NCBI RefSeq assembly: GCF_019879105.1
Contig: NZ_CP082249.1
Coordinates: forward strand, 2,294,001 to 2,358,000
Reading direction: 5' to 3'
Origin: Natrinema sp. SYSU A 869
Lineage (GTDB): Archaea; Halobacteriota; Halobacteria; Halobacteriales; Natrialbaceae
DNA length: 64,000 bases
Shown: one piece after another, positions 1 to 64,000 of the stretch
Layout of the letters: each line of letters begins with the position of its first letter
How positions within the stretch are numbered: the stretch's first letter is position 1
The notes under the pieces: model-generated
The model's input: only the letters and a program-made list of their open reading frames with translations
Databases searched by the model: none
Told to the model about the DNA's origin: nothing
Made by a program: the position numbers and the translations under genes

Positions 1-268
1 GTCATTTAAACTGACAGACAGCGTTTCGACGCGAAATTATCGGACCCCGTTTCCGGGGTCGAATTTTCACTCCTTCCGACGAGTCGCAGTACTCGAGCAG
101 TGCGGCCTCTCTGCGTTCGGATTCGCGACTTCCGAATCGATTTCCCCGCAAGTGTCCCGGACCGGTTTGGAGCGCCGGCTCGCCAGCGAGTAGCGATCGA
201 TTCGCGTAGTCACGTCGGTCCGCATACCGCTTGCCGAACGTGACGGTTCCGTCGTTCACCTCATCTTT

Positions 269-292
269 ATACTTGAAAATCTCTTCAAGTAT
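269..292. promoter_or_regulatory. Perfect 9-bp inverted repeat in the ars upstream region
   Basis: ATACTTGAA and TTCAAGTAT are separated by 6 nt. The repeat lies about 110 nt upstream of the arsR start in a 400-nt stretch in which I find no convincing gene. It could be a distal operator or part of a divergent promoter running off the left edge. The symmetry is seen directly; the function is inferred. Confidence 0.4.
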
Positions 293-368
293 CATATCGC
301 AATTACTGCTAGATCTCCGATCTAATTGTCCTATATCGCTCTATCGGGCCTATATAGATTCCTACCGC

Positions 369-387
369 AACTATTAATTGAATAGTT
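369..387 (+). promoter_or_regulatory. Candidate ArsR operator over the ars TATA box
   Basis: AACTATT and AATAGTT form a perfect 7-bp inverted repeat with a 5-nt spacer. It covers the AT-rich TATTAAT element that sits about 30 nt before the arsR ATG, where the TATA box of a leaderless haloarchaeal gene is expected. A dimeric winged-helix repressor bound here would block TBP. That autoregulation is inferred from position and from ArsR family behaviour. Confidence 0.5.
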
Positions 388-403
388 CTGCAACTCACTG
401 CCG

Positions 404-814
404 ATGGCACAAGCGACGGAACGGTTACAACGGTATCTCGAGGACGAACTCGAGGCATGCCGAGACGAGGACGTCGATCGACGTGTCGACGAACTCGAAG
501 CGCTCGAGGCGGCCCTCGGCCCGGAGCGGGTATCGGCCGAACTCGACGTGCTCTCGGCACTGGGGAACGAGACGCGATATCGGCTGGTCCGGGTCCTCGT
601 CGCGGCTCGAGAGGAACTCTGCGTTTGCGAGCTTCACGCGGTCGTCGACGTGACCGAGAGCGGGCTCAGTCACGCGCTCTCGCGGCTCGTCGATGCGGGC
701 TTGGCCGATGGCCGGAAGGACGGCCGCTGGAAGAAGTATCGAGCGACCAATCGAGCGGTGGCTCTCGTAACCGTCCTCGGGGGAAGCGTCACGGGGGACG
801 GGACCGATGAGTAA
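404..814 (+). CDS. arsR: ArsR-family metalloid-responsive transcriptional repressor
   Basis: A 136-aa winged-helix regulator. An acidic N-terminal extension (about 45 residues) precedes the ArsR fold; the recognition region reads VTESGLSHALSRLVDAGL and is followed by a basic wing (GRKDGRWKKYR). The ELCVCEL signature supplies the Cys73/Cys75 pair that in ArsR proteins binds As(III)/Sb(III) and releases DNA. It is first in a three-gene operon and its end overlaps the ACR3 start by 8 nt, so the two are translationally coupled. It probably represses its own promoter through the inverted repeat at 369-387. The ATG choice fits a leaderless transcript. Confidence 0.9.
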   Translation: MAQATERLQRYLEDELEACRDEDVDRRVDELEALEAALGPERVSAELDVLSALGNETRYRLVRVLVAAREELCVCELHAVVDVTESGLSHALSRLVDAGLADGRKDGRWKKYRATNRAVALVTVLGGSVTGDGTDE

Positions 815-1967
815 CGTGACCCACGAGCACGGGCCGAACTGCGGCTGTGAGAGCTGTGGCGATCCGCAGTCGATGGACTTTCTGGACAAGTATCTGACCG
901 TGTGGATCTTCGCGGCGATGGCCGTCGGCGTCGGGCTTGGCTACGTCGCGCCGTCGGTGACTGCACCGATTCGTGACCTCCACTTCGTGGAGATCGGGCT
1001 GGTGGTGATGATGTACCCACCGCTGGCGAAGGCGGACTACTCGCGGCTCCCGACAGTGTTCAGCAACTGGCGGGTGCTCGGCCTGAGCCTCGTTCAGAAC
1101 TGGCTCATCGGGCCGACGCTGATGTTCGGGCTGGCGGTGTTTTTCTTTAGCGGGCTCGTGCCCGGTCTGCCGGCCCGTCCCGAGTACTTCCTCGGACTCG
1201 TCTTCATCGGAATGGCCCGGTGTATCGCGATGGTGCTCGTCTGGAACGAGCTTGCGGAGGGCTCAACCGAGTACGTGACCGGGCTGGTCGCGTTCAACAG
1301 CCTCTTTCAGATCGTCACCTACGGCGTGTACGTCTGGTTCTTCGGCCTGGTCCTCCCCCCGCTACTGGGGATGGAGACGCTCGTGGCCGGGATCACGACG
1401 TTCAACGTCTCGCCTGAGCAGGTGTTCTTCGCCATCGTCGTCTTTCTCGGTATCCCCTTTGCGGGCGGGATTCTTACCCGCTACGTCGGCACTCGGACCA
1501 AGGGTGAGGAGTGGTACGACGAGGAGTTCGTCCCGAAGATCGACCCCCTGACGCTGGTCGCACTGCTGTTTACCATCGTCGTGATGTTCGCCACGCAGGG
1601 AGAACATATCGTCGCCGCACCGGGCGATGTCCTCCTGATCGCCGTCCCGCTGACGATCTACTTCGTCGTCATGTTCCTCGTGAGCTTCGGCATGGGTCGC
1701 GGCATCGGTGCCGACTACTCGACGACGACCGCGATCGGCTTCACCGCGGCCTCGAACAACTTCGAACTGGCCATCGCCGTCGCCGTCGCCGTCTTCGGCG
1801 TCGGCTCGAGTGTCGCCTTCGCGACCGTTGTCGGCCCGCTCATCGAGGTGCCCGTCTTGCTCGCGCTGGTCCACGTCGCGCTGTACTTCCAGCGGAAATT
1901 CGACTGGCGCGGACTCGATACCGGCAGCCTCGACGAGACACCGTCCGAAGTGGCCACCGACGACTAA
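807..1967 (+). CDS. acr3: ACR3-family arsenite efflux transporter
   Basis: A 386-aa membrane protein with about ten hydrophobic segments. The ACR3 signature GMARCIAMVLVWNELAEG (about residues 132-149) contains the conserved membrane cysteine needed for arsenite transport, and a late segment has the typical TAASNNFELAIAVAVAVFG. It should export As(III) across the cytoplasmic membrane. The start overlaps arsR by 8 nt. Unusual for the family is a hydrophilic N-terminus with Cys12, Cys14 and Cys17 next to His6 and His8, which looks able to bind a metalloid or metal. No arsA-type ATPase is nearby, as expected for an ACR3 system. Confidence 0.92.
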   Translation: MSNVTHEHGPNCGCESCGDPQSMDFLDKYLTVWIFAAMAVGVGLGYVAPSVTAPIRDLHFVEIGLVVMMYPPLAKADYSRLPTVFSNWRVLGLSLVQNWLIGPTLMFGLAVFFFSGLVPGLPARPEYFLGLVFIGMARCIAMVLVWNELAEGSTEYVTGLVAFNSLFQIVTYGVYVWFFGLVLPPLLGMETLVAGITTFNVSPEQVFFAIVVFLGIPFAGGILTRYVGTRTKGEEWYDEEFVPKIDPLTLVALLFTIVVMFATQGEHIVAAPGDVLLIAVPLTIYFVVMFLVSFGMGRGIGADYSTTTAIGFTAASNNFELAIAVAVAVFGVGSSVAFATVVGPLIEVPVLLALVHVALYFQRKFDWRGLDTGSLDETPSEVATDD

Positions 1968-1985
1968 CCATTACAGAACCACAGC

Positions 1986-2432
1986 ATGTCTTCCAACGCC
2001 GATTCCGACGACCCGATTCGCATCGCCTTCATGTGCGTCCAGAACGCTGGCCGCTCCCAGATGTCCACCGCGTTTGCCGAACGTGAGCGCGACCGTCGTG
2101 GCCTCGCGGACCGCGTCGAAATTCTGACCGGGGGAACTCATCCCGCCGACAGCGTTCACGAGGGCGTAATCGACGTGATGGACGAGGTCGGCGTCGACCT
2201 GTCCGACCGAACACCGCGGGAGATCACTCTCGACGAACTCCGCTCGTGTGACACTGTGGCGACGATGGGCTGTTCAACGCTTGAGGTCGGCGACGTGGGC
2301 GAAGACGTCGATATCCGCGACTGGGCGCTCGACGATCCGGATGGTTGCGATCTCGAGGCGGTCCGCGAGATCCGCGCCGAGATCGAGCAGCGGGTCGCTG
2401 CGCTGTTCGACGAGTTTAGTTCACTCGAATGA
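1986..2432 (+). CDS. arsC: Arsenate reductase, low-molecular-weight phosphatase type
   Basis: A 148-aa protein opening with the CX5R phosphatase loop CVQNAGRS (Cys17, Arg23) that binds arsenate and supplies the nucleophilic cysteine. A second conserved cysteine follows in MGCSTLEV, and the acid-loop region DWALDDPDG contains the general-acid Asp. It reduces As(V) to As(III), the substrate of the ACR3 pump encoded 18 nt upstream. LMW-PTP-like ArsC enzymes usually take electrons from thioredoxin; no dedicated thioredoxin gene is present here. Last gene of the ars operon. Confidence 0.92.
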   Translation: MSSNADSDDPIRIAFMCVQNAGRSQMSTAFAERERDRRGLADRVEILTGGTHPADSVHEGVIDVMDEVGVDLSDRTPREITLDELRSCDTVATMGCSTLEVGDVGEDVDIRDWALDDPDGCDLEAVREIRAEIEQRVAALFDEFSSLE

Positions 2433-2523
2433 GAACGGGACCGTTATGAGAGCATCGCCGTTTGTGAAGTCGTCGTCGCCGCACGAGTGGTTCAACCCAG
2501 CGTCGATGCACCACATCCGCGGA

Positions 2524-3771
2524 TCAGTCGTTGGTGATGTGGAAGTTCGGCGATTCGGAGCGTGGTGCTGCTTCTTCGAGAAACCGCACCGATGGACTGG
2601 CAACGAATGCCATGAGCGAGGCGAGGAATACCGGGGTGATACTCGCACCGTCCGTCAGCGCGATCGCGATAAGCGCGGAGGAGAGCGGGGTCCCGGTAAC
2701 GACGGAGTTGAACGCCGCCATCCCCGCGAGCATCGCTAACCCCGGTGGAAGACCGGGAACGACGAGTGCGGTCGCCTGACCGACGAGCGCGCCCATGAAC
2801 ATGTGTGGAATGATGAGTCCACCGATCCAATTGCCATGAATCGTAAACGCGGCGGCGATCATGACTGCACCGAGGGTCACCAGTAGCGTCCCGAGCGAGA
2901 AACTTCCCTCCAGAAGGACGTTCATCTTCGAGCCGCCGTAGAAGTATGACAGTGGCACGAGCCACCCGAGGACGCCGATCACTGCGCCCGCGACCGTCGT
3001 TTTGACGTACACGGCGGGTGAGAGGCCGCGAAATGAATTCCCAATTCGAGAGAACAGCTGCGAGTACACGAGACCGAACGGAATACAGACGACACCGACG
3101 GCAGTGGCCCACCCCAACTGTGGAATCGTCACCGGAACGAGCGATGCCGTTTCCCAGACGGGAAACAGGTGCATCCCGCCGAACGTGGCCTCGGTCAGAT
3201 AGCCGGCAAACGAGGCAACGAACGTCGGAATAATCGCTTCGTAATACTCGAGGCCGCGCCTATGTGGTAACTCGAGCCAGAGGAGTGCGCCGCCGATCGG
3301 CGCGCCTAGGATCGTCCCGAATCCTGCACCCATGCCGGCGAGGGTCAGCAGTTTCGTGGAGTTTTCGAAGCCAACTATATCCGAGATGTACGTCCCGAAC
3401 GAGCCGCCAACGACCGACATGACGCCTTCGGGACCTGCATTCTGTCCGGCGATTAGCCCGATCAGGCCGACGGGGAGAATCGGGATGTTGTCCTCGAGGT
3501 CGACCCGACCCTCAGTGTGGAACTGCTGGACGAGCGCGGCGAGCGCTCCCGGATAGAACGTACTGTAAAGAATCCCGCCGATGAGAATTCCCGCACCGAT
3601 GCTCACGGGAATGCGCCAGTACGTCGCAGCGAAGAGTTCCCAGAGATGATGTTTTAGGAAGAGCCAGACGACGCGAAACGCCGTCGCAACGAGCCCGACG
3701 CCGACGCCCAGGATGGCGGCGACGATGAGCATATGATGGAAATCGCGCTCGTTCAATCGGATGCTATCCAT
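2524..3771 (-). CDS. CLC-family chloride channel/transporter-like protein
   Basis: A 415-aa integral membrane protein with the CLC-type pseudo-repeat. Visible signatures are NAGPEGVMSVVGGSFG, a variant of the G(K/R)EGP ion-binding loop, and a GGLIIP segment standing for GxFxP. The first selectivity motif GSGIP is not recognisable (PGALAAL lies in that place), so ion specificity is uncertain and it may belong to a CLC-like ion channel subfamily. No CBS domains follow the membrane part. It is the last of three minus-strand genes after a stress protein and an HPP protein, a set that may deal with anion or osmotic stress. Confidence 0.8.
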   Translation of the reverse strand: MDSIRLNERDFHHMLIVAAILGVGVGLVATAFRVVWLFLKHHLWELFAATYWRIPVSIGAGILIGGILYSTFYPGALAALVQQFHTEGRVDLEDNIPILPVGLIGLIAGQNAGPEGVMSVVGGSFGTYISDIVGFENSTKLLTLAGMGAGFGTILGAPIGGALLWLELPHRRGLEYYEAIIPTFVASFAGYLTEATFGGMHLFPVWETASLVPVTIPQLGWATAVGVVCIPFGLVYSQLFSRIGNSFRGLSPAVYVKTTVAGAVIGVLGWLVPLSYFYGGSKMNVLLEGSFSLGTLLVTLGAVMIAAAFTIHGNWIGGLIIPHMFMGALVGQATALVVPGLPPGLAMLAGMAAFNSVVTGTPLSSALIAIALTDGASITPVFLASLMAFVASPSVRFLEEAAPRSESPNFHITND

Positions 3772-3841
3772 TACGCGTCAGTAGCGCTGGCGGGGTCACT
3801 ATATTTACGTTCTCTAGTCGATCCATTGGTTCACTCACCTC

Positions 3842-4264
3842 TCATCGCTGGACCGCGAGAACGGGAACGTCTCCGTCCCGAAGGACGCGTTCAGTGACGC
3901 TTCCCATGAGAAATCGGCCGACACCAGAGCGGCCGTGGGTACTCATCACGATGAGATCGATATCGTGATCTTCTGCGTACGTCAGGATCGTCCGGGCCGG
4001 GTCGCCCATTTCGACTGTACCGACCGCATGGATATCGCGCGACAGCGCCTCCTCGACGATACGTTGCGTCGAATCGTTCCCTTCGTCGCGGAGCGTTTCC
4101 AGTTTCTCGTCGCCCTGACCGACAATGGTGGTGCTTTCGCTCTTTTCGACGACCGTCAGGACATGGACGGTCGCGTCGTACCGTTCCCCGAGGCTGTAAG
4201 CGTGGTTCGCCGCGTGTATCGCCGCCTCGCTTCCGTCAGTCGGAACGAGCACTGCGTCGTACAT
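3842..4264 (-). CDS. Universal stress protein (UspA family)
   Basis: A 140-aa single-domain Usp protein. The ATP-binding signature G-2x-G-9x-G(S/T) is present near the C-terminus (STHGRSGVGRFLMGSVTERV), and the N-terminus MYDAVLVPTDGSE is typical. It probably dimerises in the cytoplasm and binds ATP or AMP. It lies 70 nt upstream of the CLC-like gene on the same strand, so co-transcription and a role in modulating or protecting membrane transport are plausible but inferred. Confidence 0.9.
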   Translation of the reverse strand: MYDAVLVPTDGSEAAIHAANHAYSLGERYDATVHVLTVVEKSESTTIVGQGDEKLETLRDEGNDSTQRIVEEALSRDIHAVGTVEMGDPARTILTYAEDHDIDLIVMSTHGRSGVGRFLMGSVTERVLRDGDVPVLAVQR

Positions 4265-4414
4265 ACACCAACTAACACCGGGGACCGACTAATATGCTGT
4301 CGAGGATCGCCCCCTATCTTCGGAGCAGCGACACCGTCTCGTCCAGACACGAGTTCACGACGAATGACGACTCCGTGTCGGTGTTCAGGGTAATCCAACA
4401 ACTGACCGACCGAT

Positions 4415-4921
4415 TCAACGGCTGATCGGGACGTATTCACCGAACGACCACTCGTGGAGTACCAGTTTGTGGATTGTGACGAGGACGACGATGGCGAGCA
4501 TGATGAACGCGCCGTCAGCGAGTGACGAGAGAAATCCGAGCGAGACGATTAGCGTCGTCGCACAGGCCGGCGGGTGGACGGTGTCGGTCGCGAGCATCCC
4601 GCCCGACGTGAGCATCACGGCGAAGACACCACTGGCGGCGAGTCGTAACTGCGCGGTCGCGAGCATCGGTCTGGCCGTCGTGACGCCGAGGCCAGCCGCA
4701 ACTGAGTGATATGCTATCAACCCGGCCACGACGCCGATGAGATGACCGCCGACAACCCGTCGGGACGTGGTCACCTCGCTGTCCCGAACTGTGGCTAACA
4801 GGAAGGCGGAGGGGCCGAGGCTCGGAAAGATGAGGGTCCGTCCAGTGACCCAGGCAAGCACGCCCAGAATCGTGAGAAGTACGCCGGAATACAGGGTCGA
4901 AAATGCTATTCCTTCCCTCAT
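4415..4921 (-). CDS. HPP-family integral membrane protein
   Basis: A 168-aa protein with four to five predicted membrane helices and the family motif HPPACATTLI near residue 127. An early FPSLGPSAFLL segment is also characteristic. Some HPP proteins have been implicated in nitrite transport into chloroplasts or cyanobacteria, but the family is poorly characterised and I do not assign a substrate. It heads the minus-strand group that includes the Usp and CLC-like genes. A perfect palindrome lies 30-43 nt upstream of its start. Confidence 0.82.
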   Translation of the reverse strand: MREGIAFSTLYSGVLLTILGVLAWVTGRTLIFPSLGPSAFLLATVRDSEVTTSRRVVGGHLIGVVAGLIAYHSVAAGLGVTTARPMLATAQLRLAASGVFAVMLTSGGMLATDTVHPPACATTLIVSLGFLSSLADGAFIMLAIVVLVTIHKLVLHEWSFGEYVPISR

Positions 4922-4950
4922 TACGGTATCCTATTGGCAGTACGCACAGA

Positions 4951-4964
4951 TAGGTGTTCACCTA
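4951..4964 (-). promoter_or_regulatory. 14-bp palindrome upstream of the HPP gene
   Basis: TAGGTG-TT-CACCTA is perfectly symmetric and lies 30-43 nt before the HPP start codon, at or just above the expected TATA/BRE position of a leaderless promoter. It is a candidate operator for the HPP-Usp-CLC group. No neighbouring regulator other than ArsR is evident. Confidence 0.4.
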
Positions 4965-5101
4965 ACATTGGTACTCTCGACGATACGCTGTTCACTCTAG
5001 GGTCGCGTTAGCGTCCGTCAACGTAGCCCTGCTGGCGGAGTCATCCGCCGATCCACTGCGAGAGCCCTGCCGAAAACGTAAGGAGACCGGGCTTCGGAGG
5101 A

Positions 5102-6133
5102 ATGGTCGTGACGCTTGCTGGTGCCGTTGCGACGGGTCCGGATCTCCTCCGACTTGTCGCCATCCCCGTCTTCGCCTGGACTGCCTACCGCGACATCGAG
5201 ACCAGACGGGTCTCGAGCACCGTCTGGATCCCCCTCACGCTGCTGGGAACTGCGTTGCTGGTCTGGGATGGCTGGCTAGCCTGGAGCGCCGGCGGGACCG
5301 CTTGGACCTACGAGTTCCTGATCCCGACGGCGATCAGTCTCGGATTGGTCGTCCCCATCGCCTACCTGTTCTGGTGGTTCGGCGGCTTCGGCGGGGCCGA
5401 CGCAAAGGCCTTGCTCGTCCTCGCGGTCCTCTTCCCGACGTTTCCAGAGTATGCGCTCGGCTCGTGGACGCTCCCACTCGAGTCGCCGCCGACGATCGGC
5501 ACGTTCTCGTTTACGATCCTGACGAACGCCGTCCTCGTGGGCGTTGTGCTCCCGCTCGTCCTCGCCGTTCGCAACGCCGCCGCGGGCCGGATCGCGCCGG
5601 TCATGTTTGTCGGTTGGCCGATCTCTTGGGAGCGGATTCCGGAGACCCACGGCCGCCTGCTCGAGACGCCGGCGGGCCTTTCCCGCGGCGGCCTCGACCT
5701 CGACGCGCTGCGGATGTACCTCCGCTGGCGGGGGCTCTCGCTGGCCGAGTTGCGCGAGCGACCCGAGCCATACCGGAACCCGGCGACCCTGCCCGCCGAG
5801 CCGAACCCGCCGACCGACGGCGCGGTGACCGCGGACGTGACCGTTCGTGGAGACGGCGGCGCACTCGAGTCGGACGCCGACGAGACGGGGCTTGAGCAGG
5901 GTTCGGAGACCGCCCCCGAGTACGGCGATCCCTGGGGTGCCGAGGCGTTCCTGGACGACATCGACGGCTCGGCCTACGGCACGACACCCGAAACGCTTCG
6001 TGACGGTCTCGAGGTCCTCGCGACTGAAGAGACGGTCTGGATCTCGCCGGGGACGCCGTTTCTCGTCCCGATCTTCGTCGGACTGGTGATCGCGCTGGTG
6101 TACGGCGATCTGTTGCTCGGAACGCTGTTCTAA
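5102..6133 (+). CDS. pibD: Archaeal prepilin/preflagellin peptidase (A24 family)
   Basis: A 343-aa membrane aspartyl peptidase. The two catalytic aspartates are recognisable: one in YRDIETRRV after the first helix (about residue 30) and one in GGFGGADAKAL (about residue 101), the archaeal form of GxGD. Membrane segments fill residues 1-165. A hydrophilic acidic region (about 200-315) and one C-terminal helix follow, the layout I expect for haloarchaeal PibD. It cleaves type III signal peptides of pilins and archaellins at the cytoplasmic membrane face. No pilin gene is in the window. Symbol by family resemblance. Confidence 0.85.
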   Translation: MVVTLAGAVATGPDLLRLVAIPVFAWTAYRDIETRRVSSTVWIPLTLLGTALLVWDGWLAWSAGGTAWTYEFLIPTAISLGLVVPIAYLFWWFGGFGGADAKALLVLAVLFPTFPEYALGSWTLPLESPPTIGTFSFTILTNAVLVGVVLPLVLAVRNAAAGRIAPVMFVGWPISWERIPETHGRLLETPAGLSRGGLDLDALRMYLRWRGLSLAELRERPEPYRNPATLPAEPNPPTDGAVTADVTVRGDGGALESDADETGLEQGSETAPEYGDPWGAEAFLDDIDGSAYGTTPETLRDGLEVLATEETVWISPGTPFLVPIFVGLVIALVYGDLLLGTLF

Positions 6134-6213
6134 TAGTAGGGGCGACACGCTCTCATTTTTCAATACCCGTAGTGAGTATCAGTGAACCGCGTATCACTCC
6201 GACTGATCACTCG

Positions 6214-6383
6214 ATGTGGGTGGCGCGCGCTGTGCCGCGGTGAAGTCGCTGACGAACTGTGGCTCGAACTTGCGCGAGGGACAAGCAGACGAATGTGGTC
6301 CGAGAGATTTTCGGTCTCTCGTCATCAAGCGAAGCCGTCGGCTTCGCGGACAGGGCGATTCCCTGTTGCTACGATAGGAGAAC
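6214..6383 (+). repeat. Structured dispersed repeat, copy A (divergent)
   Basis: This copy matches the family at its ends (GGTGGCGCGCGCTGTG at the left; GGGCGATTCCCTG and GCTACGATAG at the right) and around GCGAGGGA. Its two right-hand hairpins have different sequences: CGAGAGA/TCTCTCG at 6301-6321 and GCGAAGCC/GGCTTCGC at 6329-6347. Pairing kept while sequence changes points to selection on structure. It lies between the prepilin peptidase and a small membrane protein gene; I see no gene inside it. Confidence 0.65.
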
Positions 6384-6511
6384 ACTACATTCTGATATCA
6401 TTCCTATCGATTTTGTCGGTCAGTGTAAATTGCATGTTCCAGCCCGCCGACTCGACTGCAGGCGTTCCAGAGACCGAAAGCAACGTCTCAACTGCTGCTA
6501 TCGAGAACCCC

Positions 6512-6739
6512 CTACAGCGTCCGCTCGTACAGCGGGACGAGCACCGTCCAAAAGAGCACGAATGCAACGCCGACGCTAATCAGCGCGAGCCACGGATCGC
6601 CCCTGCCGGTCGGGGCACCCGTCGCGAGGAGGACGAAGGTGCCGGCGAACAGCAGACAGCAGACGAGGACGCTGCCGAGCTCGAGGACCGTGGCGACGGG
6701 GTGGGCGCGAACCTGAGCAACGATGCCGGCGAGAGCCAT
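6512..6739 (-). CDS. Small two-helix membrane protein
   Basis: A 75-aa protein beginning MALAGIVAQVRAHPV with two hydrophobic segments (about residues 16-35 and 48-67) joined by a short polar loop, GAPTGRGDP. I chose the internal ATG because the frame upstream of it is arginine-rich and unlike the acidic haloarchaeal norm. It resembles short haloarchaeal hypothetical membrane proteins; no function is assigned. A 190-nt spacer separates it from the HIT gene upstream on the same strand. Confidence 0.65.
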   Translation of the reverse strand: MALAGIVAQVRAHPVATVLELGSVLVCCLLFAGTFVLLATGAPTGRGDPWLALISVGVAFVLFWTVLVPLYERTL

Positions 6740-6931
6740 ACGCGAGGCTCGCACGCGGACGGCAAAAACGTCACGACAATCCGGCCGCCGACGGCGCAAG
6801 GATGTCGCCGCGAACATAGTCGTGGATCGCCGATAGCACACGCTCGAGCGCGTGTCTCTGGCCTTGGTCGCGAGCGGCGCTCGAGTCGCGCTCGAAGTTG
6901 AGAAGCGAGGTCGAGACCGCCCATTGTCGGG

Positions 6932-7351
6932 TCAGGCTCGAGACTCGATATCGGCGGCGATCTCGTCGAGTTCGTCGTCTTCAAGGTCGGCCGGACCGCC
7001 GAACATGGCGTGAATGGGGCCGCCACCGTCGCCTTCGAAACGGGGGACGATGTGGCAGTGGACGTGCGGGACCTCTTGTCCGGCTTCCTCGCCGTTGTTG
7101 AACGCGACGGTCGTCGCGTCGGCGTCGACGCTTTCCTCGACGGCCGGTACCATGCGATGGACGGTGGCGTAGAGATCCGCTGCAATGTCCTCGGGGACAT
7201 CGTTCAGCCGCTCGTACTCGTCTTTGGGGATCACCAGCGTATGACCCTGGGCCAGCGGGTTGGCGTCGAGGAAGGCCATCGTCGTCTCGTCTTCGTACAC
7301 GATCCGCGCGGGGATCTCCCCCTCGATGATCTGACTGAAGATTGTACTCAT
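6932..7351 (-). CDS. HIT-family nucleotide hydrolase/transferase
   Basis: A 139-aa histidine-triad protein. The catalytic HxHxHxx motif appears as HVHCHIVPR near residue 100; the N-terminal CxxC zinc pair seen in some members is absent (STIFSQIIEGEIPARIVYED). HIT enzymes of this Hint-like group hydrolyse nucleoside phosphoramidates or dinucleoside polyphosphates in the cytoplasm. The acidic C-terminal tail (DLEDDELDEIAADIE) is typical of haloarchaeal members. Its upstream region 7352-7671 separates it from a divergent operon. Confidence 0.92.
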   Translation of the reverse strand: MSTIFSQIIEGEIPARIVYEDETTMAFLDANPLAQGHTLVIPKDEYERLNDVPEDIAADLYATVHRMVPAVEESVDADATTVAFNNGEEAGQEVPHVHCHIVPRFEGDGGGPIHAMFGGPADLEDDELDEIAADIESRA

Positions 7352-7671
7352 GTGCGAGTGTGTGTTGGCCCGCTGTAAGAAGCTTACTCGCCGCGGTGCG
7401 TCTCAGCTGGCCGGTGGGTTTCCGACCGGGGCGGCGCGAACCCGAGAGCCCCATCGCGTAGACGACTGTCTCTCCCCATTGGGAATTGTAACTCTATCTG
7501 GGAATGTTATTTAACAAATAAATTTATTCGGCCGAACAGTACTGAAAACGTTATTGGACTGGCCGGCGTAGTCTTATTATCGGTTGGTTTGCTCGATGAG
7601 GTTCAGCGAACTGTTGGATCACATCGACCGGCCAACAGCGCCCACGGGTGCGCTCTTCGGTGATTCACAGC
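7352..7671. promoter_or_regulatory. Intergenic divergent promoter region, AT-rich core at 7505-7528
   Basis: This 320-nt gap separates the HIT gene (minus) from the glycerophosphotransferase-like operon (plus). It holds an AT-rich block TTATTTAACAAATAAATTTA near 7506 that could contain TATA elements for either direction. I see no gene or repeat here. The distance from this block to the plus-strand ATG (about 150 nt) means that transcript would carry a leader. Confidence 0.35.
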
Positions 7672-8658
7672 ATGGTAGCAGTACTGTATGCGATCGAGCG
7701 GCCGTTCATGCGAAAGACGTTCGAAGCGATCGACCGTCACGTGGACGTCGAGTCCGCGTTCGTCCCGGTCCGAGCGGACGCGCGGGGCTGTAGCGACCGC
7801 ATTGACGAGATCGAGGTTCGCGACCCCGAGGCGGTCGACGAAAACGTACGGGCAATCGATCCCGGTGTCGTCGTCTACAACCACCGGTTCGGCATCGATC
7901 GGTTCACGTTCTACGAGGAGTACCCGCTCGTTCACGTCCGCCATGGCGCGTCGATTGGTCGCGGCGAGATCAAGGTTACGACGGAGACGATCCTTGAGCA
8001 CGTCGCCGCCGCGCTCGCGCCCGGAGAACGCTGGGCGCGGGCGTACCGAGCCGCTGCACCGCCTGACGTGCGGGTCGCCGTCGTCGGAATCCCAGAAGCC
8101 GACACGCTGGTCGGCGCGCCGCCGCCCCGCGAACGCCGGGTGCTGTACGCGCCGACCAACTATCTGGTCGGCCGCGGCGCGTACGCGAACACTGCTCGCT
8201 CGGTCGTCGAGTGCTTCGCTGACACGGAGTACGAACTGCTCTTTCGGCCCCACCCAACCGACAGACGCGAAGGGCCGGGGCTAGCCATCACTCGAGCGTG
8301 CCAGGATCGGATCGCCGAGATCCCGAACGTCGTCTTCGATACGGCGACGACGTCCACCGAGAGCATGCGTCGATCGGACGTGCTCGTCTCGGATTACTCC
8401 GGCTCGATCGCCGAGTGGCTCCACACCGGCCGGCCGCTCATCCAGCTGACTGACATCGACGCACCGGACCGCGAGGTCCCTCGGATCGGCGTCACGGCAG
8501 ACGCCATCGACCTCGCACTCGTCGACGAGTTGTACCGCAACGGCGAGTCCGACGCCGTGACGCGCCGCCGGGCGTCGTGGCTCGAGCGTCTCGGCATCCC
8601 GATGGACGGACGGGCCGGCGAGCGCGCCGCCAGCGAGGTGTGCCGATGCGTGGCGTGA
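7672..8658 (+). CDS. CDP-glycerol glycerophosphotransferase-like protein
   Basis: A 328-aa protein with the glycerophosphotransferase (TagB/TagF) C-terminal pattern. LLFRPHPTDRR (about residue 195) is followed by the signature RSDVLVSDYSGSIAEWLHTGRPLI (about residues 236-259), in which bacterial enzymes bind CDP-polyol; an early VHVRHGAS corresponds to the usual HG motif. Bacterial relatives transfer polyol phosphate from CDP-polyol to a lipid-linked acceptor. The downstream nucleotidyltransferase start lies inside this gene (13-nt overlap), so both probably act in one pathway, making a polyol-phosphate-modified surface glycan or lipid. The substrate is inferred. An in-frame ATG 24 nt upstream is an alternative start. 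Confidence 0.72.
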   Translation: MVAVLYAIERPFMRKTFEAIDRHVDVESAFVPVRADARGCSDRIDEIEVRDPEAVDENVRAIDPGVVVYNHRFGIDRFTFYEEYPLVHVRHGASIGRGEIKVTTETILEHVAAALAPGERWARAYRAAAPPDVRVAVVGIPEADTLVGAPPPRERRVLYAPTNYLVGRGAYANTARSVVECFADTEYELLFRPHPTDRREGPGLAITRACQDRIAEIPNVVFDTATTSTESMRRSDVLVSDYSGSIAEWLHTGRPLIQLTDIDAPDREVPRIGVTADAIDLALVDELYRNGESDAVTRRRASWLERLGIPMDGRAGERAASEVCRCVA

Positions 8659-9326
8659 TCCTCGCCGCGGGCCGGGGCGGACGGATGGGTCACTACACCG
8701 ACGACGTTCCGAAAGCCTTCCTCGAGTTCGACGGCCGAACGCTGTACGATCGCCAGCACGCCCTGCTCGAGCCACACGTGGACGGAACAAGCGTCGTGCT
8801 GGGCTATCGCCACGAGACCGTCCTCGACAGGTACGATCCCGCGGATCCGATCGTTCTCGGGGGCTGGGACCGATACGAGAACGCCGCATCGCTGCTCCTC
8901 GCGCTCAGACGTATCGACGATGACCTGCTGGTCATAAACGGCGACGTACTCGTCGATGAACGCGAGATTGGGCGGCTCGTGGGAGCGTTCGACGCCCACG
9001 ACGGTCATCTCAACCACGTCGGCTGTATTCCCGGGGTACAGGACACGGAGACGGCGATTCGCTGGGACGACTCGGGACGCGTGACGGCCTACGGTCTCAT
9101 CGAGGGCCATCAGCACGCCGGGTTCGGGATCGTGAGCAGCGACCACCGGGCAGCGGCGATCCGAATCCTGCGAGAGCGGCTCCACGACTGGTACCCCTGC
9201 GTGTACCCACGGACACCGACCCATCCGCTGCTGATCCCAGCAGACCGACATCTCGAGATCAATCGACCGTGCGACCTCGAGCGGGCTCACGCGTGGCTCG
9301 CGTCCGAACGGATTCAGTGCGCATGA
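8646..9326 (+). CDS. Sugar-phosphate/choline-type nucleotidyltransferase
   Basis: A 226-aa NTP transferase. It opens with the nucleotide-binding signature MRGVILAAGRGGRMG followed by the substrate lysine in PKAFLEFDG, and has the metal-binding INGDVLVDE around residue 100. The size and the pattern LVINGDVL resemble LicC-like CTP:phosphocholine or CTP:polyol-phosphate cytidylyltransferases, which suits its overlap with a glycerophosphotransferase-like gene: it would make the CDP-linked donor. The exact sugar or polyol cannot be read from sequence. The ATG overlaps the previous gene by 13 nt. Confidence 0.78.
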   Translation: MRGVILAAGRGGRMGHYTDDVPKAFLEFDGRTLYDRQHALLEPHVDGTSVVLGYRHETVLDRYDPADPIVLGGWDRYENAASLLLALRRIDDDLLVINGDVLVDEREIGRLVGAFDAHDGHLNHVGCIPGVQDTETAIRWDDSGRVTAYGLIEGHQHAGFGIVSSDHRAAAIRILRERLHDWYPCVYPRTPTHPLLIPADRHLEINRPCDLERAHAWLASERIQCA

Positions 9327-9487
9327 CCGACGACCAAACGACGCGGGGAAGTCGCGGCGAAGCAGTGTCGACGTCGGACCGCGACGGGCGTCATTCACCT
9401 GTCGAGACGTATTCGCTACCCTCTCATTCCGAACTCGAGTACACTCTGCCTAATTGGACAAATATTGGGAGAAAAGCAAAATATTGA
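9323..9487 (+). CDS. Short ORF coupled by ATGA overlap (possible remnant)
   Basis: A 54-codon frame starts in the ATGA that also ends the nucleotidyltransferase gene, the classic geometry of translational coupling. The predicted peptide (MTDDQTTRGSRGEAVS...) is polar, has no motif I recognise and ends in a basic KAKY. It could be the stub of a third enzyme of the operon lost by deletion, or chance. The next gene (GDPD) begins 28 nt later and has its own AT-rich promoter-like stretch (AAAATATTGATAG) inside or just after this frame. Confidence 0.3.
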   Translation: MTDDQTTRGSRGEAVSTSDRDGRHSPVETYSLPSHSELEYTLPNWTNIGRKAKY

Positions 9488-9515
9488 TAGCTGCTGGCTG
9501 ATCGGAACCCGATAG

Positions 9516-10217
9516 ATGGAGATTATTGGCCATCGTGGCTGTGCAGATCAGAATCCAGAGAACACCCTCCTCGCAATCCGTGAAGCCGCCCGACGACTGC
9601 CCGCAGTCGAGATCGACGTTCGACGCTGTAAGTCGGGCGAACTAGTGGTGTTTCACGACGCCACCCTCGAGCGCGTCACCGACACGGACGGACGCGTCTC
9701 GGAGACAGTGTGGGCCGCCCTCCGTGAATTAACTGTCTTCGACTCCGGCGAATCGATTCCACGCCTCGAGACGGTATTGCAGGCTGTTCCGGACGGGACG
9801 ACCGTACAACTCGAGTTGAAAGAGCGCGGCATCGCCGCGGACGCGATGCAACTCGCGATGGCGGCCGGTACCGACATCCGCGTCACGTCGTTCCTCCCCG
9901 AGGCGCTCGCGGAAGTCGAAGCAAGTTGTCTAGACGTTCCGAACGGTCTCCTCTTCGGGGATGAACCGGACGCCAACCTCTCGCGGGCCGTCGACCTCGC
10001 GTGTACGCACGTGTTCCCCCACTACGACCTCTGTGTCGACACCGACGTCGTCTCCGCCGCACGAGATCACGGGCTCGATGTCATCGCCTGGAAGGCGGCG
10101 CGAACGGTCGACGACGTGCGCGCCCTGTCCGAGGCCAACGTTGACGGCGTCACCGCGGATCGATGGGACGTTGCCCCGCCCTCGCTCGAGATGGCCGCCG
10201 AATCACGGCAGTTGTAG
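9516..10217 (+). CDS. glpQ: Glycerophosphoryl diester phosphodiesterase
   Basis: A 233-aa GDPD-family TIM barrel. Diagnostic features are IGHRG (His6 and Arg7, catalytic base region), ENT at residues 15-17, EIDVR (metal-binding Glu/Asp) and VFHDATLERVTD with the second catalytic His. It hydrolyses glycerophosphodiesters to sn-glycerol-3-phosphate and an alcohol. There is no signal peptide, so it acts in the cytoplasm. It follows the polyol-phosphate pair by less than 200 nt, which suggests turnover of related glycerophosphate polymers or phospholipid head groups. ATG at 9516 with AT-rich AAAATATTGA 31-40 nt upstream. Confidence 0.9.
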   Translation: MEIIGHRGCADQNPENTLLAIREAARRLPAVEIDVRRCKSGELVVFHDATLERVTDTDGRVSETVWAALRELTVFDSGESIPRLETVLQAVPDGTTVQLELKERGIAADAMQLAMAAGTDIRVTSFLPEALAEVEASCLDVPNGLLFGDEPDANLSRAVDLACTHVFPHYDLCVDTDVVSAARDHGLDVIAWKAARTVDDVRALSEANVDGVTADRWDVAPPSLEMAAESRQL

Positions 10218-10279
10218 CGACATGCCGTGTGGTAAGCAGTTCGTGCGATACCCGGTCTGACACACCCCAATCGTGGTGC

Positions 10280-10984
10280 CTATCCACCAACGCCGCTTCC
10301 ACAGTGTTCGTCAAGCGTCTCTCCAATTGCCTCGAGGTACTCCTCGGGGTCGTATCCCAGCCGGCCGATCCAGACGTCCTGATACGATGGATGCAGAATC
10401 GGAACGAGCCAGACGTCGAGCTGTTCACACCACACCGGCTCGAGCACGCTGTCGATAAACCCCTCGAGTGTCCGATCTTCGGCCGCAAGTACAGTCTTCG
10501 TCGCGTGCTTCCCCGTCGCGAGCACGACCGCCGGATCTACCTCCTCGAGTTCGGTCAGCAGGTGGGTCCGGCAGTTCGCGCGCTCTTCGGGGGTGGGTTC
10601 GCGGTTCGTGGTGGGATCGTCAGGATCGGCTGGAAAGCATTTCACCGCATTCGTATAGTAGGCGTCGTCGCCGTAGCCAATCCCTTCGACTATTTGGCGG
10701 ATGCGCCGACCGGAGTGGCGCGAGGTGTAGGCCTTGCCGGTCCAGTTGCCGCCCTGCCAAGGGTCGGCGTCGGGGTTGCCGTGACCGGGAGCCTCGCCAA
10801 CAACCACGACGTCGGCGTCGAGATCGCCGGTTCCCCACGAGATGCATTCGCGGTTCTCAGTGAGGGCCGGACAGCGTGCGCAGTCAGGCTCGAGGACGTT
10901 ACGATCGCTCGGATAGGCGGGATCGTCAGTGGTTGCCGAATCGGATTCGGCGTCGATGTCAGGGTCGGACGCTGGCACATTCAC
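10280..10984 (-). CDS. Uracil-DNA glycosylase, Fe-S type (family 4/5)
   Basis: A 234-aa protein with four cysteines placed for a 4Fe-4S cluster: Cys35 and Cys38 (CARC), Cys116 (NAVKCFP) and Cys138 (RANC). The active-site motif GEAPGHGNPDADPWQGGN (residues 63-80) and the late ILHPSYQD match the thermostable UDG superfamily. It would excise uracil from DNA in base excision repair. Its N-terminal 25 residues are acidic and low in complexity. It is transcribed against its neighbours and stands alone. Confidence 0.88.
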   Translation of the reverse strand: MNVPASDPDIDAESDSATTDDPAYPSDRNVLEPDCARCPALTENRECISWGTGDLDADVVVVGEAPGHGNPDADPWQGGNWTGKAYTSRHSGRRIRQIVEGIGYGDDAYYTNAVKCFPADPDDPTTNREPTPEERANCRTHLLTELEEVDPAVVLATGKHATKTVLAAEDRTLEGFIDSVLEPVWCEQLDVWLVPILHPSYQDVWIGRLGYDPEEYLEAIGETLDEHCGSGVGG

Positions 10985-11094
10985 GGATACGTCCGCGACG
11001 GGTTATGCCAGTCGGTTCGGTGTTCTCGAGCCATGCGACCGCGTCGCACGCGAGGGGACAGGTTTACCTTGGACGGGCGGATAACAGCGTTCTA

Positions 11095-11325
11095 ATGACA
11101 TCGATCGGTCCGGAACTACTCGCGGAATCACTCCAATTGATTGTTTACACCGCTGTCGCCGGCGTGCTGACGGTCGGCGGCGTGCTCGTCGAACAAGCGA
11201 GCGTCCAGCACCTCGGAACCGGCGAGACGATGATCGCGCTGTGGTTGGCCGCGCTCGGCGGCGTCATGCTCTACGCCGGTGCGTACGGACTGGGCTACAA
11301 AAAGGTCCTCTCGCAGTACGTCTGA
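11095..11325 (+). CDS. Small two-helix membrane protein
   Basis: A 76-aa protein with two hydrophobic stretches (about residues 10-30 and 42-64) and the ending GYKKVLSQYV. The sequence between the helices (VEQASVQHLGTGE) is polar. I chose the ATG at 11095 because the frame upstream is arginine-rich and out of character. I do not recognise a family; it resembles conserved haloarchaeal hypothetical proteins. It lies 129 nt before ileS and may share transcription with it. Confidence 0.6.
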   Translation: MTSIGPELLAESLQLIVYTAVAGVLTVGGVLVEQASVQHLGTGETMIALWLAALGGVMLYAGAYGLGYKKVLSQYV

Positions 11326-11454
11326 TCGGCCGCGATACCGACTCGGTTTCTCGGATAGCTTTCGGATACCCATCCGCCGCCCGCGAGCGGTGGCGACTGC
11401 GGGGTGATCCACAATATCGATTCCTCTTTACTGTCGGAGGCGATTAGGTCGGGT

Positions 11455-14400
11455 ATGAGCAGGTTCGGCGAGGTCGACGACCAGTACGACCCACACGAAC
11501 TCGAGCAGCGGGTCTTCGAGTACTGGGACGACGTCGACGCCTACGAGCAGACGGTCGAGCACCGATCGGACGGTGAGTCCTACTTCTTCGTCGACGGCCC
11601 GCCGTACACGTCGGGATCGGCGCACATGGGAACCACCTGGAACAAGTCGCTGAAAGACGTCTATCTGCGCTTCCTGCGGATGCAGGGGTACGACGTCACC
11701 GACCGGCCGGGCTACGACATGCACGGGCTCCCTATCGAGACCCGCGTCGAGGAACGGCTGGGCTTCGAGAACAAACAGGACATCGAGGAGTTCGGCGAGG
11801 AGAACTTCATCCAGGAGTGTAAGGACTACGCCGATGAGCAACTCGAGGGGCTTCAGTCCGACTTCCAGGACTTCGGCGTCTGGATGGACTGGGACGACCC
11901 CTACCGGACGGTCGAACCGGAGTACATGGAGGCCGCCTGGTGGGGCTTTTCGAAGGCCGCCGGTCGCGGGCTCGTCGAGAAGGGACATCGCTCCATCTCG
12001 CAGTGTCCGCGCTGTGAGACTGCCATCGCGAACAACGAGGTCGAGTACGAGGACGTTGAGGACCCCTCCATTTACGTCACGTTCGACCTCGAAGATCGGG
12101 ACGGCAAGCTCGTCATCTGGACGACGACCCCGTGGACGGTTCCAGCCAACACCTTTGTCGCCGTCGACGAGGAGGGCGACTACGTCGGCGTTCGCGCGGA
12201 GAAAGACGGCGAGGAGGAACTGCTCTACATCGCCGACGCGAAACACGAGGACGTCCTGCGGGAGGGCCGCTACGACGACTACGAGGTCGTCGAGGAACGA
12301 ACGGGTGAGGAACTGCTCGGCTGGTCCTACGAGCACCCCCTAGCTGAAGAGGTGCCCGACCACGTCGACGCCGAGGGAGTGTTCGAGGTCTACGCTGCCG
12401 ACTACGTCGACACTGACGGCGACGGCACCGGGCTCGTCCACTCCGCGCCCGGCCACGGTGAAGTGGACTTCGAGCGCGGTCGCGAACTCGGGTTCTCGAT
12501 CTTCTGTCCGGTCGGCGGCGACGGCGTCTACACCGAGGAGGCCGGCAAGTACGAGGGCCAGTTCGTCAAGGACGCCGACGATGAGATCATGGCCGACCTC
12601 GAGGACAACGGCGCACTGCTCGCGTCCGGGACCGTCAATCACAGCTACGGTCACTGCTGGCGCTGTGATACAGGGATCCTCCAGATCGTCACCGACCAGT
12701 GGTTCATCACGATCACCGACGTCAAGGACGAACTCCTCGCAAACATCGAAGACAGCGAGTGGCACCCCGAATGGGCACGGGACAACCGCTTCCGCGACTT
12801 CGTCGAGGAGGCACCGGACTGGAACGTCTCCCGCCAGCGCTACTGGGGCATTCCGCTGCCGATCTGGACGCCCGAAGACCGGGACGACGACGAAGACCGG
12901 ATCGTCATCAGTGACCGCGAGGAGCTCGCCGAGCGCGTCGATCAGGATATCGATCCCGACGCAGTCGACCTGCACAAGGACACCGTCGACGACCTGACGA
13001 TCACCGACGGGGACACTACCTACACTCGCGTTCCCGACGTGTTCGACGTCTGGCTCGACTCCTCCGTCGCGTCATGGGGCACCCTCGATTACCCCTCGGA
13101 CGACAGCCGGTTCGACGAGCTCTGGCCCGCCGACTTCATCCTCGAGGCCCACGATCAGACCCGGGGCTGGTTCTGGTCCCAGCTGGGCATGGGCACTGCC
13201 GCGCTCGGCGAGAGCCCGTACCAGGAGGTCCTGATGCACGGCCACGCGCTCATGCCCGACGGCCGTGCAATGAGCAAGTCCAAGGACATCCTGATCGATC
13301 CCCACGAGGCCATCGACCGCCACGGCCGGGACGTGATGCGCATGTTCCTCCTCTCGAACAACCCGCAAGGTGAGGACATGCGCTTCGACTGGGACGGGAT
13401 GCAGACGATGGAGAACCACCTCCGGACGCTGTGGAACGTCTTCCGGTTCCCGCTGCCGTATATGCGGCTGGACGAATTTGATCCACAAGAGGCCACGCTG
13501 GACGAGGTTGATTCGGACCTCGAACTCATCGACGAGTGGGCCCTTGCCCGCTTGCAGTCCACGAAGGCTGAGATGACCGCCCAGTTCGAGGAGCGCCGGC
13601 AGGACAAGGCGATCGACGCGCTCATCGAGTTTATCGTCGAGGACGTCTCGCGGTTCTACGTGCAGGCGGTCCGCGAACGTATGTGGGCCGAAGAGGACAG
13701 CGGCTCCAAGAGCGCAGCCTACGCGACGATCTATCACGTGCTCCGGGAGAGCGTCACCCTGCTCGCGCCCTACGCGCCGTTCATCAGCGAGGAGATCTAC
13801 GGCACGCTGACCGGAGATGAGGGCCATCCCACGGTTCACATGGAGGACTGGCCCGTCGTCGACGAGTACTGGGAGGACGAACAGCTTGAGGTCGACGTCG
13901 CCCTCCTCCGCGCGATCGAGGAAGCCGGCGCGAACGCCCGTCAGCAGGCCGGCCGAAAGCTGCGCTGGCCCGTCTCGCGGGTCGTCGTCGCCGCCGACGA
14001 TCAGCGGGTCGTCGACGCTGTTTCCCGCCACACCGAACTGCTCGAGGACCGGCTCAACGCCCGGGAGATCGAACTCGTCTCGCCCGACGAGCGCTGGGGC
14101 GAACTGCGGTACAGCGCCGAGGCCGACATGAGCGAACTCGGCCCGACCTTTGGCGACCGCGCCGGCCAGGTCATGAACGCGCTCAACGAGGCCCGGATCG
14201 ACGAGCCGAGCCTCGAGTCGATCGAGGACGCCGTTTCGGACGTGCTCGAGGACGGCGAGGAGATCACCGACGAGATGGTTTCCTTCGTGACCCAGACGCC
14301 CGACAGCGTCGCCGGCACCGCGTTTAGCACCGATGGTGACGACCGCGGCGTGGCTTACGTCGACGCCTCGCTGACCGACGATATCGAGAGCGAGGGCTAC

Positions 14401-14661
14401 GCTCGCGAGGTCATCCGTCGGGTCCAGGAGATGCGCAAGGACCTCGAGCTCGACGTCGAAGAGCGGATCGCGCTCGAGTTCGCGATCGACGACGATCGCA
14501 TCGCCGACCTCGTCGCGGATCACGAGGATCTGATCAGCGAGGAGGTTCGCGCTGACGAACGCCGTGCTGTCGAGGACGGCCACCGCAAGGAGTGGGAGGT
14601 CGAAGGCGTGACGGTGGAGATTGCGATCGAGCCGCTGGCGGCTGCGGAAGTGTCAGACTAG
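11455..14661 (+). CDS. ileS: Isoleucyl-tRNA synthetase
   Basis: A 1068-aa class I aminoacyl-tRNA synthetase. The HIGH-type motif is HMGT in GPPYTSGSAHMGT (residues 48-60) and the KMSKS loop appears as AMSKSKD (about residue 605). A large editing insertion lies between the motifs (TTTPWTVPAN about residue 223 is the CP1 editing signature), and the C-terminal half has the archaeal/eukaryotic-type anticodon domain. It charges tRNA-Ile and edits valine. I chose ATG 11455 because CTCTTTA lies about 28 nt upstream, fitting leaderless transcription. Its last ~14 codons are duplicated 175 nt downstream. Confidence 0.97.
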   Translation: MSRFGEVDDQYDPHELEQRVFEYWDDVDAYEQTVEHRSDGESYFFVDGPPYTSGSAHMGTTWNKSLKDVYLRFLRMQGYDVTDRPGYDMHGLPIETRVEERLGFENKQDIEEFGEENFIQECKDYADEQLEGLQSDFQDFGVWMDWDDPYRTVEPEYMEAAWWGFSKAAGRGLVEKGHRSISQCPRCETAIANNEVEYEDVEDPSIYVTFDLEDRDGKLVIWTTTPWTVPANTFVAVDEEGDYVGVRAEKDGEEELLYIADAKHEDVLREGRYDDYEVVEERTGEELLGWSYEHPLAEEVPDHVDAEGVFEVYAADYVDTDGDGTGLVHSAPGHGEVDFERGRELGFSIFCPVGGDGVYTEEAGKYEGQFVKDADDEIMADLEDNGALLASGTVNHSYGHCWRCDTGILQIVTDQWFITITDVKDELLANIEDSEWHPEWARDNRFRDFVEEAPDWNVSRQRYWGIPLPIWTPEDRDDDEDRIVISDREELAERVDQDIDPDAVDLHKDTVDDLTITDGDTTYTRVPDVFDVWLDSSVASWGTLDYPSDDSRFDELWPADFILEAHDQTRGWFWSQLGMGTAALGESPYQEVLMHGHALMPDGRAMSKSKDILIDPHEAIDRHGRDVMRMFLLSNNPQGEDMRFDWDGMQTMENHLRTLWNVFRFPLPYMRLDEFDPQEATLDEVDSDLELIDEWALARLQSTKAEMTAQFEERRQDKAIDALIEFIVEDVSRFYVQAVRERMWAEEDSGSKSAAYATIYHVLRESVTLLAPYAPFISEEIYGTLTGDEGHPTVHMEDWPVVDEYWEDEQLEVDVALLRAIEEAGANARQQAGRKLRWPVSRVVVAADDQRVVDAVSRHTELLEDRLNAREIELVSPDERWGELRYSAEADMSELGPTFGDRAGQVMNALNEARIDEPSLESIEDAVSDVLEDGEEITDEMVSFVTQTPDSVAGTAFSTDGDDRGVAYVDASLTDDIESEGYAREVIRRVQEMRKDLELDVEERIALEFAIDDDRIADLVADHEDLISEEVRADERRAVEDGHRKEWEVEGVTVEIAIEPLAAAEVSD

Positions 14662-14689
14662 TTGCCGCCGGGCGTTGCAAGGGAATTCT

Positions 14690-14724
14690 CAGAACGGGAG
14701 GCGAAGCCGACCGTTCTGCTTTTT
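14690..14724 (+). terminator. Hairpin plus T-tract after ileS
   Basis: CAGAACGG pairs with CCGTTCTG across a 13-nt loop and is followed directly by CTTTTT. The stem begins 29 nt after the ileS stop. Archaeal termination depends mainly on the T-tract, so the stem may be secondary. It precedes the small duplicated-tail ORF. Confidence 0.6.
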
Positions 14725-14746
14725 GGTCCAGATTTTTCGAGGAGGG

Positions 14747-14836
14747 ATGAGCGAGTATACGAGCGAATCCGACGAGAAAAAGGTGGATGCCGAGATCGCG
14801 ATCGAGCCGCTGGCGGCTGCGGAAGCGTCGGACTAG
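14747..14836 (+). CDS. 29-codon ORF ending in a copy of the IleS C-terminus
   Basis: The frame starts MSEYTSESDEKK and ends AEIAIEPLAAAEASD; IleS itself ends VEIAIEPLAAAEVSD. The DNA under the shared ending differs at only a few positions across about 45 nt, so it is a partial tandem duplication of the ileS 3' end rather than convergence. Whether the microprotein is made is unknown. GGAGG stands directly before the ATG, too close for a usual Shine-Dalgarno. It may be only a duplication scar. Confidence 0.4.
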   Translation: MSEYTSESDEKKVDAEIAIEPLAAAEASD

Positions 14837-15011
14837 CGGCCATCGAGTCCGGACATCGAGTCGTTCGAAGCGTTTCGCAGACCGAATGGCGGTATCGCTG
14901 ACCTGTTTCTGTGGCCTGGTTTCACCTGCCGTTCGGAGATCCATCCGATATGCGACTGTGTGGACGGAATAACTGAGCAAAACTCTCTACAGAAGGACGC
15001 GGTCTATTCTG

Positions 15012-15147
15012 TACCGTGGCGGCAGGGAATCGCCACGCCCTCCCCAGCCGATTCACTCTCTCCCTTCGGTCGATCGCTCATCCCTCGCACGGCTTCGCCG
15101 GCCGCCTTCGCTCTCGCTCAGCCGGCCACCAGCGCGCGCCACCGCAT
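15012..15147 (-). repeat. Structured dispersed repeat, copy B (short, inverted)
   Basis: Read on the minus strand it runs ATGCGGTGGCGCGCGCTGG ... GCGAGGGATGAGCGA ... ATCGGCTGGGGAGGG ... CCCTGCCGCCACGG. It has both conserved ends, but the two right-hand hairpins present in copies A, C, D and E are missing, which makes it about 60 bp shorter. It lies in the gap between ileS and the metallopeptidase gene, where I see no other gene from 14837 to 15397. Confidence 0.8.
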
Positions 15148-15397
15148 ACCGGTTGCACAGTCCGAAGTGATCCAGCGATCTCCTGTCCTGTTCGACCCGA
15201 CAGAGAGGACACAACTGAGGACCGTTCAACGACCTCCCGTGGGGAAAGTCCCCGACCCGATGGTCTGATTGTTTCGGATCGGCGTTCCCGCTCGAGTCGC
15301 TGGTGACTCGCGAGCAGTCACGTCGAACGTTAGTCATCTGCTGGTGATAGTATCGGTGTCATAAACGTCTTGAACGCTGACTCACCAGAAACGAGTA

Positions 15398-17500
15398 GTG
15401 ACATCTCGGGTCGTCATTCTCGTGTTTGCCGTCTTGCTCGTCGGAAGTCTGCCGGCCGGTGTCGGTGCCCTCGAGCCGGTAGGGCCGACGGACTCCGCCG
15501 CAACTGCCGGCGCTGGCTCCGTCGCCGGCGAGTCGCTCGCCTCGGTGGGGACAAGCGCCGGATCGGCGGCGACGACCAGCGACTCCGACGACGTGCTCCA
15601 CCGGACGACTGTCCTCCGCCACCGACAGGACAACTCCGACGTCTTCGAGGTGGAGATGACGTTCCACATCCCCGACTCCGTGACGGAACTCGAGGTCGAA
15701 CTCGAGCGGGGCGCGACCGTTGAGGAGATTGCGGGGTTCGATCGAACAGACGAGCGGACCGTCCAGTGGACCGAGGACACTGACGAGGCGACGATTCGGT
15801 ACACGATGCCGGCCGATCGGCGTGGGAGCCAACGACAGGGTGTCGACGGCTCAGGAGACGGGTATACGTTCGTTGATACCGGTGACTGGGGCGTCGTGCC
15901 GGTTCCCGACGTCTCGCTTTTCTACCGGCGGACCGCGTCCGTCGGCACCGCGGAGACAGTCCGCGTCGATGGCCCGGGCGCGACCGGTGGCGATATCGCC
16001 GTCTTCGGCGACGTGACGGAGCACGAGCGAGCCGTCGATGGTGGAACGATCAGGCTGGTCGTCCCCGACGCGGCGACCCTCGAGGAGCCGCCAGACGCAG
16101 TACTGGCCACGCTCGCGGAGGCGCGCGCCGATCTCGCGGTCGGCGCTCGAAGCGACGAGACGTTCGTGGTCGCGGTACCCAACGAGATCGACTGGGGGTC
16201 GAAGCGCGGGATTCAGTACGGCGAGTCGGATGCATGGGTCGTTGACGACGCTGCACTTGACGAGCGGAACCCGGTCTGGCTCCACGAGTACGTCCACGTC
16301 CGGCAGGATTTCGCTAGCGAGACCGATACCGACCCTGCGATGGAATGGGTTACCGAGGGACAGGCAGACTACTACGCTGGCCTGCTCGCCCTCGAGAGCG
16401 GCGCGACTGACTTCGCCGACTTCCGGTCGCTCCTCGAGCGCGGCGAGCGCGAGCCGTATGCCGACGGCGTTCTCGTCGACCGGTCGACCTGGGACGATCC
16501 GGAGACCCACTACGTGAAGGGCGCGCTCGTTGCCGGCGAGATCGACCGTCGGCTCCGGCTCGCGACGGACGGTGACCGGACGCTCGAGGACGTGTTCCGG
16601 ACGCTGAACGCCCGGGAGGAGCCCGTGACCGAGTCGGATTTCTTGGACACGCTCGAGGACGAAGGCGGGCCAGCAGTCCGTGCGGTCGCGGAGCGGTATA
16701 CGCGGACCGAGGCGACACCCGAGATGTGGAGTCGGAGCGAGCACGAGGCCGCCTTCGAGCAGTCAGTCGCGGCCTTCGAGTACGGACTGGGGTCCGAGCC
16801 GGTCGAAGTCGCGGACCGGGAGTGGCCGCGCTGGTCGGCGTCGGAGACCGGCAATACCGACAGGGAGAACCGCGACGTGATCGCGGTACCGGTCGACGAG
16901 TCAGTGACGATCCCGAGTACGGTCACGAACGCCGGTGAGCGCAAGGGAACCTACGACGCGACCCTGCAGGTCGATGGCCGGGTCGTCGATCACCGACGGG
17001 GGACGCTCGCATCCAGCGAGGAAGCGAGTCACGCCCTCTCGTGGACGCCGTCCGAGCCCGGGGAGTACGATATCCGCGTCGGCTCGGAGCGACTGACCGC
17101 GGTCGTCCGGTCGTCTCCGAGCGTGACCGTGACGGACCTGCAGGTCGCGCCCGATGACATCGAGCCCGGCGAGTCGGTGACTGCGACCGCGACGGTCGAG
17201 GCTGCCGACGATCGACCGGCCGCGGCCGTCATCGCGTTCCGGACGGTCGACGGCGTCGTCGCCGAACGACCGGTGGCGCTCCGGCCCGGTGAGACGGCGA
17301 CGGCTGACACCACGCTCTGGTTCGACGAGGACGGGCGGTACGAGATCGCGGTCAGCGATCGGACGACGATGATCGACGTCGGCGATGGCGGCGGTCCGGC
17401 CGCGTCGGTCGAGGATATCCCCGGCTTCGGCGTCTCGGCGGCGCTGATGGCTATTGTGATGGCGCTTATCGGGACAGCAGTGGCCCGTCGTCGCAGTTAG
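15398..17500 (+). CDS. Surface metallopeptidase with PGF-CTERM anchor
   Basis: A 700-aa exported protein beginning at a GTG, with a Sec-type signal (residues 1-24, VVILVFAVLLVGSLPAG). A gluzincin-like zinc site is visible: HEYVH at about residues 300-304 and a downstream WVTEGQADYYAG whose Glu would be the third zinc ligand. Two later beta-rich segments look like CARDB-type modules (about 490-560 and 570-655). The C-terminus is PGF-CTERM: an IPGFG motif, one hydrophobic helix, then ARRRS, the signal cleaved by archaeosortase A before lipid attachment. It is probably a cell-surface protease; its substrate is unknown. Confidence 0.82.
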   Translation: MTSRVVILVFAVLLVGSLPAGVGALEPVGPTDSAATAGAGSVAGESLASVGTSAGSAATTSDSDDVLHRTTVLRHRQDNSDVFEVEMTFHIPDSVTELEVELERGATVEEIAGFDRTDERTVQWTEDTDEATIRYTMPADRRGSQRQGVDGSGDGYTFVDTGDWGVVPVPDVSLFYRRTASVGTAETVRVDGPGATGGDIAVFGDVTEHERAVDGGTIRLVVPDAATLEEPPDAVLATLAEARADLAVGARSDETFVVAVPNEIDWGSKRGIQYGESDAWVVDDAALDERNPVWLHEYVHVRQDFASETDTDPAMEWVTEGQADYYAGLLALESGATDFADFRSLLERGEREPYADGVLVDRSTWDDPETHYVKGALVAGEIDRRLRLATDGDRTLEDVFRTLNAREEPVTESDFLDTLEDEGGPAVRAVAERYTRTEATPEMWSRSEHEAAFEQSVAAFEYGLGSEPVEVADREWPRWSASETGNTDRENRDVIAVPVDESVTIPSTVTNAGERKGTYDATLQVDGRVVDHRRGTLASSEEASHALSWTPSEPGEYDIRVGSERLTAVVRSSPSVTVTDLQVAPDDIEPGESVTATATVEAADDRPAAAVIAFRTVDGVVAERPVALRPGETATADTTLWFDEDGRYEIAVSDRTTMIDVGDGGGPAASVEDIPGFGVSAALMAIVMALIGTAVARRRS

Positions 17501-17622
17501 CGAGAGCGTGCTCGTTTGTCCGCCGTCGGGAACCATCTGAATCAGGCGATGGGATCCTTCTCGATCACCCATGTTTTTGATAAAACTAGGGCAAGTACAG
17601 TACACGTGAGCGACATTCCCGT

Positions 17623-18303
17623 ATGACGAAACCGGAACAGACCGGCAATGCTGTCAAGGAACTCGTCCAACAGCACTGGAACGACCGCGCAACGACGTTC
17701 GACGACGCAAGCCACCACGGGATCCACACCGATGAACAGCACGAACGGTGGTCGTCGATTCTCCGCGAGTGGACCGGTGACGAACCGCTTCAGGTGCTCG
17801 ATATCGGGTGTGGAACAGGAGTTCTTTCACTGCTGTTGGCGGACCTGGGCCACGCCGTCACGGGTGTCGATGTCGCGCCGCAGATGCTCGAGCGTGCCCG
17901 AGCGAAAGCGACACGGGCGGATCGGTCGATCGAGTTTTACCGGGGAGACGCGGAGGCCCTCGCGGTTACTGACGACGCCGTCGAACTGGTCACGGCTCGC
18001 CACCTCGTCTGGACGCTTCCGAACCCCGAGCAAGCGATCGCGGAATGGCAGCGAGTTGTCGAACCGGGCGGTCGGATTCTCGTAATCGAGGGCTATTGGG
18101 ACCACGCCGAACCGTGGGACGAGTACGAGGAAATCCACGACGACCTGCCGATGTACGACGGCCGACCGCCCGACGAACTGCGCGCGGTTCTCGCACGGCA
18201 TGGCCTCCGAAAAATCGAGCACGAACCGCTACTCGATCCAGTGCTGTGGGGGCGGGAACCGCACCACGAGTACTATCTCATGGCCGGTACGGTGCCCCGT
18301 TGA
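17623..18303 (+). CDS. Class I SAM-dependent methyltransferase
   Basis: A 226-aa protein with the SAM-binding motif I VLDIGCGTGVLSLLLADLG (about residues 55-73), the acidic motif GVDVAPQML and a motif III region EPGGRILVIEG. The pattern resembles UbiE/COQ5-like small-molecule methyltransferases (methyltransf_11). The substrate cannot be read from the sequence. It stands alone between the surface peptidase and a convergent H-NOX-like gene; TTGATAAAAC about 45 nt upstream may supply the TATA box. Confidence 0.8.
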   Translation: MTKPEQTGNAVKELVQQHWNDRATTFDDASHHGIHTDEQHERWSSILREWTGDEPLQVLDIGCGTGVLSLLLADLGHAVTGVDVAPQMLERARAKATRADRSIEFYRGDAEALAVTDDAVELVTARHLVWTLPNPEQAIAEWQRVVEPGGRILVIEGYWDHAEPWDEYEEIHDDLPMYDGRPPDELRAVLARHGLRKIEHEPLLDPVLWGREPHHEYYLMAGTVPR

Positions 18304-18385
18304 GTCGAGACGTGTCGGAGACCCGTTAGTCAAAATACGTCTGGTCCGGACTGGGCGGTCCGTCTCTGACCACTCACGTCGCGAT

Positions 18386-18925
18386 TTATTCGAAGTCGAC
18401 GCGGAACTGACAGGTTTCGGCCTCGTCGTTGACGCACGCCGTTTTCGTCACTGTTGCATCCGCGTCGAACGCGGCGACGAAGCCCTCGAGGATCCCGTGG
18501 GCGAGCTTGCAGTATTGCTGGTCACGGTGGGTATCGTATGTGACAGTCGCGTGACCGGCTTCCCGCGTGCAGGTGAGTTCGGGAAGCGAGGTGTCCTCCG
18601 TAGCAGTTTCGATATCGTCGGAGACGTCCTCGAGTGAGCCGAGCAGTTCCGGCAGTTCCCAGTCGCGATGAACGTGGGCGCTGAACGTCGAGAGCAGTTC
18701 CGGGGCGAGCGTCGTGCCGAAGTCGCGCTCGATCGCCTGTCGATCCTGCGTGGCCATCGTCGAGAGCGTGTCGAGGATGGCATCGATTTCCCCGTCGTCG
18801 TAGTGAGAAACGGGAAGATAAAGCTTCGGCTCGAGGCCGGACTGCTCGACGATCGTGTCCCAGGTACCGTCGTCGGTCCGCTCGACGACGTATTCCTTGA
18901 GGGTCTTGTGGACGATTCCGTGCAT
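18386..18925 (-). CDS. H-NOX/HNOB-like heme-NO-binding domain protein
   Basis: A 179-aa stand-alone domain. The N-terminus MHGIVHKTLKEYVVE matches the start of H-NOX proteins (MxGxxxxxLxxxV), the middle has FSAHVHRDW where the proximal heme histidine is expected, and the end CKLAHGILEGFVAAF...CQFRVDFE is the usual closing segment. The YxSxR heme-propionate motif is not obvious, so heme binding is uncertain. Family members sense NO or O2 and pass the signal to a partner kinase or cyclase; none is adjacent. A V4R-like domain is the alternative reading. Confidence 0.68.
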   Translation of the reverse strand: MHGIVHKTLKEYVVERTDDGTWDTIVEQSGLEPKLYLPVSHYDDGEIDAILDTLSTMATQDRQAIERDFGTTLAPELLSTFSAHVHRDWELPELLGSLEDVSDDIETATEDTSLPELTCTREAGHATVTYDTHRDQQYCKLAHGILEGFVAAFDADATVTKTACVNDEAETCQFRVDFE

Positions 18926-19028
18926 CTAGCCGATCTGACCGCTTTTCCGTGACGTCTCGATGGCCGAGTCCGTCTCGTGCCACGCGCTAACAACTAAACT
19001 ATCGTCTGGGGAATACTTAACCGTTTAC

Positions 19029-19886
19029 TTACAGGTGTGCCGCGAGCGTCGGTGCAACGGAGACGGTACCAACGCCTCGCTCGATGGTGTCGGTGCCGTA
19101 AATCGCTTCCACGCCGGCCCGCGAGAGTTTCGTGACGGCGTTGCGAGCGAGCAGCGGGTGGACGCAGGTGACGAAGACCCGATCGACGTTTCGGTCCTCG
19201 AGGACGGCGACGGCCTCGCTCATCGTCGATCCGGTCGCGATGATGTCGTCGACGACGACGACGTCGCGGCCGGCGACCTCGACGTCGCTCGGCGAAATTT
19301 CGACCTTGGTGCCGGAGTGGCGGGTCTTTTCGAAGTAGTCAGTCTCACCCGCGCCGTAGGCCTCTCGAGCCGTCTCGGCGAGGTCGATCGCCCCTGCGTC
19401 GGGTGAGAGGAAGACTGGATCCGTCAGGTCGTTGGGTAGGGGCTCGGCCAGCCGCCCGGCCGCGTCGATGGCGGTCGCCGTCGGCTCGAAAAAGTCACAG
19501 ACCGTTTCTTCGTGGGGATTGACGGTTAGCACGCGGTCCGTTCCGGTCGAAATTGCACGGGCGACTGCCCGGGCGGAGACGGGATGACCCGACTCGAAGG
19601 CCGCGTCCTGCCGGCCGTAGCCCATGTACGGCAGGACGGTGACAACCTCCTCGACGCCGGCCTCGCGGGCGGCGTCCTGCAACTGGAGTAGCTCGAGATG
19701 GGCATCGCTCGAGACGGTCGAGGCGACGATCACCGCTCGGTCGGGCTCGGCCTCGGCGACGCCGGGGACGGCCGCGAGCAGTTCGCCGTCGGGAAAGCGG
19801 TCGTACTCGACGGCGGCGAGCGGTTCCTCGAGTTCGCGTGCGAGCGCCGCGGCGAGAGCCTGCGACGCGGATCCGCTGATGATCAT
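19029..19886 (-). CDS. prs: Ribose-phosphate pyrophosphokinase
   Basis: A 285-aa PRPP synthetase. The PRPP-binding loop is VVVVDDIIATGSTM (about residues 208-221), and the catalytic-flexible region contains KTRHSGTKVEISP. MGYGRQDAAFESG and NPHEETVCDFF are also conserved. It makes PRPP from ribose-5-phosphate and ATP for nucleotide, histidine and tryptophan synthesis; the hisI gene further along uses a product of this pathway. The length fits archaeal class III-like enzymes. No operon partner is adjacent. Confidence 0.95.
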   Translation of the reverse strand: MIISGSASQALAAALARELEEPLAAVEYDRFPDGELLAAVPGVAEAEPDRAVIVASTVSSDAHLELLQLQDAAREAGVEEVVTVLPYMGYGRQDAAFESGHPVSARAVARAISTGTDRVLTVNPHEETVCDFFEPTATAIDAAGRLAEPLPNDLTDPVFLSPDAGAIDLAETAREAYGAGETDYFEKTRHSGTKVEISPSDVEVAGRDVVVVDDIIATGSTMSEAVAVLEDRNVDRVFVTCVHPLLARNAVTKLSRAGVEAIYGTDTIERGVGTVSVAPTLAAHL

Positions 19887-20144
19887 AGTCGGTGAGACAG
19901 CCCGGGGGATAAACCAGCTTTCGTTCTCGACCGGCCCGTATTCGGTCGACAGGCTTGTTTCAGCACTCCGCTGACCGGCGATACTGAGTCAACCGATAGC
20001 CACCGCTCGCTACGGTGAGCGGCGTGACCTTCCGCAAAAAGCCCTTCATAGCACCACCTTGTGACGAGAGGTACTTAAACAGGGACTCGTCCCGATTCGA
20101 GATGGGTCAGCGAACGCGGTCGGTGGTTCATCGCGGCGGTTCGA

Positions 20145-20669
20145 TCACTCCTCGGCATCGTCTAACGCCGCGTCACCGTCGCCGCACGGGCCGCCGTCGG
20201 TGTCGCTCAGAACCTTCAGTCCGCCGTTGCGATCGATCAGAGCGAAGATGTTGACGCAACTCGATTTGCCCAACCCCGCCGGCGTGACCTGCGTGGGCTC
20301 GCCCCCGTCGAGTCGGAACATCACCCGAAAATCTCCGGGGTCGGACGGCCAGTTTCGCTCGAGTTCCACCCCGTTGTCGCCCGACAGTTCGTGAGTCGAC
20401 CAGTGTTCGGGACCGTCGTCGAACTCGACAATGGCGTCGATGGTGTGCGTCTCGTCGTCCAAATTTTCAAGGGAAATTTTCCCGAGGAGGGTGCCGGTGG
20501 GTGCCTCGTCGGTCTCGTTCTTGGGTTCCGGCTCCGTGGTGTCGGGTTCCGTTTTCTCGCTCTCGCCGCTCTCGTCCCCGTTCCAATCGCTGCCCATACA
20601 GCCGGCGACCGTGCCGGTGAGCGCAGTGCCGGTCGCAGCCAGTAGCCGCCGTCGTGGTAGCTCACTCAT
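20145..20669 (-). CDS. Tat lipoprotein of unknown function
   Basis: A 174-aa protein with a twin-arginine start (LPRRRLLAATG) and lipobox TVAGC, so Cys24 should be lipid-modified outside the membrane. An acidic low-complexity linker (about residues 28-55, rich in E, T, P and D) leads to a beta-rich domain with FRLDGGEPTQVTP and two further cysteines (SSCVN and GGPCG) that might form a disulfide. No enzyme motif is seen. It is divergent in character from its neighbours and has its own upstream region. Confidence 0.75.
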   Translation of the reverse strand: MSELPRRRLLAATGTALTGTVAGCMGSDWNGDESGESEKTEPDTTEPEPKNETDEAPTGTLLGKISLENLDDETHTIDAIVEFDDGPEHWSTHELSGDNGVELERNWPSDPGDFRVMFRLDGGEPTQVTPAGLGKSSCVNIFALIDRNGGLKVLSDTDGGPCGDGDAALDDAEE

Positions 20670-20732
20670 GTATCGAACGTGAGTAATCCGCCGTAGTTAA
20701 ATATACGTCAGACACCGGCCGCACTCACGGGT

Positions 20733-21620
20733 TCAGCGCTCTTCCCCTCGCGGCGGTACGGCGATTCCTGTAACCTCATTGACACCGAGCATTCGCGTCC
20801 GCCACTCCCCCTCGCTCGCCGAGAGAAAGGTCCCGTGGTCCGTGACGGCGTAGACCGTGTCTCCGTAGCCGAATCCGACGATCGCGTCGCTCGAGCGATC
20901 GCTCTTCGCCCACTCGTCGTCGGCCGCGTACTCGTAGAGCACGTCGTTCGCGACCGCGTGTGCGCGTGAGAGCCGTCCGGGCTCCGAGCGGGGATCCGCC
21001 GCGACGGTGTCGAACGATCCCGTGAGGATTTCCATCCAGCCGTTGCCGAGCTTGTAGAGCCCGTCGGCGGTCGCAGCGAGCGGGACGCCGGCGGCCGAGA
21101 CGTCCCGGACGTCCGTCAGCCCCGCGTGATCGAGCCCACTCTCATGGACGCGGTAGACGCCGCTGTCGGTACCGACGAGGTCGCCGTCGATTGCCCGCAC
21201 CGTGGCCACGATCTCCTCCTCGAGCGTGGACCACTCGTCGGTCCCGGCCGCTCGACGCGCGACGCGGCCGTCCGAATCGGCCGCGATCAGATCACCGTCA
21301 TCGTAGCCGACGGCGACCGCTGGGCCGAACCCCGTTCCGACGAACGTCTCGTCAGTGGCGGCCGCGTCGGTGCCGTCGTCGCTGGTCTCGATTCCGACTC
21401 CCTCCTCGAGCGCGAGTACGCGAACGTCTCCGTCGGTCGCGATGGCGACGGCCCCGCGGGTCGCTGCAACGTCTCGTGCGTTACAGCGCTCGCAGAGCCC
21501 GAATTCGCCGACAGTGTCGCCGGCGACGCTGACACGGACAACGCCGATCCTGCTCGCGACGTAGGCCGTGATCGCACCTTCACGGTCGCCGTAGACGCGT
21601 TTTTCCTCAATCGAGTCCAT
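20733..21620 (-). CDS. Haloarchaeal beta-propeller-like protein (HVO_0234-like)
   Basis: A 295-aa soluble protein made of repeated ~45-residue beta units (GVVRVSVAGD, GDVRVLALEEG, DGRVARRAAG, DSGVYRVHESG, ADGLYKLGNGW, GDTVYAVTDHGTF), consistent with a six- or seven-blade propeller. CERC in the first quarter might bind a metal. I recall a haloarchaeal family typified by HVO_0234 with this layout; that assignment is from memory. It is divergently transcribed from the phosphohexomutase gene 101 nt away. Cytoplasmic; role unknown. Confidence 0.6.
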   Translation of the reverse strand: MDSIEEKRVYGDREGAITAYVASRIGVVRVSVAGDTVGEFGLCERCNARDVAATRGAVAIATDGDVRVLALEEGVGIETSDDGTDAAATDETFVGTGFGPAVAVGYDDGDLIAADSDGRVARRAAGTDEWSTLEEEIVATVRAIDGDLVGTDSGVYRVHESGLDHAGLTDVRDVSAAGVPLAATADGLYKLGNGWMEILTGSFDTVAADPRSEPGRLSRAHAVANDVLYEYAADDEWAKSDRSSDAIVGFGYGDTVYAVTDHGTFLSASEGEWRTRMLGVNEVTGIAVPPRGEER

Positions 21621-21721
21621 ACGGGACCGTGGCGGGGACGGGCCGAAAACGTTCCGTCACGAGCGGCCATCGAACCGGTCGGTTTGCGGAATCCCTTTGG
21701 GGAGTCCGGTCAGACTAGGGC

Positions 21722-23101
21722 ATGATGCAAGTCTTCGGATCGAGCGGGACGCGGGGCGTCGCCAACGAGGAGTTGACGCCCGCGTTCGTCCTGCGCGTCG
21801 CGAAAGCGGCGGGGACGACCTGGGGCGACGGTCGCGGTGGGGACCGAGTTGCCATCGCCCGTGACACTCGCCACACCGGGCGGATGTTGGCCGATGCGGC
21901 CGCCAGCGGGCTAGCGAGTACCGGAACCGATGTCGACCGTCTCGGAATCCTCCCCACGCCGGGGGCACAGGCGTACGCCGAACGGGAAGGGGTGCCGGTC
22001 ATGGTCATCACGGCCTCGCACAATCCGCCGCCGTACAACGGCGTCAAACTCATCGGTGACGGCGGCGTGGAACTCTCTATCGCCGAACTCGAGTCCATCG
22101 AGGAGACGCTGCTCGCCGAATCGTTCACCGTCGCCTCCTGGGACGAGACAGGCCGCGTTCGCGACATCGAGGGCGTGGGCCGGGCGTACGTCGACGAACT
22201 GCTCGCAGCTGCCGATCGGGAGTCGTTCGCCGACGCCGACCTCACCGTCGCGCTCGATCCGGGCCACGGCGCGGGATCGCTGACCAGCCCCGAATTCTTC
22301 CGGAAACTCGGCTGTCGAGTGGTCACGGTCAACGCCCAGCCCGACGGCCACTTTCCGGGTCGGGACCCCGAGCCGGTCCCCGACAACCTCGCCGATCTCG
22401 GCCGACTCGTCCGCGCGACCGACGCCGACGTTGGCATCGCTCACGATGGCGACGCCGACCGCGCCATCTTCTTCGACGAGAACGGCGAGTACGTTGAGGG
22501 CGACGCCACCCTTGCCGCGCTCGCTGCCGCCGAACTCGAGGCCGGCGACACCACCGTCTCGGCGGTCAACGTCTCTCAGCGACTCGTCGATGTCGTCACC
22601 GAGGTCGGGGCCGAACTCGAGTTGACCCCGATCGGCTCGACGAACATTATCACCCGAATCGAGGAACTCACGGCCAACGGCGAGCGGGTGCCCGTGGCGG
22701 GCGAGGGCAACGGCGGGATCTTCTTCCCCGACTACCGACTCTCGCGAGACGGAGCCTTCACGGCCGCGCGATTCCTCGAGTTGGTCGCCGAACGGCCCGT
22801 CAGCGAGATCGTCGCGCCCTATGACGGCTACGTCAATGTACGCCACAACGTCGAGTACGAGTCGACGGCCGAACGCGACGCAATGCTCGACGCGGCGGCC
22901 AACCAAGCCCAAGCCGCCGACGCGGAACTCAACACTCGAGACGGTTACCGGCTGGATTACGGCGACGCGTGGGTGCTCGCCCGCCCCTCCGGGACCGAGC
23001 CGCTCGTCCGGATTTACGCGGAGGCCCGCGACGGTGACCGCGCCGAGGAACTCGCCGGCGACATGTACGACGCGCTGGCAGCCGCGAAAGCCGACGCCTG
23101 A
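21722..23101 (+). CDS. glmM: Phosphoglucosamine/phosphomannomutase family enzyme
   Basis: A 459-aa alpha-D-phosphohexomutase. The serine phosphorylation loop is ITASHNPPPYNG (about residues 98-109), the metal-binding loop DGDADRAIFF (about 242-251), the sugar-binding loop GEGNGGIFFPDY and the phosphate-binding loop RPSGTEPLVRIY near the C-terminus. It interconverts 6-phospho and 1-phospho hexoses or hexosamines for nucleotide-sugar and glycan synthesis; the exact hexose is uncertain and the symbol is provisional. ATG 21725 is equally possible as a start. Confidence 0.88.
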   Translation: MMQVFGSSGTRGVANEELTPAFVLRVAKAAGTTWGDGRGGDRVAIARDTRHTGRMLADAAASGLASTGTDVDRLGILPTPGAQAYAEREGVPVMVITASHNPPPYNGVKLIGDGGVELSIAELESIEETLLAESFTVASWDETGRVRDIEGVGRAYVDELLAAADRESFADADLTVALDPGHGAGSLTSPEFFRKLGCRVVTVNAQPDGHFPGRDPEPVPDNLADLGRLVRATDADVGIAHDGDADRAIFFDENGEYVEGDATLAALAAAELEAGDTTVSAVNVSQRLVDVVTEVGAELELTPIGSTNIITRIEELTANGERVPVAGEGNGGIFFPDYRLSRDGAFTAARFLELVAERPVSEIVAPYDGYVNVRHNVEYESTAERDAMLDAAANQAQAADAELNTRDGYRLDYGDAWVLARPSGTEPLVRIYAEARDGDRAEELAGDMYDALAAAKADA

Positions 23102-23190
23102 GGCCGGTTTCTGCGAACCGCTCGATCGATCGCAGGTCACGAACGCTCAGTTGAGGGTGTCCGCGTAACATTCCGAATTGATCACTTGGC

Positions 23191-23390
23191 ATGCGGTGGC
23201 GCGCGCTGTGGGCCGTCCGAGTAACAACGAGGGCGGCCGATAATGCCGTGCGAGGGATGAGCGAACGCCGGTAGGCGTGAGCGTTAGCGCGGAACCGAAG
23301 GTTCCGCGAACCATGCGAACGGGCGCTACGCGCCCGTGAGCAGAAATCGGCTGGGGAGGGCGTGGCGATTCCCTGCCGCTATGATAGCAG
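23191..23390 (+). repeat. Structured dispersed repeat, copy C (reference copy)
   Basis: A hairpin-rich ~200-bp unit: GGCCGTCC/GGGCGGCC stem (from 23211), conserved GCGAGGGATGAGCGA, perfect stem CGCGGAACC/GGTTCCGCG (23288-23308), perfect stem ACGGGCGC/GCGCCCGT (23319-23337), then ATCGGCTGGGGAGGG and CCCTGCCGC. No coding potential. It lies between the convergent phosphohexomutase and stress-protein genes. Confidence 0.85.
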
Positions 23391-23478
23391 AACGCGCTGC
23401 GTTCTTCGATGCCAAGTTCCACTCAGTCGTCCCATTCATGTCTCTATCGAACAGTCACGATCTGCCACCGAGCAATCG

Positions 23479-23886
23479 TCATGAGAAGTGTCTCGGAACG
23501 ATCGTCACGGGAATCTCTGCACGCCGCGTGACCGCCTCCGCGACGCTCCCGAGCAACATCCTCGAAACGCCGGACTTCCCTTCGCTTCCCATGACGATCG
23601 CGTCGACGTCCGTCTTGGCCGCGTACTCGAGGATCGCGTCCGCTGCCCCGCTCCCTTCGACAACGGTCGTCTCGACCGATCTATCATACTCGGCGGCGGT
23701 TTCCCGGACGTCGGCGAAGAACTCGGGCTCGTCGTCCCCCGAGACGACGCTGCCATAGTCCGCCTCGAGGTCGTCGATCGCGAAGACGGCCGTCACTCGA
23801 TCGGCGGGCACCCACTCGAGGGCGTGCTCGAGGGCCGCTCGCGCCGGCGCGGAGTCGTCCATCGGGACGAGAACGTGTCTGGTCAT
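23479..23886 (-). CDS. Universal stress protein (UspA family)
   Basis: A 135-aa Usp protein from the ATG at 23886 (MTRHVLVPMDDSAPARAAL). An ATG 21 nt further upstream is possible, but the typical Usp start is the inner one. The nucleotide-binding signature is GSEGKSGVSRMLLGSVAEAVTR near the C-terminus. It is one of three Usp genes in the window and differs clearly from the others, so it is not a recent duplicate. It is convergent with the phosphohexomutase gene across repeat copy C. Confidence 0.9.
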   Translation of the reverse strand: MTRHVLVPMDDSAPARAALEHALEWVPADRVTAVFAIDDLEADYGSVVSGDDEPEFFADVRETAAEYDRSVETTVVEGSGAADAILEYAAKTDVDAIVMGSEGKSGVSRMLLGSVAEAVTRRAEIPVTIVPRHFS

Positions 23887-23966
23887 GGACGATCCTTCGA
23901 GTGGCATCGGCTAAAGTTCGGGGCCGTCCTCGAGCAACTGCGGATTCGACCGTGGGAGTCAGCCGA

Positions 23967-25148
23967 TCAGACCGTGTCGTCGATGTCGAGCGTGTCCTCG
24001 AGTTCCTCTCGTTCGGTCCGCAGGGCCTCGAGTTCGTCCGCGACGCGACCATCGGTCAGCCGCTCGCGTTCGGCGGGAGTGAGCTGCGTGACTGCCTGCG
24101 CGGCAGTCTGCAGACGGTCGTAGTCGGGGTCGGTCGAGAGCAGGCGGACCTCACGCAGGGCTGTGACCACGTCTTCGTCGGCGATCCGAGCAACGAACGG
24201 GCGATACTCCCGCGCCCGGCGGCGCAGTGCGCCGGCCGGCTCGGGAGGCCAGTCGATCGTCAGCGCCTCGGCGTCGATCCCGTCGAGATACGTCCGCTGT
24301 GTGGCAACGCTGCGCTTGAGCTCGTCTGCGCTGTCGACGTAGTGGGAGAGCTTCGACCGGGAGTAGTCGGCATACTCGAGCAACTCGGGAATCGTGTACT
24401 CGCCCGCTGGGTTCTCACGGACGTACGCTTTCAGATCGTCGGGCGGTTGCTCGTAGCTCACGAACGGATACCACTGGCTCCGCCCGAGCAGGTCGAACAC
24501 CTCGCGCGCGCTGGCCTCGAGCCGATACTCTTGGACAGCCTCGCGGATCGCGTCGTTGTACGTCTCGATCGGTTCCCGGAGTCGCTCGACCGGGGCGTCG
24601 AGATCCGCGTTCGCCAGCTCGAGTAGTCGTTCGTGCTCGCCGATCTCATCGTCGATGGCTCGCAGGCGCGTGGTTGCAGCCGTACGGGCCTCGGCGAGGT
24701 CTTCGCGGGCGGCCTCGCGTTCCTCGAGCAGGTCAGCGTACTCGGCGGCCGGCTCGAGGGCGTCGCGGGCCTGTTCGAAGTCGGATTCGCTGAGCCGGCG
24801 CTTGTCGATCGCTTCGAGGGCCTCCTCGAAGGCCTCGTACTCAGGGAGACCGTCCGAGAGGCCCGAGACGAGTCCGTCGAATTTCCCCTCGAGTTCGATA
24901 TAGGCCTGAAAGTTCTCCTTGCCGGTCCCGGTCGCGCGGTCGACGTAGTCCTCGAGCAGGGTCGACGCCGTCCGGTAGGCCGTCGCGACCTCCTCGACGG
25001 TCTCCGTCCCGTGGTCTTCGATCCGCGTCTCGACCGTCTCGAGGCGCTTCCGGGCCGCCTCGAGCGCTTCGAGGGGGGTCGGTTCGCCGCCGTCGCTGCC
25101 GGCATCGTCGTTCGAGCGGGCGTCGGAGGGGTGGACGCGTTCGCTCAT
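23967..25148 (-). CDS. Coiled-coil haloarchaeal protein downstream of hisI
   Basis: A 393-aa soluble, very acidic protein with long heptad-like helices (about residues 25-200 and 355-390) around a more globular middle (YPFVSYEQPPDDLKAYVRENPAGEYTIPELLEYADYSRSKLSHYV, residues 224-268, shown here only as a landmark region whose centre looks like a small helical DNA- or protein-binding fold). There is no membrane segment or catalytic motif. The start is 1 nt after the hisI stop, so the two are co-transcribed. The family seems confined to haloarchaea; function unknown. Confidence 0.75.
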   Translation of the reverse strand: MSERVHPSDARSNDDAGSDGGEPTPLEALEAARKRLETVETRIEDHGTETVEEVATAYRTASTLLEDYVDRATGTGKENFQAYIELEGKFDGLVSGLSDGLPEYEAFEEALEAIDKRRLSESDFEQARDALEPAAEYADLLEEREAAREDLAEARTAATTRLRAIDDEIGEHERLLELANADLDAPVERLREPIETYNDAIREAVQEYRLEASAREVFDLLGRSQWYPFVSYEQPPDDLKAYVRENPAGEYTIPELLEYADYSRSKLSHYVDSADELKRSVATQRTYLDGIDAEALTIDWPPEPAGALRRRAREYRPFVARIADEDVVTALREVRLLSTDPDYDRLQTAAQAVTQLTPAERERLTDGRVADELEALRTEREELEDTLDIDDTV

Positions 25149-25149
25149 C

Positions 25150-25518
25150 TTACTCGTAGACAGCGTCAGGGTCGAACACTTGCTCGCCGACGTTCTCGCC
25201 TTCGATCGTCCGGTAGAAACACGAGCGGTGACCGGTGTGGCACGCGCCGCCCTCCTGGTCGACCAAATAGAGGAGGGTATCGGCGTCGCAGTCCACCCGG
25301 ACCTCTTCGACCGCTTGTACGTGACCGCTCGTCGCGCCCTTCTCCCAGAGTTCCTCCCGACTTCGGGAGTAGTAGTGGGCGCGGCCGGTCTCGCGGGTCC
25401 GCTCTAAGGCCTCCGGCGAGACGTACGCGAGCATCAGTACCTCGCCGGTGTCGGCGTCCTGTGCCACGGCGGGGACGAGGCCGTCTTCCCCGAAGTCGAC
25501 CGCTACGTCGTCGTCCAT
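25150..25518 (-). CDS. hisI: Phosphoribosyl-AMP cyclohydrolase
   Basis: A 122-aa HisI-only enzyme (no HisE fusion). The diagnostic stretch [19 protein letters not shown] (about residues 47-65) is followed by [11 protein letters not shown] (Mg-binding aspartates) and [14 protein letters not shown] with the zinc cysteines. It opens the purine ring of PR-AMP in step three of histidine synthesis. I chose ATG 25518 because the ORF extends upstream only as basic, non-conserved sequence. The next gene follows after 1 nt. Confidence 0.95.
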
Positions 25519-25624
25519 ACTCGCGGTATCGTTCGTCCGAGCGATAGGTCTTTTGCCGCGAGCGACTCGCGTGGAAGCCGGACGCTTGAGAACCAGATCG
25601 TCGAAAAAGCGACTAATGCTGCTG

Positions 25625-25882
25625 TTACCGGCCGTTCCAACTCCAGCGACCGACGACGACCAGCGCGACCGCGAACGCCAGCAGGCCAACCGTGATGGCG
25701 ACCGTCGACGCCGCCGCGGCGAGTCCCGGGGCCAGCATCAGTCCGACCACCAGCAACAGCAACCCGAAGATCGAGACGAGCGAGAGGCCGATACCCTCTC
25801 GAATCCCCCACTTCGTGTCTACAGCGTCCTCGCGGGCGCTATCGGTCGGCTGCTGTACTGTACCGCGTTCTGGAATTGTCAT
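25625..25882 (-). CDS. Small two-helix membrane protein
   Basis: An 85-aa protein with a polar N-terminus (about 27 residues) and two long hydrophobic segments ([19 protein letters not shown] and [19 protein letters not shown]), ending WSWNGR. It has no recognised domain. It sits 106 nt upstream of hisI on the same strand; the gap contains no obvious terminator, so co-transcription with hisI is possible. Confidence 0.65.
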
Positions 25883-26055
25883 GTCGTTCGCCTCCTACAG
25901 GAGAGAGGCTCCCTACGGTCATAAAGCGCGCTCACGAACGGACTGACTGTCCGATCAGGAGGGGTTCGGGTTCGCTCGAGTGGACGTCGAATTCGGAGCG
26001 ACTCCCTCGAACCGAATCGAAAATCAGTGACGGCAGTAGCGGCGGTCTCGAGCGG

Positions 26056-27642
26056 TCAGTTATGGCCGTTCAGCGTGATGTCGTTGATCCCGATGATCCG
26101 TTCGTCGGACTCGAGTTCCTCCTTGGCCGCGTCGGGGACCTCGCTGTCGACGTTGTAGACGGTCAGGGCCTCGCCGCCGATGGTCTCGCGGGCGTTGAAC
26201 ATGCCGGCGATGTTGACGTCGTACCCGCCCATCACCGAGCCGATATGGCCGATGACGCCGGGTTCGTCCGTGTTGCGCGCGACGACCATCCGACCGTGGG
26301 GGATGGCGTCGACACGGTAGCCGTCGATGCGGACGATACGCGGGTCGTCACCCGCGAAGAGGGTGCCGTCGACCGAGACTTCGTCGCCGTCGTTGCTGAC
26401 GGTTACGGAGACCAGGCTCTGGAAGTCCTCGGCCTGGCGGGTCTTGGATTCGGTGACGTCAACGCCCCGATCCTCGGCGATCTGGGGCGCGTTGACCGCG
26501 TTAACCTGCCACTCGAGGGGCTGGAAGACGCCCTTGAGCGCGCTCGCTGTGACGAATTCGACGTCCTCGTCGGCGATGTCGCCTTCGTACGTGACTTCGA
26601 CGTTCTCGATGCGGCCCTCGAGCAGTTGCGCGGCAACCTTGCCGGCGGTTTCGGCGAGATCGATATAGGGCTCGACGCGGGGGAACGCGCTCTCGTCGAT
26701 CGAGGGAGCGTTCAGTGCGTTCGCGACGGGTTCCCCGATCAGCGCGGCGTTGACCTGTTTGGCGGTCGAGGTCGCGACGTTCTCCTGGGCAGCCTCCGTC
26801 GAGGCACCGAGGTGGGGTGTCACGATAATCTCGTCGTGCTCGAGCAGCGGCGAGTCCGCCGAGAGCGGTTCCTCGGCGAAGACGTCGATCGCCGCGCCGG
26901 CGAGGGTGCCGTCCTCGACTTTGGCGGCGAGTGCATCCTCGTCAACGACGCCGCCGCGGGCGCAGTTGACCAGGTAGCCGTCGTCCAGCAGGTCCAGTTC
27001 GTCCTCGCTGATCAGCCCCTCCGTTTCGGGAGTCAGTGGCGTGTGGACGGTCACGAAGTCGGCGGCCTCGAGACACGGCTCGAACTCGACGAGTTCGGCA
27101 CCGATGCGCTCGGCGCGCTCCTCGCTGATGTAGGGGTCGTAGGCGACGATGTCCATGCCCAGCGAGTCGAGCTTCTTGGCGACCTCCTGACCGACGCGGC
27201 CGAGGCCGACGACGCCCAGGGTCTTGCCGTTGAGTTCGGTCCCGAGGTAGTCGCTTTTGGCCCACTCGCCGTTTTTCAGGCGGATGTGGGCCTGCGGGAT
27301 CGAGCGCGCGGTCGCGAACGTCATCGCGACGGTGTGTTCGGCGGCCGCGCGAACGTTCCCTTCGGGGGCATTGGCGACGATGACACCGTGATCTTTCGCG
27401 GCGTCGATGTCGATGTTGTCGACACCGATCCCGGCTCGCCCGACGATGACCAGATCCTCAGCGGTGTCGAGCACCTCGTCAGTGACCTCGGTCCCCGAGC
27501 GAACGATCAGTCCGTTCGCGTCGGAGACCGCCTCGAGGAGGTCGTCGCCCTCGAGTTCGTAGCCCGTCTCGACTTCGTGGCCGGCATCTCTGAGTACGTC
27601 CAGACCCGCATCGGCGATGGGATCCGTGACGAGAACCTTCAT
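26056..27642 (-). CDS. serA: D-3-phosphoglycerate dehydrogenase
   Basis: A 528-aa long-form SerA. The N-terminal catalytic domain starts MKVLVTDPIADAGL; the NAD-binding fold has LGVVGLGRVGQEVAKKL (about residues 142-158) and the catalytic His region is VTPHLGASTEAAQ. After the intervening domain (about 310-450) comes a C-terminal ACT domain (about 455-528, MVVARNTDEPGVIGHIGSVMG) that usually gives feedback control by serine. It begins serine synthesis; serB lies 1.6 kb away on the other strand. The longer upstream ORF extension is basic and I did not use it. Confidence 0.95.
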   Translation of the reverse strand: MKVLVTDPIADAGLDVLRDAGHEVETGYELEGDDLLEAVSDANGLIVRSGTEVTDEVLDTAEDLVIVGRAGIGVDNIDIDAAKDHGVIVANAPEGNVRAAAEHTVAMTFATARSIPQAHIRLKNGEWAKSDYLGTELNGKTLGVVGLGRVGQEVAKKLDSLGMDIVAYDPYISEERAERIGAELVEFEPCLEAADFVTVHTPLTPETEGLISEDELDLLDDGYLVNCARGGVVDEDALAAKVEDGTLAGAAIDVFAEEPLSADSPLLEHDEIIVTPHLGASTEAAQENVATSTAKQVNAALIGEPVANALNAPSIDESAFPRVEPYIDLAETAGKVAAQLLEGRIENVEVTYEGDIADEDVEFVTASALKGVFQPLEWQVNAVNAPQIAEDRGVDVTESKTRQAEDFQSLVSVTVSNDGDEVSVDGTLFAGDDPRIVRIDGYRVDAIPHGRMVVARNTDEPGVIGHIGSVMGGYDVNIAGMFNARETIGGEALTVYNVDSEVPDAAKEELESDERIIGINDITLNGHN

Positions 27643-27950
27643 GCGCGAGACAACCGTGTGGAGCATGTAAACCCTTCCGTTGTGGTCGGAGGTGGCAAAA
27701 AATACCGCGGTCGACGGCGTGTCGGTTTTCCCGGACTGACGGCTCCGTGCCGTTCCGTACCGGCGTCGCCCGTCTCGTGCTGCTGACACGAGAAGTCGGT
27801 CCGTGCTCGAGCCGACTGCGATCGCCGGGCAGTTCGGAGCCGTGTGCCAGCGGGTGATCCCGTCGCTGTCGATCGGGCGTCACGGATCGTCCTCCCAGTG
27901 AGCGGGAATCTCTTGCTAGGGTTATCAATCGATATCCCCTCTTCTCAGGT
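27643..27950. promoter_or_regulatory. Divergent promoter region between serA and a Usp gene
   Basis: A 308-nt spacer. The part next to serA contains GGCAAAAAATACC (27691-27703), an AT-rich run that would lie about 55 nt upstream of the serA ATG. The part next to the Usp gene has GGTTATCAATCGATAT about 30 nt before its ATG, a likely TATA position. I see no gene, repeat or ACT-type leader. Confidence 0.35.
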
Positions 27951-28406
27951 ATGTACGATCGAATCCTGCTGCCGACCGACGCCGAAGCGGGAACGGAACT
28001 CGCAACCGAACACGCCATCGCCGTCGCGGAACACACCGGCGCGGAGCTGCACCTGCTGTACGTCGTCGACAGCGACGTCTACGACTCCTACAGCGGCGAC
28101 GAGTACGTCCACGAGTTCGAGGGACTCGAGGCCGCCCTCGAGCAGATCGGTGAAGACGCCCTCGGAACGGCCGCTGAGGCGGCCCGTGAGGCGGGACTCG
28201 AGCCGACGACGGTTGTCAGGCGCGGTAGACCGCACGAGGAGATCCTCGCCTACGCCGACGAGGCGGACGTCGACCTGCTCGTCATGGGATCCACGGAACG
28301 GCCCGGCGAGTACCGGCAGCTCCTCGGGAGCGTCACCGACCGCGTCGCCCGGCTCGCCTCCCGGCCGGTGACGATCGTCAAGACCCCGATCGACGAAAGT
28401 GCATAG
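27951..28406 (+). CDS. Universal stress protein (UspA family)
   Basis: A 151-aa Usp protein: MYDRILLPTDAEAGTE at the start and MGSTERPGEYRQLLGSVTDRVAR in the ATP-loop region. The first glycine of the usual GxxGxxxxxxxxxG pattern is changed (STERPGEYRQLLGS), so nucleotide binding may be altered. An insertion rich in Tyr/Asp (DSDVYDSYSGDEYVHEFEG) lengthens the first half. Leaderless start with TATA-like ATCAATCGATAT upstream. Confidence 0.88.
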   Translation: MYDRILLPTDAEAGTELATEHAIAVAEHTGAELHLLYVVDSDVYDSYSGDEYVHEFEGLEAALEQIGEDALGTAAEAAREAGLEPTTVVRRGRPHEEILAYADEADVDLLVMGSTERPGEYRQLLGSVTDRVARLASRPVTIVKTPIDESA

Positions 28407-28454
28407 TCGTTTCAGCACGGGTTCTCGAGCGGCCATCTCAGCTGACCACCGGCC

Positions 28455-29123
28455 TTAGCGGTCATCGGCCAGCAGTCGCGGGACGGCGGCGACGGCGGCT
28501 CCGATCGCGACGAAGAAAACGACGGTCCCGCCAATCGTCAGGAGCAGGGACGCGTCGGTCGGGACGGTGATCGGCTCTGGATCGGTCCCCTCGGGCGTCC
28601 ACGTGGCGATCAGCGAGAGGGCGATCGCGACCGCGAGGTAGCTCAGTCCGAACGAGCCGAGCGCGAGGCCGGCGTCCGTACGCGTCTCGAGGCGAACGGA
28701 GCGAACGAGCAGATAGCCGGCGACCAGCAACACGACGACCGGAACGAGCGCGGTAACGTGACTGATGAAGCCTTGATCCATTCTAAATGCGAAGCCGATC
28801 GGTTCGCCGCCCTGTTCGATCGGTGCACCGTGGCTCCCCAGTGTCACGAGCCCCGCGAGGATCCACCGGCTCGGCTCGTCCTCCGCTCCCGTTCCCGACG
28901 TTGCGATCAGTACGCTCACGAGGTGGTAGGCCACCGCGTAGACGACCGCGAGGGCGCTCGCGCCAGACGCGAGCCCGGCTTTCCACGGCGAGACGGCCAG
29001 TTTTCGCCGCCTGCGGCGCAGAACGTCGGTCGGATCGTCGCCGTCCCCGCCGTCCTCGCTCTCGTCGAACTCTCGCTCGTCCTCAAGCGAGGGCCCCGTC
29101 TCGTACTGCTGATTCGATGACAT
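28455..29123 (-). CDS. Haloarchaeal multi-span membrane protein (paralogue of 30613-31428)
   Basis: A 222-aa protein with an acidic 35-residue N-terminus, a basic RRRRRK patch, and about five hydrophobic segments (first SGASALAVVYAVAYHLVSVL). Order, spacing and the pattern of a charged head followed by KAG/KEG and a first long helix match the protein encoded at 30613-31428, so I take them as distant paralogues of one haloarchaeal family. Function unknown. Convergent with the Usp gene and divergent from serB. Confidence 0.7.
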   Translation of the reverse strand: MSSNQQYETGPSLEDEREFDESEDGGDGDDPTDVLRRRRRKLAVSPWKAGLASGASALAVVYAVAYHLVSVLIATSGTGAEDEPSRWILAGLVTLGSHGAPIEQGGEPIGFAFRMDQGFISHVTALVPVVVLLVAGYLLVRSVRLETRTDAGLALGSFGLSYLAVAIALSLIATWTPEGTDPEPITVPTDASLLLTIGGTVVFFVAIGAAVAAVPRLLADDR

Positions 29124-29276
29124 GTGTGTGACAACGAACGATGCTGGGGAATACGTTTCGGTCGTTCGACGCGTGGAATCAGCGCCGACTCGAGCGACCG
29201 TCCGCGGTCTCGACGGCGAGCCGTCGCGGAACCGAAACCTGAACTGGTTTATCCGGGGACCGACAATCGGGGCACA

Positions 29277-29921
29277 ATGACAGTCGTCGCTTTCGACTTC
29301 GACGGAACGCTTTCGGACTCGGAAATGACCGTACTGCTCGGCGACCGCCGCAGCGTCGCCGAGGACATGGCCGACATCACCGAACGCGCGATGAACGACG
29401 AAATTGGCTACGCCGAGAGCCTCCGCAAGCGCGCGGCCCTCCTCGAGGGCCTGCCCGAGGCCGAGGCCGACGCCGCCTTCGACGAGGTCGTTCTCCGCGA
29501 GGGCGCTGCCGACCTCATCGAGGAACTGAACGCGGCCGGCGTCACGACCGCCATCCTCACGGGCGGGTTCGAACGCGGCGTCGCAGCGGCTCTCGAGCGA
29601 GAGGGCGTCTCCGTGGATCACATCGTCTCCAACCGGCTTCCGATGAAAGCGGGCGAACTCACGGGTGCAGTCGATGGGCCGCTGATTGAGGGCACCAAAG
29701 ACGACGCGCTCGAGAACCTCGCCAACGACGTCGGCGTTGACCTCGCGGACACTGTAGCGATCGGTGACGGGGCCAACGACCTGCCGATGCTCGAGGTCGC
29801 CGGCCTCGCAATCGGCTTCGAACCGAAACCGGCGGTCGAACCCCACTGCGATGTCGTCGTCACGTCGATGGCCGAGGCCCGCGAAACGCTCGTCGAGGAT
29901 GCCGTTCTCGCCGAGGGCTAA
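29277..29921 (+). CDS. serB: Phosphoserine phosphatase
   Basis: A 214-aa HAD-superfamily hydrolase. Motif I is AFDFDGTLSDSE (nucleophile Asp8, acid Asp10), motif II TGGFERG, motif III lysine in GTKDDALENL and motif IV GDGANDLPML. The small helical cap (residues 20-70) and conserved GFEPKP fit SerB. It dephosphorylates phosphoserine, the last step of serine synthesis begun by serA nearby on the other strand. ATG 29277 was chosen because TTTATCCGGGG lies about 25 nt upstream (leaderless). Confidence 0.93.
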   Translation: MTVVAFDFDGTLSDSEMTVLLGDRRSVAEDMADITERAMNDEIGYAESLRKRAALLEGLPEAEADAAFDEVVLREGAADLIEELNAAGVTTAILTGGFERGVAAALEREGVSVDHIVSNRLPMKAGELTGAVDGPLIEGTKDDALENLANDVGVDLADTVAIGDGANDLPMLEVAGLAIGFEPKPAVEPHCDVVVTSMAEARETLVEDAVLAEG

Positions 29922-30119
29922 TTCGCCGGGACTACTACTGACTTGTCGCTCATAATGCGTTGTTGAACTCCCGAATTCTGCACTCGAGTTGTGACTGAGC
30001 GTCTCTGCTCGCCGCCTATCACTAGTTTGCTCGGACAGTCGTGAAACCGTGAATATCCGCTCTAACTGCCTATTTCCTGACCGAGAGAGTTTTAACTCGT
30101 AATCGAGTAAGTGATCTTG

Positions 30120-30500
30120 ATGATGTGGCAAGACCTCGTATTCATGATCGGGAGCAGCCTTTCGATCGTCTTTCTCGCGCCGACACTGCGCGACTCGAGC
30201 GCGCGGGTTCCCCTCGGCACGAGTTTGCCCTCAATGGGGATCGGGTTCGTCTACAGCATGACCTTCTTCACGCTGGGGATGACCTTCTCCGCCACGGGCG
30301 CGTTCGCTGCCGGCTCGATGTGGTCATTGATCGCCCTGATCCGCTCACCGCAGGGCGTTTCGATGAAACTGTTCGCCCGCGAAAACCTCGCGCTGTTCGT
30401 CTCCGACCTACAGTACTGGCTCGCCCGGTACCGGTCTGACGACTCGTACCCCGACCAGTACGTCTCGTTCGATGTAGACGCCCACGAACAACGATACTGA
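30120..30500 (+). CDS. Haloarchaeal small membrane protein
   Basis: A 126-aa protein starting MMWQDLVFMIGSSLSIVFL, with two or three hydrophobic segments (residues 5-20, 38-60 and 62-76) and a hydrophilic tail DDSYPDQYVSFDVDAHEQRY. I place the start at the first of two adjacent ATGs because GAGTTTTAACTCG lies about 27-35 nt upstream. The amphipathic layout (charged tail, repeated glycines) resembles conserved haloarchaeal proteins of unknown role. Confidence 0.7.
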   Translation: MMWQDLVFMIGSSLSIVFLAPTLRDSSARVPLGTSLPSMGIGFVYSMTFFTLGMTFSATGAFAAGSMWSLIALIRSPQGVSMKLFARENLALFVSDLQYWLARYRSDDSYPDQYVSFDVDAHEQRY

Positions 30501-30612
30501 GTACCGGCCTCTCTTCTAAATTGCTCACGCCCCACGTTTCTGTCTTCTCGCGCTCGAGTCGATCGCGAATAAAAATCGGCTCGTCCGGACCAGCCAGGTC
30601 CCCTCCTGTCCG

Positions 30613-31428
30613 TTACTGCACTTTCGCCATCACGGTCTCGAAGGCATCACGGCGCTGCGTGAGCACGCCGCCGACGGCTCCGAGGATCGCCGGGACGATG
30701 ATTCCGGCAAAGAGGATCGCATCAGTGGTTGACGGACCGAACTCGACATCGGAGACAACCTGATCCCCTGCATCGTTGAGATACTCGGTCGACTCGAGTC
30801 CGTAGACACCGACGGCCTCGCTCCCGATGAGATCCACGACAGTTGGTACCTCGGAGAACGTATGCGTCATCACGACCGCCGCGATCGCGGCAAATGCGAG
30901 GTAGGGGACGGCGACGGTTACGCCTGCCTTCGCGGCATCGACGGCGTCGTCAGCATCGGTATATTTAGCCACAGCGTACCCAGCAGTGACGATGCCACCA
31001 ACCGTCACGATGAACAGGAACAGCGTTGACAGTGTGAACGCATTGCCTAGACTGCCTGCGAACGCGGCACCGTGGTTCGGTGCGTCACTGAGAAACGCGG
31101 TCTCCCCTTCAGCTTCGAATCCGGTACCGAAGACGCTGAGATAACTCCAGCCCGCGGCCTTCCATGAGCTGACCATCTCCGTGATGACCAACGTTGCATC
31201 GTCACCAACCCCGACAGATTCGGCTTCGGGGCGTACCTGTGCTGTCACAATCGCCGTCAAGAACAGGTGCGTGAGATACGTGGCGATCACCGCGATTGCC
31301 CCGGTTACTGCCCCCTCTTTGATCGGAAAATCACTTCCCTCATCCTGTGGAACCTGCCGCTGCGCTGGCTGATTCTGCTGTTGCTCCGTCGATTCCTCCT
31401 CGTAATCCATTTGCTTCCCGTCTGACAT
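30613..31428 (-). CDS. Haloarchaeal multi-span membrane protein
   Basis: A 271-aa protein with a Gln/Glu-rich hydrophilic head (residues 1-40, EESTEQQQNQPAQRQ) and about five membrane segments (first GAITGAIAVIA-like at 45-65, last GIIVPAILGAVGGVL). I chose the ATG at 31428 because a strong TATA sequence, TTATAATATA (minus strand), sits about 25-30 nt upstream, which rejects the longer frame. Likely a paralogue of the protein at 28455-29123. No transport or enzyme motif. Confidence 0.72.
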   Translation of the reverse strand: MSDGKQMDYEEESTEQQQNQPAQRQVPQDEGSDFPIKEGAVTGAIAVIATYLTHLFLTAIVTAQVRPEAESVGVGDDATLVITEMVSSWKAAGWSYLSVFGTGFEAEGETAFLSDAPNHGAAFAGSLGNAFTLSTLFLFIVTVGGIVTAGYAVAKYTDADDAVDAAKAGVTVAVPYLAFAAIAAVVMTHTFSEVPTVVDLIGSEAVGVYGLESTEYLNDAGDQVVSDVEFGPSTTDAILFAGIIVPAILGAVGGVLTQRRDAFETVMAKVQ

Positions 31429-31566
31429 CACTAATTCATCAGACAGAGATATATTATAACTTTCGACACTGTTTTCTTCGAATTGCAATCAAAACTCGCG
31501 GAACAGGTGCTCAGGCCACTCTCTCCCAAATTTGAATCACCACTGAAAATAGCCAATACGAACAGA

Positions 31567-32772
31567 TCACTCAGAAAAGAGACTTGTGTGGACCGGGGCG
31601 AACTCACTGGACTCGTCAGGTTCTGGAGCCGTGTCTGTGATCGCCCGACCGGCGAGTCCCTCCTCGAGCAACTCCGACAGCGGCGGCCCGACCTTTTCGG
31701 GTTCGACGAGGAAGGCGTCGTGGCCGTGGTCAGACTCGACGACGTGGTGGGCGACGTCGACGTTGGCCTCGCGACAGGCCTCGGCCAGCGCCTCCGCCTG
31801 TTCGACGGTAAAGTGCCAGTCGCCGGTAAACGAGAGGAGGAGGAGTTCACCCTCGAAGGCCGCGAGCGCGTCGGCGTCGGACTCGTAGCCCGCCGACAGG
31901 TCGAAGTCGTCCATCGAGCGGGTCATGTAGAGATAGCTGTTGGCGTCGAACCGGTCGGTGAACTTGTCGGCCTGATAGTCCAGATAGGACTCGACCTCCC
32001 GGTAGGGGAAGAAGGCAGCCGCGGGGTCCGTCGGTTCCTCGCGGACCGCCTCCCGGCCCGCCGACCGCCGGCCGAACTTGCGGCCCATCGAGGCCTTCGA
32101 GAGGTACATGATGTGGCCGATCTGGCGCGCTCGAGCGAGCCCCGCTTCGGGTCCGGGGCCGCCGTAGTAATGGCCGTCGTTCCAGTCAGGATCGGACGTG
32201 ATCGCTCGCTTAGCGACGGTATCGAGTGCGAGACACTGCGCATCGAGTCGGGCGGCAGTCGCGACCGCACCGGCGCGCTCGACGTCATCGGGGAAGCGTC
32301 GCAGCCAGTCTAAGACGTTCATTCCGCCGACGCTGCCGCCGACGACGGCGTGGAGCCGGCCGACGCCGAGTTCGTCTAGCAGTTCGCGCTGGGCGCGGGT
32401 CCAGTCGCCGACCGTGACCGGCGGGAAGTCGGTGCCGTAGGGCTCGCCCGTCTCGGGGTTCTCGCTCGCGGGGCCGGTCGTCCCGTAACACGAGCCCGGC
32501 GTGTTCGCACAGATGACGTAGTACTCCGTCGTGTCTATCGCTTTTCCGGGGCCGACGACATCGCCCCACCAGGCGCGAGCCTGACCTGCTGTCTCGCCGC
32601 CGGCGTCCGGACGACGGGCGACATGGGCACTGCCGGTCAGCGCGTGACAGACGAGGACCGCGTTATCGCCGGTGAAGTCGCCGTAGGTCTCGTAGGCCAC
32701 CTCGAGGTTCGGAATCGATTCGCCGGACTCGAACTGGAACTCGCCCAGCTCGGCCGTGCTCTTCGTCGTCAC
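31567..32772 (-). CDS. metX: Homoserine O-acetyltransferase
   Basis: A 401-aa alpha/beta hydrolase-fold enzyme. The oxyanion/strand region [15 protein letters not shown], the conserved GSCYGTTGP and the nucleophile elbow GGSVGGMN (Ser about residue 150) are typical; the late acid and His lie in FTGDWHFT and [11 protein letters not shown]. It acetylates homoserine for methionine synthesis. It starts with GTG inside the stop of metY (GTGA), so the two are translationally coupled. Members may prefer succinyl-CoA; acetyl is the usual archaeal assignment. Confidence 0.93.
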
Positions 32773-34109
32773 GGTGTCTCACCAGCCCCTCGACAGGCTC
32801 GTGTCGCCGCCGCGATCGCTTGCTCGAGGTCCGCCAGAATATCTTCGGGATCCTCGATCCCGACCGACATCCGGATCAGATCATCCGTCACGCCCGCTTC
32901 CTCGCGCTCTTCGGGCGAGAGCTGGCCGTGCGTCGTGCTCGCCGGATGAATGACGAGCGTCTTCGCGTCGCCGATGTTCGCCAGGAACTGGGCGACCTCG
33001 ACGTTCTCACAGAAGGCCTTGCCGGCTTCGAATCCTTCCTCAAGTCCGAACGCGACCATCCCGCCGTAGTCCTCGAGATACCGCGTTGCGTTGTCGTGAG
33101 TGGGGTGGTCCTCGAGCCCCGGGTGTGTGACCCAGGCGACATCGTCGTGGTCCGCCAGATACTCCGCGACGATGGCGGCGTTCTCGCAGTGCTTTTCGAC
33201 ACGCAGGGGCATCGACTCGAGTCCCTGTAGCGTCTGCCAGGCGTCGAAGGGGGACTGCTGGTTGCCCAGACTGCGCAGCGACCGGAATCTGGCCGCGGCC
33301 GCGAAGGGTGCTTCGGGGAAGTCCCGCGAGAAGTCGACGTCATGGTAGGCGTGATTCGGGCCCGCGATCTCGTCGTAGCCGTGCTCGCCCCACGGGAAGG
33401 ATCCGCCGTCGACGAGGACCCCGCCGACGGTCGTCCCGGAGCCGTGGAGCCACTTCGTTGTCGACTCCCAGACGACGTCGGCCCCGTGCTCGAGCGGCCG
33501 GCACAGCGCCGGCGTCGCGAAGGTGTTGTCCACCACGAGAGGAACGCCGTTGTCGTGGGCGATCTCGGCAATCCGCTCGAAGTCGGGCGTCACCAGCGAT
33601 GGATTGCCGATGGTCTCGACGTGGACGAATGCGGTGTCCTCGTCGATGGCGTCCTCGTAGGCGTCGTACTCGAGGGTGGGGACAAATTTCGGTTCGATGT
33701 CCCTGCGGGTCGCCGTCTTCGAGAAGTAGGCGGTCGTCCCGCCGTAGGTGTCGGTCGAGCAGACCACGTTGTCCCCCGCTTCAGCGAGGATCAGGACTGC
33801 GGAGTCCAGTGCGGCCATGCCACTGCCCGTTGCGACCGCGCCCGCGCCGCCCTCGAGGTCGGCGAGGCGATCCTCGAGCGTGCTGACGGTCGGGTTCGCG
33901 ATGCGAGAGTAGATGTAGCCGTCGTCCTCGAGGGCGTAGCGGTCGGCGGCGGTGTCGGCGTCCTCGAAGACGTAGGAGGTCGTCTGATAGATCGGCGGTG
34001 CCATTGCGCCGGTCTCCGGATCCGGAGACTGGCCTGCGTGGACGCTGCGCGTGCCAAGTCCGTGCTCGCCACGCTCGGCGTCGGCCTCGTCGCTGGCGTC
34101 GTCGCTCAT
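32769..34109 (-). CDS. metY: O-acetylhomoserine sulfhydrylase (PLP, Cys/Met metabolism family)
   Basis: A 446-aa PLP enzyme of the gamma family. Visible are [20 protein letters not shown], the PLP-binding ENTFATPAL-type segment [16 protein letters not shown], and the Schiff-base lysine in [11 protein letters not shown] (about residue 226). It replaces the acetyl group of O-acetylhomoserine with sulfide to give homocysteine, following the MetX reaction. Its acidic N-terminal extension (about 18 residues) is haloarchaeal. First gene of a two-gene operon; a 14-bp palindrome abuts the start codon. Confidence 0.93.
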
Positions 34110-34112
34110 GTT

Positions 34113-34126
34113 TAGTATGCATACTA
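34113..34126 (-). promoter_or_regulatory. 14-bp palindrome between TATA and start of metY-metX
   Basis: TAGTATGCATACTA is perfectly symmetric and lies 4-17 nt upstream of the metY ATG. A TATA-like CATATGCA lies just beyond it at the usual leaderless distance. A repressor bound here would block initiation of the methionine operon; the regulator is not in the window. Confidence 0.5.
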
Positions 34127-34277
34127 CTCCACGTTCATATGCATCGCAGTAACGGCAAAAACCGCGGGCTAGAGAATCTCTCGCATGAACGGGTTGGCAA
34201 CTCAAATTGTCGGCTCAACCGGAGCACTTCGCTTGCAGGGTCAACTGCTATCGCTGGAGGGGCTGTTCGGTCGACAT

Positions 34278-34616
34278 GTGCAGACAGTCTTCCACCTCAT
34301 CGCCGACGACCCAGCACAGCGAGAGACCGCGCTCACTATCGCCGAGAACCTCACGAAGGACGACTCCGTCGAGATCGACGACGTCGCTATCGTCGCGCAG
34401 GCCGAGGGCATCGAGCCGCTGACGGCCGGCGGCGACGGCAGCGATATGGTCGAGTCACTGCTCGAGACGGGTATCGCGGTCAAGGCCTGCGGAAACACGC
34501 TCGACCTGAAGGACCTCGCGGAATCCGATCTCGTCGACGGCGTCGAGACCGTCCCCTCAGGCGGCGGCGAACTCACTCGCCTGCAGAGTGAGGGATACGC
34601 CTACATTCGACCGTAG
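34278..34616 (+). CDS. DsrE-family protein
   Basis: A 112-aa protein of the DsrE/YchN fold, starting at a GTG (MQTVFHLIADDPAQRETALTIAENL). Later segments DVAIVAQAEGIEPLTAG, GIAVKACGNTLDLK and the C-terminal GGGELTRLQSEGYAYIRP are characteristic; the cysteine in KACGNTL is the conserved residue. Relatives form hexamers and relay sulfur or have regulatory roles. The frame is open 93 nt further upstream, but that part does not resemble the family. Its position beside the metY promoter hints at sulfur metabolism. Confidence 0.75.
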   Translation: MQTVFHLIADDPAQRETALTIAENLTKDDSVEIDDVAIVAQAEGIEPLTAGGDGSDMVESLLETGIAVKACGNTLDLKDLAESDLVDGVETVPSGGGELTRLQSEGYAYIRP

Positions 34617-34706
34617 CAGTCACGAACATCGCCTCGTTTTTCCGCAATCTCTGCTACCGCTGTTCGATATCGCTGGTCTACGTATCGGTCCGATCAATCA
34701 CCTGCC

Positions 34707-34906
34707 ATGCGGCGGCGCGCGCTGTCGGCCGTCCGAACGATAGTGAGGGCGGCCGCCGATGTCGTGCGAGGGATGAGCAGAGGAACGAAGTGACTGAGCG
34801 TTAACGCAGGACCGACGATCCTGCGAACCATCCAAACGTGTGCTTCGCACCCGTGAGCAGAAATCGGCTGAGGAGGGCGTGGCAATCCCCTGCCGCCACA
34901 ATAGAA
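34707..34906 (+). repeat. Structured dispersed repeat, copy D
   Basis: It matches copy C over its ends and linkers, but the hairpin stems differ. The first right-hand stem is CGCAGGA/TCCTGCG (34805-34825), where copy C has GCGGAA/TTCCGC, with compensating changes on both arms. The second is ACGTGTGC/GCACCCGT (34836-34854) with one mismatch. The left stem GGCCGTCC/GGGCGGCC is unchanged. Intergenic, with no gene inside. Confidence 0.85.
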
Positions 34907-34967
34907 GGATGCTCGCTGTCGTCGGATCCGATCTCAGATCAAATCGTTTCATTCACTGCCCTCCCGT

Positions 34968-35624
34968 TCACTCGTGCTCGAGCGCCCCGAGCATCGTCCG
35001 AACGGACCCGGACTCGGTCTCGAGACCCCGCAGTTGCGGATAGACCGCGACACAAATCACGAAATCATCACCGTGTTCGATGGGGTCGCTGACCTCTAGG
35101 TAGACATCAAGCGTGGTTCCGACCGAAATCAACCGTGCACGCGCCTCATACCGGGCGAGCGTTGTTTCAGTACCCAGGATCGAAACCGAGTCTTCGTCGA
35201 CGGACTGGACGTCCTCAAGTCGGTCGTACCGCTCTTGGATCAGTGCAACCAGTTCGTCTGTCGAGTACTCGCCGACGGGGTTGAACGTTTTTCCGAGGAC
35301 GGACACTTGCGGCGTCGTAAGGACGGAGACGACCGCCGCCTGAACGCGCGTCAGGCCGACCGAGTCGAGCGCGATCGCCCGATCGTACTCGGCGTACCAG
35401 TTCTTGGCCTCGATCGAGCGCTCGATCCCGAATCGGCCGACGGTTCGCTCGACGACGACTTCCTCGACGGTATGTTCCTCGTAGCCGGTTTCCTCGAGTG
35501 CCGTCCTCGAGACGGTTCCCGGTGTCGACGAAAGCGACTCTCGCACGAAACCGGTACAGCCGGCGACGATCCCTGTTCCGGCGGTCGCTCCTCCGGCAAG
35601 CAGTTGCCGACGCGTGACTGTCAT
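34968..35624 (-). CDS. DUF6517-like Tat lipoprotein
   Basis: A 218-aa protein with Tat motif TRRQLLAGG and lipobox IVAGC (Cys23), so it is anchored outside the cell by lipid. The mature part has a long beta-rich domain (YEEHTVEEVVVERTVGRFGIE, residues 48-68 as landmarks) and a helix-rich centre with ALDSVGLTRVQAAVVSVLTTP, a pattern I associate with the haloarchaeal DUF6517 family. No enzymatic motif. Divergent from the MFS gene 64 nt away. Confidence 0.72.
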   Translation of the reverse strand: MTVTRRQLLAGGATAGTGIVAGCTGFVRESLSSTPGTVSRTALEETGYEEHTVEEVVVERTVGRFGIERSIEAKNWYAEYDRAIALDSVGLTRVQAAVVSVLTTPQVSVLGKTFNPVGEYSTDELVALIQERYDRLEDVQSVDEDSVSILGTETTLARYEARARLISVGTTLDVYLEVSDPIEHGDDFVICVAVYPQLRGLETESGSVRTMLGALEHE

Positions 35625-35688
35625 CGAGTGTGAGACGTCGACAGCGATCGAAAACGTATCGGTTCTGGGCGTGTCAACGTGCGTGACA

Positions 35689-36981
35689 ATGAGCGGATCG
35701 GTTCGTTCCGAGACGAACGACTTGATACTCTCGGAGCGCCAAGAGCCGGTCGTGCACTCGAGTGACCGCGATCGGGTCGTCCTCGCCGCCCTGGTCTTTG
35801 CGGTGTTGTTCTCGCAAGTGCTGCTCTATCCGGGCGTTGCGACGCTCGTCGAGACGCTGGGTGCCGACGCGACGGCGTCGGCGTTCGCGGCGACCCCGCT
35901 CGATGCGAGCATGTGGTTTCTGGTCGCCGAGTTCGCCGCCTACGTCACGTTCGTCGGCGTTTGGGGCGTTGCAAGCGATATGATCGGTCGGCGCACGCCC
36001 TTTATTGTCATCGGCGCACTCGCCGGTGCGGTCGGCTATGCCGCTCTCGCCGCCGTTCCGACTATCGGATCGATCTCCTTCGAGGGAGTGCTCCTCCTGC
36101 GGGTCCTGCAGGGATCGATGACCATCGGCGCGTTCTCACTGACGATGACCATGCTAATGGATCTCGAGGGCGGTCACGGCCGAAACATGGGTGCAGCGGG
36201 GATCGCCATCGGCCTCGGGGCTGCCCTCGGCGCCCCCATTGGCGGCCAGCTCACGGCGTTCGACCCGATCGCGCCGCTGGTCGTCGCCGCCGGCCTACTG
36301 GTCTGTGTCGGCGTCCTCGTCTCGCTCGTCGGGGATCGCTCTCCCGACGAACGCCGAACCGCTCGAGCGCTCGTCGATGGAATTCGCCGTCGGCCGACGC
36401 TGTCGATCCCGTATGCCTTCGGCTTCGTCGATCGGCTCACGGCGGGCTTTTTCGCGCTCGTGGGGACCCTCTACTTTCAGGAGACGTTCGGCCTCGACGC
36501 GGGGACGACTGGACTCCTGCTAGCGTGCTTTTTCGCGCCCTTCGCCATCTTGCAGTATCCCATGGGTGCCCTCTCGGACCGAATCGGTCGGACGGTTCCG
36601 ATCGTCGTCGGCTCGGTGTGTTACGGCGGCGGAATCCTCCTTGTCGGGGCCTCTCCCTCGGTTCCCACTGCTGCGATCGCGATGGCCGGCGTCGGCGTCC
36701 TTGGTGCGCTCGTCGCCCCCGCGACGATGGCGCTGGTCACTGACCTCGCCGCCGAGAGCGAGCGCGGCGTCGCCATGGCCGGGTTCAACATCGCTGGGAG
36801 CCTCGGCTTCCTCGGCGGGTTCCTCATCGGTGGCACCGTCGCCAGCACCTACGGCTATGACTTGGCCTTCCTCGTCGTTGGCGGCCTCGAGATCGCGATC
36901 GCCGTCATCACGGTACCCGTCTTCCTGCGGCTCTCGCTCGAGTCGACCGACCGGTTTCGATCGGGTGGCGAAAACGCCTGA
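35689..36981 (+). CDS. Major facilitator superfamily transporter
   Basis: A 430-aa protein with twelve predicted membrane helices. Loop 2-3 carries the MFS motif as GVASDMIGRRTPFIVIG, and loop 8-9 repeats it as GALSDRIGRTVPIVVG. The glycine-rich helix 5 region (GIAIGLGAALGAPIGGQL) fits drug/proton antiporters of the DHA1 type, but the substrate is unknown. I used ATG 35689; the upstream open frame overlaps the divergent promoter. Confidence 0.85.
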   Translation: MSGSVRSETNDLILSERQEPVVHSSDRDRVVLAALVFAVLFSQVLLYPGVATLVETLGADATASAFAATPLDASMWFLVAEFAAYVTFVGVWGVASDMIGRRTPFIVIGALAGAVGYAALAAVPTIGSISFEGVLLLRVLQGSMTIGAFSLTMTMLMDLEGGHGRNMGAAGIAIGLGAALGAPIGGQLTAFDPIAPLVVAAGLLVCVGVLVSLVGDRSPDERRTARALVDGIRRRPTLSIPYAFGFVDRLTAGFFALVGTLYFQETFGLDAGTTGLLLACFFAPFAILQYPMGALSDRIGRTVPIVVGSVCYGGGILLVGASPSVPTAAIAMAGVGVLGALVAPATMALVTDLAAESERGVAMAGFNIAGSLGFLGGFLIGGTVASTYGYDLAFLVVGGLEIAIAVITVPVFLRLSLESTDRFRSGGENA

Positions 36982-37094
36982 TCACCGGGAACCGGGGCGA
37001 CAGATTTGACAGTTCTATCTTGTGGTATGGAGTCGCATAACGTTGTATGGGGAGAAGGTATCAATTTTTATGTGGTCAAACCTAACCTCCGTTG

Positions 37095-37634
37095 ATGGCA
37101 CGAGATAACCCGGTTTCACGGCGGACAGCGTTGAAGCTGACTGGTGCGGCAGCGTCGACGGCGCTCGTCGCCGGTTGTAGCAGCGGTGGCAACGGCGACG
37201 GTAACGGGAACGGCAATGGTAACGGTGAAAGCGATGAAACTTTCGAGATTGAGGCCGATACGGATATCATGCTGAAAGCCAACGGCCAGTCGTGGATCGG
37301 CGTTGAACCGTCCCAAATCGCAGACGTGGAAAGCCCGACGCTCAAGCTCACCGAAGGTGCGTCGTACACGATCGGCTGGGAACAGAACGAGGCCGGTCAC
37401 AACATCGCTCTCTACAACGACGGGGAGACTTACAAGGACAAGAAGACGTCGGTCGTCAGCAGCACCGGCGAGGGCCAGTCACTCGACTTCACGGCTCACA
37501 CAGACATCGACGAATACGTCTGTGTTCCCCACGTCGATAACGGCATGAAAGGCACCATCGAGGTCACGAGCGGTAGCAGCGATGGTAGTAGCGACGGCAG
37601 CAGCGACAACGAGTCCAACGAGTCTAGCGAGTAA
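37095..37634 (+). CDS. Halocyanin-like blue copper lipoprotein
   Basis: A 179-aa cupredoxin. The Tat motif SRRTALKLTG and lipobox VAGC (Cys28) give an externally anchored protein. A Gly/Asn-rich linker (GNGDGNGNGNGNG) leads to the copper domain: first ligand His in EAGHNIALY, then Cys-Pro-His and Met in YVCVPHVDNGMKG, the complete type-1 set. A Ser/Asp-rich tail (SSDGSSDGSSDNES) follows. It carries electrons at the outer membrane face for a terminal oxidase or other reductase. TATA-like TTTTTATG lies about 28 nt upstream. Confidence 0.9.
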   Translation: MARDNPVSRRTALKLTGAAASTALVAGCSSGGNGDGNGNGNGNGESDETFEIEADTDIMLKANGQSWIGVEPSQIADVESPTLKLTEGASYTIGWEQNEAGHNIALYNDGETYKDKKTSVVSSTGEGQSLDFTAHTDIDEYVCVPHVDNGMKGTIEVTSGSSDGSSDGSSDNESNESSE

Positions 37635-37865
37635 TCAGTACTCGTTCCGCTCTCCGCAGTTCTTCTCCCGTTTTGTATCGTCCGCTGGCGACCACCATAG
37701 CAGACGCATCCGCGATCCAGCAGCGTTGTCCATCGACGACGTGCCTCCGTTCGGTAGCTGCACACGCGACTGCCGACAAGTGACGGCTCGAGTCGTCCGT
37801 CTTAGTGCTGCATCAAAAGTACCATACCGTTTCGTTACGCAGTGAGCCTTACTCAGGTGGTTTCC

Positions 37866-38978
37866 GTGACCAAGAAACGCGAATACAAGGACGACTATCC
37901 CGACAAGACGCTGTATATCCCGGGTCCGACCGAGGTGCGCGAGGACGTCATCGATGCGATGGCCGAACCGATGTTCGGTCACCGCATGGATCGGATGACG
38001 GACCTCTACACGACCATCGTCGAGGACACGAAGGAGTTCCTCGGCACCGACAACGACGTCATCATCTTGACGGGCTCCGGGACCGAGTTCATGGAGAGCT
38101 CGCTCCTCAACCTCGTCGATGAGGACGTCCTCGTCACGACCTGTGGCAGTTTCAGCGAGCGACAGGCCAACGTCGCCGAACGCCTCGGCAAGTCCGTCGA
38201 CACGCTCGAGTACGAGTGGGGACAGGCGGTCAAACCCGAGGACGTCCGCGAGCGGCTCGAGGAGAGCGACACCGACTACGACGTCGTCACCTGTGTGATG
38301 AACGAGAGTTCGACCGGCGTCCGCAACCCCATCGAGGAGATCGGCGATGTTGTCGCCGAGTATCCGGACACCTACTTCGTCGTCGACGCCGTCTCCGCGC
38401 TGGGCGGCGACCTCGTCGAGATCGACGACCACAACATCGACGTCATCTTCACATCGGTCCAGAAGGCCTTCGCCATGCCGCCCGGCCTCGCCGTCTGCGT
38501 CGTCAGCGACGACGCCTACGAGCGCGAACTCGAAAAGGACTCGGCGTCGTGGTACGGCGGTTTCCAGCGCTCGCTCGACTACTACGACCGGAAGGGCCAG
38601 ACCCACTCCACGCCGGCGATTCCGGTCATGCTAGCCTACCGCGAGCAGATGAAACACATGCTCGAGGAGGGCCACAATGCGCGCGACCAGCGCCACCGCG
38701 AGATGGCTGAGTACACCCGCGAGTGGGCCCACGAGCACTTCGACATGTTCCCCGAGGAGGGGTACGAATCCCAGACCGTGAGCTGTATCGAGAACACGCA
38801 GGACATCGACGTCGCCGCGACCATCGACGCCGTCTCGGAGGAGTACGACTTCGTCTTCTCGAACGGCTACGGATCTGCACTCGGCGAGGAGACCTTCCGC
38901 ATCGGCCATATGGGTGAACACGACCTCGAGTCCATCCGGGAACTGACCGACGCCATCGAAGACGTCGCCGATCTCTGA
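37866..38978 (+). CDS. Class V aminotransferase (alanine-glyoxylate/serine-pyruvate type)
   Basis: A 370-aa PLP enzyme. It opens with YIPGPTEVREDVIDAM and MFGHRMDRM, has the substrate-side loop TGSGTEFMESSLLN, aspartate in VVDAVSALGGDLVE and the Schiff-base lysine in FTSVQKAFAMPPG (about residue 202). It should move amino groups between serine or alanine and glyoxylate or pyruvate. I use the inner GTG because conservation starts there; a GTG at 37842 is an alternative. Monocistronic as far as can be seen. Confidence 0.88.
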   Translation: MTKKREYKDDYPDKTLYIPGPTEVREDVIDAMAEPMFGHRMDRMTDLYTTIVEDTKEFLGTDNDVIILTGSGTEFMESSLLNLVDEDVLVTTCGSFSERQANVAERLGKSVDTLEYEWGQAVKPEDVRERLEESDTDYDVVTCVMNESSTGVRNPIEEIGDVVAEYPDTYFVVDAVSALGGDLVEIDDHNIDVIFTSVQKAFAMPPGLAVCVVSDDAYERELEKDSASWYGGFQRSLDYYDRKGQTHSTPAIPVMLAYREQMKHMLEEGHNARDQRHREMAEYTREWAHEHFDMFPEEGYESQTVSCIENTQDIDVAATIDAVSEEYDFVFSNGYGSALGEETFRIGHMGEHDLESIRELTDAIEDVADL

Positions 38979-39069
38979 GTTGACGCTCGAGGACGCTAAT
39001 CGAACGTTGTCATCCCTTTCTATTCTTTCTCGTTCGAGAACACGCAGAGCGTGAAGAAGAGTGTGAAAA

Positions 39070-39477
39070 GTAGCGGTGGCGAGCTACTCCAGTAGTATCG
39101 GCGGTTCGGTTAGACGTCCGTCGGCCGCGAGTACGCCCTGAGCACTGCGAGGGGCGTACGATCCGGGGGAGGGCAGGTGCTTCGGATACGTGTGCGGTGC
39201 GGTATACTCGTCACATGAAGTCCAGCGCAGTTGGCATGCATCGCTGAGTGAAATCGACCACGGTGTACTCTCGGCGAGCGAGTGGTTTGAAAACCCGAGC
39301 GACGCCGTTGACCGCGAGCAGCCGTCAGGCTGCGAGCGGGCCGACGACTGATGTGGAGTGACGCGAAGCGTCACGAAACAGAGGGAGGAGTGCTTTTGAT
39401 CGAAATTTTGCCGAGGGACGCGACGGCGGCGGCAGCGTAGCTGCCGTTGCCGTCGCAGACCGCAGAGCAAAATTTCG
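39070..39477. repeat. Hairpin-rich intergenic element downstream of eIF1A
   Basis: Within a 500-nt gap (38979-39479) there are several strong stems: GTAGC/GCTAC (39070-39087), GCAGCC/GGCTGC (39318-39333), GTGACGC/GCGTCAC (39358-39374), and a nested pair in which CGAAATTTTGC (39401-39411) pairs with GCAAAATTTCG (39467-39477) around a 16-bp inner stem (39421-39455) with two G-U pairs. The nested pair ends 2 nt from the eIF1A stop, so it may act in termination or mRNA stability of that gene. I see no coding frame. Confidence 0.55.
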
Positions 39478-39479
39478 GT

Positions 39480-39770
39480 TTACTGAATATGGCCTTCCTC
39501 GCGGAGCTGGTCGGCTTCGCTCTTCTCGTAGCGCCAGGTGATATCGGCCTTCTCATCCTGCCAGTCCCAGGGGTCGACGAGCACGACGTCGTCTTCGCGG
39601 ATCCAGATGCGCTTTTGCATCTTGCCGGGGATGCGCGCGGTTCGCTCCGTCCCGTCGGCACAGCGTACTTTGACCCGATTCGCCCCGAGCATGTCCGTGA
39701 CGGTCGCAAAGACCTCGTCATCCTCGGGCATCCGGAGGTTCTTCCGACCGCCGTCTCCGTCGTCGCTCAT
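39480..39770 (-). CDS. eif1A: Translation initiation factor 1A
   Basis: A 96-aa OB-fold protein. [20 protein letters not shown] and [23 protein letters not shown] are close to the archaeal eIF1A consensus; [18 protein letters not shown] closes the domain. It binds the A site of the small ribosomal subunit during start-codon selection. A short acidic/basic N-terminal tail ([10 protein letters not shown]) is typical. Monocistronic; its 3' end abuts a large stem structure. Confidence 0.97.
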
Positions 39771-39901
39771 GGCCGCGGATTCGCGTTCGATCGGTTTAAC
39801 CCTTTATCGTTTTGTCTGGTCGGAGCACCGAACGCTGCCGGCTGTCGTATCGCGAACGGGGAACCACGCCGTTTATTTCACTCGGCTCTGCAATCCTGCG
39901 T

Positions 39902-40081
39902 ATGTTGCGAAATCTCGGCGCGCTTGGCATCGCTGGTATCGTGATCCTGCTCGCCGGCATCGGTCTCATCGCATCCCAGAATTATCTGATCGCTGTGGGA
40001 ATGGCTCTCATCGTCGCCGGCCTCGGATTGGTCGTCAAATCCCTGATCTCAGGAATGCTGCAGAATTTCGGAATGTTCTGA
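39902..40081 (+). CDS. 59-aa membrane protein
   Basis: It starts MLRNLGALGIAGIVILLAGIGLIA and has two glycine-rich hydrophobic segments (residues 7-24 and 29-47), ending SGMLQNFGMF. It is nearly all membrane sequence, very similar in style to short haloarchaeal hypothetical proteins. The ATG lies about 25 nt after TTTATTTCA, a possible TATA. Function unknown. Confidence 0.7.
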   Translation: MLRNLGALGIAGIVILLAGIGLIASQNYLIAVGMALIVAGLGLVVKSLISGMLQNFGMF

Positions 40082-40146
40082 TTTCCTTTGGGAGAACCGG
40101 TATACTGAGGCTCAAGCGTTTTGCGCTTCGATCACGTCGTTTTTGT

Positions 40147-40407
40147 ATGGGATATTCGCTCCACTACTACGACCTCGTGTTGGTCTGTATCGCGGCGAGT
40201 CTCGGGACCGGTGCCGTCATCGGCTACGCAACGCCGGTCCCGCTCCCGGCTGCCATCATCGTCCTCGGACTCGTCGCGATCGCTTTTATCGGCCACGCGC
40301 TGTTCGTCAACGGTCCGGTCGACGAGACCAAGGATCTGAGCGAGGAGGTCGATCTCGAGGAGGTCCCCAACGTACTGTCGCCGTTGGGATCCGGTTCCGA
40401 AACGTAA
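40147..40407 (+). CDS. 86-aa membrane protein
   Basis: It starts MGYSLHYYDLVLVCIAASLGTGAVIG and has two membrane segments (about residues 8-27 and 32-52) followed by an acidic cytoplasmic tail (GPVDETKDLSEEVDLEEVP). A leaderless start is plausible with CGTTTTTG upstream. Conserved-looking but unassigned. Convergent with the DUF460 gene, with 9 nt between stops. Confidence 0.75.
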   Translation: MGYSLHYYDLVLVCIAASLGTGAVIGYATPVPLPAAIIVLGLVAIAFIGHALFVNGPVDETKDLSEEVDLEEVPNVLSPLGSGSET

Positions 40408-40416
40408 TCGACTGAT

Positions 40417-42399
40417 TCACACTTCGTTATCGCCCGCTCGGTGTTCGCTGATGAGTTGGTCGACCATTGCAGCTTTGCGATTCCGCCGTCGATCCGCGGC
40501 GCGTTCGTGCCAGTCGTTGATGGCAGCTTCGACGTCGTCTTCCCGGGCGACGGCGAGTTCGTCGACCTCCTGCATGGCGACGTCGTCGGCGGGACCGACT
40601 GGAATCTCGGCCTCGAAGAGTAGCTTGTCGGCGATATCGGAGAGGCCGCCGTCCTTGAGGATGACGCGAGGGTCGAACTCCGCGAGTAGTTCGGCCGTCG
40701 AGCGGCCCGCACCGCTGGCGTCCCGGATGTAGACGATGTCGCCGCTCGCGATGCCATACTGCTCGTTGGCCTCGCGGATCGCTCCCTTGGTGAACTTCTC
40801 GACGACCTTGACGGGGACCAGCCCTTCCTTCTCCGCGGAGACGTCGCTAAAGTTCGAGTGATCGAGCTTCCAGAGGGCCTTCATGCGATCGACCTTCTTC
40901 TCGAGCGTTTCGACTTCCTCGCGGGCCTCGTCACGCTCGCGCTCGAGTCGGTTGGCCTTCCGCTCGAGGCGGCTGACTTCCCGATCCCGGCGGACTTCCT
41001 TGCGTTCCTCGCGGCGGGCGACGCCGAGTTCGGTCTCGAGCTCGTCGATCCGGTCGTCGCGGTCTCCGACGCGGCCCTCGAGTCGCTCGACGTGTGACTG
41101 GAGGCGGTCGACCTGTCGCTCGAGGTCCTTGATCCGTTTCTCTTCCTCGCTCAGTTCGCGGGGCTCGTGCTCGGTGGATTCCTCTTCGGGCTCTTCGTCG
41201 TCGTTGAGGTCCCGCAGGACGGCCTCGACGCTCTCCTCGCCGGCGACGACGCGGGCGGTGACCTCGCCGCGGTCGATTCCTGGCGGGAGTTTGTCGGCGA
41301 TCCGCTCGAACTGGTCTTTGTGGGCGTCGAGCGCGTACAGCGCGGCGGCCATCGCGTCGCGCTGGTGGTCGTCGTCGTAGGGGTGCTCGCGCGTACGGTG
41401 TTGCTTCTCGTCGATTGGGAGGTCGCTCTCGGGGGTCCAGCCCGCGGCGTCGAAGCTGCGGCGGAACTTCTCGACGGTTTCGGGTATCGGCGTCACGTCG
41501 GCCGCGACGACGACCGGGCGGCCCCGCTCGACGATCCACTCGATCACATCGGCGGTGTCGCTGGTTCGCGAACTCCAGACGTCGAGGACCTCTCCCTCGA
41601 GACCGACGATGGCGACGGCGGTCGTCGTCCCGGGGTCGATGCCGACGATGACGTGGTCCCGGCGCTTGACCAGCGGCTCGAACTCGATGCCATCGCGGCG
41701 CTGGCGTTCGATCTCGACGCGGACATCGCCCGACCGATTTCGCGAGACGGGGATGTCGCTCGGGCGTGCCTCGACGGTGAAGACGGCGTTGGCGAAGCCG
41801 CCGTAGGCCTCCCGAACCTCTCGCTCGTACTCGAGGTTGGCCTCCTCGAGTTCGGACTCGACCTCGCGGGCTCGTTTCCTGACGGAGCCGTGGATGCGGC
41901 GGGTGTAGCGGTCTTCACTCCACCCGCCGCTGCCGGTCGAGCGGCCGCGTGCGACCTTGACCTCGGTCGTATCGGTGAAGGCCGACACTTCGTGGCCGAC
42001 GTTGTGGGCGGCCAGTCGGGCGGCGGCCTCGGCCTCCTGCATCGGATCCTTCCCGTAAGGGACGTTGTGGCGGTTTGCAACGCGGGAGAGGGGCTCAGGC
42101 TGTTCGGCACCCGTCACTTGGACGAGCCGGGTCCCGGCGGGCAGCGAGCCGAGGAAGTGGATGAGCTGGTCCTTGTCGGCGGCCAGCTCGTACATATTGT
42201 CGGTTGCGATGATCGCCGGCTCCTCGTCGTCGATCAGTCGCCTGAGTTTTCGGTGGGTGACGACGTCCCGACTGACGTCGTCGCCGTCGTAGACGGCCAG
42301 TGCGTACGACGGTGCATCGCCACGCACGTCACCACTCTGGATGTCGACACCGAAGACGACTGCATCGAGCGCACTCGTTCGCGTACTCACAGGGGCCAT
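40417..42399 (-). CDS. DUF460 / RNase H-like protein with coiled coil
   Basis: A 660-aa archaeal protein. The N-terminus (AVVFGVDIQSGD) and the middle (VIVGIDPGTTTAVAIVGLEG, about residues 246-265) each look like an RNase H-fold strand with a key aspartate. A long coiled coil follows (about 405-530, rich in ERxxDRLEREV). The C-terminal domain contains DIVYIRDASGAGRSTAELL and IAVGP-type strands. DUF460 proteins are conserved in archaea with suspected nucleic-acid roles, but no reaction is assigned. The upstream gap leads to the polysaccharidase cluster. Confidence 0.82.
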   Translation of the reverse strand: MAPVSTRTSALDAVVFGVDIQSGDVRGDAPSYALAVYDGDDVSRDVVTHRKLRRLIDDEEPAIIATDNMYELAADKDQLIHFLGSLPAGTRLVQVTGAEQPEPLSRVANRHNVPYGKDPMQEAEAAARLAAHNVGHEVSAFTDTTEVKVARGRSTGSGGWSEDRYTRRIHGSVRKRAREVESELEEANLEYEREVREAYGGFANAVFTVEARPSDIPVSRNRSGDVRVEIERQRRDGIEFEPLVKRRDHVIVGIDPGTTTAVAIVGLEGEVLDVWSSRTSDTADVIEWIVERGRPVVVAADVTPIPETVEKFRRSFDAAGWTPESDLPIDEKQHRTREHPYDDDHQRDAMAAALYALDAHKDQFERIADKLPPGIDRGEVTARVVAGEESVEAVLRDLNDDEEPEEESTEHEPRELSEEEKRIKDLERQVDRLQSHVERLEGRVGDRDDRIDELETELGVARREERKEVRRDREVSRLERKANRLERERDEAREEVETLEKKVDRMKALWKLDHSNFSDVSAEKEGLVPVKVVEKFTKGAIREANEQYGIASGDIVYIRDASGAGRSTAELLAEFDPRVILKDGGLSDIADKLLFEAEIPVGPADDVAMQEVDELAVAREDDVEAAINDWHERAADRRRNRKAAMVDQLISEHRAGDNEV

Positions 42400-43031
42400 A
42401 GGAACGAGATAGCTATAAATCCGGCGCGGCCTCTCAGTGGGAGAGTCGCGTCGTGACCACCCCCGTCTCGAGCGGCCGGTTTCGGTCGTCGATCACTGAC
42501 GGCGGACGTGGACGACCGTGAGACCGCCGGTTCCCGTCGTCTCGGTCCTGTGAACCGGGGACTCTCATTCCGGGCCGGATCGCCCGAGAAACGCGATGTT
42601 CTCGATTGCACTCTCGGAACCCGTCTCCGTCTCGAAACCCACACCGCAAAGGTGTAATTTTCATGCCATCATATGGCTACTTCTGAACTATTATTTAGTA
42701 ATCCTATAAATATAATATATACTATGTGTGCGTCCCCTATCGAACCAGTCTTCCTTTGTTGGGAAAAACCACCTTATATAGCCGTTTCAACGCTCTACTA
42801 TCGCTTTGACTAGCCCGATAGCCCTGAAAACAGAATCGCTATTATCCAGATAACTGAGCGTGTATCGACTGTCATAAGAATTATTTTTGCACCCCGTGGA
42901 TGTAATATCCACCACAAAAGTCACAAATTTTATAACCTTCTGGTCGGATTGTAGTGCGAGAGGGGGTCGAACTCCTCGGCGTTCCAAGTGGACGGAGTAC
43001 AGTCTCGTTCGCTGGGAGCGAGAATCACACC
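42400..43031 (+). promoter_or_regulatory. Promoter region of the cellulosome-like cluster
   Basis: This 632-nt gap has no convincing gene. From 42660 it becomes unusually AT-rich (AACTATTATTTAGTAATCC, ATAAATATAATATATACT). A TATA box TTTATAACC lies at 42929-42937, 95-103 nt upstream of the first GH5 ATG, so the transcript should carry a leader of about 75 nt. Just upstream of that TATA box, GTGGAT-GTAAT-ATCCAC (42896-42912) is a perfect inverted repeat, a candidate site for a carbon-source regulator. Confidence 0.5.
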
Positions 43032-44891
43032 ATGTCAGAGAATACGAACCCAACCGATTCAGAGGCACAGTCGAATAGCGCCAGTCGGGACAGCTCGACG
43101 TCACGCCGAACGATACTGCAGGCCACGGGGACGAGCGTGCTCGCAGTCGGCGGTCTCGGTAGCATCGCGGGCTCTGCAGTGGCCCAAGAAGCCACCCTCC
43201 CGCCGTTAGCCCGAGACGGAAACAAGATCGTCGATCCGAGCGGAAACGAAGTCATCCTTCGGGGAGTGAACATCGCCGATCCGGGCGAACAGAGCCGGCA
43301 GTGGCGGGGTCAGACCGCTCCCGAGACGTTCGAACTAGCCACCGACGAGAGCCAGGGGTGGCATACCAACATCGTCCGGGTACCGGTAATGCCTTCGTTC
43401 CTCGCGGCCGGGACGCGCGCCCCCGCACCGCACGAGATGCCCCACGGCGACGACTGGGGTCCGGCCCTGCCGGGACAGTTCGATAGAACCGACGTCAGGT
43501 GGTACTGTCAGACCTATCTCGACGATCTCGTCGAACTCGGTGCCCAGCGCGGCGCCTATGTGATGATCGACTACCACCGTCACTACCCGATCTTCCATCA
43601 GGAGGACCACAAGAACCACGGTGTCGATGGGAACGTCTGGCAGTGTTCGTCCGACGGGGGCGAAGACTGGCGAAATCCGGAGGTCTGTGGCGAGCGCGGC
43701 GTACTCTGGCACGGTGAGGACCAGGTCGACGAGATCTGGAACTTGATCGACGAACAGAACATTCTCGAGGCGTTCGACCTCGAGGAAGACGACATCTATC
43801 TCGAGCCCCCGGAGATTACGAACGCGCTCGACGAGGAGTTACACCTGTTCTGGGAGGTCGTCGCCGACCGATACGCCGAGGACGACCACGTGATCTTCGA
43901 CGTCTACAACGAGCCGACCGGCCCATACGGCGGCGACTGGGGCGGCCCACAGCGACAGGCGGGCGAACTCTCCGATCCGGCGGTAGCTCCCGGCGAGGGA
44001 GATGCGAACGATTACGACGCCGCTCACGAGGACATGAAAGCCTGGTACGACCTGTGGGTCGATCGCGCCCAGCCGTGGGTTGACACGGTCGAGAACAACG
44101 CGCCCGGTCACCTGATTACGATCGGGAGTCCACGGTGGAGCCAGTACACCTACTGGGCACCGTACAACGAGTTCGATGCCGAGAACATGTGTTATACCGG
44201 CCATGTCTACACGCAGGACGGCCTGCGGCCGCTCACGAAGTACTTCGGCGAACCGTCCGAACACGTCCCGGTCTTCTTCAGTGAGTTCGGGTGGATCGAA
44301 GGCGGCGGCAAGCACGTCGATACGCCCTGGATGGACTGTAGCGGCGAACACGGTGGCGACTGTGAGCCCTATATTCAGGAGTACGAGGAGTTCATCAAGA
44401 ACTACGACGTCCACCCGCTGGCGTGGTCGTTCGACCACACCTATGAGCCGAATATGTTCGAGCACGGGACGCCGGGAGCGAACGACGGCGCGAAGGGTGC
44501 CGACGACTGGATGAACTACCTGAACGACGAGACGCCCGGCGTCTGGTGGCACGAACTGAACCAGGAACTAGCCGGCGACCGCGACACCTTCGCGCCCGGC
44601 GAGGACCCGTACCCGGACGCCGACAACGGGAAGAACGACAAGCACGTCGGTCCCGGTCCGATCGACGGTGACGAGACGATCTCGGTCGGCGACCACGAGG
44701 CACGGGATACGAACGACGACGGTCTGTACAACGACGTCGACGGAGATGGAGAGACGACACACGAAGACGTCAACGCCTTCTTCGAGAACCTCGAGTCCAA
44801 CGGCGTCCAGAACAACCCTGACGCCTTCGACTTCGACGAGAACGGTCAAATCGGCTTCTCGGACGTTCTCGATTTGCTTCGTCGAACCTAA
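43032..44891 (+). CDS. Exported GH5 glycoside hydrolase with dockerin-like tail (1)
   Basis: A 619-aa protein. Tat signal SRRTILQAT (Arg25-Arg26), processing probably near AVAQ (residue 52). The GH5 domain spans about 55-510: VILRGVNIADP, a metal- or substrate-side YHRHYP, acid/base Glu294 in VYNEPTGPYG, IGSPRWSQ, and nucleophile Glu418 in FSEFGW. A Cys/His/Trp-rich insertion (190-240) is unusual. A dockerin-like module (547-619) has calcium loops DVDGDGETTHED and DFDENGQIGFSD. Probable beta-1,4-glucanase. It heads the cluster, 165 nt before the scaffoldin gene. Confidence 0.88.
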   Translation: MSENTNPTDSEAQSNSASRDSSTSRRTILQATGTSVLAVGGLGSIAGSAVAQEATLPPLARDGNKIVDPSGNEVILRGVNIADPGEQSRQWRGQTAPETFELATDESQGWHTNIVRVPVMPSFLAAGTRAPAPHEMPHGDDWGPALPGQFDRTDVRWYCQTYLDDLVELGAQRGAYVMIDYHRHYPIFHQEDHKNHGVDGNVWQCSSDGGEDWRNPEVCGERGVLWHGEDQVDEIWNLIDEQNILEAFDLEEDDIYLEPPEITNALDEELHLFWEVVADRYAEDDHVIFDVYNEPTGPYGGDWGGPQRQAGELSDPAVAPGEGDANDYDAAHEDMKAWYDLWVDRAQPWVDTVENNAPGHLITIGSPRWSQYTYWAPYNEFDAENMCYTGHVYTQDGLRPLTKYFGEPSEHVPVFFSEFGWIEGGGKHVDTPWMDCSGEHGGDCEPYIQEYEEFIKNYDVHPLAWSFDHTYEPNMFEHGTPGANDGAKGADDWMNYLNDETPGVWWHELNQELAGDRDTFAPGEDPYPDADNGKNDKHVGPGPIDGDETISVGDHEARDTNDDGLYNDVDGDGETTHEDVNAFFENLESNGVQNNPDAFDFDENGQIGFSDVLDLLRRT

Positions 44892-45056
44892 CCAACAACG
44901 GGATAGATATTATTAAACCAAGCTACTATGAAAAATTTATTATGAAACATCTGAAATCCCTCTCGGGTCGACTCCCACGAACAACCGTCTCGGATCGGCC
45001 TCGAGGCGCGAGCAGGCAGCACAGGTAACGATAGTAACCGATACGGAGAGATATCA

Positions 45057-47306
45057 ATGAACGACGACATCGATACGCACGACGAGGAACAGTTCGCCGA
45101 AACCGATCGCCCGACGGACACGTCCACATCACGACGCACCTTCATGCGGGCCGCCGGTGCCAGTGCGGGTGCACTCGCACTCGGGACGTCGACGGTCGCG
45201 GCCCAAGCAGACAGCCCGACGGTGACGGTCGACATCGCCGACGAACAGATTCAATCCGGTGAGACGACGACTGCGACGGTCCGGCTCGAGAACTCCCCTG
45301 TCGGTTCGATCGGCTCTGCCGTCGAAATCGCGCTCGATCCGGACGTCGCCCAGATCACCGAAGTAGAAGGTGGTGACTACTTCCCGGAGAGCCCCCTCGA
45401 TTTAGAGGAGAGCGTCAACGAGGATATCGAAGAGGCGGGTGGCTCCGTCTCGCAACTCCGTGTCCAGCCGTACGCGCCGGATGGAATCAACGAGACCGGG
45501 TACGAGGTGGCGACCTACCACCTCGAGGCTCAGGGTGAGGGCACCACTGAGATCGAGCTCGTGGATATCATGCTGACCATTCCCGACGGAGACAATATCT
45601 ACGGCGCCAACTACGATGCATCGACACTGACCGTCGGTGACGTCATCGATGAGCCCGTCACGCCCGCAATGCCGTCGGACCTCGAGGTCGTCGCCGAGAA
45701 CGAGACATCGGTCGAGGTCGCGTGGAGCCCCGTGTCGAACGCTGTCGAATATGCCGTCTCAGTCGATGGCGAGCAGGAATCCACGACGACCTCGAGTAGC
45801 GCAACTATCACTGGACTCGAGGCAGACACCACCTACGAGATCGGTGTCAGCGCTCTCGGCGAGGGCGACACGATGTCCGAGACGGTGACGGTTCAGGCGA
45901 CGACGGTCACCGGTGCGGAGCCGGAGACGCCCACGCTCACGGTCAACCTCGACGATGCGGTGATCGATCCGGGCGAGACGACGGCCGTCGACCTCGGCCT
46001 GAGCGAAGCGCCGGACGGTGTGGTCGGATTCACTATTGAGGTCGGTATCGATCCAGACGTTGCGACCTTCGCCGATGCCGAACTCGGCGAACTGTTTGTT
46101 GACGCTCAGGAGATGTTCAAGACCGTCGAGGTCGAAGACGACTACGCGAAACTCAAGGCGCTCGATCCCGTCGACGCTGGGACCACTGACATCGAGTTCG
46201 GTCGGATCGACCTCGAGGGTGTGGCAGACGGCGAAACCGTCGTCGATGTCGACATTATCCGACTCGAGGACAATGTTGACAACGTTGCTATCGAACCGAC
46301 GGTCGAAGAGGCGATGCTCACCGTCGGTGACGGCGAGCCGGACAGCAAACCGCCGAGCGTCCCCGAGGATCTTGAGGTCGTCGCCGAGACTGAAACGTCG
46401 GTCGAGGTCGCGTGGAGCACCGATCCGAACGCCATCGAGTACAACGTCTCGGTTGATGGCGAGCAGGAAACAACCACGACCGCGAGCAGCGCCACCGTCA
46501 CTGACCTCGAGTCCGGTACCACCTACGAGATCGGTGTCAGCGCCGTCGGTGCGGACGACACGGAGACCGACGCCGCGACGGTTACTGCCACGATCGCAGA
46601 AGCCAATACGCCGCCGAGCACGCCCGAGGGACTCGAGGTCGTCGACGAGACCGAGACATCGGTCGAGGTTGCATGGAGTTCCGATCCGAACGCCGTCGAG
46701 TACAACGTCTGGGTTGACGGCGAGCAAGAAACTACCCTGAGTTCGACCAGTACCACTGTCACCGACCTCGAGTCCGGTACCACCTACGAGATCGGTGTCA
46801 GCGCCGTCGGTGAAGACGGCACGGAGACCGACGCCGCGACGGTTACTGCCACGACCGCGGACACGGACGATGGCGACGGAAATGACGGCGACTACCCCGA
46901 GTGGGACACTAACACGCTCTATCAGGAAGGCGACCACGTCCACTGGAACGGTGAGAACTGGGTCGCACAGTGGACGAACAAGGACAAAGAGCCCCGCTAC
47001 GAGGACCTCTACGCGTGGGAACCGGTCGACGGCGAGATTCCGCTCGAGGTAGACCACTTGGCGACGATCGATCCGAGCGCTACAGATGTCGACGCCGGCG
47101 AGCGCATCGACGTCCGGGCGACGGACAACACCCCCGACGATATCTGGATTGACGGACTTCAGTGGGACTTCGATGACGGAACGACTGCCAGCGGCTGGCA
47201 CGCCGGCCATTCCTTTGATTCCAGTGGGGCCTACACGGTGACGCTCACTGCGACGGACCAGCGGGGACGCGAGACCACCCACGAGGTCGAGATCACGGTC
47301 GCCTGA
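45057..47306 (+). CDS. Scaffoldin-like protein: two cohesin-like modules, FnIII x3, CBM5/12, PKD
   Basis: A 749-aa Tat-exported protein (SRRTFMRAAG; cleavage near residue 50) without a catalytic domain. Cohesin-like module 1 (54-196) shows VTVDIADEQIQSGETTTATV, IALDPDVAQITEVEGGDYF and the strand YEVATYHLEAQGEGTTEIEL; module 2 (292-425) shows the same order with VGIDPDVATFADAELGELF. FnIII modules lie at 203-284, 433-514 and 519-600. A CBM5/12-type module (613-657) has six Trp/Tyr including WDTNTLYQEGDHVHWNG and WVAQW. A PKD-like domain ends the protein (664-749). GGAG 8 nt before the ATG is a Shine-Dalgarno. No anchor helix, dockerin or SLH domain is seen. The cohesin reading is from pattern, not a profile search. 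Confidence 0.78.
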   Translation: MNDDIDTHDEEQFAETDRPTDTSTSRRTFMRAAGASAGALALGTSTVAAQADSPTVTVDIADEQIQSGETTTATVRLENSPVGSIGSAVEIALDPDVAQITEVEGGDYFPESPLDLEESVNEDIEEAGGSVSQLRVQPYAPDGINETGYEVATYHLEAQGEGTTEIELVDIMLTIPDGDNIYGANYDASTLTVGDVIDEPVTPAMPSDLEVVAENETSVEVAWSPVSNAVEYAVSVDGEQESTTTSSSATITGLEADTTYEIGVSALGEGDTMSETVTVQATTVTGAEPETPTLTVNLDDAVIDPGETTAVDLGLSEAPDGVVGFTIEVGIDPDVATFADAELGELFVDAQEMFKTVEVEDDYAKLKALDPVDAGTTDIEFGRIDLEGVADGETVVDVDIIRLEDNVDNVAIEPTVEEAMLTVGDGEPDSKPPSVPEDLEVVAETETSVEVAWSTDPNAIEYNVSVDGEQETTTTASSATVTDLESGTTYEIGVSAVGADDTETDAATVTATIAEANTPPSTPEGLEVVDETETSVEVAWSSDPNAVEYNVWVDGEQETTLSSTSTTVTDLESGTTYEIGVSAVGEDGTETDAATVTATTADTDDGDGNDGDYPEWDTNTLYQEGDHVHWNGENWVAQWTNKDKEPRYEDLYAWEPVDGEIPLEVDHLATIDPSATDVDAGERIDVRATDNTPDDIWIDGLQWDFDDGTTASGWHAGHSFDSSGAYTVTLTATDQRGRETTHEVEITVA

Positions 47307-47493
47307 TCACGCTTTCCGACATCGGTCGGGGACTATCGTCGCGGGCCGTCTTTCGAATCTGACGGCCTTCGAGGAGACCCCGACGATGTCACCGGAAACG
47401 ACCGAATCAGTTCACAGACGTCCGCAACCTGTCCCGGTTGCGCTGACGATGGCCGTTCTGTGAGTTCGGTCATGTTCTCGGATTAAAATAAAA

Positions 47494-47526
47494 TAACTAG
47501 ATATTTAGTTAATTTCAATATTATAG
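47494..47526 (+). promoter_or_regulatory. Inverted repeat and TATA box before the second GH5 gene
   Basis: TAACTA-GATATT-TAGTTA (47494-47511) stands directly upstream of ATATTATAG (47518-47526). The implied transcript start near 47550 leaves a leader of about 45 nt, which explains the Shine-Dalgarno GAGG at 47581-47584, 8 nt before ATG 47593. The arrangement (inverted repeat just above TATA) resembles that at 42896-42937, though the sequences differ. Confidence 0.5.
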
Positions 47527-47592
47527 AGTACCAATATGCGGCGAATCGCAGACACTGCGGACGAAGACACGCGAATCAGTGAGGAAACACCA

Positions 47593-49650
47593 ATGCAATC
47601 GCACGATACCACACAGCAGACGGACGAATCGACAGCAACGAACGAGAACACGCGCCGGAGCGTCCTTGCGCAAGCGGAGACCGACGGAACGTCGCCGATC
47701 ACTCTCACTCGGCGCAACGTGATGCGAACGACTGCTGCCGCGGGCGTTGCCGGCCTCGGACTGAGCGCCGGCTTCGCCGGTACTGCGGCAGCCGGAGGGA
47801 TCGACGAGTTCCAGAACCTGACGGTCAGCAGCGATAACCGGATCGTCAACGAGGACGGCGAGACGTTCAAGATGCGGGGGCTCAGCATTCCCGATCCGAA
47901 GCGACTCCACCGGACGCGGAACCTTCGCGGGAAGACGCCGGAACAGCTCCTCGATATGGTGACGAACAACGAGGCGGGCTGGCACCCGCGGGTCATCCGC
48001 GTTCCCGCCCAACCACAGGACATCGGCGAACATCCGATGGGTCACACCGGGCCCGAGTACGAATACGGCGAACTCGAGTCTCCGCAGGCGGTCGACAGCG
48101 ACCGGCGGAAGCAACGGCCGGCGCAGCCGTCGGCGTTCACGCAGGCGGAACTCGAGGACTATCTCGACAACTACTACGAACCGATCGTCGAGCGCTGCAA
48201 GGAGCGTGGCGTCTACTGCATCATCGACTATCACCGGCACTGGCACGAGCAGCCACCGGGCATCGAGCAGCCCTCGTACGCCGAGAACCACTTGCCGTAC
48301 AACAGCGACTACACGAACTACTGGGCGTACAACAGCCACGAGATGTTCGGCGAGGACGAACCGGGTTCCTGGGGGTACGTCGATCAGACGTACATCGAGA
48401 ACACCCCTGGCGACGATTACGTCGAGGGTCTCAACGAGGGCAACCTCGAGGGAACGCCGTACGCGTACGAGAACTGGACGGTCAACCAGGAGTTGCTCGA
48501 CGAGGTCCTCATGTTCTGGGACGAGGTAGCCGAGCGGTACGCCGACGAGCCTCATGTGATCTTCGAACCGTACAACGAGCCGACCGCACCGGGTATCTGG
48601 GGTCCCGTCGACGGCTGTGGAGCATTCAAACAGAAGCCCCTCTGGGACACGTTCCTCGACGACTTCATGGGCCCGATCATTGAGAAGATCCGAGAGTACC
48701 AGTCCGACCGCGTTCTGCTGGTCGGCGTCCCCGGCTGGTGTCAGTCGGTCCAGGCGCTCCACTGGCGGAACTTCAACGACGCGGGCTACGACAACATCGC
48801 CGTCACCTGGCACAACTACGCGGGCCACGACGTTAGCCAGATGAACAACTGGTTCAACGACACGGACTACCAGAGCCCCGAGGCTGTCGAGGCCGAAACC
48901 GGGGAGGAACTCGAGAGCCCGTACCTCCCGGTGGACGACGACCCCTACGAGCCAGCATGCTACGGCTGGGAGGCCTATGAGGCGGCCGGGCTTCAGAACG
49001 CGATGGACCATCACCCCGTCGCTATCACCGAATTCGGCTGGATCAACAACGCGGACGTCTCCCATTGGCTGCGCGGAACGACCACCGGTCAGGGCACGCT
49101 CCCCGAATACGGCGTTCCCTTCCTCGATCAGGTCGAGCAGGACGACCGAATCAGCTGGGTCGGCTGGTGTGCTGACGTCCGCTGGCTGCCGAAAATGTTC
49201 GAGGTTCCGTGGGAGACCGAAGAGGGCGAACTCGACCTCGTCAACGACAACTTCTACGACACGTCATTTGAGGACATTCCGGTCGGTTGCGAAGACCCAC
49301 CCTGTGAGTGGACCCTGATCGGTGGCGAGGACAGTGGCGTGTACCTCAAGCAGATGCTCGGGGAGCACAAGGACGATACGGTGCCGTTCGACACGAGGAC
49401 CGTCGGCGACCCTGAAGATCCCGACGGCGACGAGACGATCTCGGTCGGCAGCCACGAGGCCCAAGACACGGACGACGACGGCCTGTACGAAGACGTCACC
49501 GGCGACGGGGAGACGACCCACGAGGACGTCGACGCCTTCTTCGAGAACCTCGAGTCCGACGGCGTCCAGGACAACCCCGGACAGTTCGACTTCGACAAGA
49601 GTGGACGGGTCAGCTTTGCGGACGTCATCGAGTTGCTGCGGAAGATCTGA
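47593..49650 (+). CDS. Exported GH5 glycoside hydrolase with dockerin-like tail (2)
   Basis: A 685-aa protein with Tat motif TRRNVMRTTAAAG (Arg40-Arg41) after a long polar head. GH5 domain about 75-600: FKMRGLSIPDP, YCIIDYHRHWHE, acid/base Glu329 in EPYNEP, WHNYAGHD and nucleophile Glu480 in ITEFGW. A region of about 100 residues between YHRH and the acid/base (220-300, rich in Tyr/Asn) is inserted relative to gene 4 of the set. The tail (about 613-685) is dockerin-like with loops DVTGDGETTHED and DFDKSGRVSFAD. I chose ATG 47593 over 47536 because the TATA box lies too close to the latter and GAGG precedes the former. Confidence 0.88.
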   Translation: MQSHDTTQQTDESTATNENTRRSVLAQAETDGTSPITLTRRNVMRTTAAAGVAGLGLSAGFAGTAAAGGIDEFQNLTVSSDNRIVNEDGETFKMRGLSIPDPKRLHRTRNLRGKTPEQLLDMVTNNEAGWHPRVIRVPAQPQDIGEHPMGHTGPEYEYGELESPQAVDSDRRKQRPAQPSAFTQAELEDYLDNYYEPIVERCKERGVYCIIDYHRHWHEQPPGIEQPSYAENHLPYNSDYTNYWAYNSHEMFGEDEPGSWGYVDQTYIENTPGDDYVEGLNEGNLEGTPYAYENWTVNQELLDEVLMFWDEVAERYADEPHVIFEPYNEPTAPGIWGPVDGCGAFKQKPLWDTFLDDFMGPIIEKIREYQSDRVLLVGVPGWCQSVQALHWRNFNDAGYDNIAVTWHNYAGHDVSQMNNWFNDTDYQSPEAVEAETGEELESPYLPVDDDPYEPACYGWEAYEAAGLQNAMDHHPVAITEFGWINNADVSHWLRGTTTGQGTLPEYGVPFLDQVEQDDRISWVGWCADVRWLPKMFEVPWETEEGELDLVNDNFYDTSFEDIPVGCEDPPCEWTLIGGEDSGVYLKQMLGEHKDDTVPFDTRTVGDPEDPDGDETISVGSHEAQDTDDDGLYEDVTGDGETTHEDVDAFFENLESDGVQDNPGQFDFDKSGRVSFADVIELLRKI

Positions 49651-49832
49651 GCGTCACTCAGTGAGTGGCGGACTGGTGACGGAGTCGGAACGCGTTCGCG
49701 TCGGGGAACCAGCTGTTGGGGACCCGGGGACGCTCACGGGCCTTCCGGTCCGTGAGCAAGCGTTCTGTCTGCACACCATTTGAACGAACTATACGAAAAC
49801 AAATCCAAATTGACACGTTGGAATTAAAAGGT

Positions 49833-51989
49833 ATGAAAGAAACTCACTTGCACTTCAATAAGAACGGTTCGGACACGCCGAGGCGGACTCTCGGTCGCCG
49901 GTCCGTACTGGGATCGATTGCGGCACTCGGAACAGGCTACGTCGTCGCGTCGACGGCAGCGGCCCAATCGTGGTCGGACATCGACGATCCGTACTACGCG
50001 ACCCTCGCGGATGACCTCGCAGCACGCGGACTCCCGCAAGGGGAGTTCTGCTACGGTGACAGCGAGGCCGAGACGATGGACGCCTACGACGTCATCGGAG
50101 ATGTCGAGGCGACGGCGATTGAGGCCCCGGATGATCTCCCGTTCAACGAGGCGATGCGCCTCGAAGTCAGCGACGACGTCTCCGATCCGTGGGACGCAAT
50201 CCTGAACGCGACGGTCGAGGACCGCGGTGTGGAAGCGGGCGACGTCTTGTTGGGCGTCGCATATCTTCGGGAGGGGCCAGCGAGTGCAACCGAGGGCGTC
50301 GTTCAGTACACCGCCAAGGACGAGGACAACACCGAAACCAGCGAGGTGGTCAATGCTGCTACCCCCTCGCTCCCTCGCGAGTGGCGTCGGTTCTTCTTCC
50401 GAATCGAGTTCGACTACACGAGTGATCCCGGCGACTGGTGGACGGAGTTCTTCCTGGGATACGATTCGCAGACAGTCGATGTCGGCGGCCTGGCCCTGTT
50501 GCAGTTCGGGGGATCGGTTTCGACCGACGACCTACCCGACTCCGATATCGATTTCGGCTACGACGGCCGCGCTGAGGATGCAGCTTGGCGGCAAACGGCC
50601 CGCGAGCGGATCAACGAGATTCGTCGGGCACCGCTCACCGTCACGGCCACCGACGAGAACGGCGAGCCGATCCCCGACGCCGAGGTCGAGGTGGAGATGC
50701 AGGAGCACGAGTTCGGCTTCGGCAGCGCCGTCGCCGTCGATGAACTGCCCTCGAACGAGCAGTACCAGGACGTCTTCCTCGAGAACTTCAACGAGGCAGT
50801 CACGGAGAACGGCCTCAAGCGGGGCGCGTGGGACGGCGAGTTCGGCTCGAGCTTGGGCCCCGAGAATACGACGGCCGCGGTCGATTGGCTCAATCAGCAC
50901 GATGTCCCGACTCGAGGGCACACGCTCCTGTGGGGGACGTACGACGCCATGGGCGTCGATACGGGCCAGTCCGAGTCAGAAATCGTCGCGGAGATCGAGA
51001 GCGCGATCCGCGAGCGTGCCGCGGCGATGGACGGGCAACTGCTGGAGTGGGACATGCACAACCATCCGGTGATGTATCCCGAGATCACCGACGACCTCGG
51101 GCGAGAGCGGGTCGTCGACTGGTGGTCGGCGGCGATCGACGAGGCTCCTGAGACGCCCATGTGGGTCAATGAAGGTCGAGTCCTCTCGGCACGCAACGGC
51201 AACCGCGAGCCGTACCACGAGTACCTCGAGTGGCTCGAGGGCATCGAGGCCGATATTGGCGGTATCGGGTTCATGGGCCACTTCGGCGTGGATTACCTGC
51301 GCCCGCCAGCGGACCTCCTCGAACTCTTCGACGAGTTCGCCGCGTTCGACGTCCCGCTGAAGATCACCGAGTTGGACATTACCCTCAACGACTCGATGGA
51401 CGAAGACCAGATCGCGGCCCGTCGTGACTACATGCGCGATCTCCTCATCGCGGCCTACAGTCACGAGGCCCTCGAGAGCGTCCTCCACTGGGGATTCTGG
51501 GCGAATCAGCACTGGCGGCCGTCGGCGGCGCTGTACGACGAGGACTGGACGCTCCGTGCACACGGCGAGATCTATCGGGAGCTCGTCTTCGAGGAGTGGT
51601 GGACGGACGAGGCCGGATCGACCGACGCCGACGGGAAGTACACGACCGATGCGTATCTGGGCGACCACGAGGTGACGGTGACGGTCGGCGAGGCGCAAAC
51701 GACCGAATCCGTCTCCCTCACAGCTCCCGACGACACCGCCGAGCTGACGGTCGATATCGATAGGGCTACCGACACGATCGAGGTCGGCAAGTACGAGCCC
51801 CAGGACACGACTGGCGACGGTCGCTACGACGATGTCACCGGTGACGGGGAGACCACCCACGAGGACGTCACCGCGTTCTTCGAGAACCTCGAGTCCGATG
51901 GCGTCCAGACCAACCCTGACGCCTTCGACTTCGACGAGAACGGCCGCGTCGGCTTTGCGGATGTCCTCGCACTCCTTCGGGATGTCTGA
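49833..51989 (+). CDS. Exported GH10-like protein with dockerin-like tail, altered acid/base
   Basis: A 718-aa protein. Tat motif GRRSVLGSIAALG; N-terminal jelly-roll-like carbohydrate-binding region (about 60-235); short carboxypeptidase-regulatory-like strand domain (LTVTATDENGEPIPDAEV, 268-285); GH10-type barrel (about 290-590) with RGHTLLWG (361-368) and nucleophile Glu513 in KITELDI. Where GH10 enzymes have WDxxNE, this protein has WDMHNHP, His411 in place of the acid/base Glu. It may be inactive, act differently, or bind polysaccharide only. A beta-rich linker (593-645) leads to the dockerin-like tail (646-718). Confidence 0.8.
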   Translation: MKETHLHFNKNGSDTPRRTLGRRSVLGSIAALGTGYVVASTAAAQSWSDIDDPYYATLADDLAARGLPQGEFCYGDSEAETMDAYDVIGDVEATAIEAPDDLPFNEAMRLEVSDDVSDPWDAILNATVEDRGVEAGDVLLGVAYLREGPASATEGVVQYTAKDEDNTETSEVVNAATPSLPREWRRFFFRIEFDYTSDPGDWWTEFFLGYDSQTVDVGGLALLQFGGSVSTDDLPDSDIDFGYDGRAEDAAWRQTARERINEIRRAPLTVTATDENGEPIPDAEVEVEMQEHEFGFGSAVAVDELPSNEQYQDVFLENFNEAVTENGLKRGAWDGEFGSSLGPENTTAAVDWLNQHDVPTRGHTLLWGTYDAMGVDTGQSESEIVAEIESAIRERAAAMDGQLLEWDMHNHPVMYPEITDDLGRERVVDWWSAAIDEAPETPMWVNEGRVLSARNGNREPYHEYLEWLEGIEADIGGIGFMGHFGVDYLRPPADLLELFDEFAAFDVPLKITELDITLNDSMDEDQIAARRDYMRDLLIAAYSHEALESVLHWGFWANQHWRPSAALYDEDWTLRAHGEIYRELVFEEWWTDEAGSTDADGKYTTDAYLGDHEVTVTVGEAQTTESVSLTAPDDTAELTVDIDRATDTIEVGKYEPQDTTGDGRYDDVTGDGETTHEDVTAFFENLESDGVQTNPDAFDFDENGRVGFADVLALLRDV

Positions 51990-52058
51990 CTGGCGACCGA
52001 GCAGCGACGAGCGACCGAGACAGCAATCACAGCGACAACAGCGAGACAGCACACGACC

Positions 52059-53597
52059 ATGACCATGAACGAACACGAGATACGACGAGAACGGAACAGC
52101 GACGAACCAACGACCCGCGGCGATCGATCGCCACCAAACGCAACCGACTCCGACGCGGTGAGCAGCCCTGAATCGAGTCGCACACGCCACTCCCGACGGG
52201 GCTTTCTCGCGATGGCCGGCGTCGGCACGGCCGGCGTAGCGGCCAGTGTGCTGGCTGACCCCGCACGCGCCGCTGACGGCACGGCCGACCGAGGAATCGA
52301 AACCCCGTGGCTCGAGCGCGACGGGAACGTGCTCCGCGATCCGACTGGAAACGAGGTCGTGCTCCGCGGTGTCAACGTGATCGACCCCGCGCGCACGGCA
52401 CGGTCGTGGCGTCGGCCACTCTCGGCGACGATTGATCACGCGACCGACCCCAACAGGAACTGGTATGCGCGGATTATCCGTATCCCAGTCCAGACCGGAG
52501 ACATCGTCTCCGTCGACACGGACGATGGCAGCGTGAGCGGTGAGCCCCAGAACGAAGTCGATCCGGGAACGTTCACCAAGGCACAGCTCGAGGCCTACAT
52601 CGAGCATCACCTCCGACCGGTCGTGGAGTACTGTACGGAGGTCGGCGTCTACTGCATCGTCGACTACCATCGCCACTCAGACACGAGTCTCGAGTACACC
52701 GATCCCGACCTCGACGAGGAGGTCCGGCTGTTCTGGAACACCGTCGCTCCCGAATTCGCCGACGACTCTCACGTTCTCTATGAGGTGTACAACGAGCCGA
52801 TCGGTCCCTACGCCGGCCAGGAGCCGGGCGAGGAGTACGACGTTCACGGTGCTGACGCCGAGCAGACCTGGCTCGAGTGGCGCGAGACCGCCCAGCCATG
52901 GGTCGACACCATTCGGGACCACGCCGAGCGCAACGTCGTCATCATCGGCTCACCGCGGTGGAGCCAGTACACCTACTGGGCACCACACCACGAGTTCAAC
53001 GGAGAAAATCTCGCGTACGCGGGCCACGTGTATGCCGGCCACGACGGGCTGCGGCCGCTCGGGGACTACTTCGGCGAGCCGTCCGAGCAGGTCCCAGTGT
53101 TCCTCACGGAGTTCGGCTATCAGGGCGACGCTGGGACCCCCCTCACGGGAACGACATCCGAAGACGGCGCGGCGTTCGAGGCGTTCTTCGATGAGTACGA
53201 CACCGTTCACCCCCAAATCTGGTGTTTCGACCCGGCCTGGCAGCCGATCATGTTCGATTCCGCCGACGATACCCAGAAGTGGGACCTCCTCGGCGGCGAG
53301 GACTACCAGGGAGAGTGGTGGCAGACGTATCTGGCCGATCGACGCACCGACGACCTCCCCGAGACGAACGGCGGTTCGGATTCGATTGCGGTCGGCGACT
53401 ACGAGGCCCGGGACACGGACGGAGACGGACGCTATGAGGATATCACCGGTGACGGGGAGACGACCCACGAGGACGTCGACGCCTTCTTCGAGAACCTCGA
53501 GTCCGACGGCGTCCAGACCAACCCCGATGCCTTCGACTTCGATGGGAACGGCCGAACCGGGTTCTCGGACGTCATCGAACTGCTTCGGAACGTCTAG
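52059..53597 (+). CDS. Exported GH5 glycoside hydrolase with dockerin-like tail (3)
   Basis: A 512-aa protein with Tat motif SRRGFLAMAGVG (Arg46-Arg47) and probable cleavage near residue 71. GH5 domain about 80-430: VVLRGVNVIDP, YCIVDYHRHSD, acid/base Glu246 in EVYNEPIGPY, GSPRWSQYTYWAP and nucleophile Glu351 in LTEFGY. It shares blocks with GH5 gene 1 (WSQYTYWAP, GLRPL..YFGEPSE) and is its closest relative here, without the insertion. Dockerin-like tail 440-512. It begins 69 nt after the GH10-like gene, probably in one operon with it. ATG 52065 is an alternative start. Confidence 0.9.
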   Translation: MTMNEHEIRRERNSDEPTTRGDRSPPNATDSDAVSSPESSRTRHSRRGFLAMAGVGTAGVAASVLADPARAADGTADRGIETPWLERDGNVLRDPTGNEVVLRGVNVIDPARTARSWRRPLSATIDHATDPNRNWYARIIRIPVQTGDIVSVDTDDGSVSGEPQNEVDPGTFTKAQLEAYIEHHLRPVVEYCTEVGVYCIVDYHRHSDTSLEYTDPDLDEEVRLFWNTVAPEFADDSHVLYEVYNEPIGPYAGQEPGEEYDVHGADAEQTWLEWRETAQPWVDTIRDHAERNVVIIGSPRWSQYTYWAPHHEFNGENLAYAGHVYAGHDGLRPLGDYFGEPSEQVPVFLTEFGYQGDAGTPLTGTTSEDGAAFEAFFDEYDTVHPQIWCFDPAWQPIMFDSADDTQKWDLLGGEDYQGEWWQTYLADRRTDDLPETNGGSDSIAVGDYEARDTDGDGRYEDITGDGETTHEDVDAFFENLESDGVQTNPDAFDFDGNGRTGFSDVIELLRNV

Positions 53598-53756
53598 GTC
53601 CAGACGGACTAGTCTCTGATCGATATCTCGATCCGTCGACCCGGCTGCGATCGGGTACCCGTTTCGACGGATTGATTGCCACAGACCGACCGTTCTCAGA
53701 GACATTTTATTTGGGGAAGGTTTCACTTGGAAATAAGTTGAAGTAGTTAGTATACT

Positions 53757-55265
53757 ATGAGTTCCGATAATCGTGCGGGCGAGAAGCGGCCAACCGAACG
53801 AGTGGACCAGCGATCACTGCGACCAACGCGACGGGCGTTCGTGAAAGCGGCGGGCGTCGGGACGGCTGGCCTCGCACTCGGTGGGATGGGTGGATCCGCA
53901 GCGGCGGTCGATAATCCGACACCGCGCCTACAAACCGACGGGAAATGGATTGTTACCGGTGACGGACAGCGGGTGAAACCCCGTGGAGTCTCGCCGGCGT
54001 CGCTGGATTACCTCGAGTCGATACACCCCAAGAGTCAGCAGGAGATCCTCGAGCACGCGACCAACGGAACGGAGTGGCACCCGAACACGGTCCGACTGCC
54101 GGTCGTGGAAGACGCGGTCCACGAGCAAGGGATGCAGTACGTCGTCGATGAACTCCTGCGGCCGGCCGTCGACGTGCTCGCCGATCGGGGCGTCTACGCG
54201 ATGATCGACTTCCATCTCATTCGACCGTACGTGGAGGCCCTGAGTCACGGGGAAGGAATGGTCGAGGACGGCTGGGCGGACAGCCTTGATGACCTCGGCT
54301 TCGATCCCCACGTCGGCACCGACGACCTGTTGACGGAGTTCTGGAGCGCAGTGGCTCCGGCGTTCGCCGACGACGAAAACGTCCTCTTTGAACTGTTCAA
54401 CGAACCGACGCTCCCCGTCACGTGGTCGACCTACGGGGAACACGGTTCGGCGGTCCAGACGAGGGAAGACGAGTGGATGCTCTGGCGCGACACCGCCCAG
54501 TCGTGGGTCGACTCGATCCGGGACGAGGCACCCGAGACGCCGATCATCATCGGCTCACCCGACTGGACCTCCCGAACGAAATTCGCCGCCGAGTACCCCT
54601 TCGACGGGGAGAATCTGATCTATTCCGGCCACATATACCCGGACAACGGCCTCCCACATGACACGCTCGAGCGGGGAGACGAAGGTGATACGTACGAGGT
54701 GGGTCCGTTCGATCCCGAGTACGGTGCGCCCGCCGAGGAGGTCCCCGTTATCATTACCGAATTCGGCTGGGATCCCGACGAAGACTTCCGAGAAAGCGTC
54801 GAATTCGGCACGACGAGCGGGTGGGGCGAACCCGTCCGCGAGTGGCTAGAGTCCTACGAGAACATGGGCTGGATCGCCTGGTGTTTCGACGACACGTGGG
54901 CACCAACGTTCTTCGACTCGCCCGGTGATGGGGCCGGTGAACCTTGGGAACTGAAAGACGGAGACGAACAGATGGGCTGGTTCATCCGCGAGTGGCTCGA
55001 GGAGAGGAAAGACGACGTGATCGTCGGCGGTGGCAACGACGGGAGCGACACGATCGCGGTCGGCGACTACGAGGCGCGGGATACGGACGACGACGGGCTG
55101 TACAACGATGTCGATGGAGACGGGGAGACGACCCACGAAGACGTCGACGCGTTCTTCGAGAACCTCGAGTCCGGCGGCGTTCAGGACAACCCCGAGGAGT
55201 TCGATTTCGATGAGAATGGTCAAACCGGATTCGCGGACGTTCTCGAACTGCTCCGGCGGACCTGA
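53757..55265 (+). CDS. Exported GH5 glycoside hydrolase with dockerin-like tail (4)
   Basis: A 502-aa protein; Tat motif TRRAFVKAAGVG (Arg25-Arg26), cleavage near AAAV (residue 51). GH5 domain about 60-420: RVKPRGVSPAS, YAMIDFHLIRP, acid/base Glu216 in ELFNEPTLP, IIIGSPDW, GHIYPDNG and nucleophile Glu335 in ITEFGW. The substrate-side FHLIRP replaces the YHRH found in genes 1-3, so specificity may differ. Dockerin-like tail about 429-502. The preceding 159-nt gap holds ACATTTTATTTGG about 45-55 nt before the ATG, suggesting its own promoter. Confidence 0.9.
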   Translation: MSSDNRAGEKRPTERVDQRSLRPTRRAFVKAAGVGTAGLALGGMGGSAAAVDNPTPRLQTDGKWIVTGDGQRVKPRGVSPASLDYLESIHPKSQQEILEHATNGTEWHPNTVRLPVVEDAVHEQGMQYVVDELLRPAVDVLADRGVYAMIDFHLIRPYVEALSHGEGMVEDGWADSLDDLGFDPHVGTDDLLTEFWSAVAPAFADDENVLFELFNEPTLPVTWSTYGEHGSAVQTREDEWMLWRDTAQSWVDSIRDEAPETPIIIGSPDWTSRTKFAAEYPFDGENLIYSGHIYPDNGLPHDTLERGDEGDTYEVGPFDPEYGAPAEEVPVIITEFGWDPDEDFRESVEFGTTSGWGEPVREWLESYENMGWIAWCFDDTWAPTFFDSPGDGAGEPWELKDGDEQMGWFIREWLEERKDDVIVGGGNDGSDTIAVGDYEARDTDDDGLYNDVDGDGETTHEDVDAFFENLESGGVQDNPEEFDFDENGQTGFADVLELLRRT

Positions 55266-55359
55266 GGTGCCCATCGAGGACTTCGAAGAGTCTACAGATC
55301 ACGACCCGGCCGGTGAGCGAGCCACATGACCACTGAACGACCGACGAGGACCTGAACAC

Positions 55360-56847
55360 ATGACTTCGGACAAACGCACGACAGACGAGTACGGAATCGA
55401 TCGACAGAACGGATCGACGCGGCGCCGCTTCGTGAAAGCGATCGGTGCGGGCGCGATGGTTGCCCCTTTCGCCGCCAGTACGGCGGCGGCCGCGACGGAA
55501 CCGACGACCGACCCCGACGACCTCGCATACGTCGAGACGGACGGGACCGAGTTCGTCGTCGACGGCGAGCCGGTCTACTTCAACGGGGCGAACAACTTCT
55601 GGATAACAGATAATTACGAAGGAACGAAGCAGTGCGTCGACGACGTTTTCGATCTCTTTCAGGACCTGGGCATCGATCTCGTGCGGTTCTGGGCCCACGG
55701 CGAGGGCAAAGACGGCCCCCTCTCACTCCAGCCGGAACCCGGCGAATACAACGAGGACGCCCTCGAGAACCTCGATTACCTGATCGAGGCGGCCAGAGAG
55801 CGCGGCATCAGGCTCATCGCGACGCTCGTGGACAACTGGGACCACGAAGGCGGGATGCTCCAGTACGCCGAGTGGGCGGGTGCCGAGTCCCGCTATGAGT
55901 TCTACACGATGGACGAGACGCGCGGTATGTACCGCGACCACGTCGAGACGATCCTCACTCGGGAGAATACCTACAGCGGAATCGAGTGGCGCGAGGATCC
56001 GACGATCGCGCTGTGGGAACTGGCCAACGAACCGCGTCTCGAGCAAAGCGATGTGCCCGCGGAGATGGATAACCTCGAACCGCCCGAACATCGCGAAACC
56101 CTCGGCGACTGGTTCGCCGACATATCAGAATACATCAAGGACCTCGACGGCAACCACCTCGTCTCGACGGGGTCGGAGGGCCACTACTACGGAACCTGGG
56201 AGGACGACTACCCGAACGACGATTGGGATGGCCAGGACTACGTCGGCCACCACTCGATCGACACGATCGACGCCTGTTCGTTCCACCTGTATCCCGACCA
56301 CTGGGACTTCCCGCTCGAGGACGGGGCGGCGTACATCCGAGACCGTGTCGTCGACGCCCACGAGGAGATCGGCAAGCCCGCCTATCTCGGTGAATTCAAC
56401 GTCGATACACAGCAACACGGGCTCGAGACCAGAACCGAGTTCCTCGACGAGTGGTACGACGTCGCCGACGAGTATGACTGCAACGCCGTCCTCCCGTGGC
56501 AGGTCGTCCTCGAGGACACCGAGGACCACGACGGATTCCAGCTGTACGCGAGCGAATCCGGGCATCTCATCGAGGAGTACGCGGCGGTCGTCGCGGAGAA
56601 GAGCGGCGGTGAGGACAATTCCGACCCAGAGACGATCCCGGTCGGCGAGTACGAAGCCAGAGACACGACCGGCGACGGGCGCTACAACGACGTCACCGGC
56701 GATGGGGAAACCACTCACGAGGACGTCGACAGCTTCTTCGAACACATCGAGTCCGCCGGCGTTCAGGACAATCCCGAGCAGTTCGACTTCGATGAGAACG
56801 GTCGAATCGGGTTTTCCGACGTCCTCGAACTCCTTCGGCAAGTCTGA
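55360..56847 (+). CDS. Exported GH5 mannanase-like hydrolase with dockerin-like tail (5)
   Basis: A 495-aa protein; Tat motif TRRRFVKAIGAG (Arg21-Arg22), cleavage near TAAAA. The GH5 domain (about 55-415) is of another subfamily: FVVDGEPVYFNGANNFW, LVRFWAHGEG, acid/base Glu224 in WELANEPR, CSFHLYPDHW and nucleophile Glu345 in LGEFNVD. This set resembles endo-beta-1,4-mannanases (GH5 subfamily 7-like) rather than cellulases; the subfamily is inferred from pattern. Dockerin-like tail about 422-495 with EHIESAGVQ, slightly divergent from the others. It lies 94 nt after gene 4 and probably shares its transcript. Confidence 0.88.
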   Translation: MTSDKRTTDEYGIDRQNGSTRRRFVKAIGAGAMVAPFAASTAAAATEPTTDPDDLAYVETDGTEFVVDGEPVYFNGANNFWITDNYEGTKQCVDDVFDLFQDLGIDLVRFWAHGEGKDGPLSLQPEPGEYNEDALENLDYLIEAARERGIRLIATLVDNWDHEGGMLQYAEWAGAESRYEFYTMDETRGMYRDHVETILTRENTYSGIEWREDPTIALWELANEPRLEQSDVPAEMDNLEPPEHRETLGDWFADISEYIKDLDGNHLVSTGSEGHYYGTWEDDYPNDDWDGQDYVGHHSIDTIDACSFHLYPDHWDFPLEDGAAYIRDRVVDAHEEIGKPAYLGEFNVDTQQHGLETRTEFLDEWYDVADEYDCNAVLPWQVVLEDTEDHDGFQLYASESGHLIEEYAAVVAEKSGGEDNSDPETIPVGEYEARDTTGDGRYNDVTGDGETTHEDVDSFFEHIESAGVQDNPEQFDFDENGRIGFSDVLELLRQV

Positions 56848-56958
56848 GTCATCGATCACGCGGCTACTGATTTCGAACCGATCGACCCGCGGTATCACAC
56901 TCGAGCAACGGGGAACCCATCGGCGGAGCGTCTCGGAGACGATCGCGAGACGCGTCGA

Positions 56959-57894
56959 TCAGCCGTCCGGATACGCGATCTCGAGACTCTGCCCGTCGTC
57001 GGGGACGAACACGTTCGTCTCATCGCCCGCGAAGACCTCGCGGGCCTGCTCGAGGTGGGCGTCCGTCTGCCCGGCGTAGCGCGAGGAGAGATGCAGCAGC
57101 GCGAGTCGATCCGTGCCGGCTCGATTCGCGATTTCGGCGGCTTGGCGGGCCGTCGAGTGGGCGGTATCGGCAGCGCGCTCGGCGCGGTCGTCGGCGAAGG
57201 TCGCGTCGTGGATCAGCAGGTCGGGCTCGTCAGCGGCCTCGATCGCCGCCTCGGTAGGGCGGGTGTCACCGGTGTAGACGATCGAACGACCGGGACGGGG
57301 CTCGCCGACTACCTGCTCGGGGTCGACGACGGTACCGTCCTCGAGTTCGACGGACTTGCCCTCGTGGAGCCGCGAGAACTCGGGGCCGACGGGGACGCCG
57401 AGTTCCTCGGCGCGTTCGCGGTCGAATCGGCCCTTCCGGTCGTCTTCGACGAGCGCGTAGCCGACCGAGCGCGTGTCGTGGTCGGTGTCGAACGTGCGGA
57501 CCTCGTACTCCTCGGCGCGGTAGGCGACGTCGCCGCCGCCGACCTCACTGATTCGGACGGGAAACGAGGGCTGGTTGCCGAGGGCGTTCACCAGCGACTT
57601 GAGCTGACGGCGCGTGCCGTGGGGCGTGTGGATCGCCAGCGGCTCCTCGCGGTCGTTGAAGGCCATCGTCTGAAGCAGGCCCGGAATCCCGAGGACGTGG
57701 TCGCCGTGAAGGTGCGTGACGAACAAGTGTGAGACGGAAAACCCCGTCCCGAACCGCATCATCTGGCGCTGAGTTCCCTCGCCGGCATCGAACAGCAACC
57801 CCTCGCCCTCGCGGGCGACGAAGATGCTGCTCGGATTCCGCTCGGTCGTCGGAATCGCCCCGGCCGTCCCTAGAAACGTCACGCGCAGTGGCAT
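56959..57894 (-). CDS. rnz: Ribonuclease Z
   Basis: A 311-aa metallo-beta-lactamase-fold endonuclease. Zinc ligands appear in THLHGDHVLGIPGLL (about residues 59-73), in the late HDATF and in LHLSSRYAG; LGTAGAIPTTERNPSS is the usual opening. It removes 3' trailers of pre-tRNA in the cytoplasm. Convergent with the last GH gene, so it marks the right border of the polysaccharidase cluster. Confidence 0.96.
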   Translation of the reverse strand: MPLRVTFLGTAGAIPTTERNPSSIFVAREGEGLLFDAGEGTQRQMMRFGTGFSVSHLFVTHLHGDHVLGIPGLLQTMAFNDREEPLAIHTPHGTRRQLKSLVNALGNQPSFPVRISEVGGGDVAYRAEEYEVRTFDTDHDTRSVGYALVEDDRKGRFDRERAEELGVPVGPEFSRLHEGKSVELEDGTVVDPEQVVGEPRPGRSIVYTGDTRPTEAAIEAADEPDLLIHDATFADDRAERAADTAHSTARQAAEIANRAGTDRLALLHLSSRYAGQTDAHLEQAREVFAGDETNVFVPDDGQSLEIAYPDG

Positions 57895-58189
57895 CGGTAG
57901 CCCCTCGGCGGGCCGCGACTAAACCGGCTTCGGATCGCTCGAGCCCGCATGCCGATCTCGGTTCCGAACCGCACGCGGGACCCCCGCTGGTGTTCGGGTC
58001 CGTCACTGGGACCGTTTGAGGGTTCGCTCTCTCGTCCCAGAACCATGGTAGGGAGTGCCAAACCCACCGCCCCCCGCCGGAAACCGCTATCGGGCAGGGA
58101 TAAACCGTCTCGGAACGGTTCGCCATCGTGCGAACAGACTACGCATTTTACGTCGGTCGAGTTCCAAGAGGACGACGACGACACCCCCA

Positions 58190-59323
58190 ATGAGTTCGAG
58201 ACTGACGTTCGGCACGCTCAAGCGGATCGTCGCGATCCTGATCGCGATCGCGATCGTGCTCGCCGCCGGTATCGTTGTCGGGCAGGCCCCCGCCATCTTC
58301 GGCGTCGAGGAGGACCCCGAGGCGTCGATCACGTTCGAAGACAAGCAGGGCAACGGGACGACCGTCACGATTCAGGAGGTCTCCCTCTCCGACGGCGGCT
58401 ACATCGTGCTCACCGACGGCGGCGACGAACCGCTGGCTGTCTCCGAGCACCTCGAGGCCGGTACGCACGAGAACGTGACCATCGAGCGCGAGGACGACGC
58501 GACCCGCGAACTCGTCGGACAGTTGACGGCGACGGTCCACCGGGACACCGGCGACGACTCGTTCGCCTATTACGAGACCGACGGCGAGGAGGACCAGCCC
58601 TATCTCGAGGACGGGTTCCCGGTCAGCGACACTGCGACAGTGACGACGACCGATGAGAACGCGCTCGGCGATTCGTTCGCCGTCGAATCGATCGACGCGC
58701 CCGCAACGGCGACGACCAACGAGACGATTCAGGTGAACGCGACGATCCGTAACCCGACCGAATTCCAGACCCAACAGTCTATCACGGTCCGCATCGACGG
58801 TACCGTCTTCGAGCAACGGGTGCTGGAACTCGAGGGCGGCGAGTCCCGGACCGTGACCTTCGAGACGGACACGAGCGGTGCACCGCCGGGTAATCGGACA
58901 ATCGGCGTCTATACCGACGGTGACGGCGCGGTCACGGAGATCGACCTCGAGTTCCACACCGACCCGAGCGTGACGGTCGACGATGCTACCACCGAGAACG
59001 TGACGGTCGCCACTGCGATTCCCGAGCAGGGATTTGTCGCCATCGAGCACAACGGATCGGTGGTCAGCACGAGCGGCCAACTCGAACCCGGCGAACACGA
59101 AAACGTCACCGTCGATCTCTCGGAGAACGCCTCGATCAACGAGAGTGACGAGCTGATGGCGACGCTCTATGCGGGCAGTCCCGACGATGTCGATTCGGCG
59201 TCGCCGATCGAGTTCGAGGACGAACCGGTACAAACGACGTTCACGATCGGTGACGTGGCCGACACGGAGAGCGGCAACGAGTCCGATGCCAACGACTCGG
59301 CGGCCGAATCGGCCAACGAGTAA
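58190..59323 (+). CDS. Membrane-anchored surface protein with DUF7282-like and CARDB-like domains
   Basis: A 377-aa protein with one N-terminal hydrophobic helix (residues 12-34, RIVAILIAIAIVLAAGIVVG) that may be an uncleaved anchor or signal. Two similar domains (about 42-140 and 262-350) share GGYIVLTDG / QGFVAIEHNG and LEAGTHENVTI / LEPGEHENVTV, the DUF7282 pattern; a CARDB-like Ig domain (about 160-255) lies between them. A Ser/Asn/Glu-rich tail ends the protein. Many N-glycosylation sequons (NGT, NVT, NET) support export. Role unknown. Confidence 0.7.
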   Translation: MSSRLTFGTLKRIVAILIAIAIVLAAGIVVGQAPAIFGVEEDPEASITFEDKQGNGTTVTIQEVSLSDGGYIVLTDGGDEPLAVSEHLEAGTHENVTIEREDDATRELVGQLTATVHRDTGDDSFAYYETDGEEDQPYLEDGFPVSDTATVTTTDENALGDSFAVESIDAPATATTNETIQVNATIRNPTEFQTQQSITVRIDGTVFEQRVLELEGGESRTVTFETDTSGAPPGNRTIGVYTDGDGAVTEIDLEFHTDPSVTVDDATTENVTVATAIPEQGFVAIEHNGSVVSTSGQLEPGEHENVTVDLSENASINESDELMATLYAGSPDDVDSASPIEFEDEPVQTTFTIGDVADTESGNESDANDSAAESANE

Positions 59324-59362
59324 CCGACCGATTCTTACCCGCCCCGCACCTATCTGCTGCTG

Positions 59363-60365
59363 ATGGACGCGCCGCTGTGGACCGAAACCCACGCCCCGGA
59401 GCTGGCCGAGTTGCCACAGGACGACGCCCGCGAGTACTTAGAGCGGGCCGTCGAGGAGCCGATCAACCTCCTCCTCCAGGGGCCCCCCGGGAGCGGGAAG
59501 ACGGCCGCAGCGCGCGCACTGGCCCGCGAGGCACATGACGATCCGGACAACGATTTCGTCGAGATCAACGTCGCCGACTTCTTCGGCCGGACCAAGACCG
59601 AAATCAAGAACGACCCCCGCTTCAAGCACTTCCTCGTCGGGCGCTCCTCGATGTCAAAGCGGGACATGATCAACCACGTCCTCAAGGAGTCCGCGAGCTA
59701 CGCGCCCGTCTCGGGCGGCTATACCACAATCCTGCTCGACAACGCAGAGGACGTCCGCGAAGACTTCCAGCAGGCCCTGCGCCGGATCATGGAGCAACAC
59801 CACCGGACGACGCAGTTTATCGTCGCGACGCGCCAGCCCACCAAGCTCATCCCGCCGATCCGCTCGCGGTGTTTCCCCGTCTCCCTGCCCTCGCCCACCA
59901 GCGAGGAGATCGTCACCGTCCTCGAGCGCATCGTCGAGGAGGAGGGTGTCGACTACGACGACGACGGCCTCGAGTTCGTCGCGGGCTACGCGAACGGCAA
60001 CCTCCGGCAGGCGATCCTGGCAGCCCAGACAACCGTCGAAGATGAGGGCGAACTCACGATGAGCGCGGCCTACGAGACGATTGGCGAGGTCGGTCTGGAC
60101 GAGGAGATCGAGTCGATGCTCGACGACGCCGAGGCCGGCGAGTTCACTGACGCCCGATCGACGCTCGACGACCTACTCGTCGACGAGGGTTAGACGGCAA
60201 CGAGGTCCTCGAGGCCATCCTCCGCATCGCTCGCAAACGCTATCAGGGCGACCAACTCGCCAAGACTCATCGGCTCGCAGCTGATATCGACTTCGAGATG
60301 CACGAGGGACGAGCGATCGGGTTCACGTCTCACATCTGCTGGCAGAACTCGGCCGAGACGCCTGA
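59363..60365 (+). pseudogene. RFC small-subunit-like clamp loader, two apparent frameshifts
   Basis: The open frame 59363-60193 (276 aa) has Walker A GPPGSGKT, Walker B ILLDNAED and the sensor/arginine-finger region IRSRCFPV of archaeal clamp-loader small subunits, then stops at TAG 60191. Coding continues in the next frame (DGNEVLEAILRIARKRYQGD...LAADIDFEMHEG) from 60193, and after 60308 in the third frame (TSDRVHVSHLLAELGRDA), ending at 60365. Together they rebuild a full ~334-aa protein with its collar domain. Each shift equals loss of one base next to a GGG run. Either two sequencing errors or a decaying paralogue of RfcA/RfcC. Confidence 0.8.
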
Positions 60366-60395
60366 CGACCATACTCAGCATCGGAGACCATTCTA

Positions 60396-60857
60396 ATGAC
60401 GGACGATTCTCTCGACGAACGGCTCGCCGGTCTCGAGTCGGAAGCGTCGTCTCAGGCTTCCTCGTCGCTCGAAGAATCGACTAGCTCGGGCGACGAGTCG
60501 GACCCAATCTCACTGGCGGCTCGTTTCTGGGCCGCTTTCGCTCTCATCCCGCAGGTTCGGGTTCTGCTCATCGTCGCGCCCACCATCGGCGAATCTCCGA
60601 TGGGGAGATCAGTGTTCCTCGCGTCGCTGGTCGGCGGCGTCGTCGTCGCCGAGTGTTTGCTTCGCGGATTCGGGCCGGCCATCGCGTCTGCGCTCTGGGA
60701 GGGCTTTTTCGACGCATTCCTGATTGCTATCGGCGCGCTCGTCGTATGGGTCGTCGCTACCGGCTCGTCCCCTCCCGATGCGGTGATCGGGACCGGACTC
60801 CTCATCGTCAGCGCCGTCGTCACCGTTCACCGGTTCGAGCGGGCGGAACTCGGTTGA
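60396..60857 (+). CDS. Multi-span membrane protein
   Basis: A 153-aa protein with an acidic Ser-rich head (residues 1-38, SSQASSSLEESTSSGDESD) and about four hydrophobic segments (ARFWAAFALIPQVRVLLIVA, VFLASLVGGVVVAECLL, AFLIAIGALVVWVVATG, VIGTGLLIVSAVVTVH). No family recognised. It starts 30 nt after the end of the RFC-like gene and may be co-transcribed with it. Confidence 0.7.
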   Translation: MTDDSLDERLAGLESEASSQASSSLEESTSSGDESDPISLAARFWAAFALIPQVRVLLIVAPTIGESPMGRSVFLASLVGGVVVAECLLRGFGPAIASALWEGFFDAFLIAIGALVVWVVATGSSPPDAVIGTGLLIVSAVVTVHRFERAELG

Positions 60858-61044
60858 CGACGTCGTCCGGACGACGGCTCAGTCGACGGCAGCCTTCTCG
60901 AGAGTCGGCTCCGGATCGACGCTATCGACAGCGTGAGACCGACCATGTCCCCGGTTCAGAGGCGACAGTCACGAAATCGTCGGATTCTCCGGCTAATATG
61001 GGTTCGGTACAGACCGTTATCCGATCGCCGGACGAAGGTCAGGT

Positions 61045-61482
61045 ATGCCAACGCTTCTCGAGACGCATATAGAGAATCGGTTTCGCGTACAGCCAAACCA
61101 CGCGAACAACAACGACACGCTCCACGGCGGGAATCTGATGAAGTGGCTCGACGAGGTAAGCGCGATGTCGGCGATGCGATTCGCCGGCGAGACCTGCGTC
61201 ACCGCCCGTGTGAACGAACTCGACTTCGAACGTCCGATCCAGATCGGCGACACGGCCCTCGTCGAGGCCTACGTCTACGATTCGGGTCGGACGAGCGTCC
61301 ACGTCGCGCTACGAGCCTGGCGCGAGGAGCCCCGAAGCGGCGAGACCGAGAAGACGACCGAGTCCACGTTCACGTTCGTCGCGATCGACGAGAACGGTGA
61401 GAAGGTTCCCGTTCCCGATCTCTCGGTCGAGACCGAGAAGGGAGCGCGGCTTCGCGATCGCGTCCACGAGATCGAAGACTAA
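61045..61482 (+). CDS. Acyl-CoA thioesterase (hotdog fold)
   Basis: A 145-aa single-hotdog protein of the YciA/BACH group. PNHANNNDTLHGGNLMKWLDE (about residues 17-37) has the catalytic Asn/Asp and the long helix; CVTARVNELDFERPIQIGD is the next conserved stretch, followed by SVHVALRAW. It hydrolyses acyl-CoA to free fatty acid and CoA, or acts on other acyl thioesters. Haloarchaea lack fatty-acid membrane lipids, so the natural substrate is uncertain. Alone on the strand, followed by repeat copy E. Confidence 0.88.
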   Translation: MPTLLETHIENRFRVQPNHANNNDTLHGGNLMKWLDEVSAMSAMRFAGETCVTARVNELDFERPIQIGDTALVEAYVYDSGRTSVHVALRAWREEPRSGETEKTTESTFTFVAIDENGEKVPVPDLSVETEKGARLRDRVHEIED

Positions 61483-61496
61483 CGGTCTCTCGTTTT

Positions 61497-61693
61497 ATGC
61501 GGTGGCACGCGCTGGGGCGCGGTTCATCGTCGACGAACCGCGACGCAACGCTGTGCGAGGGATGAACGAACGACCAGCGGGAGTGAGTGTTAGCGCGGAA
61601 TCGCAGGTTCCGCGAACAGTCGAACGGGTGCGCCGCACCCGTGAGACGAAATCGGTTGGGGAGGGGGTGGCAACTCCGTGTTACCACGATAGT
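61497..61693 (+). repeat. Structured dispersed repeat, copy E
   Basis: The left stem is CGCGGTTC/GAACCGCG (61518-61542), unlike the GGCCGTCC stem of copies C and D yet in the same place. The first right-hand stem, GCGGAATC/GGTTCCGC, includes a G-T wobble; the second is ACGGGTGC/GCACCCGT. Linkers GCGAGGGATGAACGAACG and ATCGGTTGGGGAGGG are conserved. Intergenic between the thioesterase and methyltransferase genes. Confidence 0.85.
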
Positions 61694-61745
61694 AGCGTAC
61701 TCGTCGGGTCAGTCACCCAACTACTCGCTTCGGAACGAACGGAAG

Positions 61746-62888
61746 CTACGGCGACCGCCGCTCGAGCACCATCACGTACCGCGTCAGCGACCGATGCACG
61801 CGCCGTTCGAACGCCGACTCGAGTTCCCAGCCGGCTGCGCGCGCCTCGCTCGCCCACGACCGATCGGCGATCATGACCGCTCGCGGAGCCACCCGATGAG
61901 CCTCGGCGAGCGCGCCCGCAACGAGGTCCTCGAGCCGATGCGTGTCGATCTTCGACTGGCGGCCGTAGGGTGCGTCGAAGACGACGCCGTCGACGGCGTC
62001 GTCTGCCAGCGGCAGACGCATCGCGTCACCGCGGCCGACGTGCCATGAGCCCCGACGTGCGCCGGTCGGCGAGGGCTCCTCGCGCTCGAGGAAGTGTGCC
62101 AAATTCTCCCGCGCCCCCTGGGCCATCTTCGCCTGCGCGTCGGTACCGATCACGTCCGCACCGACCAGCCCCGCCTCGACGAGCACGCCGCCGGTGCCAC
62201 ACATCGGATCCAGAATCGTCGCGCCCTCCTGAGCGCCTGCGAGGTTCGCCACGGCGCGCGCGAGTAAGGGATCCATGCTGCCGGGCTGGAAGAACGGTTT
62301 ATCCGTCGGTGCCCGAGTTCCGAAATCGCGGACGCTCTCGGCCTCGAGCCAGCCGAGCGCGCAGACGGAGACGCGTTCGCCCGTCGACTCCTCGCGACCG
62401 TCGCCTGCGACGCGCTCGAGTTCGTTCTCGGTACGCTTGAGCGCATTCCCCTCCGCATCGCCCTCGAGTTTCCCCGCCGAAAACGCGACCCGAAGGAGGT
62501 GGTCGGGGTCCTCGAGATCCACGGAAAACCCGCGATCGACCAGTACCTGTCCCAGTTCGCGTTCCGCGCGCTCGGTACTCACATCGCTCGAGCCGTGGAC
62601 GTCCGTCGCCCGCACCGCGACCGATCCCTCTCGGTCGATTGCGGCGGCCTCGAGCACGGCGCGGGCGCTCGCGAGGTCGGCGTCGCCCCGGCCGAGGAGT
62701 TCGCTCGCACGGTGGGTGTAGGCGAGTCCACGGACGCGCTCGGGGACGATTCTCCCTGCGACGACGAGCCCGGGCGCAATTCGGCGGATTCCGGCCGCCG
62801 CGCTGGCCGCCTCGCGGGCCGCAAACGCGTCGTCCTCGCCGCCGAGCTCGAGCAGATACACGGCCGACTGTCGCGTCGGCGCGGCCAT
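61746..62888 (-). CDS. tRNA guanine-N2 methyltransferase (Trm-G10/Trm11-like)
   Basis: A 380-aa protein with an N-terminal THUMP-type RNA-binding region (about residues 55-165) and a C-terminal methyltransferase. Motif I is ILDPMCGTGGVLVEAGLVG (about 224-242), motif IV is the base-flipping DAPYGR (about 310). This combination marks the archaeal enzyme that makes m2G/m2,2G at position 10 of tRNA. The inner ATG was chosen because the upstream 15 codons fall in another gene's promoter space. No operon partner. Confidence 0.86.
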   Translation of the reverse strand: MAAPTRQSAVYLLELGGEDDAFAAREAASAAAGIRRIAPGLVVAGRIVPERVRGLAYTHRASELLGRGDADLASARAVLEAAAIDREGSVAVRATDVHGSSDVSTERAERELGQVLVDRGFSVDLEDPDHLLRVAFSAGKLEGDAEGNALKRTENELERVAGDGREESTGERVSVCALGWLEAESVRDFGTRAPTDKPFFQPGSMDPLLARAVANLAGAQEGATILDPMCGTGGVLVEAGLVGADVIGTDAQAKMAQGARENLAHFLEREEPSPTGARRGSWHVGRGDAMRLPLADDAVDGVVFDAPYGRQSKIDTHRLEDLVAGALAEAHRVAPRAVMIADRSWASEARAAGWELESAFERRVHRSLTRYVMVLERRSP

Positions 62889-63030
62889 GAGCCTACCGCT
62901 TTCCGTGAACCGGCCGACTATGCACGATACCAAATATCACATCTCTGGCCTGTCGAGCACCCGGAAATTGGCGATCCATGAATATGCCACGGAGCGTATA
63001 AACCGGATATATCAGGTGGCGGTACTAACC

Positions 63031-63047
63031 TTTATAAATCTTAAATA
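63031..63047 (+). promoter_or_regulatory. tbp: Strong TATA/BRE region of the TBP gene
   Basis: TTTATAAATCTTAAATA lies 19-35 nt upstream of the ATG at 63066, the best TATA-like match in the right part of the window. A well-kept promoter argues that the gene behind it is expressed, and so bears on how to read the frameshift there. Confidence 0.65.
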
Positions 63048-63065
63048 CGTCCTTTTAAGCGACTA

Positions 63066-63625
63066 ATGACGGATCCGAAGGACACCATCAACATCGAAAA
63101 CGTGGTGGCGTCGACCGGCATCGGGCAAGAACTCGACCTCCAGAGTGTCGCGATGGACCTCGAGGGGGCCGACTACGACCCCGAGCAGTTCCCCGGTCTC
63201 GTCTACCGAACCCAGAATCCAAAATCCGCAGCCCTGATCTTCCGGTCGGGGAAGATCGTCTGTACCGGCGCAAAAAGCACTGACGATGTCCACGAGAGCC
63301 TACGTATCGTCTTCGACAAACTCCGTGAACTCCAGATCCAGGTCAACGAAGACCCCGAGATCGTCGTCCAGAACATCGTCACCTCGGCCGATCTGGGCCG
63401 CAACCTCAACCTGAACGCGATCGCCATCGGCCTCGGTCTCGAGAACATCGAGTATGAGCCCGAGCAGTTCCCCGGCCTCGTCTACCGACTCGACGAACCG
63501 GAAGTCGTCGCACTGCTCTTCGGGTCCGGGAAACTCGTCATCACCGGCGGGAAAAGCCTGTCGACGCCGAACACGCCGTCGACAAGATCGTCTCCCGACT
63601 CGAGGACCTCGGCCTGCTCGAGTAA
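63066..63625 (+). pseudogene. tbp: TATA-binding protein gene with one apparent frameshift
   Basis: The frame gives the two TBP saddle repeats: [13 protein letters not shown]...QFPGLVYR and [12 protein letters not shown]...QFPGLVYR, each with [16 protein letters not shown] / [16 protein letters not shown]-type strands. After GGK the frame is lost. Reading one frame over gives [22 protein letters not shown] and a stop at 63623-63625, exactly the missing last helix. The DNA at the break is GGGAAAAGCC, and one more A would restore a 186-aa protein, the usual haloarchaeal TBP length. Haloarchaea often carry several TBPs, so a broken paralogue is possible, but a homopolymer sequencing error fits as well. 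TBP recruits TFB and RNA polymerase to promoters. Confidence 0.88.
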
Positions 63626-64000
63626 CGCACCGCCGTTCTCTGTCGTTCGATCGACTCGAGCGGTGCCGACGTCACCAGCGTGCCCATGTCCGCGACCGGA
63701 CGCGTCGTGGATGGTCGGCCGATCGACGTGTCTCTGCCGGGAGTGTGGAACTCGTTTTTCCATCACCCACTGGTAGTGCGCTGTTAGTAACTGCTTACTC
63801 GCCCGCAGATCCGCCTTCGTTTTCGATCCGTCTCTTATTCCGTCAATAGTCGATCGCACTCTGGTCGCTTTCACCGAATTATCGATCGTTCAATCCCGCC
63901 CCAGCGAGCCCGAATCGCCTGAATCGATGCTGACTCATCGAAACGAACGTTCGCGTTTATCCGGGTATCCGTCCCTGACTCTCACGTGCCTATGACGATC
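63626..64000. other. Right-edge intergenic stretch
   Basis: No convincing gene from the TBP stop to 63991. Base composition becomes more mixed. An ATG at 63992 (ATGACGATC, running off the window) is preceded by CGTTTATCCGGG at about -38 and could begin the next gene, but three codons cannot support a call. Confidence 0.3.

Follow-up and report, generated by a model that had tools for sequence, protein, structure and literature searches.

Does a run of seven genes in a haloarchaeon encode a cellulosome-like system, in which dockerin-bearing enzymes are gathered on a cohesin-bearing scaffold? Such machines are known from bacteria and, separately, from fungi. The window in which the genes lie, by which we mean the whole 64,000-nucleotide stretch of DNA that was analysed, comes from a haloarchaeal genome of 5.67 Mb in three contigs, belonging to the same genus as Natrinema ejinorense and N. 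salsiterrestre.

Gene organization and export

Seven open, co-directional plus-strand genes, designated P1 to P7, span positions 43032-56847 with intergenic gaps of 69-286 bp (Table 1). The order is a GH5 gene (P1), the scaffold gene (P2), a GH5 gene (P3), a GH10 gene (P4) and then three GH5 genes (P5, P6 and P7). The original prediction, made from the sequence alone, was of seven consecutive genes with five GH5 and one GH10-like enzyme, all exported by Tat, and this is borne out in full: the catalytic domains of P1, P3, P4, P5, P6 and P7 all exceed the Pfam cut-offs (E-values of 2e-10 to 2e-27 for the GH5 Cellulase family and 4e-27 for GH10), and a twin-arginine motif is present in all seven leaders. 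The cluster proteins are acidic, with 20-24% D+E.

Table 1. Features of the gene cluster and its flanks (window coordinates)
Feature	Coordinates	Strand	Basis
Left flank gene, presumably DUF460-like; one edge of the insertion slot	40417..42399	-	Synteny; next to right flank gene in congeners that lack the cluster
P1, Tat-exported GH5 enzyme with C-terminal dockerin-like tail	43032..44891	+	Pfam Cellulase E 8e-19
P1 dockerin-like tail	44673..44888	+	Dockerin_1 E 0.0011 (isolated module); alignment
P2, non-catalytic Tat-exported scaffold, 749 aa	45057..47306	+	Pfam scan and comparison with relatives
P2 cohesin-like module 1 (X1), residues 52-198	45210..45650	+	AlphaFold, Foldseek, VIA; Pfam Cohesin E 7.9e-4 (isolated)
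P2 cohesin-like module 2 (X2), residues 290-426	45924..46334	+	31% identity to X1; Pfam Cohesin E 4.8e-4 (isolated)
P2 fn3, top-scoring of three, residues 521-593	46617..46835	+	Pfam fn3 E 1.6e-24, 3 stretches
P2 CBM5/12-like module, residues 615-654	46899..47018	+	Pfam CBM_5_12 E 5.7e-4, under cut-off
P2 PKD domain, residues 676-748	47082..47300	+	Pfam PKD_4 E 1.6e-13
P3, Tat-exported GH5 enzyme; tail 49432-49647	47593..49650	+	Cellulase E 4e-20; Dockerin_1 E 0.013
P4, Tat-exported GH10 enzyme; tail 51771-51986	49833..51989	+	GH10 E 4e-27; Dockerin_1 E 9.5e-4
P5, Tat-exported GH5 enzyme; tail 53379-53594	52059..53597	+	Cellulase E 1e-24; Dockerin_1 E 0.1
P6, Tat-exported GH5 enzyme; tail 55047-55262	53757..55265	+	Cellulase E 2e-27; tail by alignment and own profile
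P7, Tat-exported GH5-like enzyme; tail 56629-56844	55360..56847	+	Cellulase E 2e-10; Dockerin_1 E 1.7e-4 (isolated tail); tail model pLDDT 97
Right flank gene, presumably RNase Z-like; other edge of the slot	56959..57894	-	Synteny

Cohesin-like modules and dockerin-like tails

The architecture of P2 is Tat leader, X1, fn3, X2, two further fn3 domains, a CBM5/12-like module and PKD. It had been described beforehand as a non-catalytic protein with two cohesin-like modules and a CBM5/12; the modules are indeed present, but the three fn3 domains and the C-terminal PKD had been missed, and the CBM5/12-like module, although kept in nine of nine aligned scaffolds, scores below its Pfam threshold. A full-length scan of P2 yields no Pfam Cohesin match to X1 or X2. 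When isolated, the two modules do give weak matches, at 20.1 and 20.8 bits respectively, but these fall below the curated cut-off of 24.1, which is a model threshold and not a structural criterion. Within the family of 45 cohesin-like modules 19 match Pfam Cohesin (best E-value 5.5e-6), and when a profile was built from all 45 the top PDB sequence was the cohesin of Ruminococcus scaffoldin C (5lxv, E-value 1.7e-5).

The predicted structure of X1 is far less equivocal. In an AlphaFold model with pLDDT mostly 85-97, the module clearly has the cohesin beta-sandwich fold: the top 50 Foldseek matches in the PDB are all cohesins (E-value 2.4e-8), and in a VIA comparison, where the best match has a Z-score of 13.9 over 130 residues at 3.0 Å, the first 45 rows are all cohesins (Z 13.9 to 11.2) and the first non-cohesin follows at Z 11.1. 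The anticipated cohesin-fold match is thus obtained for X1; X2 is assigned as a cohesin by homology only. Elsewhere in the genome, cohesins of the X1/X2 family are found only at a locus encoding a PhoX-like protein, and when the genome is searched with Pfam Cohesin, P2 is missed and the only match is one unrelated membrane-anchored cohesin.

Each of the six enzymes ends in the same 72-residue tail, which contains two complete EF-type calcium loops and an extra upstream acidic motif. The tails are 71-85% identical to that of P1, and both loops are intact in all six by alignment. The only other place in the genome with a member of this tail family is the PhoX-like gene, so that six of the seven copies sit within 14 kb. 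The expectation that all six tails are dockerin-like calcium modules, and would be recognized by Dockerin_1, was met in part: matches are obtained (Table 1), but they lie under the curated cut-off (22.1 versus 22.9 bits for the isolated P7 tail), and P6 has no Dockerin_1 match in a full-length Pfam scan. The tails of several relatives do exceed the cut-off, and 41 of 44 tails match Dockerin_1 at E <= 0.1, the best at 5.7e-8.

Structural comparison again points to dockerins. The tail model (pLDDT 97, pTM 0.85) finds only dockerins as probable Foldseek matches (2ccl_B, probability 0.91; 2vn5_D, 0.89); the best E-value is only 0.24, which is unsurprising because only some 60 residues are aligned. 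Every one of the 19 VIA rows is an entry that contains a dockerin, with a moderate best Z-score of 5.9. Calmodulins fail as matches, with Foldseek probabilities below 0.1. As modelled, the tail has what a type I dockerin requires: paired helices carrying two EF-type calcium loops, in a dockerin fold.

Two further analyses add no specific evidence for docking. A linked tail-X1 AlphaFold model gave a pTM of 0.52, with neither coordinates nor inter-domain error by which docking could be judged; the intergenic P1-P2 DNA, its stop codons read as residues, served there as a linker only, and no readthrough is claimed. Tail and cohesin distances are correlated (partial r 0.72 and 0.63), and the controls are 0.62 for the scaffold leader, 0.45 for PKD and 0.07 for the CBM. 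Because the scaffold leader correlates at 0.62, the tail-cohesin correlation is not specific, and we do not count it as a specific signal of co-evolution.

Relatives and comparative evidence

The same block occupies the same slot in six other genomes (G214, G353, G140, G211, N. ejinorense G258 and N. salsiterrestre G341), in each of which the stretch read showed at least one of the two flanks, and close variants are found in two more (G122 and G179). It is absent from most of the genus, and in most members without it the flanking genes are adjacent to each other, a clean absence; since the flanks adjoin where the block is missing, gain or loss has affected it as a whole. In G401 a two-cohesin scaffold occupies the slot without neighbouring enzymes, and two dockerin proteins, one of them GH81, are encoded elsewhere in that genome. 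The cluster is therefore no isolated oddity, the same or larger versions being present in at least 12 other haloarchaeal genomes. In related clusters the conserved neighbour is a scaffold with two or more cohesins, and the P1 gene lies immediately upstream of the scaffold gene there too. The larger scaffolds have 8 cohesins following an N-terminal GH5 (G368), 10 cohesins (G392), 5 cohesins with a dockerin (G265) or 3 cohesins with a dockerin (G061 and G166), and dockerins elsewhere in relatives are carried on GH9, GH10, GH43, GH81, rhamnogalacturonan lyase and esterase-like proteins.

Beside several of the scaffolds in relatives lie small proteins that have a single cohesin and a hydrophobic segment at the C-terminus. 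Such anchor-like proteins are seen in G353, G211, G341, G368 and G392, with PGF_CTERM scores under the cut-off. No cell-surface anchor gene was found in the window's own cluster (43032-56847), and for this reason its description as complete was too strong.

Two comparisons concern the tails directly. In P6 homologues outside clusters a PKD domain replaces the dockerin (G117 L104; L112, L113), and a further homologue, in G401, ends in fn3-PKD; as judged from domain content, PKD is supplied in trans by the scaffold and fused in cis on P6 homologues outside clusters. Tails from one genome share 80% identity and orthologous tails 67%, whereas for the catalytic parts the values are 25% and 80% respectively. 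As the tails are more alike within a genome than between orthologues, and the catalytic parts show the reverse, the tails evolve in concert. More broadly, among 392 genomes both families occur in 141, the cohesin only in 8, the dockerin only in 25 and neither in 218 (odds ratio about 154, phi 0.83, values that shared ancestry inflates). Most of this co-occurrence is contributed by the widespread PhoX pair, and no cohesin was detected in 25 of the 166 dockerin-bearing genomes.

A scaffold-plus-enzymes reading, its rivals and known systems

With six same-tailed enzymes beside a scaffold that has two matching sockets, the locus very probably encodes a haloarchaeal cellulosome-like machine; we put the probability at about 85%, with the binding of plug to socket inferred. 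What can be read from the sequences or models comprises the genes, leaders, catalytic domains, X1 cohesin fold, dockerin-type fold of the tail, conservation of the block and, in relatives, the larger versions and those with anchor-like proteins. The proposal of a scaffold-plus-enzymes system is supported by the fold match, the conserved block, the larger scaffolds and anchors, the dockerin/PKD exchange and the concerted tails. Two criteria for a cellulosome are met: a non-catalytic scaffold with at least two cohesins (P2, and up to 10 cohesins in relatives), and several different dockerin-bearing polysaccharidases (five GH5 and one GH10). The system is cellulosome-like by anatomy and evolution; membership hinges on binding, which has so far not been shown. 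That most of the Pfam scores are under curated cut-offs counts against this reading, as do the lack of an anchor in the window's own cluster and the dockerin-bearing genomes without a detected cohesin.

In the proposed mechanism, Tat would export the six polysaccharidases and the scaffold in a folded state, and calcium from the brine would load the dockerin loops. The C-terminal dockerins would then occupy X1 and X2 of the secreted scaffold, giving two enzymes per scaffold from a mixed pool of six, and the CBM5/12-like module could keep the assembly on plant polysaccharide fibre. Dockerins of this sort might also be retained on the cell in those relatives that have single-cohesin anchors. All of the binding steps are inferred by analogy with the cohesin and dockerin families, and the stoichiometry, any dependence on calcium and salt, the targeting to substrate and a role in growth are likewise inferences only.

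The rival that we take most seriously, unlikely but not to be dismissed and in partial overlap with the scaffold reading, is that the tails mainly dock single enzymes on membrane-anchored cohesins, with the scaffold a minor or substrate-adhesion part. The PGF-type C-termini of small single-cohesin proteins in some related clusters are in keeping with this, as are the widespread PhoX Coh-Doc proteins with an adjacent single-cohesin anchored protein and the hydrolysis of insoluble cellulose only by cell-bound cellulases in cellulotrophic haloarchaea (PMC4569967); but the window's cluster is without such an anchor, outside P2 the genome has cohesins of this family at the PhoX locus alone, and it is the multi-cohesin scaffold that is the conserved neighbour in related clusters. 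Closer to the published haloarchaeal view is the suggestion that the tails are carbohydrate-binding or fold-stabilizing calcium modules without a role in protein docking. Dockerin type I is assigned to substrate binding in the Natronoglomus mannanivorans paper (PMC10963439), an assignment repeated in 2026 (PMC13260240), and acidic calcium loops also match EF-hands. Neither paper mentions a cohesin, however, and this suggestion sits poorly with the cohesin fold encoded by the adjoining gene, the concerted evolution of the tails, the cohesin/dockerin co-occurrence and the tail-PKD exchange; we consider it improbable.

Least credible of all is that no complex forms, X1 and X2 being Ig-like or adhesin beta-sandwiches of a generic kind and the tails decayed relics. 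The weak Pfam scores and Big_12 matches would fit, and CLIPPER adhesin and pilin domains do appear in the VIA comparison at Z 10-11, but 45 cohesin entries outrank them, the family profile picks out the Ruminococcus scaffoldin cohesin as its top PDB sequence, and none of the six tails has lost its calcium loops.

The scaffold-plus-enzymes reading has its nearest counterpart in bacterial cellulosomes of the Clostridium thermocellum CipA type, which share a non-catalytic multi-cohesin scaffold with a CBM, represented here by a sub-threshold CBM5/12-like match, C-terminal dockerins on a pool of glycoside hydrolases and, to judge from the haloarchaeal relatives, dockerin-bearing scaffolds and separate single-cohesin proteins that are anchor-like. 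The haloarchaeal proteins differ in being acidic, in their Tat leaders, in having a CBM5/12-like module and PKD instead of CBM3, in the PGF-type anchor-like proteins of relatives and in cohesins that mostly go unrecognized by Pfam. Compared with bacterial dockerins the tail adds an N-terminal acidic motif and a hairpin, and loop residues 10-11 are unequal between its repeats (H-E, F-S/A), so that it lacks the two-fold symmetry seen in many dockerins of bacteria.

Among archaea, the sizeable clusters encoding exported GH5 and GH10 enzymes in Natronoglomus mannanivorans and Natronobiforma cellulositropha (PMC10963439), which include a 'Dockerin/PKD' family protein, an fn3 protein and a 258-aa 'S-layer glycoprotein' with two TMHs, are probably the same kind of system, although no scaffoldin or cellulosome is mentioned there. 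Cohesins and dockerins are also known from ANME archaea, where a single protein can combine a dockerin with as many as 5 cohesins (PMC9012536), and a cohesin from Archaeoglobus fulgidus (PDB 2xdh); unlike the present locus, where scaffold and enzymes are encoded together, these are not connected in those sources with polysaccharide-degrading enzymes. The haloarchaeal PhoX pair uses the same two module families, but as a phosphatase pair and not a multi-enzyme scaffold. PMC9012536 (2022), citing a 2009 survey, describes archaea with cohesins or dockerins as without large scaffoldins, ANME being a later exception, and in PMC10267330 cellulosomes figure solely as a bacterial model. We found no description of an archaeal cellulosome in the open-access literature; subscription papers and preprints were outside its scope, so priority is not certain.

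We lean, by a narrow balance, towards a wider reading in which haloarchaea have a cellulosome radiation of their own, aerobic and working in molar salt, ranging from two-cohesin secreted scaffolds to scaffolds of 8-10 cohesins with built-in GH5, with archaeosortase-type single-cohesin anchors, and possibly derived from a cohesin-dockerin pair that in an ancestor anchored a phosphatase. It would have been overlooked because the cohesins fall under Pfam thresholds. A scaffold-plus-enzymes system in aerobic haloarchaea could in itself account for the attack on insoluble cellulose by cell-bound activity alone noted above. It would also revise how dockerins are interpreted in the haloarchaeal CAZyme clusters already published, and it would supply salt-stable cohesin-dockerin pairs for engineering. 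We note that many haloarchaea, the window's genome included, encode a PhoX protein with a Coh-Doc tail adjacent to an anchored protein with one cohesin, and that a genome assigned to the cellulose grower Halococcoides cellulosivorans HArcel1 (G003) is rich in both cohesin and dockerin modules.

Cohesins of the source genome and of the large scaffolds

The Pfam Cohesin model finds a single match in the Natrinema genome, a membrane-anchored protein, although this protein and the cohesins of the window scaffold P2 belong to different subfamilies. The pairing of a PhoX-like gene with a small anchored cohesin gene is widespread in haloarchaea; in the Natrinema copy the cohesin-dockerin tail and the catalytic part of the PhoX-like gene lie in different frames, reflecting either a frameshift or a sequencing error. 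A single-cohesin, anchor-like gene also comes after each of the two large scaffolds.

Cohesin, dockerin and scaffold features (G, haloarchaeal genomes, G000 being Natrinema; L, DNA stretches read; C3, contig of G000)
Feature	Genome	Coordinates	Contig position	Placement
8-cohesin scaffold, N-terminal GH5-like region	G368	L084 2075-7381		
10-cohesin scaffold, N-terminal GH5-like region	G392	L166 5156-11467		
PhoX-like gene, cohesin-dockerin tail	G000	L015 6028-8705	C3:1422028-1424705	
Small cohesin protein, C-terminal hydrophobic anchor	G000	L015 8711-9526		Directly after PhoX-like gene
272-aa membrane-anchored cohesin protein	G000	L001 1213-2031	C3:1409536-1410354	
Scaffold gene	G401	L163 4728-6740		Same slot as window cluster
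Orphan 68-aa dockerin ORF	G214	L075 9699-9905		Place of GH10 gene P4 in window

Apparently incomplete sets of modules

Two genomes of genus g57 (G119 and G143) have 5-7 dockerin matches and no cohesin match at an E-value of 10−6, so that either another cohesin subfamily is present or the dockerins have a different role. The G401 scaffold gene lacks adjoining dockerin enzymes, and a GH5 homologue of this genome (L105) carries fn3-PKD in place of a dockerin. In G214 a GH10 enzyme appears to have been lost, leaving the orphan dockerin behind.

Follow-up and report, generated by a model that had tools for sequence, protein, structure and literature searches.

A candidate cellulosome-type docking system in the haloarchaeon Natrinema sp. 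SYSU A 869 and its relatives

Introduction

Cellulosomes have been described from bacteria and fungi, and to our knowledge the cohesin of the archaeon Archaeoglobus fulgidus is not accompanied by a cellulase cluster. That cohesin (PDB 2xdh) resembles both of the modules reported here, but it is titled non-cellulosomal. In the accessible text of a screen of 305,693 prokaryotic genomes, cellulosomes are reported from bacteria only (PMC11557425), and a 2010 survey, again as far as its accessible text goes, reported none of the cellulosome components from archaea (PMC2838879). The accessible part of PMC9012536, citing Peer et al. 2009, states that archaea with such domains lacked large scaffoldins, and itself reports scaffoldin-like proteins with up to five cohesins from ANME archaea; multi-cohesin archaeal proteins, of which our locus holds another, are therefore not new as such. 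That text gives transporter binding proteins as common dockerin partners and names S-layer and dockerin proteins for ANME-2c; unlike at our locus, no cellulase cluster is mentioned in that part of it. The mannan cluster of Natronoglomus mannanivorans (PMC10963439, accessible text) contains GH5 and GH10 enzymes with dockerins, as ours does, and, as re-read below, it also includes an 8-cohesin scaffold, an anchored cohesin and a cohesin-dockerin protein. It differs in that its scaffold is fused to GH5 and lacks the cohesin clade that we call A, and in that most of its dockerins have the code TT/VT or TS/TS. No report of a haloarchaeal cellulosome was found in the literature searched, the scope of which excluded preprints and most subscription papers.

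Here we analyze a 64,000-nucleotide stretch of the Natrinema sp. SYSU A 869 genome (hereafter the window), in which a protein with two cohesin folds is encoded among six enzymes with dockerin-like tails. Like simple clostridial cellulosomes, the locus combines a non-catalytic multi-cohesin scaffold and a putative carbohydrate-binding module (CBM) with clustered dockerin-tailed cellulases, and the cohesin and dockerin folds are shared; unlike them, it is archaeal, has a Tat signal, a CBM5/12-like module instead of CBM3 and two dissimilar cohesins, and its tails are without internal symmetry at the recognition positions. We regard it as part of a candidate cellulosome system of archaea, one whose kind is known and which is new to this domain of life and in several of its features. 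It is also larger than a preliminary description of this DNA had stated.

Results

Gene content of the locus

The scaffold protein with its domains and the six tailed enzymes (families assigned by Pfam) are as follows, with positions counted from the first letter of the window.

45057-47306, + strand: scaffoldin-like protein, 749 aa, with predicted Tat signal, Coh1, FN3, Coh2, two FN3, weak CBM5/12 and PKD
45216-45641, + strand: Coh1, clade A cohesin fold in which a helix separates strands 4 and 5
45660-45910, + strand: FN3 linker module between Coh1 and Coh2
45930-46331, + strand: Coh2, clade B cohesin fold
46350-46600 and 46611-46861, + strand: further FN3 copies in the scaffold
46899-47018, + strand: weak CBM5/12 match (20.3 bits, cut-off 26.2), possible polysaccharide-binding module
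47082-47300, + strand: PKD domain of the scaffold
42954-44891, + strand: GH5 enzyme, C-terminal dockerin tail at 44676-44888
47536-49650, + strand: GH5 enzyme, tail at 49435-49647
49716-51989, + strand: GH10-family protein, tail at 51774-51986
52059-53597, + strand: GH5 enzyme, tail at 53382-53594
53757-55265, + strand: GH5 enzyme, tail at 55050-55262
55360-56847, + strand: GH5 enzyme, tail at 56632-56844

All seven genes lie on the + strand with intergenic gaps of 65-229 bases, and each enzyme tail is about 70 residues long. The assignment of two cohesin folds in one protein plus six tailed GH5/GH10 enzymes is made on the basis of profiles and folds, not of library cut-offs. The motifs NEP and [STG]EF[GN], which we take to carry the two GH5 catalytic glutamates, are present in all five GH5 ORFs. 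For the GH10-family protein, the likelier start is an in-frame ATG 39 codons inside the ORF, before a Tat-like signal. At the site where we would expect the GH10 acid/base motif WDVVNE, this protein and its relative L075_15343 both read WDMHNH, and the enzyme may, judging by sequence, be altered or inactive. Among 10 further ORFs just outside the cluster, Pfam detected no carbohydrate-active families, the matches being to MFS, aminotransferase, DUF460, metallo-beta-lactamase fold, AAA and DUF7282/CARDB. Elsewhere, the window holds a repeat at 23181-23398, 34697-34915 and 61623-61703 (77-83% identical), of which two copies share a longer stretch.

Neither a dockerin nor a membrane segment was detected in the 749-aa scaffold. 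Its CBM5/12 score is exceeded by that of the related scaffold in genome G353 (24.0 bits; G numbers are our own genome labels), which is likewise under the cut-off. Searching the whole genome (5.67 Mb, 3 contigs) with the tails retrieved the six in the cluster and one distant copy (E 3e-11), with two further matches only at E 0.7, and a second full copy of the scaffold is absent from the same 5.67 Mb. Since other matches in the genome are few and no second full scaffold exists in it, the set of six tails beside a scaffold exceeds chance expectation.

Cohesin folds and dockerin tails

The preliminary description had proposed, from motifs in the sequence, two divergent cohesin-like modules facing six near-identical dockerin-like tails. 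Both modules lie where it placed them, inside ORF 45057-47306; at about 31% identity Coh1 and Coh2 are as strongly divergent as it had claimed, and the three motifs it quoted are found in both, with LTVNL in Coh2 at the VTVxI pattern. AlphaFold models built on 60 haloarchaeal rows reached a pLDDT of 93.1 for Coh1 and 97.2 for Coh2. Foldseek matched Coh1 best to PDB entries 6kgc and 5lxv (E 3e-9), all 50 of the matches listed being cohesins, and Coh2 best to 5lxv (E 5e-9), with cohesins in 49 of the 50 matches listed and the adhesin domain 9ifr as the remaining one. In VIA comparisons, Z rose to 13.6 for Coh1 (2.9 A over 126 residues) and 15.3 for Coh2 (2.1 A over 127 residues), with values of 12.8 and 14.2, respectively, against the archaeal cohesin 2xdh. 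Because the lower VIA rows, among the matches listed, also include pilin, adhesin and hypothetical-protein domains, the predicted fold alone is not proof of function. A haloarchaeal cohesin profile reaches Scaffoldin C at E 3.6e-4, and 15 of the 38 haloarchaeal cohesins match PF00963 (lowest E 4.6e-6; Coh1 8.3e-4). Coh1 itself, at 20.0 bits, is below the PF00963 gathering cut-off of 24.1, and when the scaffold is scanned at full length against Pfam, Cohesin is unlisted up to E 1, but domain-wise scans and profiles did yield matches.

The tails behave in a similar way. All 19 aligned haloarchaeal dockerins match PF00404 (Dockerin_1) at E up to 0.1, the best at 5.2e-7, and most Ca-ligand positions are kept in the window tails, with Thr at loop position 3 in several. 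The first window tail scores 19.4 bits, below the gathering cut-off of 22.9, and the full-length Pfam scan lists PF00404 in five of the six tailed enzymes (13.2-19.2 bits; P0003 is unlisted). Such sub-threshold scores of single window sequences may be a possible cause of missed annotation. Two clostridial dockerins, 2mte and 1daq, appear at E 2e-4 in a search with the tail profile, behind several other EF-hand proteins with better scores. Taken together, predicted folds and family profiles uphold the cohesin and dockerin assignments first made from motifs. His-Glu does occupy loop-1 positions 10-11 in all six tails, and the equivalent positions of loop 2 are, as described, Phe-Ala in three tails and Phe-Ser in three; calling the tails near-identical was an overstatement, given a mean pairwise identity of 0.77 and 72-85% identity to the first tail.

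Distribution in the order

We searched 392 genomes of the order. Tail matches at E up to 1e-5 were present in 150 and cohesin-profile matches in 154 (with the best 10 cohesin candidates per genome scored); 139 genomes had both, 11 the dockerin only, 15 the cohesin only and 227 neither, a co-occurrence with a Fisher P of 9e-74 when genomes are treated as independent of shared descent. Coh1 as a lone query reached 22 of the 392 genomes, so a search with Coh1 only would understate the spread of cohesins. Tails matching at E 1e-22 or better occur in nine genomes, spanning three genera, and these are also the nine with Coh1 at E 4e-20 or better, both cut-offs having been picked after viewing the lists. 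Within Natrinema, the cluster is carried by six of the 20 listed genomes.

We considered and rejected the statement that every tailed genome has a cohesin: a more sensitive search gave a clear cohesin in one of the 11 tail-only genomes, and 10 still had no clear match. Two of these (G119 and G143, both of genus g57) hold seven and five dockerin matches with no clear cohesin by the sensitive search, and tails can thus occur without a recognised partner.

These counts bear on the function published for such tails in haloarchaeal mannanases and a GAG lyase, where they are regarded as substrate-binding modules. This is stated in PMC10963439 and repeated in PMC13260240 (accessible text of both), and the genomes with tails and no recognised cohesin would agree with it. 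However, the word "cohesin" is absent from the main text of PMC10963439 and from PMC13260240, as far as their accessible text goes, and cohesins are present in 139 of the 150 tailed genomes, which a protein partner fits better. Considering also that tails share a genome-wide code at a recognition position (see below) and that cohesin proteins are encoded inside the same clusters, we consider substrate binding a very improbable role for the tails.

Scaffolds and single-cohesin proteins in relatives

Cohesin and dockerin domain maps were drawn on 20 genomic stretches. Scaffolds have two cohesins in the window genome, G214, N. ejinorense, Halopiger, N. salsiterrestre and G211, and three in G353, G122 and G179; the G174 scaffold has at least five, its contig ending inside, and that of Natronoglomus has eight. 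Five of the genomes, namely G353, N. salsiterrestre, G211, G174 and Natronoglomus, also encode single-cohesin proteins close by. Except in G174, where the protein has a C-terminal hydrophobic segment instead, these have PGF-CTERM-like C-termini that score weakly (13.8-16.8 bits, cut-off 24.5), and a related protein of G166 lies above the cut-off (27.6 bits).

The position of the PGF-CTERM-like proteins, which adjoin the scaffold in G353, G211, N. salsiterrestre and Natronoglomus, would be expected if the tails docked enzymes on surface-anchored single cohesins and the scaffold were secondary. In the window genome, however, the only such anchor seen belongs to a PhoX pair elsewhere on the contig, with a different dockerin code, and we regard anchored singles as an unlikely main receptor.

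In G166 (L088-L090), nine ORFs bear tails with other codes; near them are one protein with three cohesins and a dockerin, and two single-cohesin proteins. This is a further, separate system.

A genome-wide code in loop 1

We compared 66 tailed enzymes from the nine genomes, including 176 reciprocal-best orthologue pairs. The catalytic parts follow species descent, unlike the tail code. Tails of the same genome were on average closer than the orthologue's tail in 237 of 244 directed comparisons; these are non-independent and are restricted to pairs whose tails have the same length and whose catalytic parts share no more than 85% identity. At loop-1 positions 10-11, the code is HE in the window genome (6/6), G214 (5/5), N. 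ejinorense (7/7) and Halopiger (6/7), HA in G353 (11/11), HG in N. salsiterrestre (5/5) and G211 (3/4), and HD in G122 (9/9) and G179 (9/9). Overall, 61 of 63 equal-length tails bear their own genome's majority code; this fixed-position count leaves out three of the 66 tails, of length 63 or 64, whose letters are HG, HG and HA. Codes for G166, G174, Natronoglomus, Halococcoides and the window genome's own PhoX copy come from the sequences and from a pattern-based count, which set loop 1 in the wrong place in some rows ("DV" entries).

Loop-1 position 11 ranks first among 65 tail positions for genome signal, with agreement of 0.96 within and 0.18 between genomes (a gap of 0.77, against at most 0.18 when labels were shuffled 100 times), and it remains at the top with one genome kept per close pair. 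Positions 14 and 17 of the loop-1 repeat also rank in the top four, and the three together are consistent with one face of helix 1. Loop-2 positions 10-11 have a genome signal of only 0.05 and 0.13. Recognition residues had been proposed in both loops; for loop 1 the proposal gains independent support, position 11 carrying the strongest signal of the 65. Loop 2 carries almost none, and the data therefore lend no support to an equal treatment of the two loops.

Four-fold sites of the tails are 0.66 alike within genomes and 0.62 between Natrinema orthologues, compared with 0.73 for the catalytic parts of Natrinema orthologues. Because synonymous sites also show the within-genome likeness, tails have probably been replaced or converted together within a genome, and selection may have acted as well.

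Two cohesin clades and the receptor of the tails

In a tree of 60 cohesins, Coh1 from the nine scaffolds forms clade A (support 100/99), and Coh2/Coh3 fall on one branch side, clade B (94/88), together with three anchored single cohesins from G353, N. salsiterrestre and G211. Clade A is single-copy and in first position in all nine scaffolds of the window type. Clade B is duplicated in G353, G122 and G179 and occurs alone in a surface-anchored protein in G353, N. salsiterrestre and G211. On account of this family structure, Coh2 is the module that we consider most likely to be the tail receptor, while Coh1 may accept tails too or may have another partner.

In its strict form, with Coh2 as the only receptor and Coh1 turned to another ligand (for example, a cell-surface component that tethers the scaffold), this reading is one we hold tentatively, as slightly under an even chance. 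The separate, single-copy state of clade A and the duplication and anchoring of clade B favor it, as do the P-[ND]-G-[LV]-x-G-F stretch that clade B keeps and Coh1 lacks, the low conservation of Coh1 strands 5 and 6 (0.16 and 0.25, the least in the module) and the fact that the scaffold has no other visible anchor. Yet the 8-3-6-5 sheet, which we take to be the dockerin-binding sheet in clostridial complexes, is less conserved than the other sheet in both clades (0.42 vs 0.60 in clade A and 0.45 vs 0.66 in clade B, with strands assigned by order rather than superposition), and variability alone is therefore not a sign of lost tail binding. No second dockerin class, such as a separate partner of Coh1 might bring, was found beside the cluster in the mapped stretches.

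That both cohesins take the same tails, as interchangeable ports, is possible, if somewhat doubtful. All six tails have one code with no other dockerin class nearby, and in the predicted models Coh1 and Coh2 are both well-formed cohesins; however, the two are 31% identical, clades A and B stay apart in nine genomes of three genera, and the repeated cohesins of the Natronoglomus scaffold, by contrast, are nearly identical to one another. We would like to note that the Coh2-only and both-cohesins readings are sub-cases of a cellulosome-type assembly, and our confidence in each overlaps with that in the assembly.

With catalytic distance controlled, tail divergence co-varied with the Coh2 face (r 0.48, p 0.005; other sheet 0.23, p 0.08) and, for Coh1, with the other sheet (0.59, p 0.003) rather than the face (0.27, p 0.054). 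The tails co-varied with FN3 itself as well (0.52, p 0.015), and with FN3 divergence controlled neither cohesin face co-varied significantly with the tails in the nine genomes (0.18 and -0.02), which speaks against a Coh2-only receptor in so far as neither module stands out. As the signal vanishes with this control, co-variation was not used to choose between Coh1 and Coh2.

The Natronoglomus cluster re-read

The Natronoglomus mannanivorans scaffold is GH5 plus eight cohesins in 1768 aa. The accessible table in PMC10963439 lists a 1,755-aa GH5/CBM6 endoglucanase, then a 258-aa S-layer glycoprotein with two membrane helices and, among others, proteins of 759, 589, 741, 577, 815 (Dockerin/PKD) and 490 aa; ORFs of 258, 759, 589, 741, 577, 815 and 490 aa follow in the same order in our maps. 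Going by that part of the table, the published 1,755-aa endoglucanase is the GH5 fused to eight cohesins. What the table calls a 258-aa S-layer glycoprotein is an anchored cohesin, its end being PGF-like, and the 815-aa dockerin protein also bears a cohesin. These three proteins are encoded in L086:1074-7433 and L087:1956-4403. Mannan-grown cells are reported, in the accessible text, to have an extra external cell layer (PMC10963439), which may or may not be related to the docking system.

PhoX-linked pairs

A second arrangement is found in many genomes of the order, in which an enzyme with a C-terminal cohesin and dockerin is encoded beside a small cohesin protein (open frames mostly of 230-350 aa). 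The copy of this enzyme in the window genome belongs to the PhoX phosphatases (PF05787, E 4e-22); Pfam was run on this copy, and the enzymes of other genomes are termed PhoX-linked from their like layout. The window-genome pair (L092:7028-10526, on contig C3 near 1.42 Mb) consists of the phosphatase, which carries a cohesin and a dockerin, and an adjacent cohesin protein that is PGF-CTERM-like. The phosphatase frame appears broken inside the cohesin, with the dockerin in another frame, owing to either mutation or sequencing error.

In the cohesin tree, 12 small PhoX-linked cohesins fall on one branch side (98/91) and five enzyme-internal ones on another (99/97). Among the rows listed, most PhoX-linked dockerins have Tyr-Asp or close variants in both loops and are thus symmetric, whereas the window tails are asymmetric. 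We read the cellulase docking system as a putative recruitment of a PhoX-type cohesin-dockerin pair, the tree being unrooted and the direction unproven.

Discussion

We consider it likely that the locus encodes a small, secreted, cellulosome-type assembly. Sequences, predicted folds, gene neighborhood, co-occurrence and the genome-specific code were all directly seen, and from them we infer binding, orientation, substrate and secretion. In such an assembly, the 749-aa protein would be the primary scaffoldin, exported by Tat; it would hold polysaccharide through its CBM5/12-like module and offer cohesin ports into which the six GH5/GH10 enzymes would plug their Ca-binding C-terminal dockerins. 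Dockerin helix 1 would be the site of recognition, involving position 11 of loop 1 and probably positions 14 and 17 as well, and the tails of a genome would have one code in common. A single binding orientation would be expected rather than the clostridial dual mode, because the window tails lack the symmetry of the ancestral-looking haloarchaeal dockerin, which has Tyr-Asp in each loop. Two cohesins are few for six enzymes, and this counts against the cellulosome reading; the accessible text of PMC11557425 holds genomes whose largest scaffoldin has two cohesins to be unlikely to make conventional cellulosomes. Also on the negative side are the scores of Coh1 and the window tails below the Pfam gathering cut-offs, the weak CBM5/12 match, the tailed genomes with no clear cohesin, and the loss of tail-to-face co-variation under FN3 control.

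As to origin, a wider proposal, to which we give a little less than even weight, is that haloarchaea built their own cellulosomes out of a cohesin-dockerin pair of the archaeal surface, today found around the PhoX phosphatase, and did so more than once: in Natrinema and its relatives as clade A/B scaffolds and, on a separate occasion, in G174 and Natronoglomus as scaffolds fused to GH5, with at least five and with eight cohesins, respectively. Each lineage would keep one code across its enzymes by joint tail replacement, so that the code can shift between sister species.

If the cellulosome reading is true, cellulosome-type systems take in a further domain of life as well as conditions of very high salt, and the published haloarchaeal cellulase and mannanase clusters, in which the dockerin is called a substrate-binding module, need re-reading. 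The genome-wide code would offer a natural experiment on change of cohesin-dockerin specificity, with sister species that differ at one position in nearly every enzyme, and salt-proof docking pairs may be of practical use.

Follow-up and report, generated by a model that had tools for sequence, protein, structure and literature searches.

Probable concerted evolution of dockerin tails in a haloarchaeal cellulosome-like cluster known from its genes

Results

Dockerin-tailed glycoside hydrolases lie beside a putative cohesin scaffold

The window, the whole 64-kb stretch of DNA that we analysed, contains a cluster of seven forward-strand genes. Six of them, the number given in the initial annotation, encode glycoside hydrolases with a C-terminal tail, five of family GH5 and one of family GH10. 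Using Pfam for the catalytic domains and a profile for the tails, we identified g1 (GH5, 42954-44891, tail 44694-44888; Pfam Cellulase, E = 2.5e-18), g2 (GH5, 47536-49650, tail 49453-49647), g3 (GH10, 49716-51989, tail 51792-51986), g4 (GH5, 52059-53597, tail 53400-53594), g5 (GH5, 53757-55265, tail 55068-55262) and g6 (GH5, 55360-56847, tail 56650-56844). Judged by eye, g1 carries a Tat-type twin arginine. Between g1 and g2 lies a gene for a scaffold-like protein (45057-47306), in which Pfam searches and AlphaFold models compared by Foldseek reveal two cohesin-like domains (45198-45656 and 45912-46346), three fn3 domains, a CBM5/12-like domain and a PKD domain. The Tat-type signal of the scaffold is weak in Pfam (E = 0.017), and its CBM5/12 match, checked in the window only, is below the gathering score. 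An NCBIfam search returned a family for none of the seven cluster proteins.

When the tails were scanned alone, 57 of 70 collected from nine genomes matched PF00404 (dockerin type I) at E ≤ 0.01. In whole-protein scans no window tail reached the gathering score, and those of g4 and g5 had no match at E 0.1; a genome search with PF00404 placed one window tail above this score. An AlphaFold model of the tail (pLDDT 86.8) has the two Ca loop-helix segments of a dockerin fold, and its first PDB matches are dockerins (TM 0.52-0.60, versus 0.25-0.29 for calmodulins), with all Foldseek E-values > 0.7. On these profiles and models, the six C-terminal tails are dockerins, predicted to bind cohesins.

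At E ≤ 1, the Cohesin family PF00963 matched 16 of 24 domains, with a best value of 5.8e-6; among them is the first window domain at 8.2e-4, below gathering. The second window domain, a profile match, is 30% identical to the first. The AlphaFold model of the scaffold cohesin (pLDDT 84.6) has cohesins as its top Foldseek matches in the PDB (E = 5e-9), and the 50 fold matches listed are cohesins or cohesin-dockerin entries; a PDB profile search with the cohesin alignment gave marginal matches only (best E = 0.022). The receptor of the tails is probably the neighbouring two-cohesin scaffold. One receptor for all tails is plausible, but two may exist, because the two cohesin-like domains are only 30% identical. 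Both the window and eight other genomes have a cohesin scaffold next to tailed enzymes, the gene arrangement of a cellulosome cluster. No anchoring partner for the scaffold was seen in the 64-kb window.

Two tails share an identical 66-nt block

By direct comparison, positions 49504-49569 in the g2 tail and 53451-53516 in the g4 tail, both on the forward strand, are identical letter for letter over 66 nt and in the same frame (22 codons, DGETTHEDVDAFFENLESDGVQ), as the initial annotation had noted. Two of its further statements, that the remaining tails come close to this and that the catalytic domains have nothing beyond motifs in common, do not hold: the next-longest common run is only 33 nt, and the g2 and g4 catalytic domains, both GH5, match at 35% of amino acids across 426 aligned codons. 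Over the final 79 codons (stop included), the other 14 tail pairs are 73-83% identical with longest runs of 12-33 nt, and g2 and g4 themselves only 76%. Elsewhere in the window genome we found only one more tail.

Amino acid identity and codon bias do not explain the 66-nt run. With the amino acid sequences of the six tails unchanged and codons resampled according to the usage of the six genes' catalytic parts, we obtained a 66-nt run in any of the 15 tail pairs in 0 of 20,000 simulated sets (longest runs: median 24, 99.9th percentile 50), and likewise in 0 of 20,000 with the tails' own codon usage, ruling out codon bias as its whole cause. Inside the run, residues shared by g2 and g4 have identical codons at 22 of 22 positions; outside it the figure is 16 of 28 (Fisher p = 0.00025). 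The central region is also more alike than the rest of the tail in the other 14 pairs (synonymous identity 208/272 versus 253/420), and between distant genomes its synonymous identity is again high (0.66-0.90). Slow evolution of the central block, or an old shared version, is compatible with this last figure and with the small differences of genome G258 given below.

We considered dating the g2/g4 event after the split of the window genome (G000) from its sister G214, on the basis of 0 differences against about 5 to 6.6 expected by our own estimates (Poisson 0.0067-0.0014). However, the g2 and g4 blocks of genome G258 differ from those of G000 at only 3 of 66 positions (those of G214 at 6 and 4), and the G258 version and that of an orphan tail in G214 each match at 63 of 66. 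Because of these close versions, the date and direction of the event are uncertain and we claim neither.

Tails follow the genome and catalytic domains follow the enzyme

We compared nine genomes with the cluster, from Natrinema-like and other haloarchaea of the same family, keeping 70 tails: 6 of 7 matches in G000, 7 of 9 in G258, 5 of 7 in G214, 6 of 6 in G211, 6 of 7 in G341, 7 of 8 in G140, 9 of 13 in each of G122 and G179, and 15 of at least 15 in G353. Up to 15 candidates were scored in each genome. Tails left out scored 60 or less, lay outside the fetched loci, or were copies in overlapping loci that were duplicated or cut at the edge. Catalytic domains cluster by enzyme, whereas tails cluster by genome or genome clade. 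In the catalytic tree each enzyme group is one clade (4 changes); the tail tree requires 22 changes for enzyme group versus 17 for genome (a count not reached in any of 200 shuffles), and 6 for the six genome clades (minimum 5). Approximately unbiased (AU) tests rejected one-clade tails for each of five enzyme groups (p = 4.6e-14 to 3.1e-4). At column 24, which belongs to the first Ca loop, the residue is E in all six G000, all five G214, all seven G258 and six of seven G140 tails, A in 12 of 15 from G353, G in 6/6 from G341 and 5/6 from G211, and D in 9/9 from both G122 and G179.

Quartets with catalytic controls covered seven genomes (G122 and G179 excluded) and GH5 groups g1, g2, g4, g5 and g6; g3 (GH10) was excluded from all ortholog-group tests. 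Summed over 21 non-independent genome pairs, synonymous quartets were concerted/crossed/orthologous in 352/111/128 cases for tails versus 157/136/1844 for catalytic domains. Amino acid patterns in tails were more concerted still (1210/92/143). In 19 of 19 non-sister pairs, orthologous and non-orthologous tails are alike to the same degree (amino acid identities within 0.03 of each other), with catalytic orthologs 0.77-0.87 identical. Synonymous-codon identity of same-genome paralogs is 0.59-0.89 in tails, depending on region and genome, versus 0.53-0.65 in catalytic domains; codon bias alone predicts 0.54-0.65. This comparison and the synonymous quartets uphold the initial annotation's proposal that tail DNA is homogenised; equal synonymous divergence of tails and catalytic domains, which would have spoken against it, is not what we found.

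The signal is uneven. It is weaker or absent in sister pairs: G000 and G214 tails give 147 nucleotide patterns for orthology, 23 concerted and 11 crossed. Synonymous quartets are non-significant for several individual pairs, among them G000/G341 (90 of 1,000 swaps as extreme) and G122/G179 (39 concerted versus 40 crossed), and the concerted excess for G000/G258 is no bigger than in catalytic domains (ratio 2.2 versus 2.5). A Sawyer-type run test on all codons gave p = 0.002 for G000, 0.0105 for G258 and 0 of 2,000 for G179, with the six others not below 0.05; at silent sites the tests were mostly weak or null (G000 0.046, G258 0.088, G179 0.165, the other six 0.28-1.0). The suggestion that the exchange was recent fits the central block in the window genome, but not the sister genomes' mostly orthologous tails, nor the six G000 tails outside the block, which are near synonymous saturation (0.60 observed versus 0.55 expected). 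The central 66 nt are thus the one clearly young part of the window genome's tails.

The switch in ancestry lies at the dockerin boundary

At the dockerin border, ortholog identity falls from 0.81 to 0.61-0.70 and same-genome paralog identity rises from 0.26 to 0.75-0.88. Linker sequences particular to each gene are conserved as far as the dockerin, where orthology stops; that of g1 reads PYPDADNGKN or PYPDADNGEN in all seven genomes printed. Beyond the stop codon, where tail homology ends, identity is 0.25-0.30. In G214 the catalytic part of g3 (GH10) is absent and an orphan tail remains, a mosaic matching G000 g2 at 93 of 96 nt (with a 71-nt run) and then G000 g3 at 62 of 69. Adjacent tails are only slightly closer than others (mean 0.0095; 50 of 1,000 gene-order shuffles as large), so we do not claim that conversion favours neighbours.

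Discussion

Our preferred reading, to which we give a probability of about 0.77, is that the dockerin tails evolve in concert by in-place gene conversion. Short stretches of tail DNA would be copied in place, repeatedly, between neighbouring enzyme genes of one genome, presumably by the host's homologous recombination, while catalytic domains, linkers and 3' flanks retain their own histories. The g2/g4 identity would represent a single young tract, or a small number that overlap. Selection may retain the copies, since the cohesins of the adjacent scaffold would have to accommodate every tail, and tails and cohesins may drift together so that each lineage gains its own recognition code. The first cohesin diverges fast (identity 0.35-0.58 between non-sister genomes). 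With catalytic identity held constant, partial correlations of 0.46 and 0.28 over 21 non-independent pairs are too weak to claim cohesin-dockerin co-divergence beyond general divergence.

The initial annotation had left gene conversion and module shuffling side by side. If dockerin copies were fused anew to each enzyme gene, lineage by lineage, the same genome-wise clustering of tails would result, and the catalytic parts do belong to GH10 and to separate GH5 lineages. We nevertheless consider this unlikely and favour in-place conversion, because the linker of each enzyme is preserved right up to the dockerin among the genomes examined; homology is also absent past the stop codon, and sister genomes keep orthologous tails.

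It is very unlikely that no DNA was exchanged and that one receptor constrained the same residues within a narrow codon set, with lineage-specific residues arising in parallel as the tails tracked their cohesin. The fast divergence of the cohesins, the synonymous identity predicted by codon bias and the stronger concertedness of amino acid patterns all suit such a history, but it does not account for the departure of the synonymous quartets from their catalytic control, the failure of codon resampling to reach 66 nt, or the 71-nt run in the mosaic orphan tail. Least probable of all is a nucleotide-level constraint, whether an overlapping signal or codon choice, under which g2 and g4 kept ancestral sequence. 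The raised synonymous identity of the region in the other 14 pairs, and of the block in many distant-genome comparisons, would be expected from it; between sister genomes, however, synonymous identity in the block is not above that of catalytic domains (0.81 versus 0.83; 0.80 versus 0.89).

In bacterial (clostridial) cellulosomes, secreted glycoside hydrolases bear dockerins, and a scaffold of cohesins and a carbohydrate-binding module is encoded in the same gene cluster. The portions consulted of work on clostridial cohesin-dockerin systems describe recognition residues common to dockerins (PMC5748583). The window cluster likewise combines dockerin-tailed glycoside hydrolases, a cohesin/CBM scaffold and shared recognition residues, but its host is a haloarchaeon, its scaffold lacks a C-terminal dockerin and has two cohesins only, the two loops of the dockerin are, by eye, not symmetrical repeats, and homogenisation is at the DNA level. 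The scaffold domain's Foldseek matches include the archaeal fold of a non-cellulosomal Archaeoglobus fulgidus cohesin (PDB 2xdh); unlike that protein, the window cohesins adjoin a set of cellulases and a xylanase that bear dockerins. For rRNA operons, tuf and nifH, concerted evolution by gene conversion is described in the consulted part of PMC8223754. As in those families, paralogs within a genome are more alike than expected, with short converted patches; unlike in them, the effect is limited to a single C-terminal module some 70 codons long, and the catalytic parts of the tailed proteins are synonymously saturated or unrelated.

In islands of Natronoglomus and Natronobiforma (Natrialbaceae), secreted enzymes of families GH5 and GH10 occur together with fn3, CBM and type I dockerin proteins, according to the consulted sections of PMC10963439, and the window cluster similarly combines secreted GH5 and GH10 with dockerins. 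The word cohesin is absent from that paper's main text, and the dockerin is ascribed a part in substrate binding. In the portion of the open-access literature covered, we found no description of haloarchaeal cellulosome-like scaffolds and nothing on gene conversion or concerted evolution of dockerins.

We put forward only tentatively, as possible but rather doubtful, that this is a true cellulosome-like haloarchaeal system whose docking code drifts as a unit and is private to each lineage within the genus and mutually incompatible between lineages; gene conversion would then rewrite every dockerin in a genome jointly, and the cohesins would diverge in parallel. A many-to-one interaction could in this way change its specificity unbroken: the set could shift as one provided that every partner copies the same tail DNA. 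The clusters would provide a natural series of predicted cohesin-dockerin pairs that are closely related and in which the enzymes are preserved, allowing direct tests of receptor-ligand co-evolution. Our findings point to cellulosome-like scaffolds in haloarchaea.

Cohesin-like domains accompany the dockerin tails

Six adjoining enzyme genes (g1-g6) lie in the window, on contig C3 of a 5.67 Mb haloarchaeal genome (G000). Pfam identifies five as GH5 and one (g3) as GH10; each ends in a 65-residue tail and, by eye, has a twin-arginine start. Between g1 and g2 is a 749-residue scaffold (45057-47306, plus strand) with three fn3 repeats, a CBM5/12-like domain and a PKD domain, and with two further, cohesin-like domains that a whole-protein Pfam scan did not detect. 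Domain 1 is predicted to be a beta sandwich (pLDDT 84.6) that, among PDB structures, matches cohesins best (E 5e-9), and a model of the tail ranked dockerins first in the PDB, with weak E-values. Across the order, 159 of the 392 genomes scanned carry such tails; a cohesin match occurs in 121 of these 159 versus 5 of the 233 genomes without a dockerin, and in 34 of the 40 genomes with at least three tails. Scaffolds with two or three cohesin-like domains adjoin the tailed enzymes in all nine of nine clusters.

Only one more tail exists in G000, at C3:1424517 beside another cohesin-like gene. It belongs to a cohesin-plus-dockerin protein apparently split across two frames (C3:1424517-1425358) and followed by a 271-residue cohesin-like gene; the counterpart in another genome, G246, is a single open frame (L061 160-2271) that, counted from an internal start, encodes 703 residues. 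A 1032-residue haloarchaeal protein (locus L060, G265:C1:2395000-2401000, 1102-4200, minus strand) carries five cohesin-like domains and a C-terminal dockerin, and adjoins a 241-residue frame with one cohesin-like domain, an arrangement like that of a primary scaffoldin and its anchoring protein. Another, of 1768 residues (L059, G368:C23:284500-293500, 575-5881), combines a GH5-like domain, identified by eye, with eight cohesin-like repeats and precedes a 278-residue frame with one cohesin-like domain. Separate small genes, each with one cohesin-like domain, flank the scaffold in G353 (L045 10964-11677), G341 (L047 11439-12155) and G211 (L048 8916-9638), where they are possible cell anchors; the window cluster has none.

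Tails and catalytic domains have separate histories

We compared the window with 13 stretches from eight tail-rich genomes. In trees, each of five catalytic-domain groups forms a single clade. The tail tree requires 22 changes of enzyme group, 17 of genome and 6 among six genome clades, and AU tests rejected every enzyme group as a single clade of tails. Across 19 non-sister pairs from seven genomes, catalytic orthologs are 0.77-0.87 identical and tail orthologs are no closer than non-orthologs (for example, 0.62 versus 0.63 between G000 and G341, taken as Natrinema salsiterrestre). The two sister pairs differ in this respect: their orthologous tails remain more similar than their non-orthologous ones (0.86 versus 0.78 and 0.92 versus 0.86).

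For each enzyme pair and genome pair, we counted synonymous quartets as concerted (paralogs agree within each genome), crossed, or orthologous; independently evolving tails should give about as many concerted as crossed. Summed over 21 non-independent genome pairs, the tails gave 352/111/128. Genome-specific codon usage would also lift concerted counts, but the control for it, the catalytic portions of these genes, showed little concerted excess (157/136/1844, the same non-independent sum). Under a codon-wise swapping null, the tail result was reached in 3/1000 trials for G000/G353 and 1/1000 for G258/G353 (G258 taken as Natrinema ejinorense); G000/G341 was weaker (90/1000), and G122/G179 tails showed no excess (39 concerted versus 40 crossed).

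Within the scaffold, the cohesins change fastest among non-sister genomes (first 0.35-0.58, last 0.49-0.70 identical, versus 0.62-0.84 for the fn3-CBM-PKD part). In bacterial dockerins, the residues that set specificity lie in the first calcium loop; here column 24, in that loop, is nearly fixed within each genome and differs among several genomes. We infer that the tails bind the scaffold cohesins. The second and third fn3 repeats (window 45672-46876) share 83% DNA identity and 0.78 of synonymous codons. Since neither repeat is more similar to its own G258 counterpart (0.63 and 0.76 synonymous) than to the other repeat, they too may have been homogenised.

A shared block is apparently the youngest part of the G000 tails

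The 66-nt identity between the g2 (49504-49569) and g4 (53451-53516) tails is exact. The initial annotation also described the remaining tails as nearly as close, which did not survive direct comparison. When synonymous codons were redrawn under two codon tables, a 66-nt run appeared in 0/20000 trials under each. Comparable g2/g4 codons are identical at 22/22 positions within the block versus 16/28 beyond it, about the level expected from codon bias alone. A run test that shuffled polymorphic codon columns was applied to nine genomes. In G000, p was 0.002 with all codons and 0.046 with silent codons alone. With all codons, p was also below 0.05 in G258 (0.0105) and G179 (0/2000), though not in any of the remaining six; silent codons gave p > 0.05 in all eight genomes other than G000.

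The homogenisation had been proposed to be recent. Synonymous identity of G000 tails is 0.78 in the central block. Outside it the value is 0.60, close to the saturation level of 0.55 and little higher than in the catalytic parts (0.53); homogenisation in G000 thus appears young in the central block and old in the rest of the tail. Even across distant genomes the block is rather similar, and its G258 versions differ from that of G000 at only 3/66 positions.

The dockerin module seems to be rewritten in place

Orthologs from non-sister genomes are 0.80-0.88 identical until ~85 residues from the protein's end and 0.61-0.70 identical from there on, while same-genome paralog identity rises across the same border from 0.26-0.33 to 0.75-0.88. 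Because of this switch, because linkers are gene-specific right up to the dockerin border, and because no homology follows the stop codon (identity 0.25-0.30), the module seems to have been rewritten in its existing place. The sister genome G214 holds a direct trace. It has lost the GH10 gene, leaving between g2 and g4 an orphan tail (L042 7702-7890) with no enzyme attached, whose downstream flank matches the g3 flank of the window. Nucleotides 25-120 of this tail match the window g2 tail at 93/96 positions (71 consecutive) and g3 at 80; in its final 69 nt, 62 match g3 and 49 match g2. The orphan tail is a g2/g3 mosaic.

Relation to known systems

PMC10963439 describes comparable islands of enzymes, as well as dockerins, from related haloarchaea, but the word "cohesin" is absent from its main text. 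PMC10267330 counts the cellulosome among four bacterial models; neither "dockerin" nor "cohesin" appears in its text. According to PMC8223754, genome copies of Haloferax volcanii undergo very efficient gene conversion with long tracts, and concerted evolution occurs elsewhere. The short tracts here probably follow from homology only ~200 bp long. Searches of a largely open-access library for dockerins with gene conversion or concerted evolution returned nothing relevant. Here a familiar evolutionary process acts on a familiar type of module; its setting, haloarchaeal cellulosome-like clusters, seems little described, and the anatomy is unusually clear.
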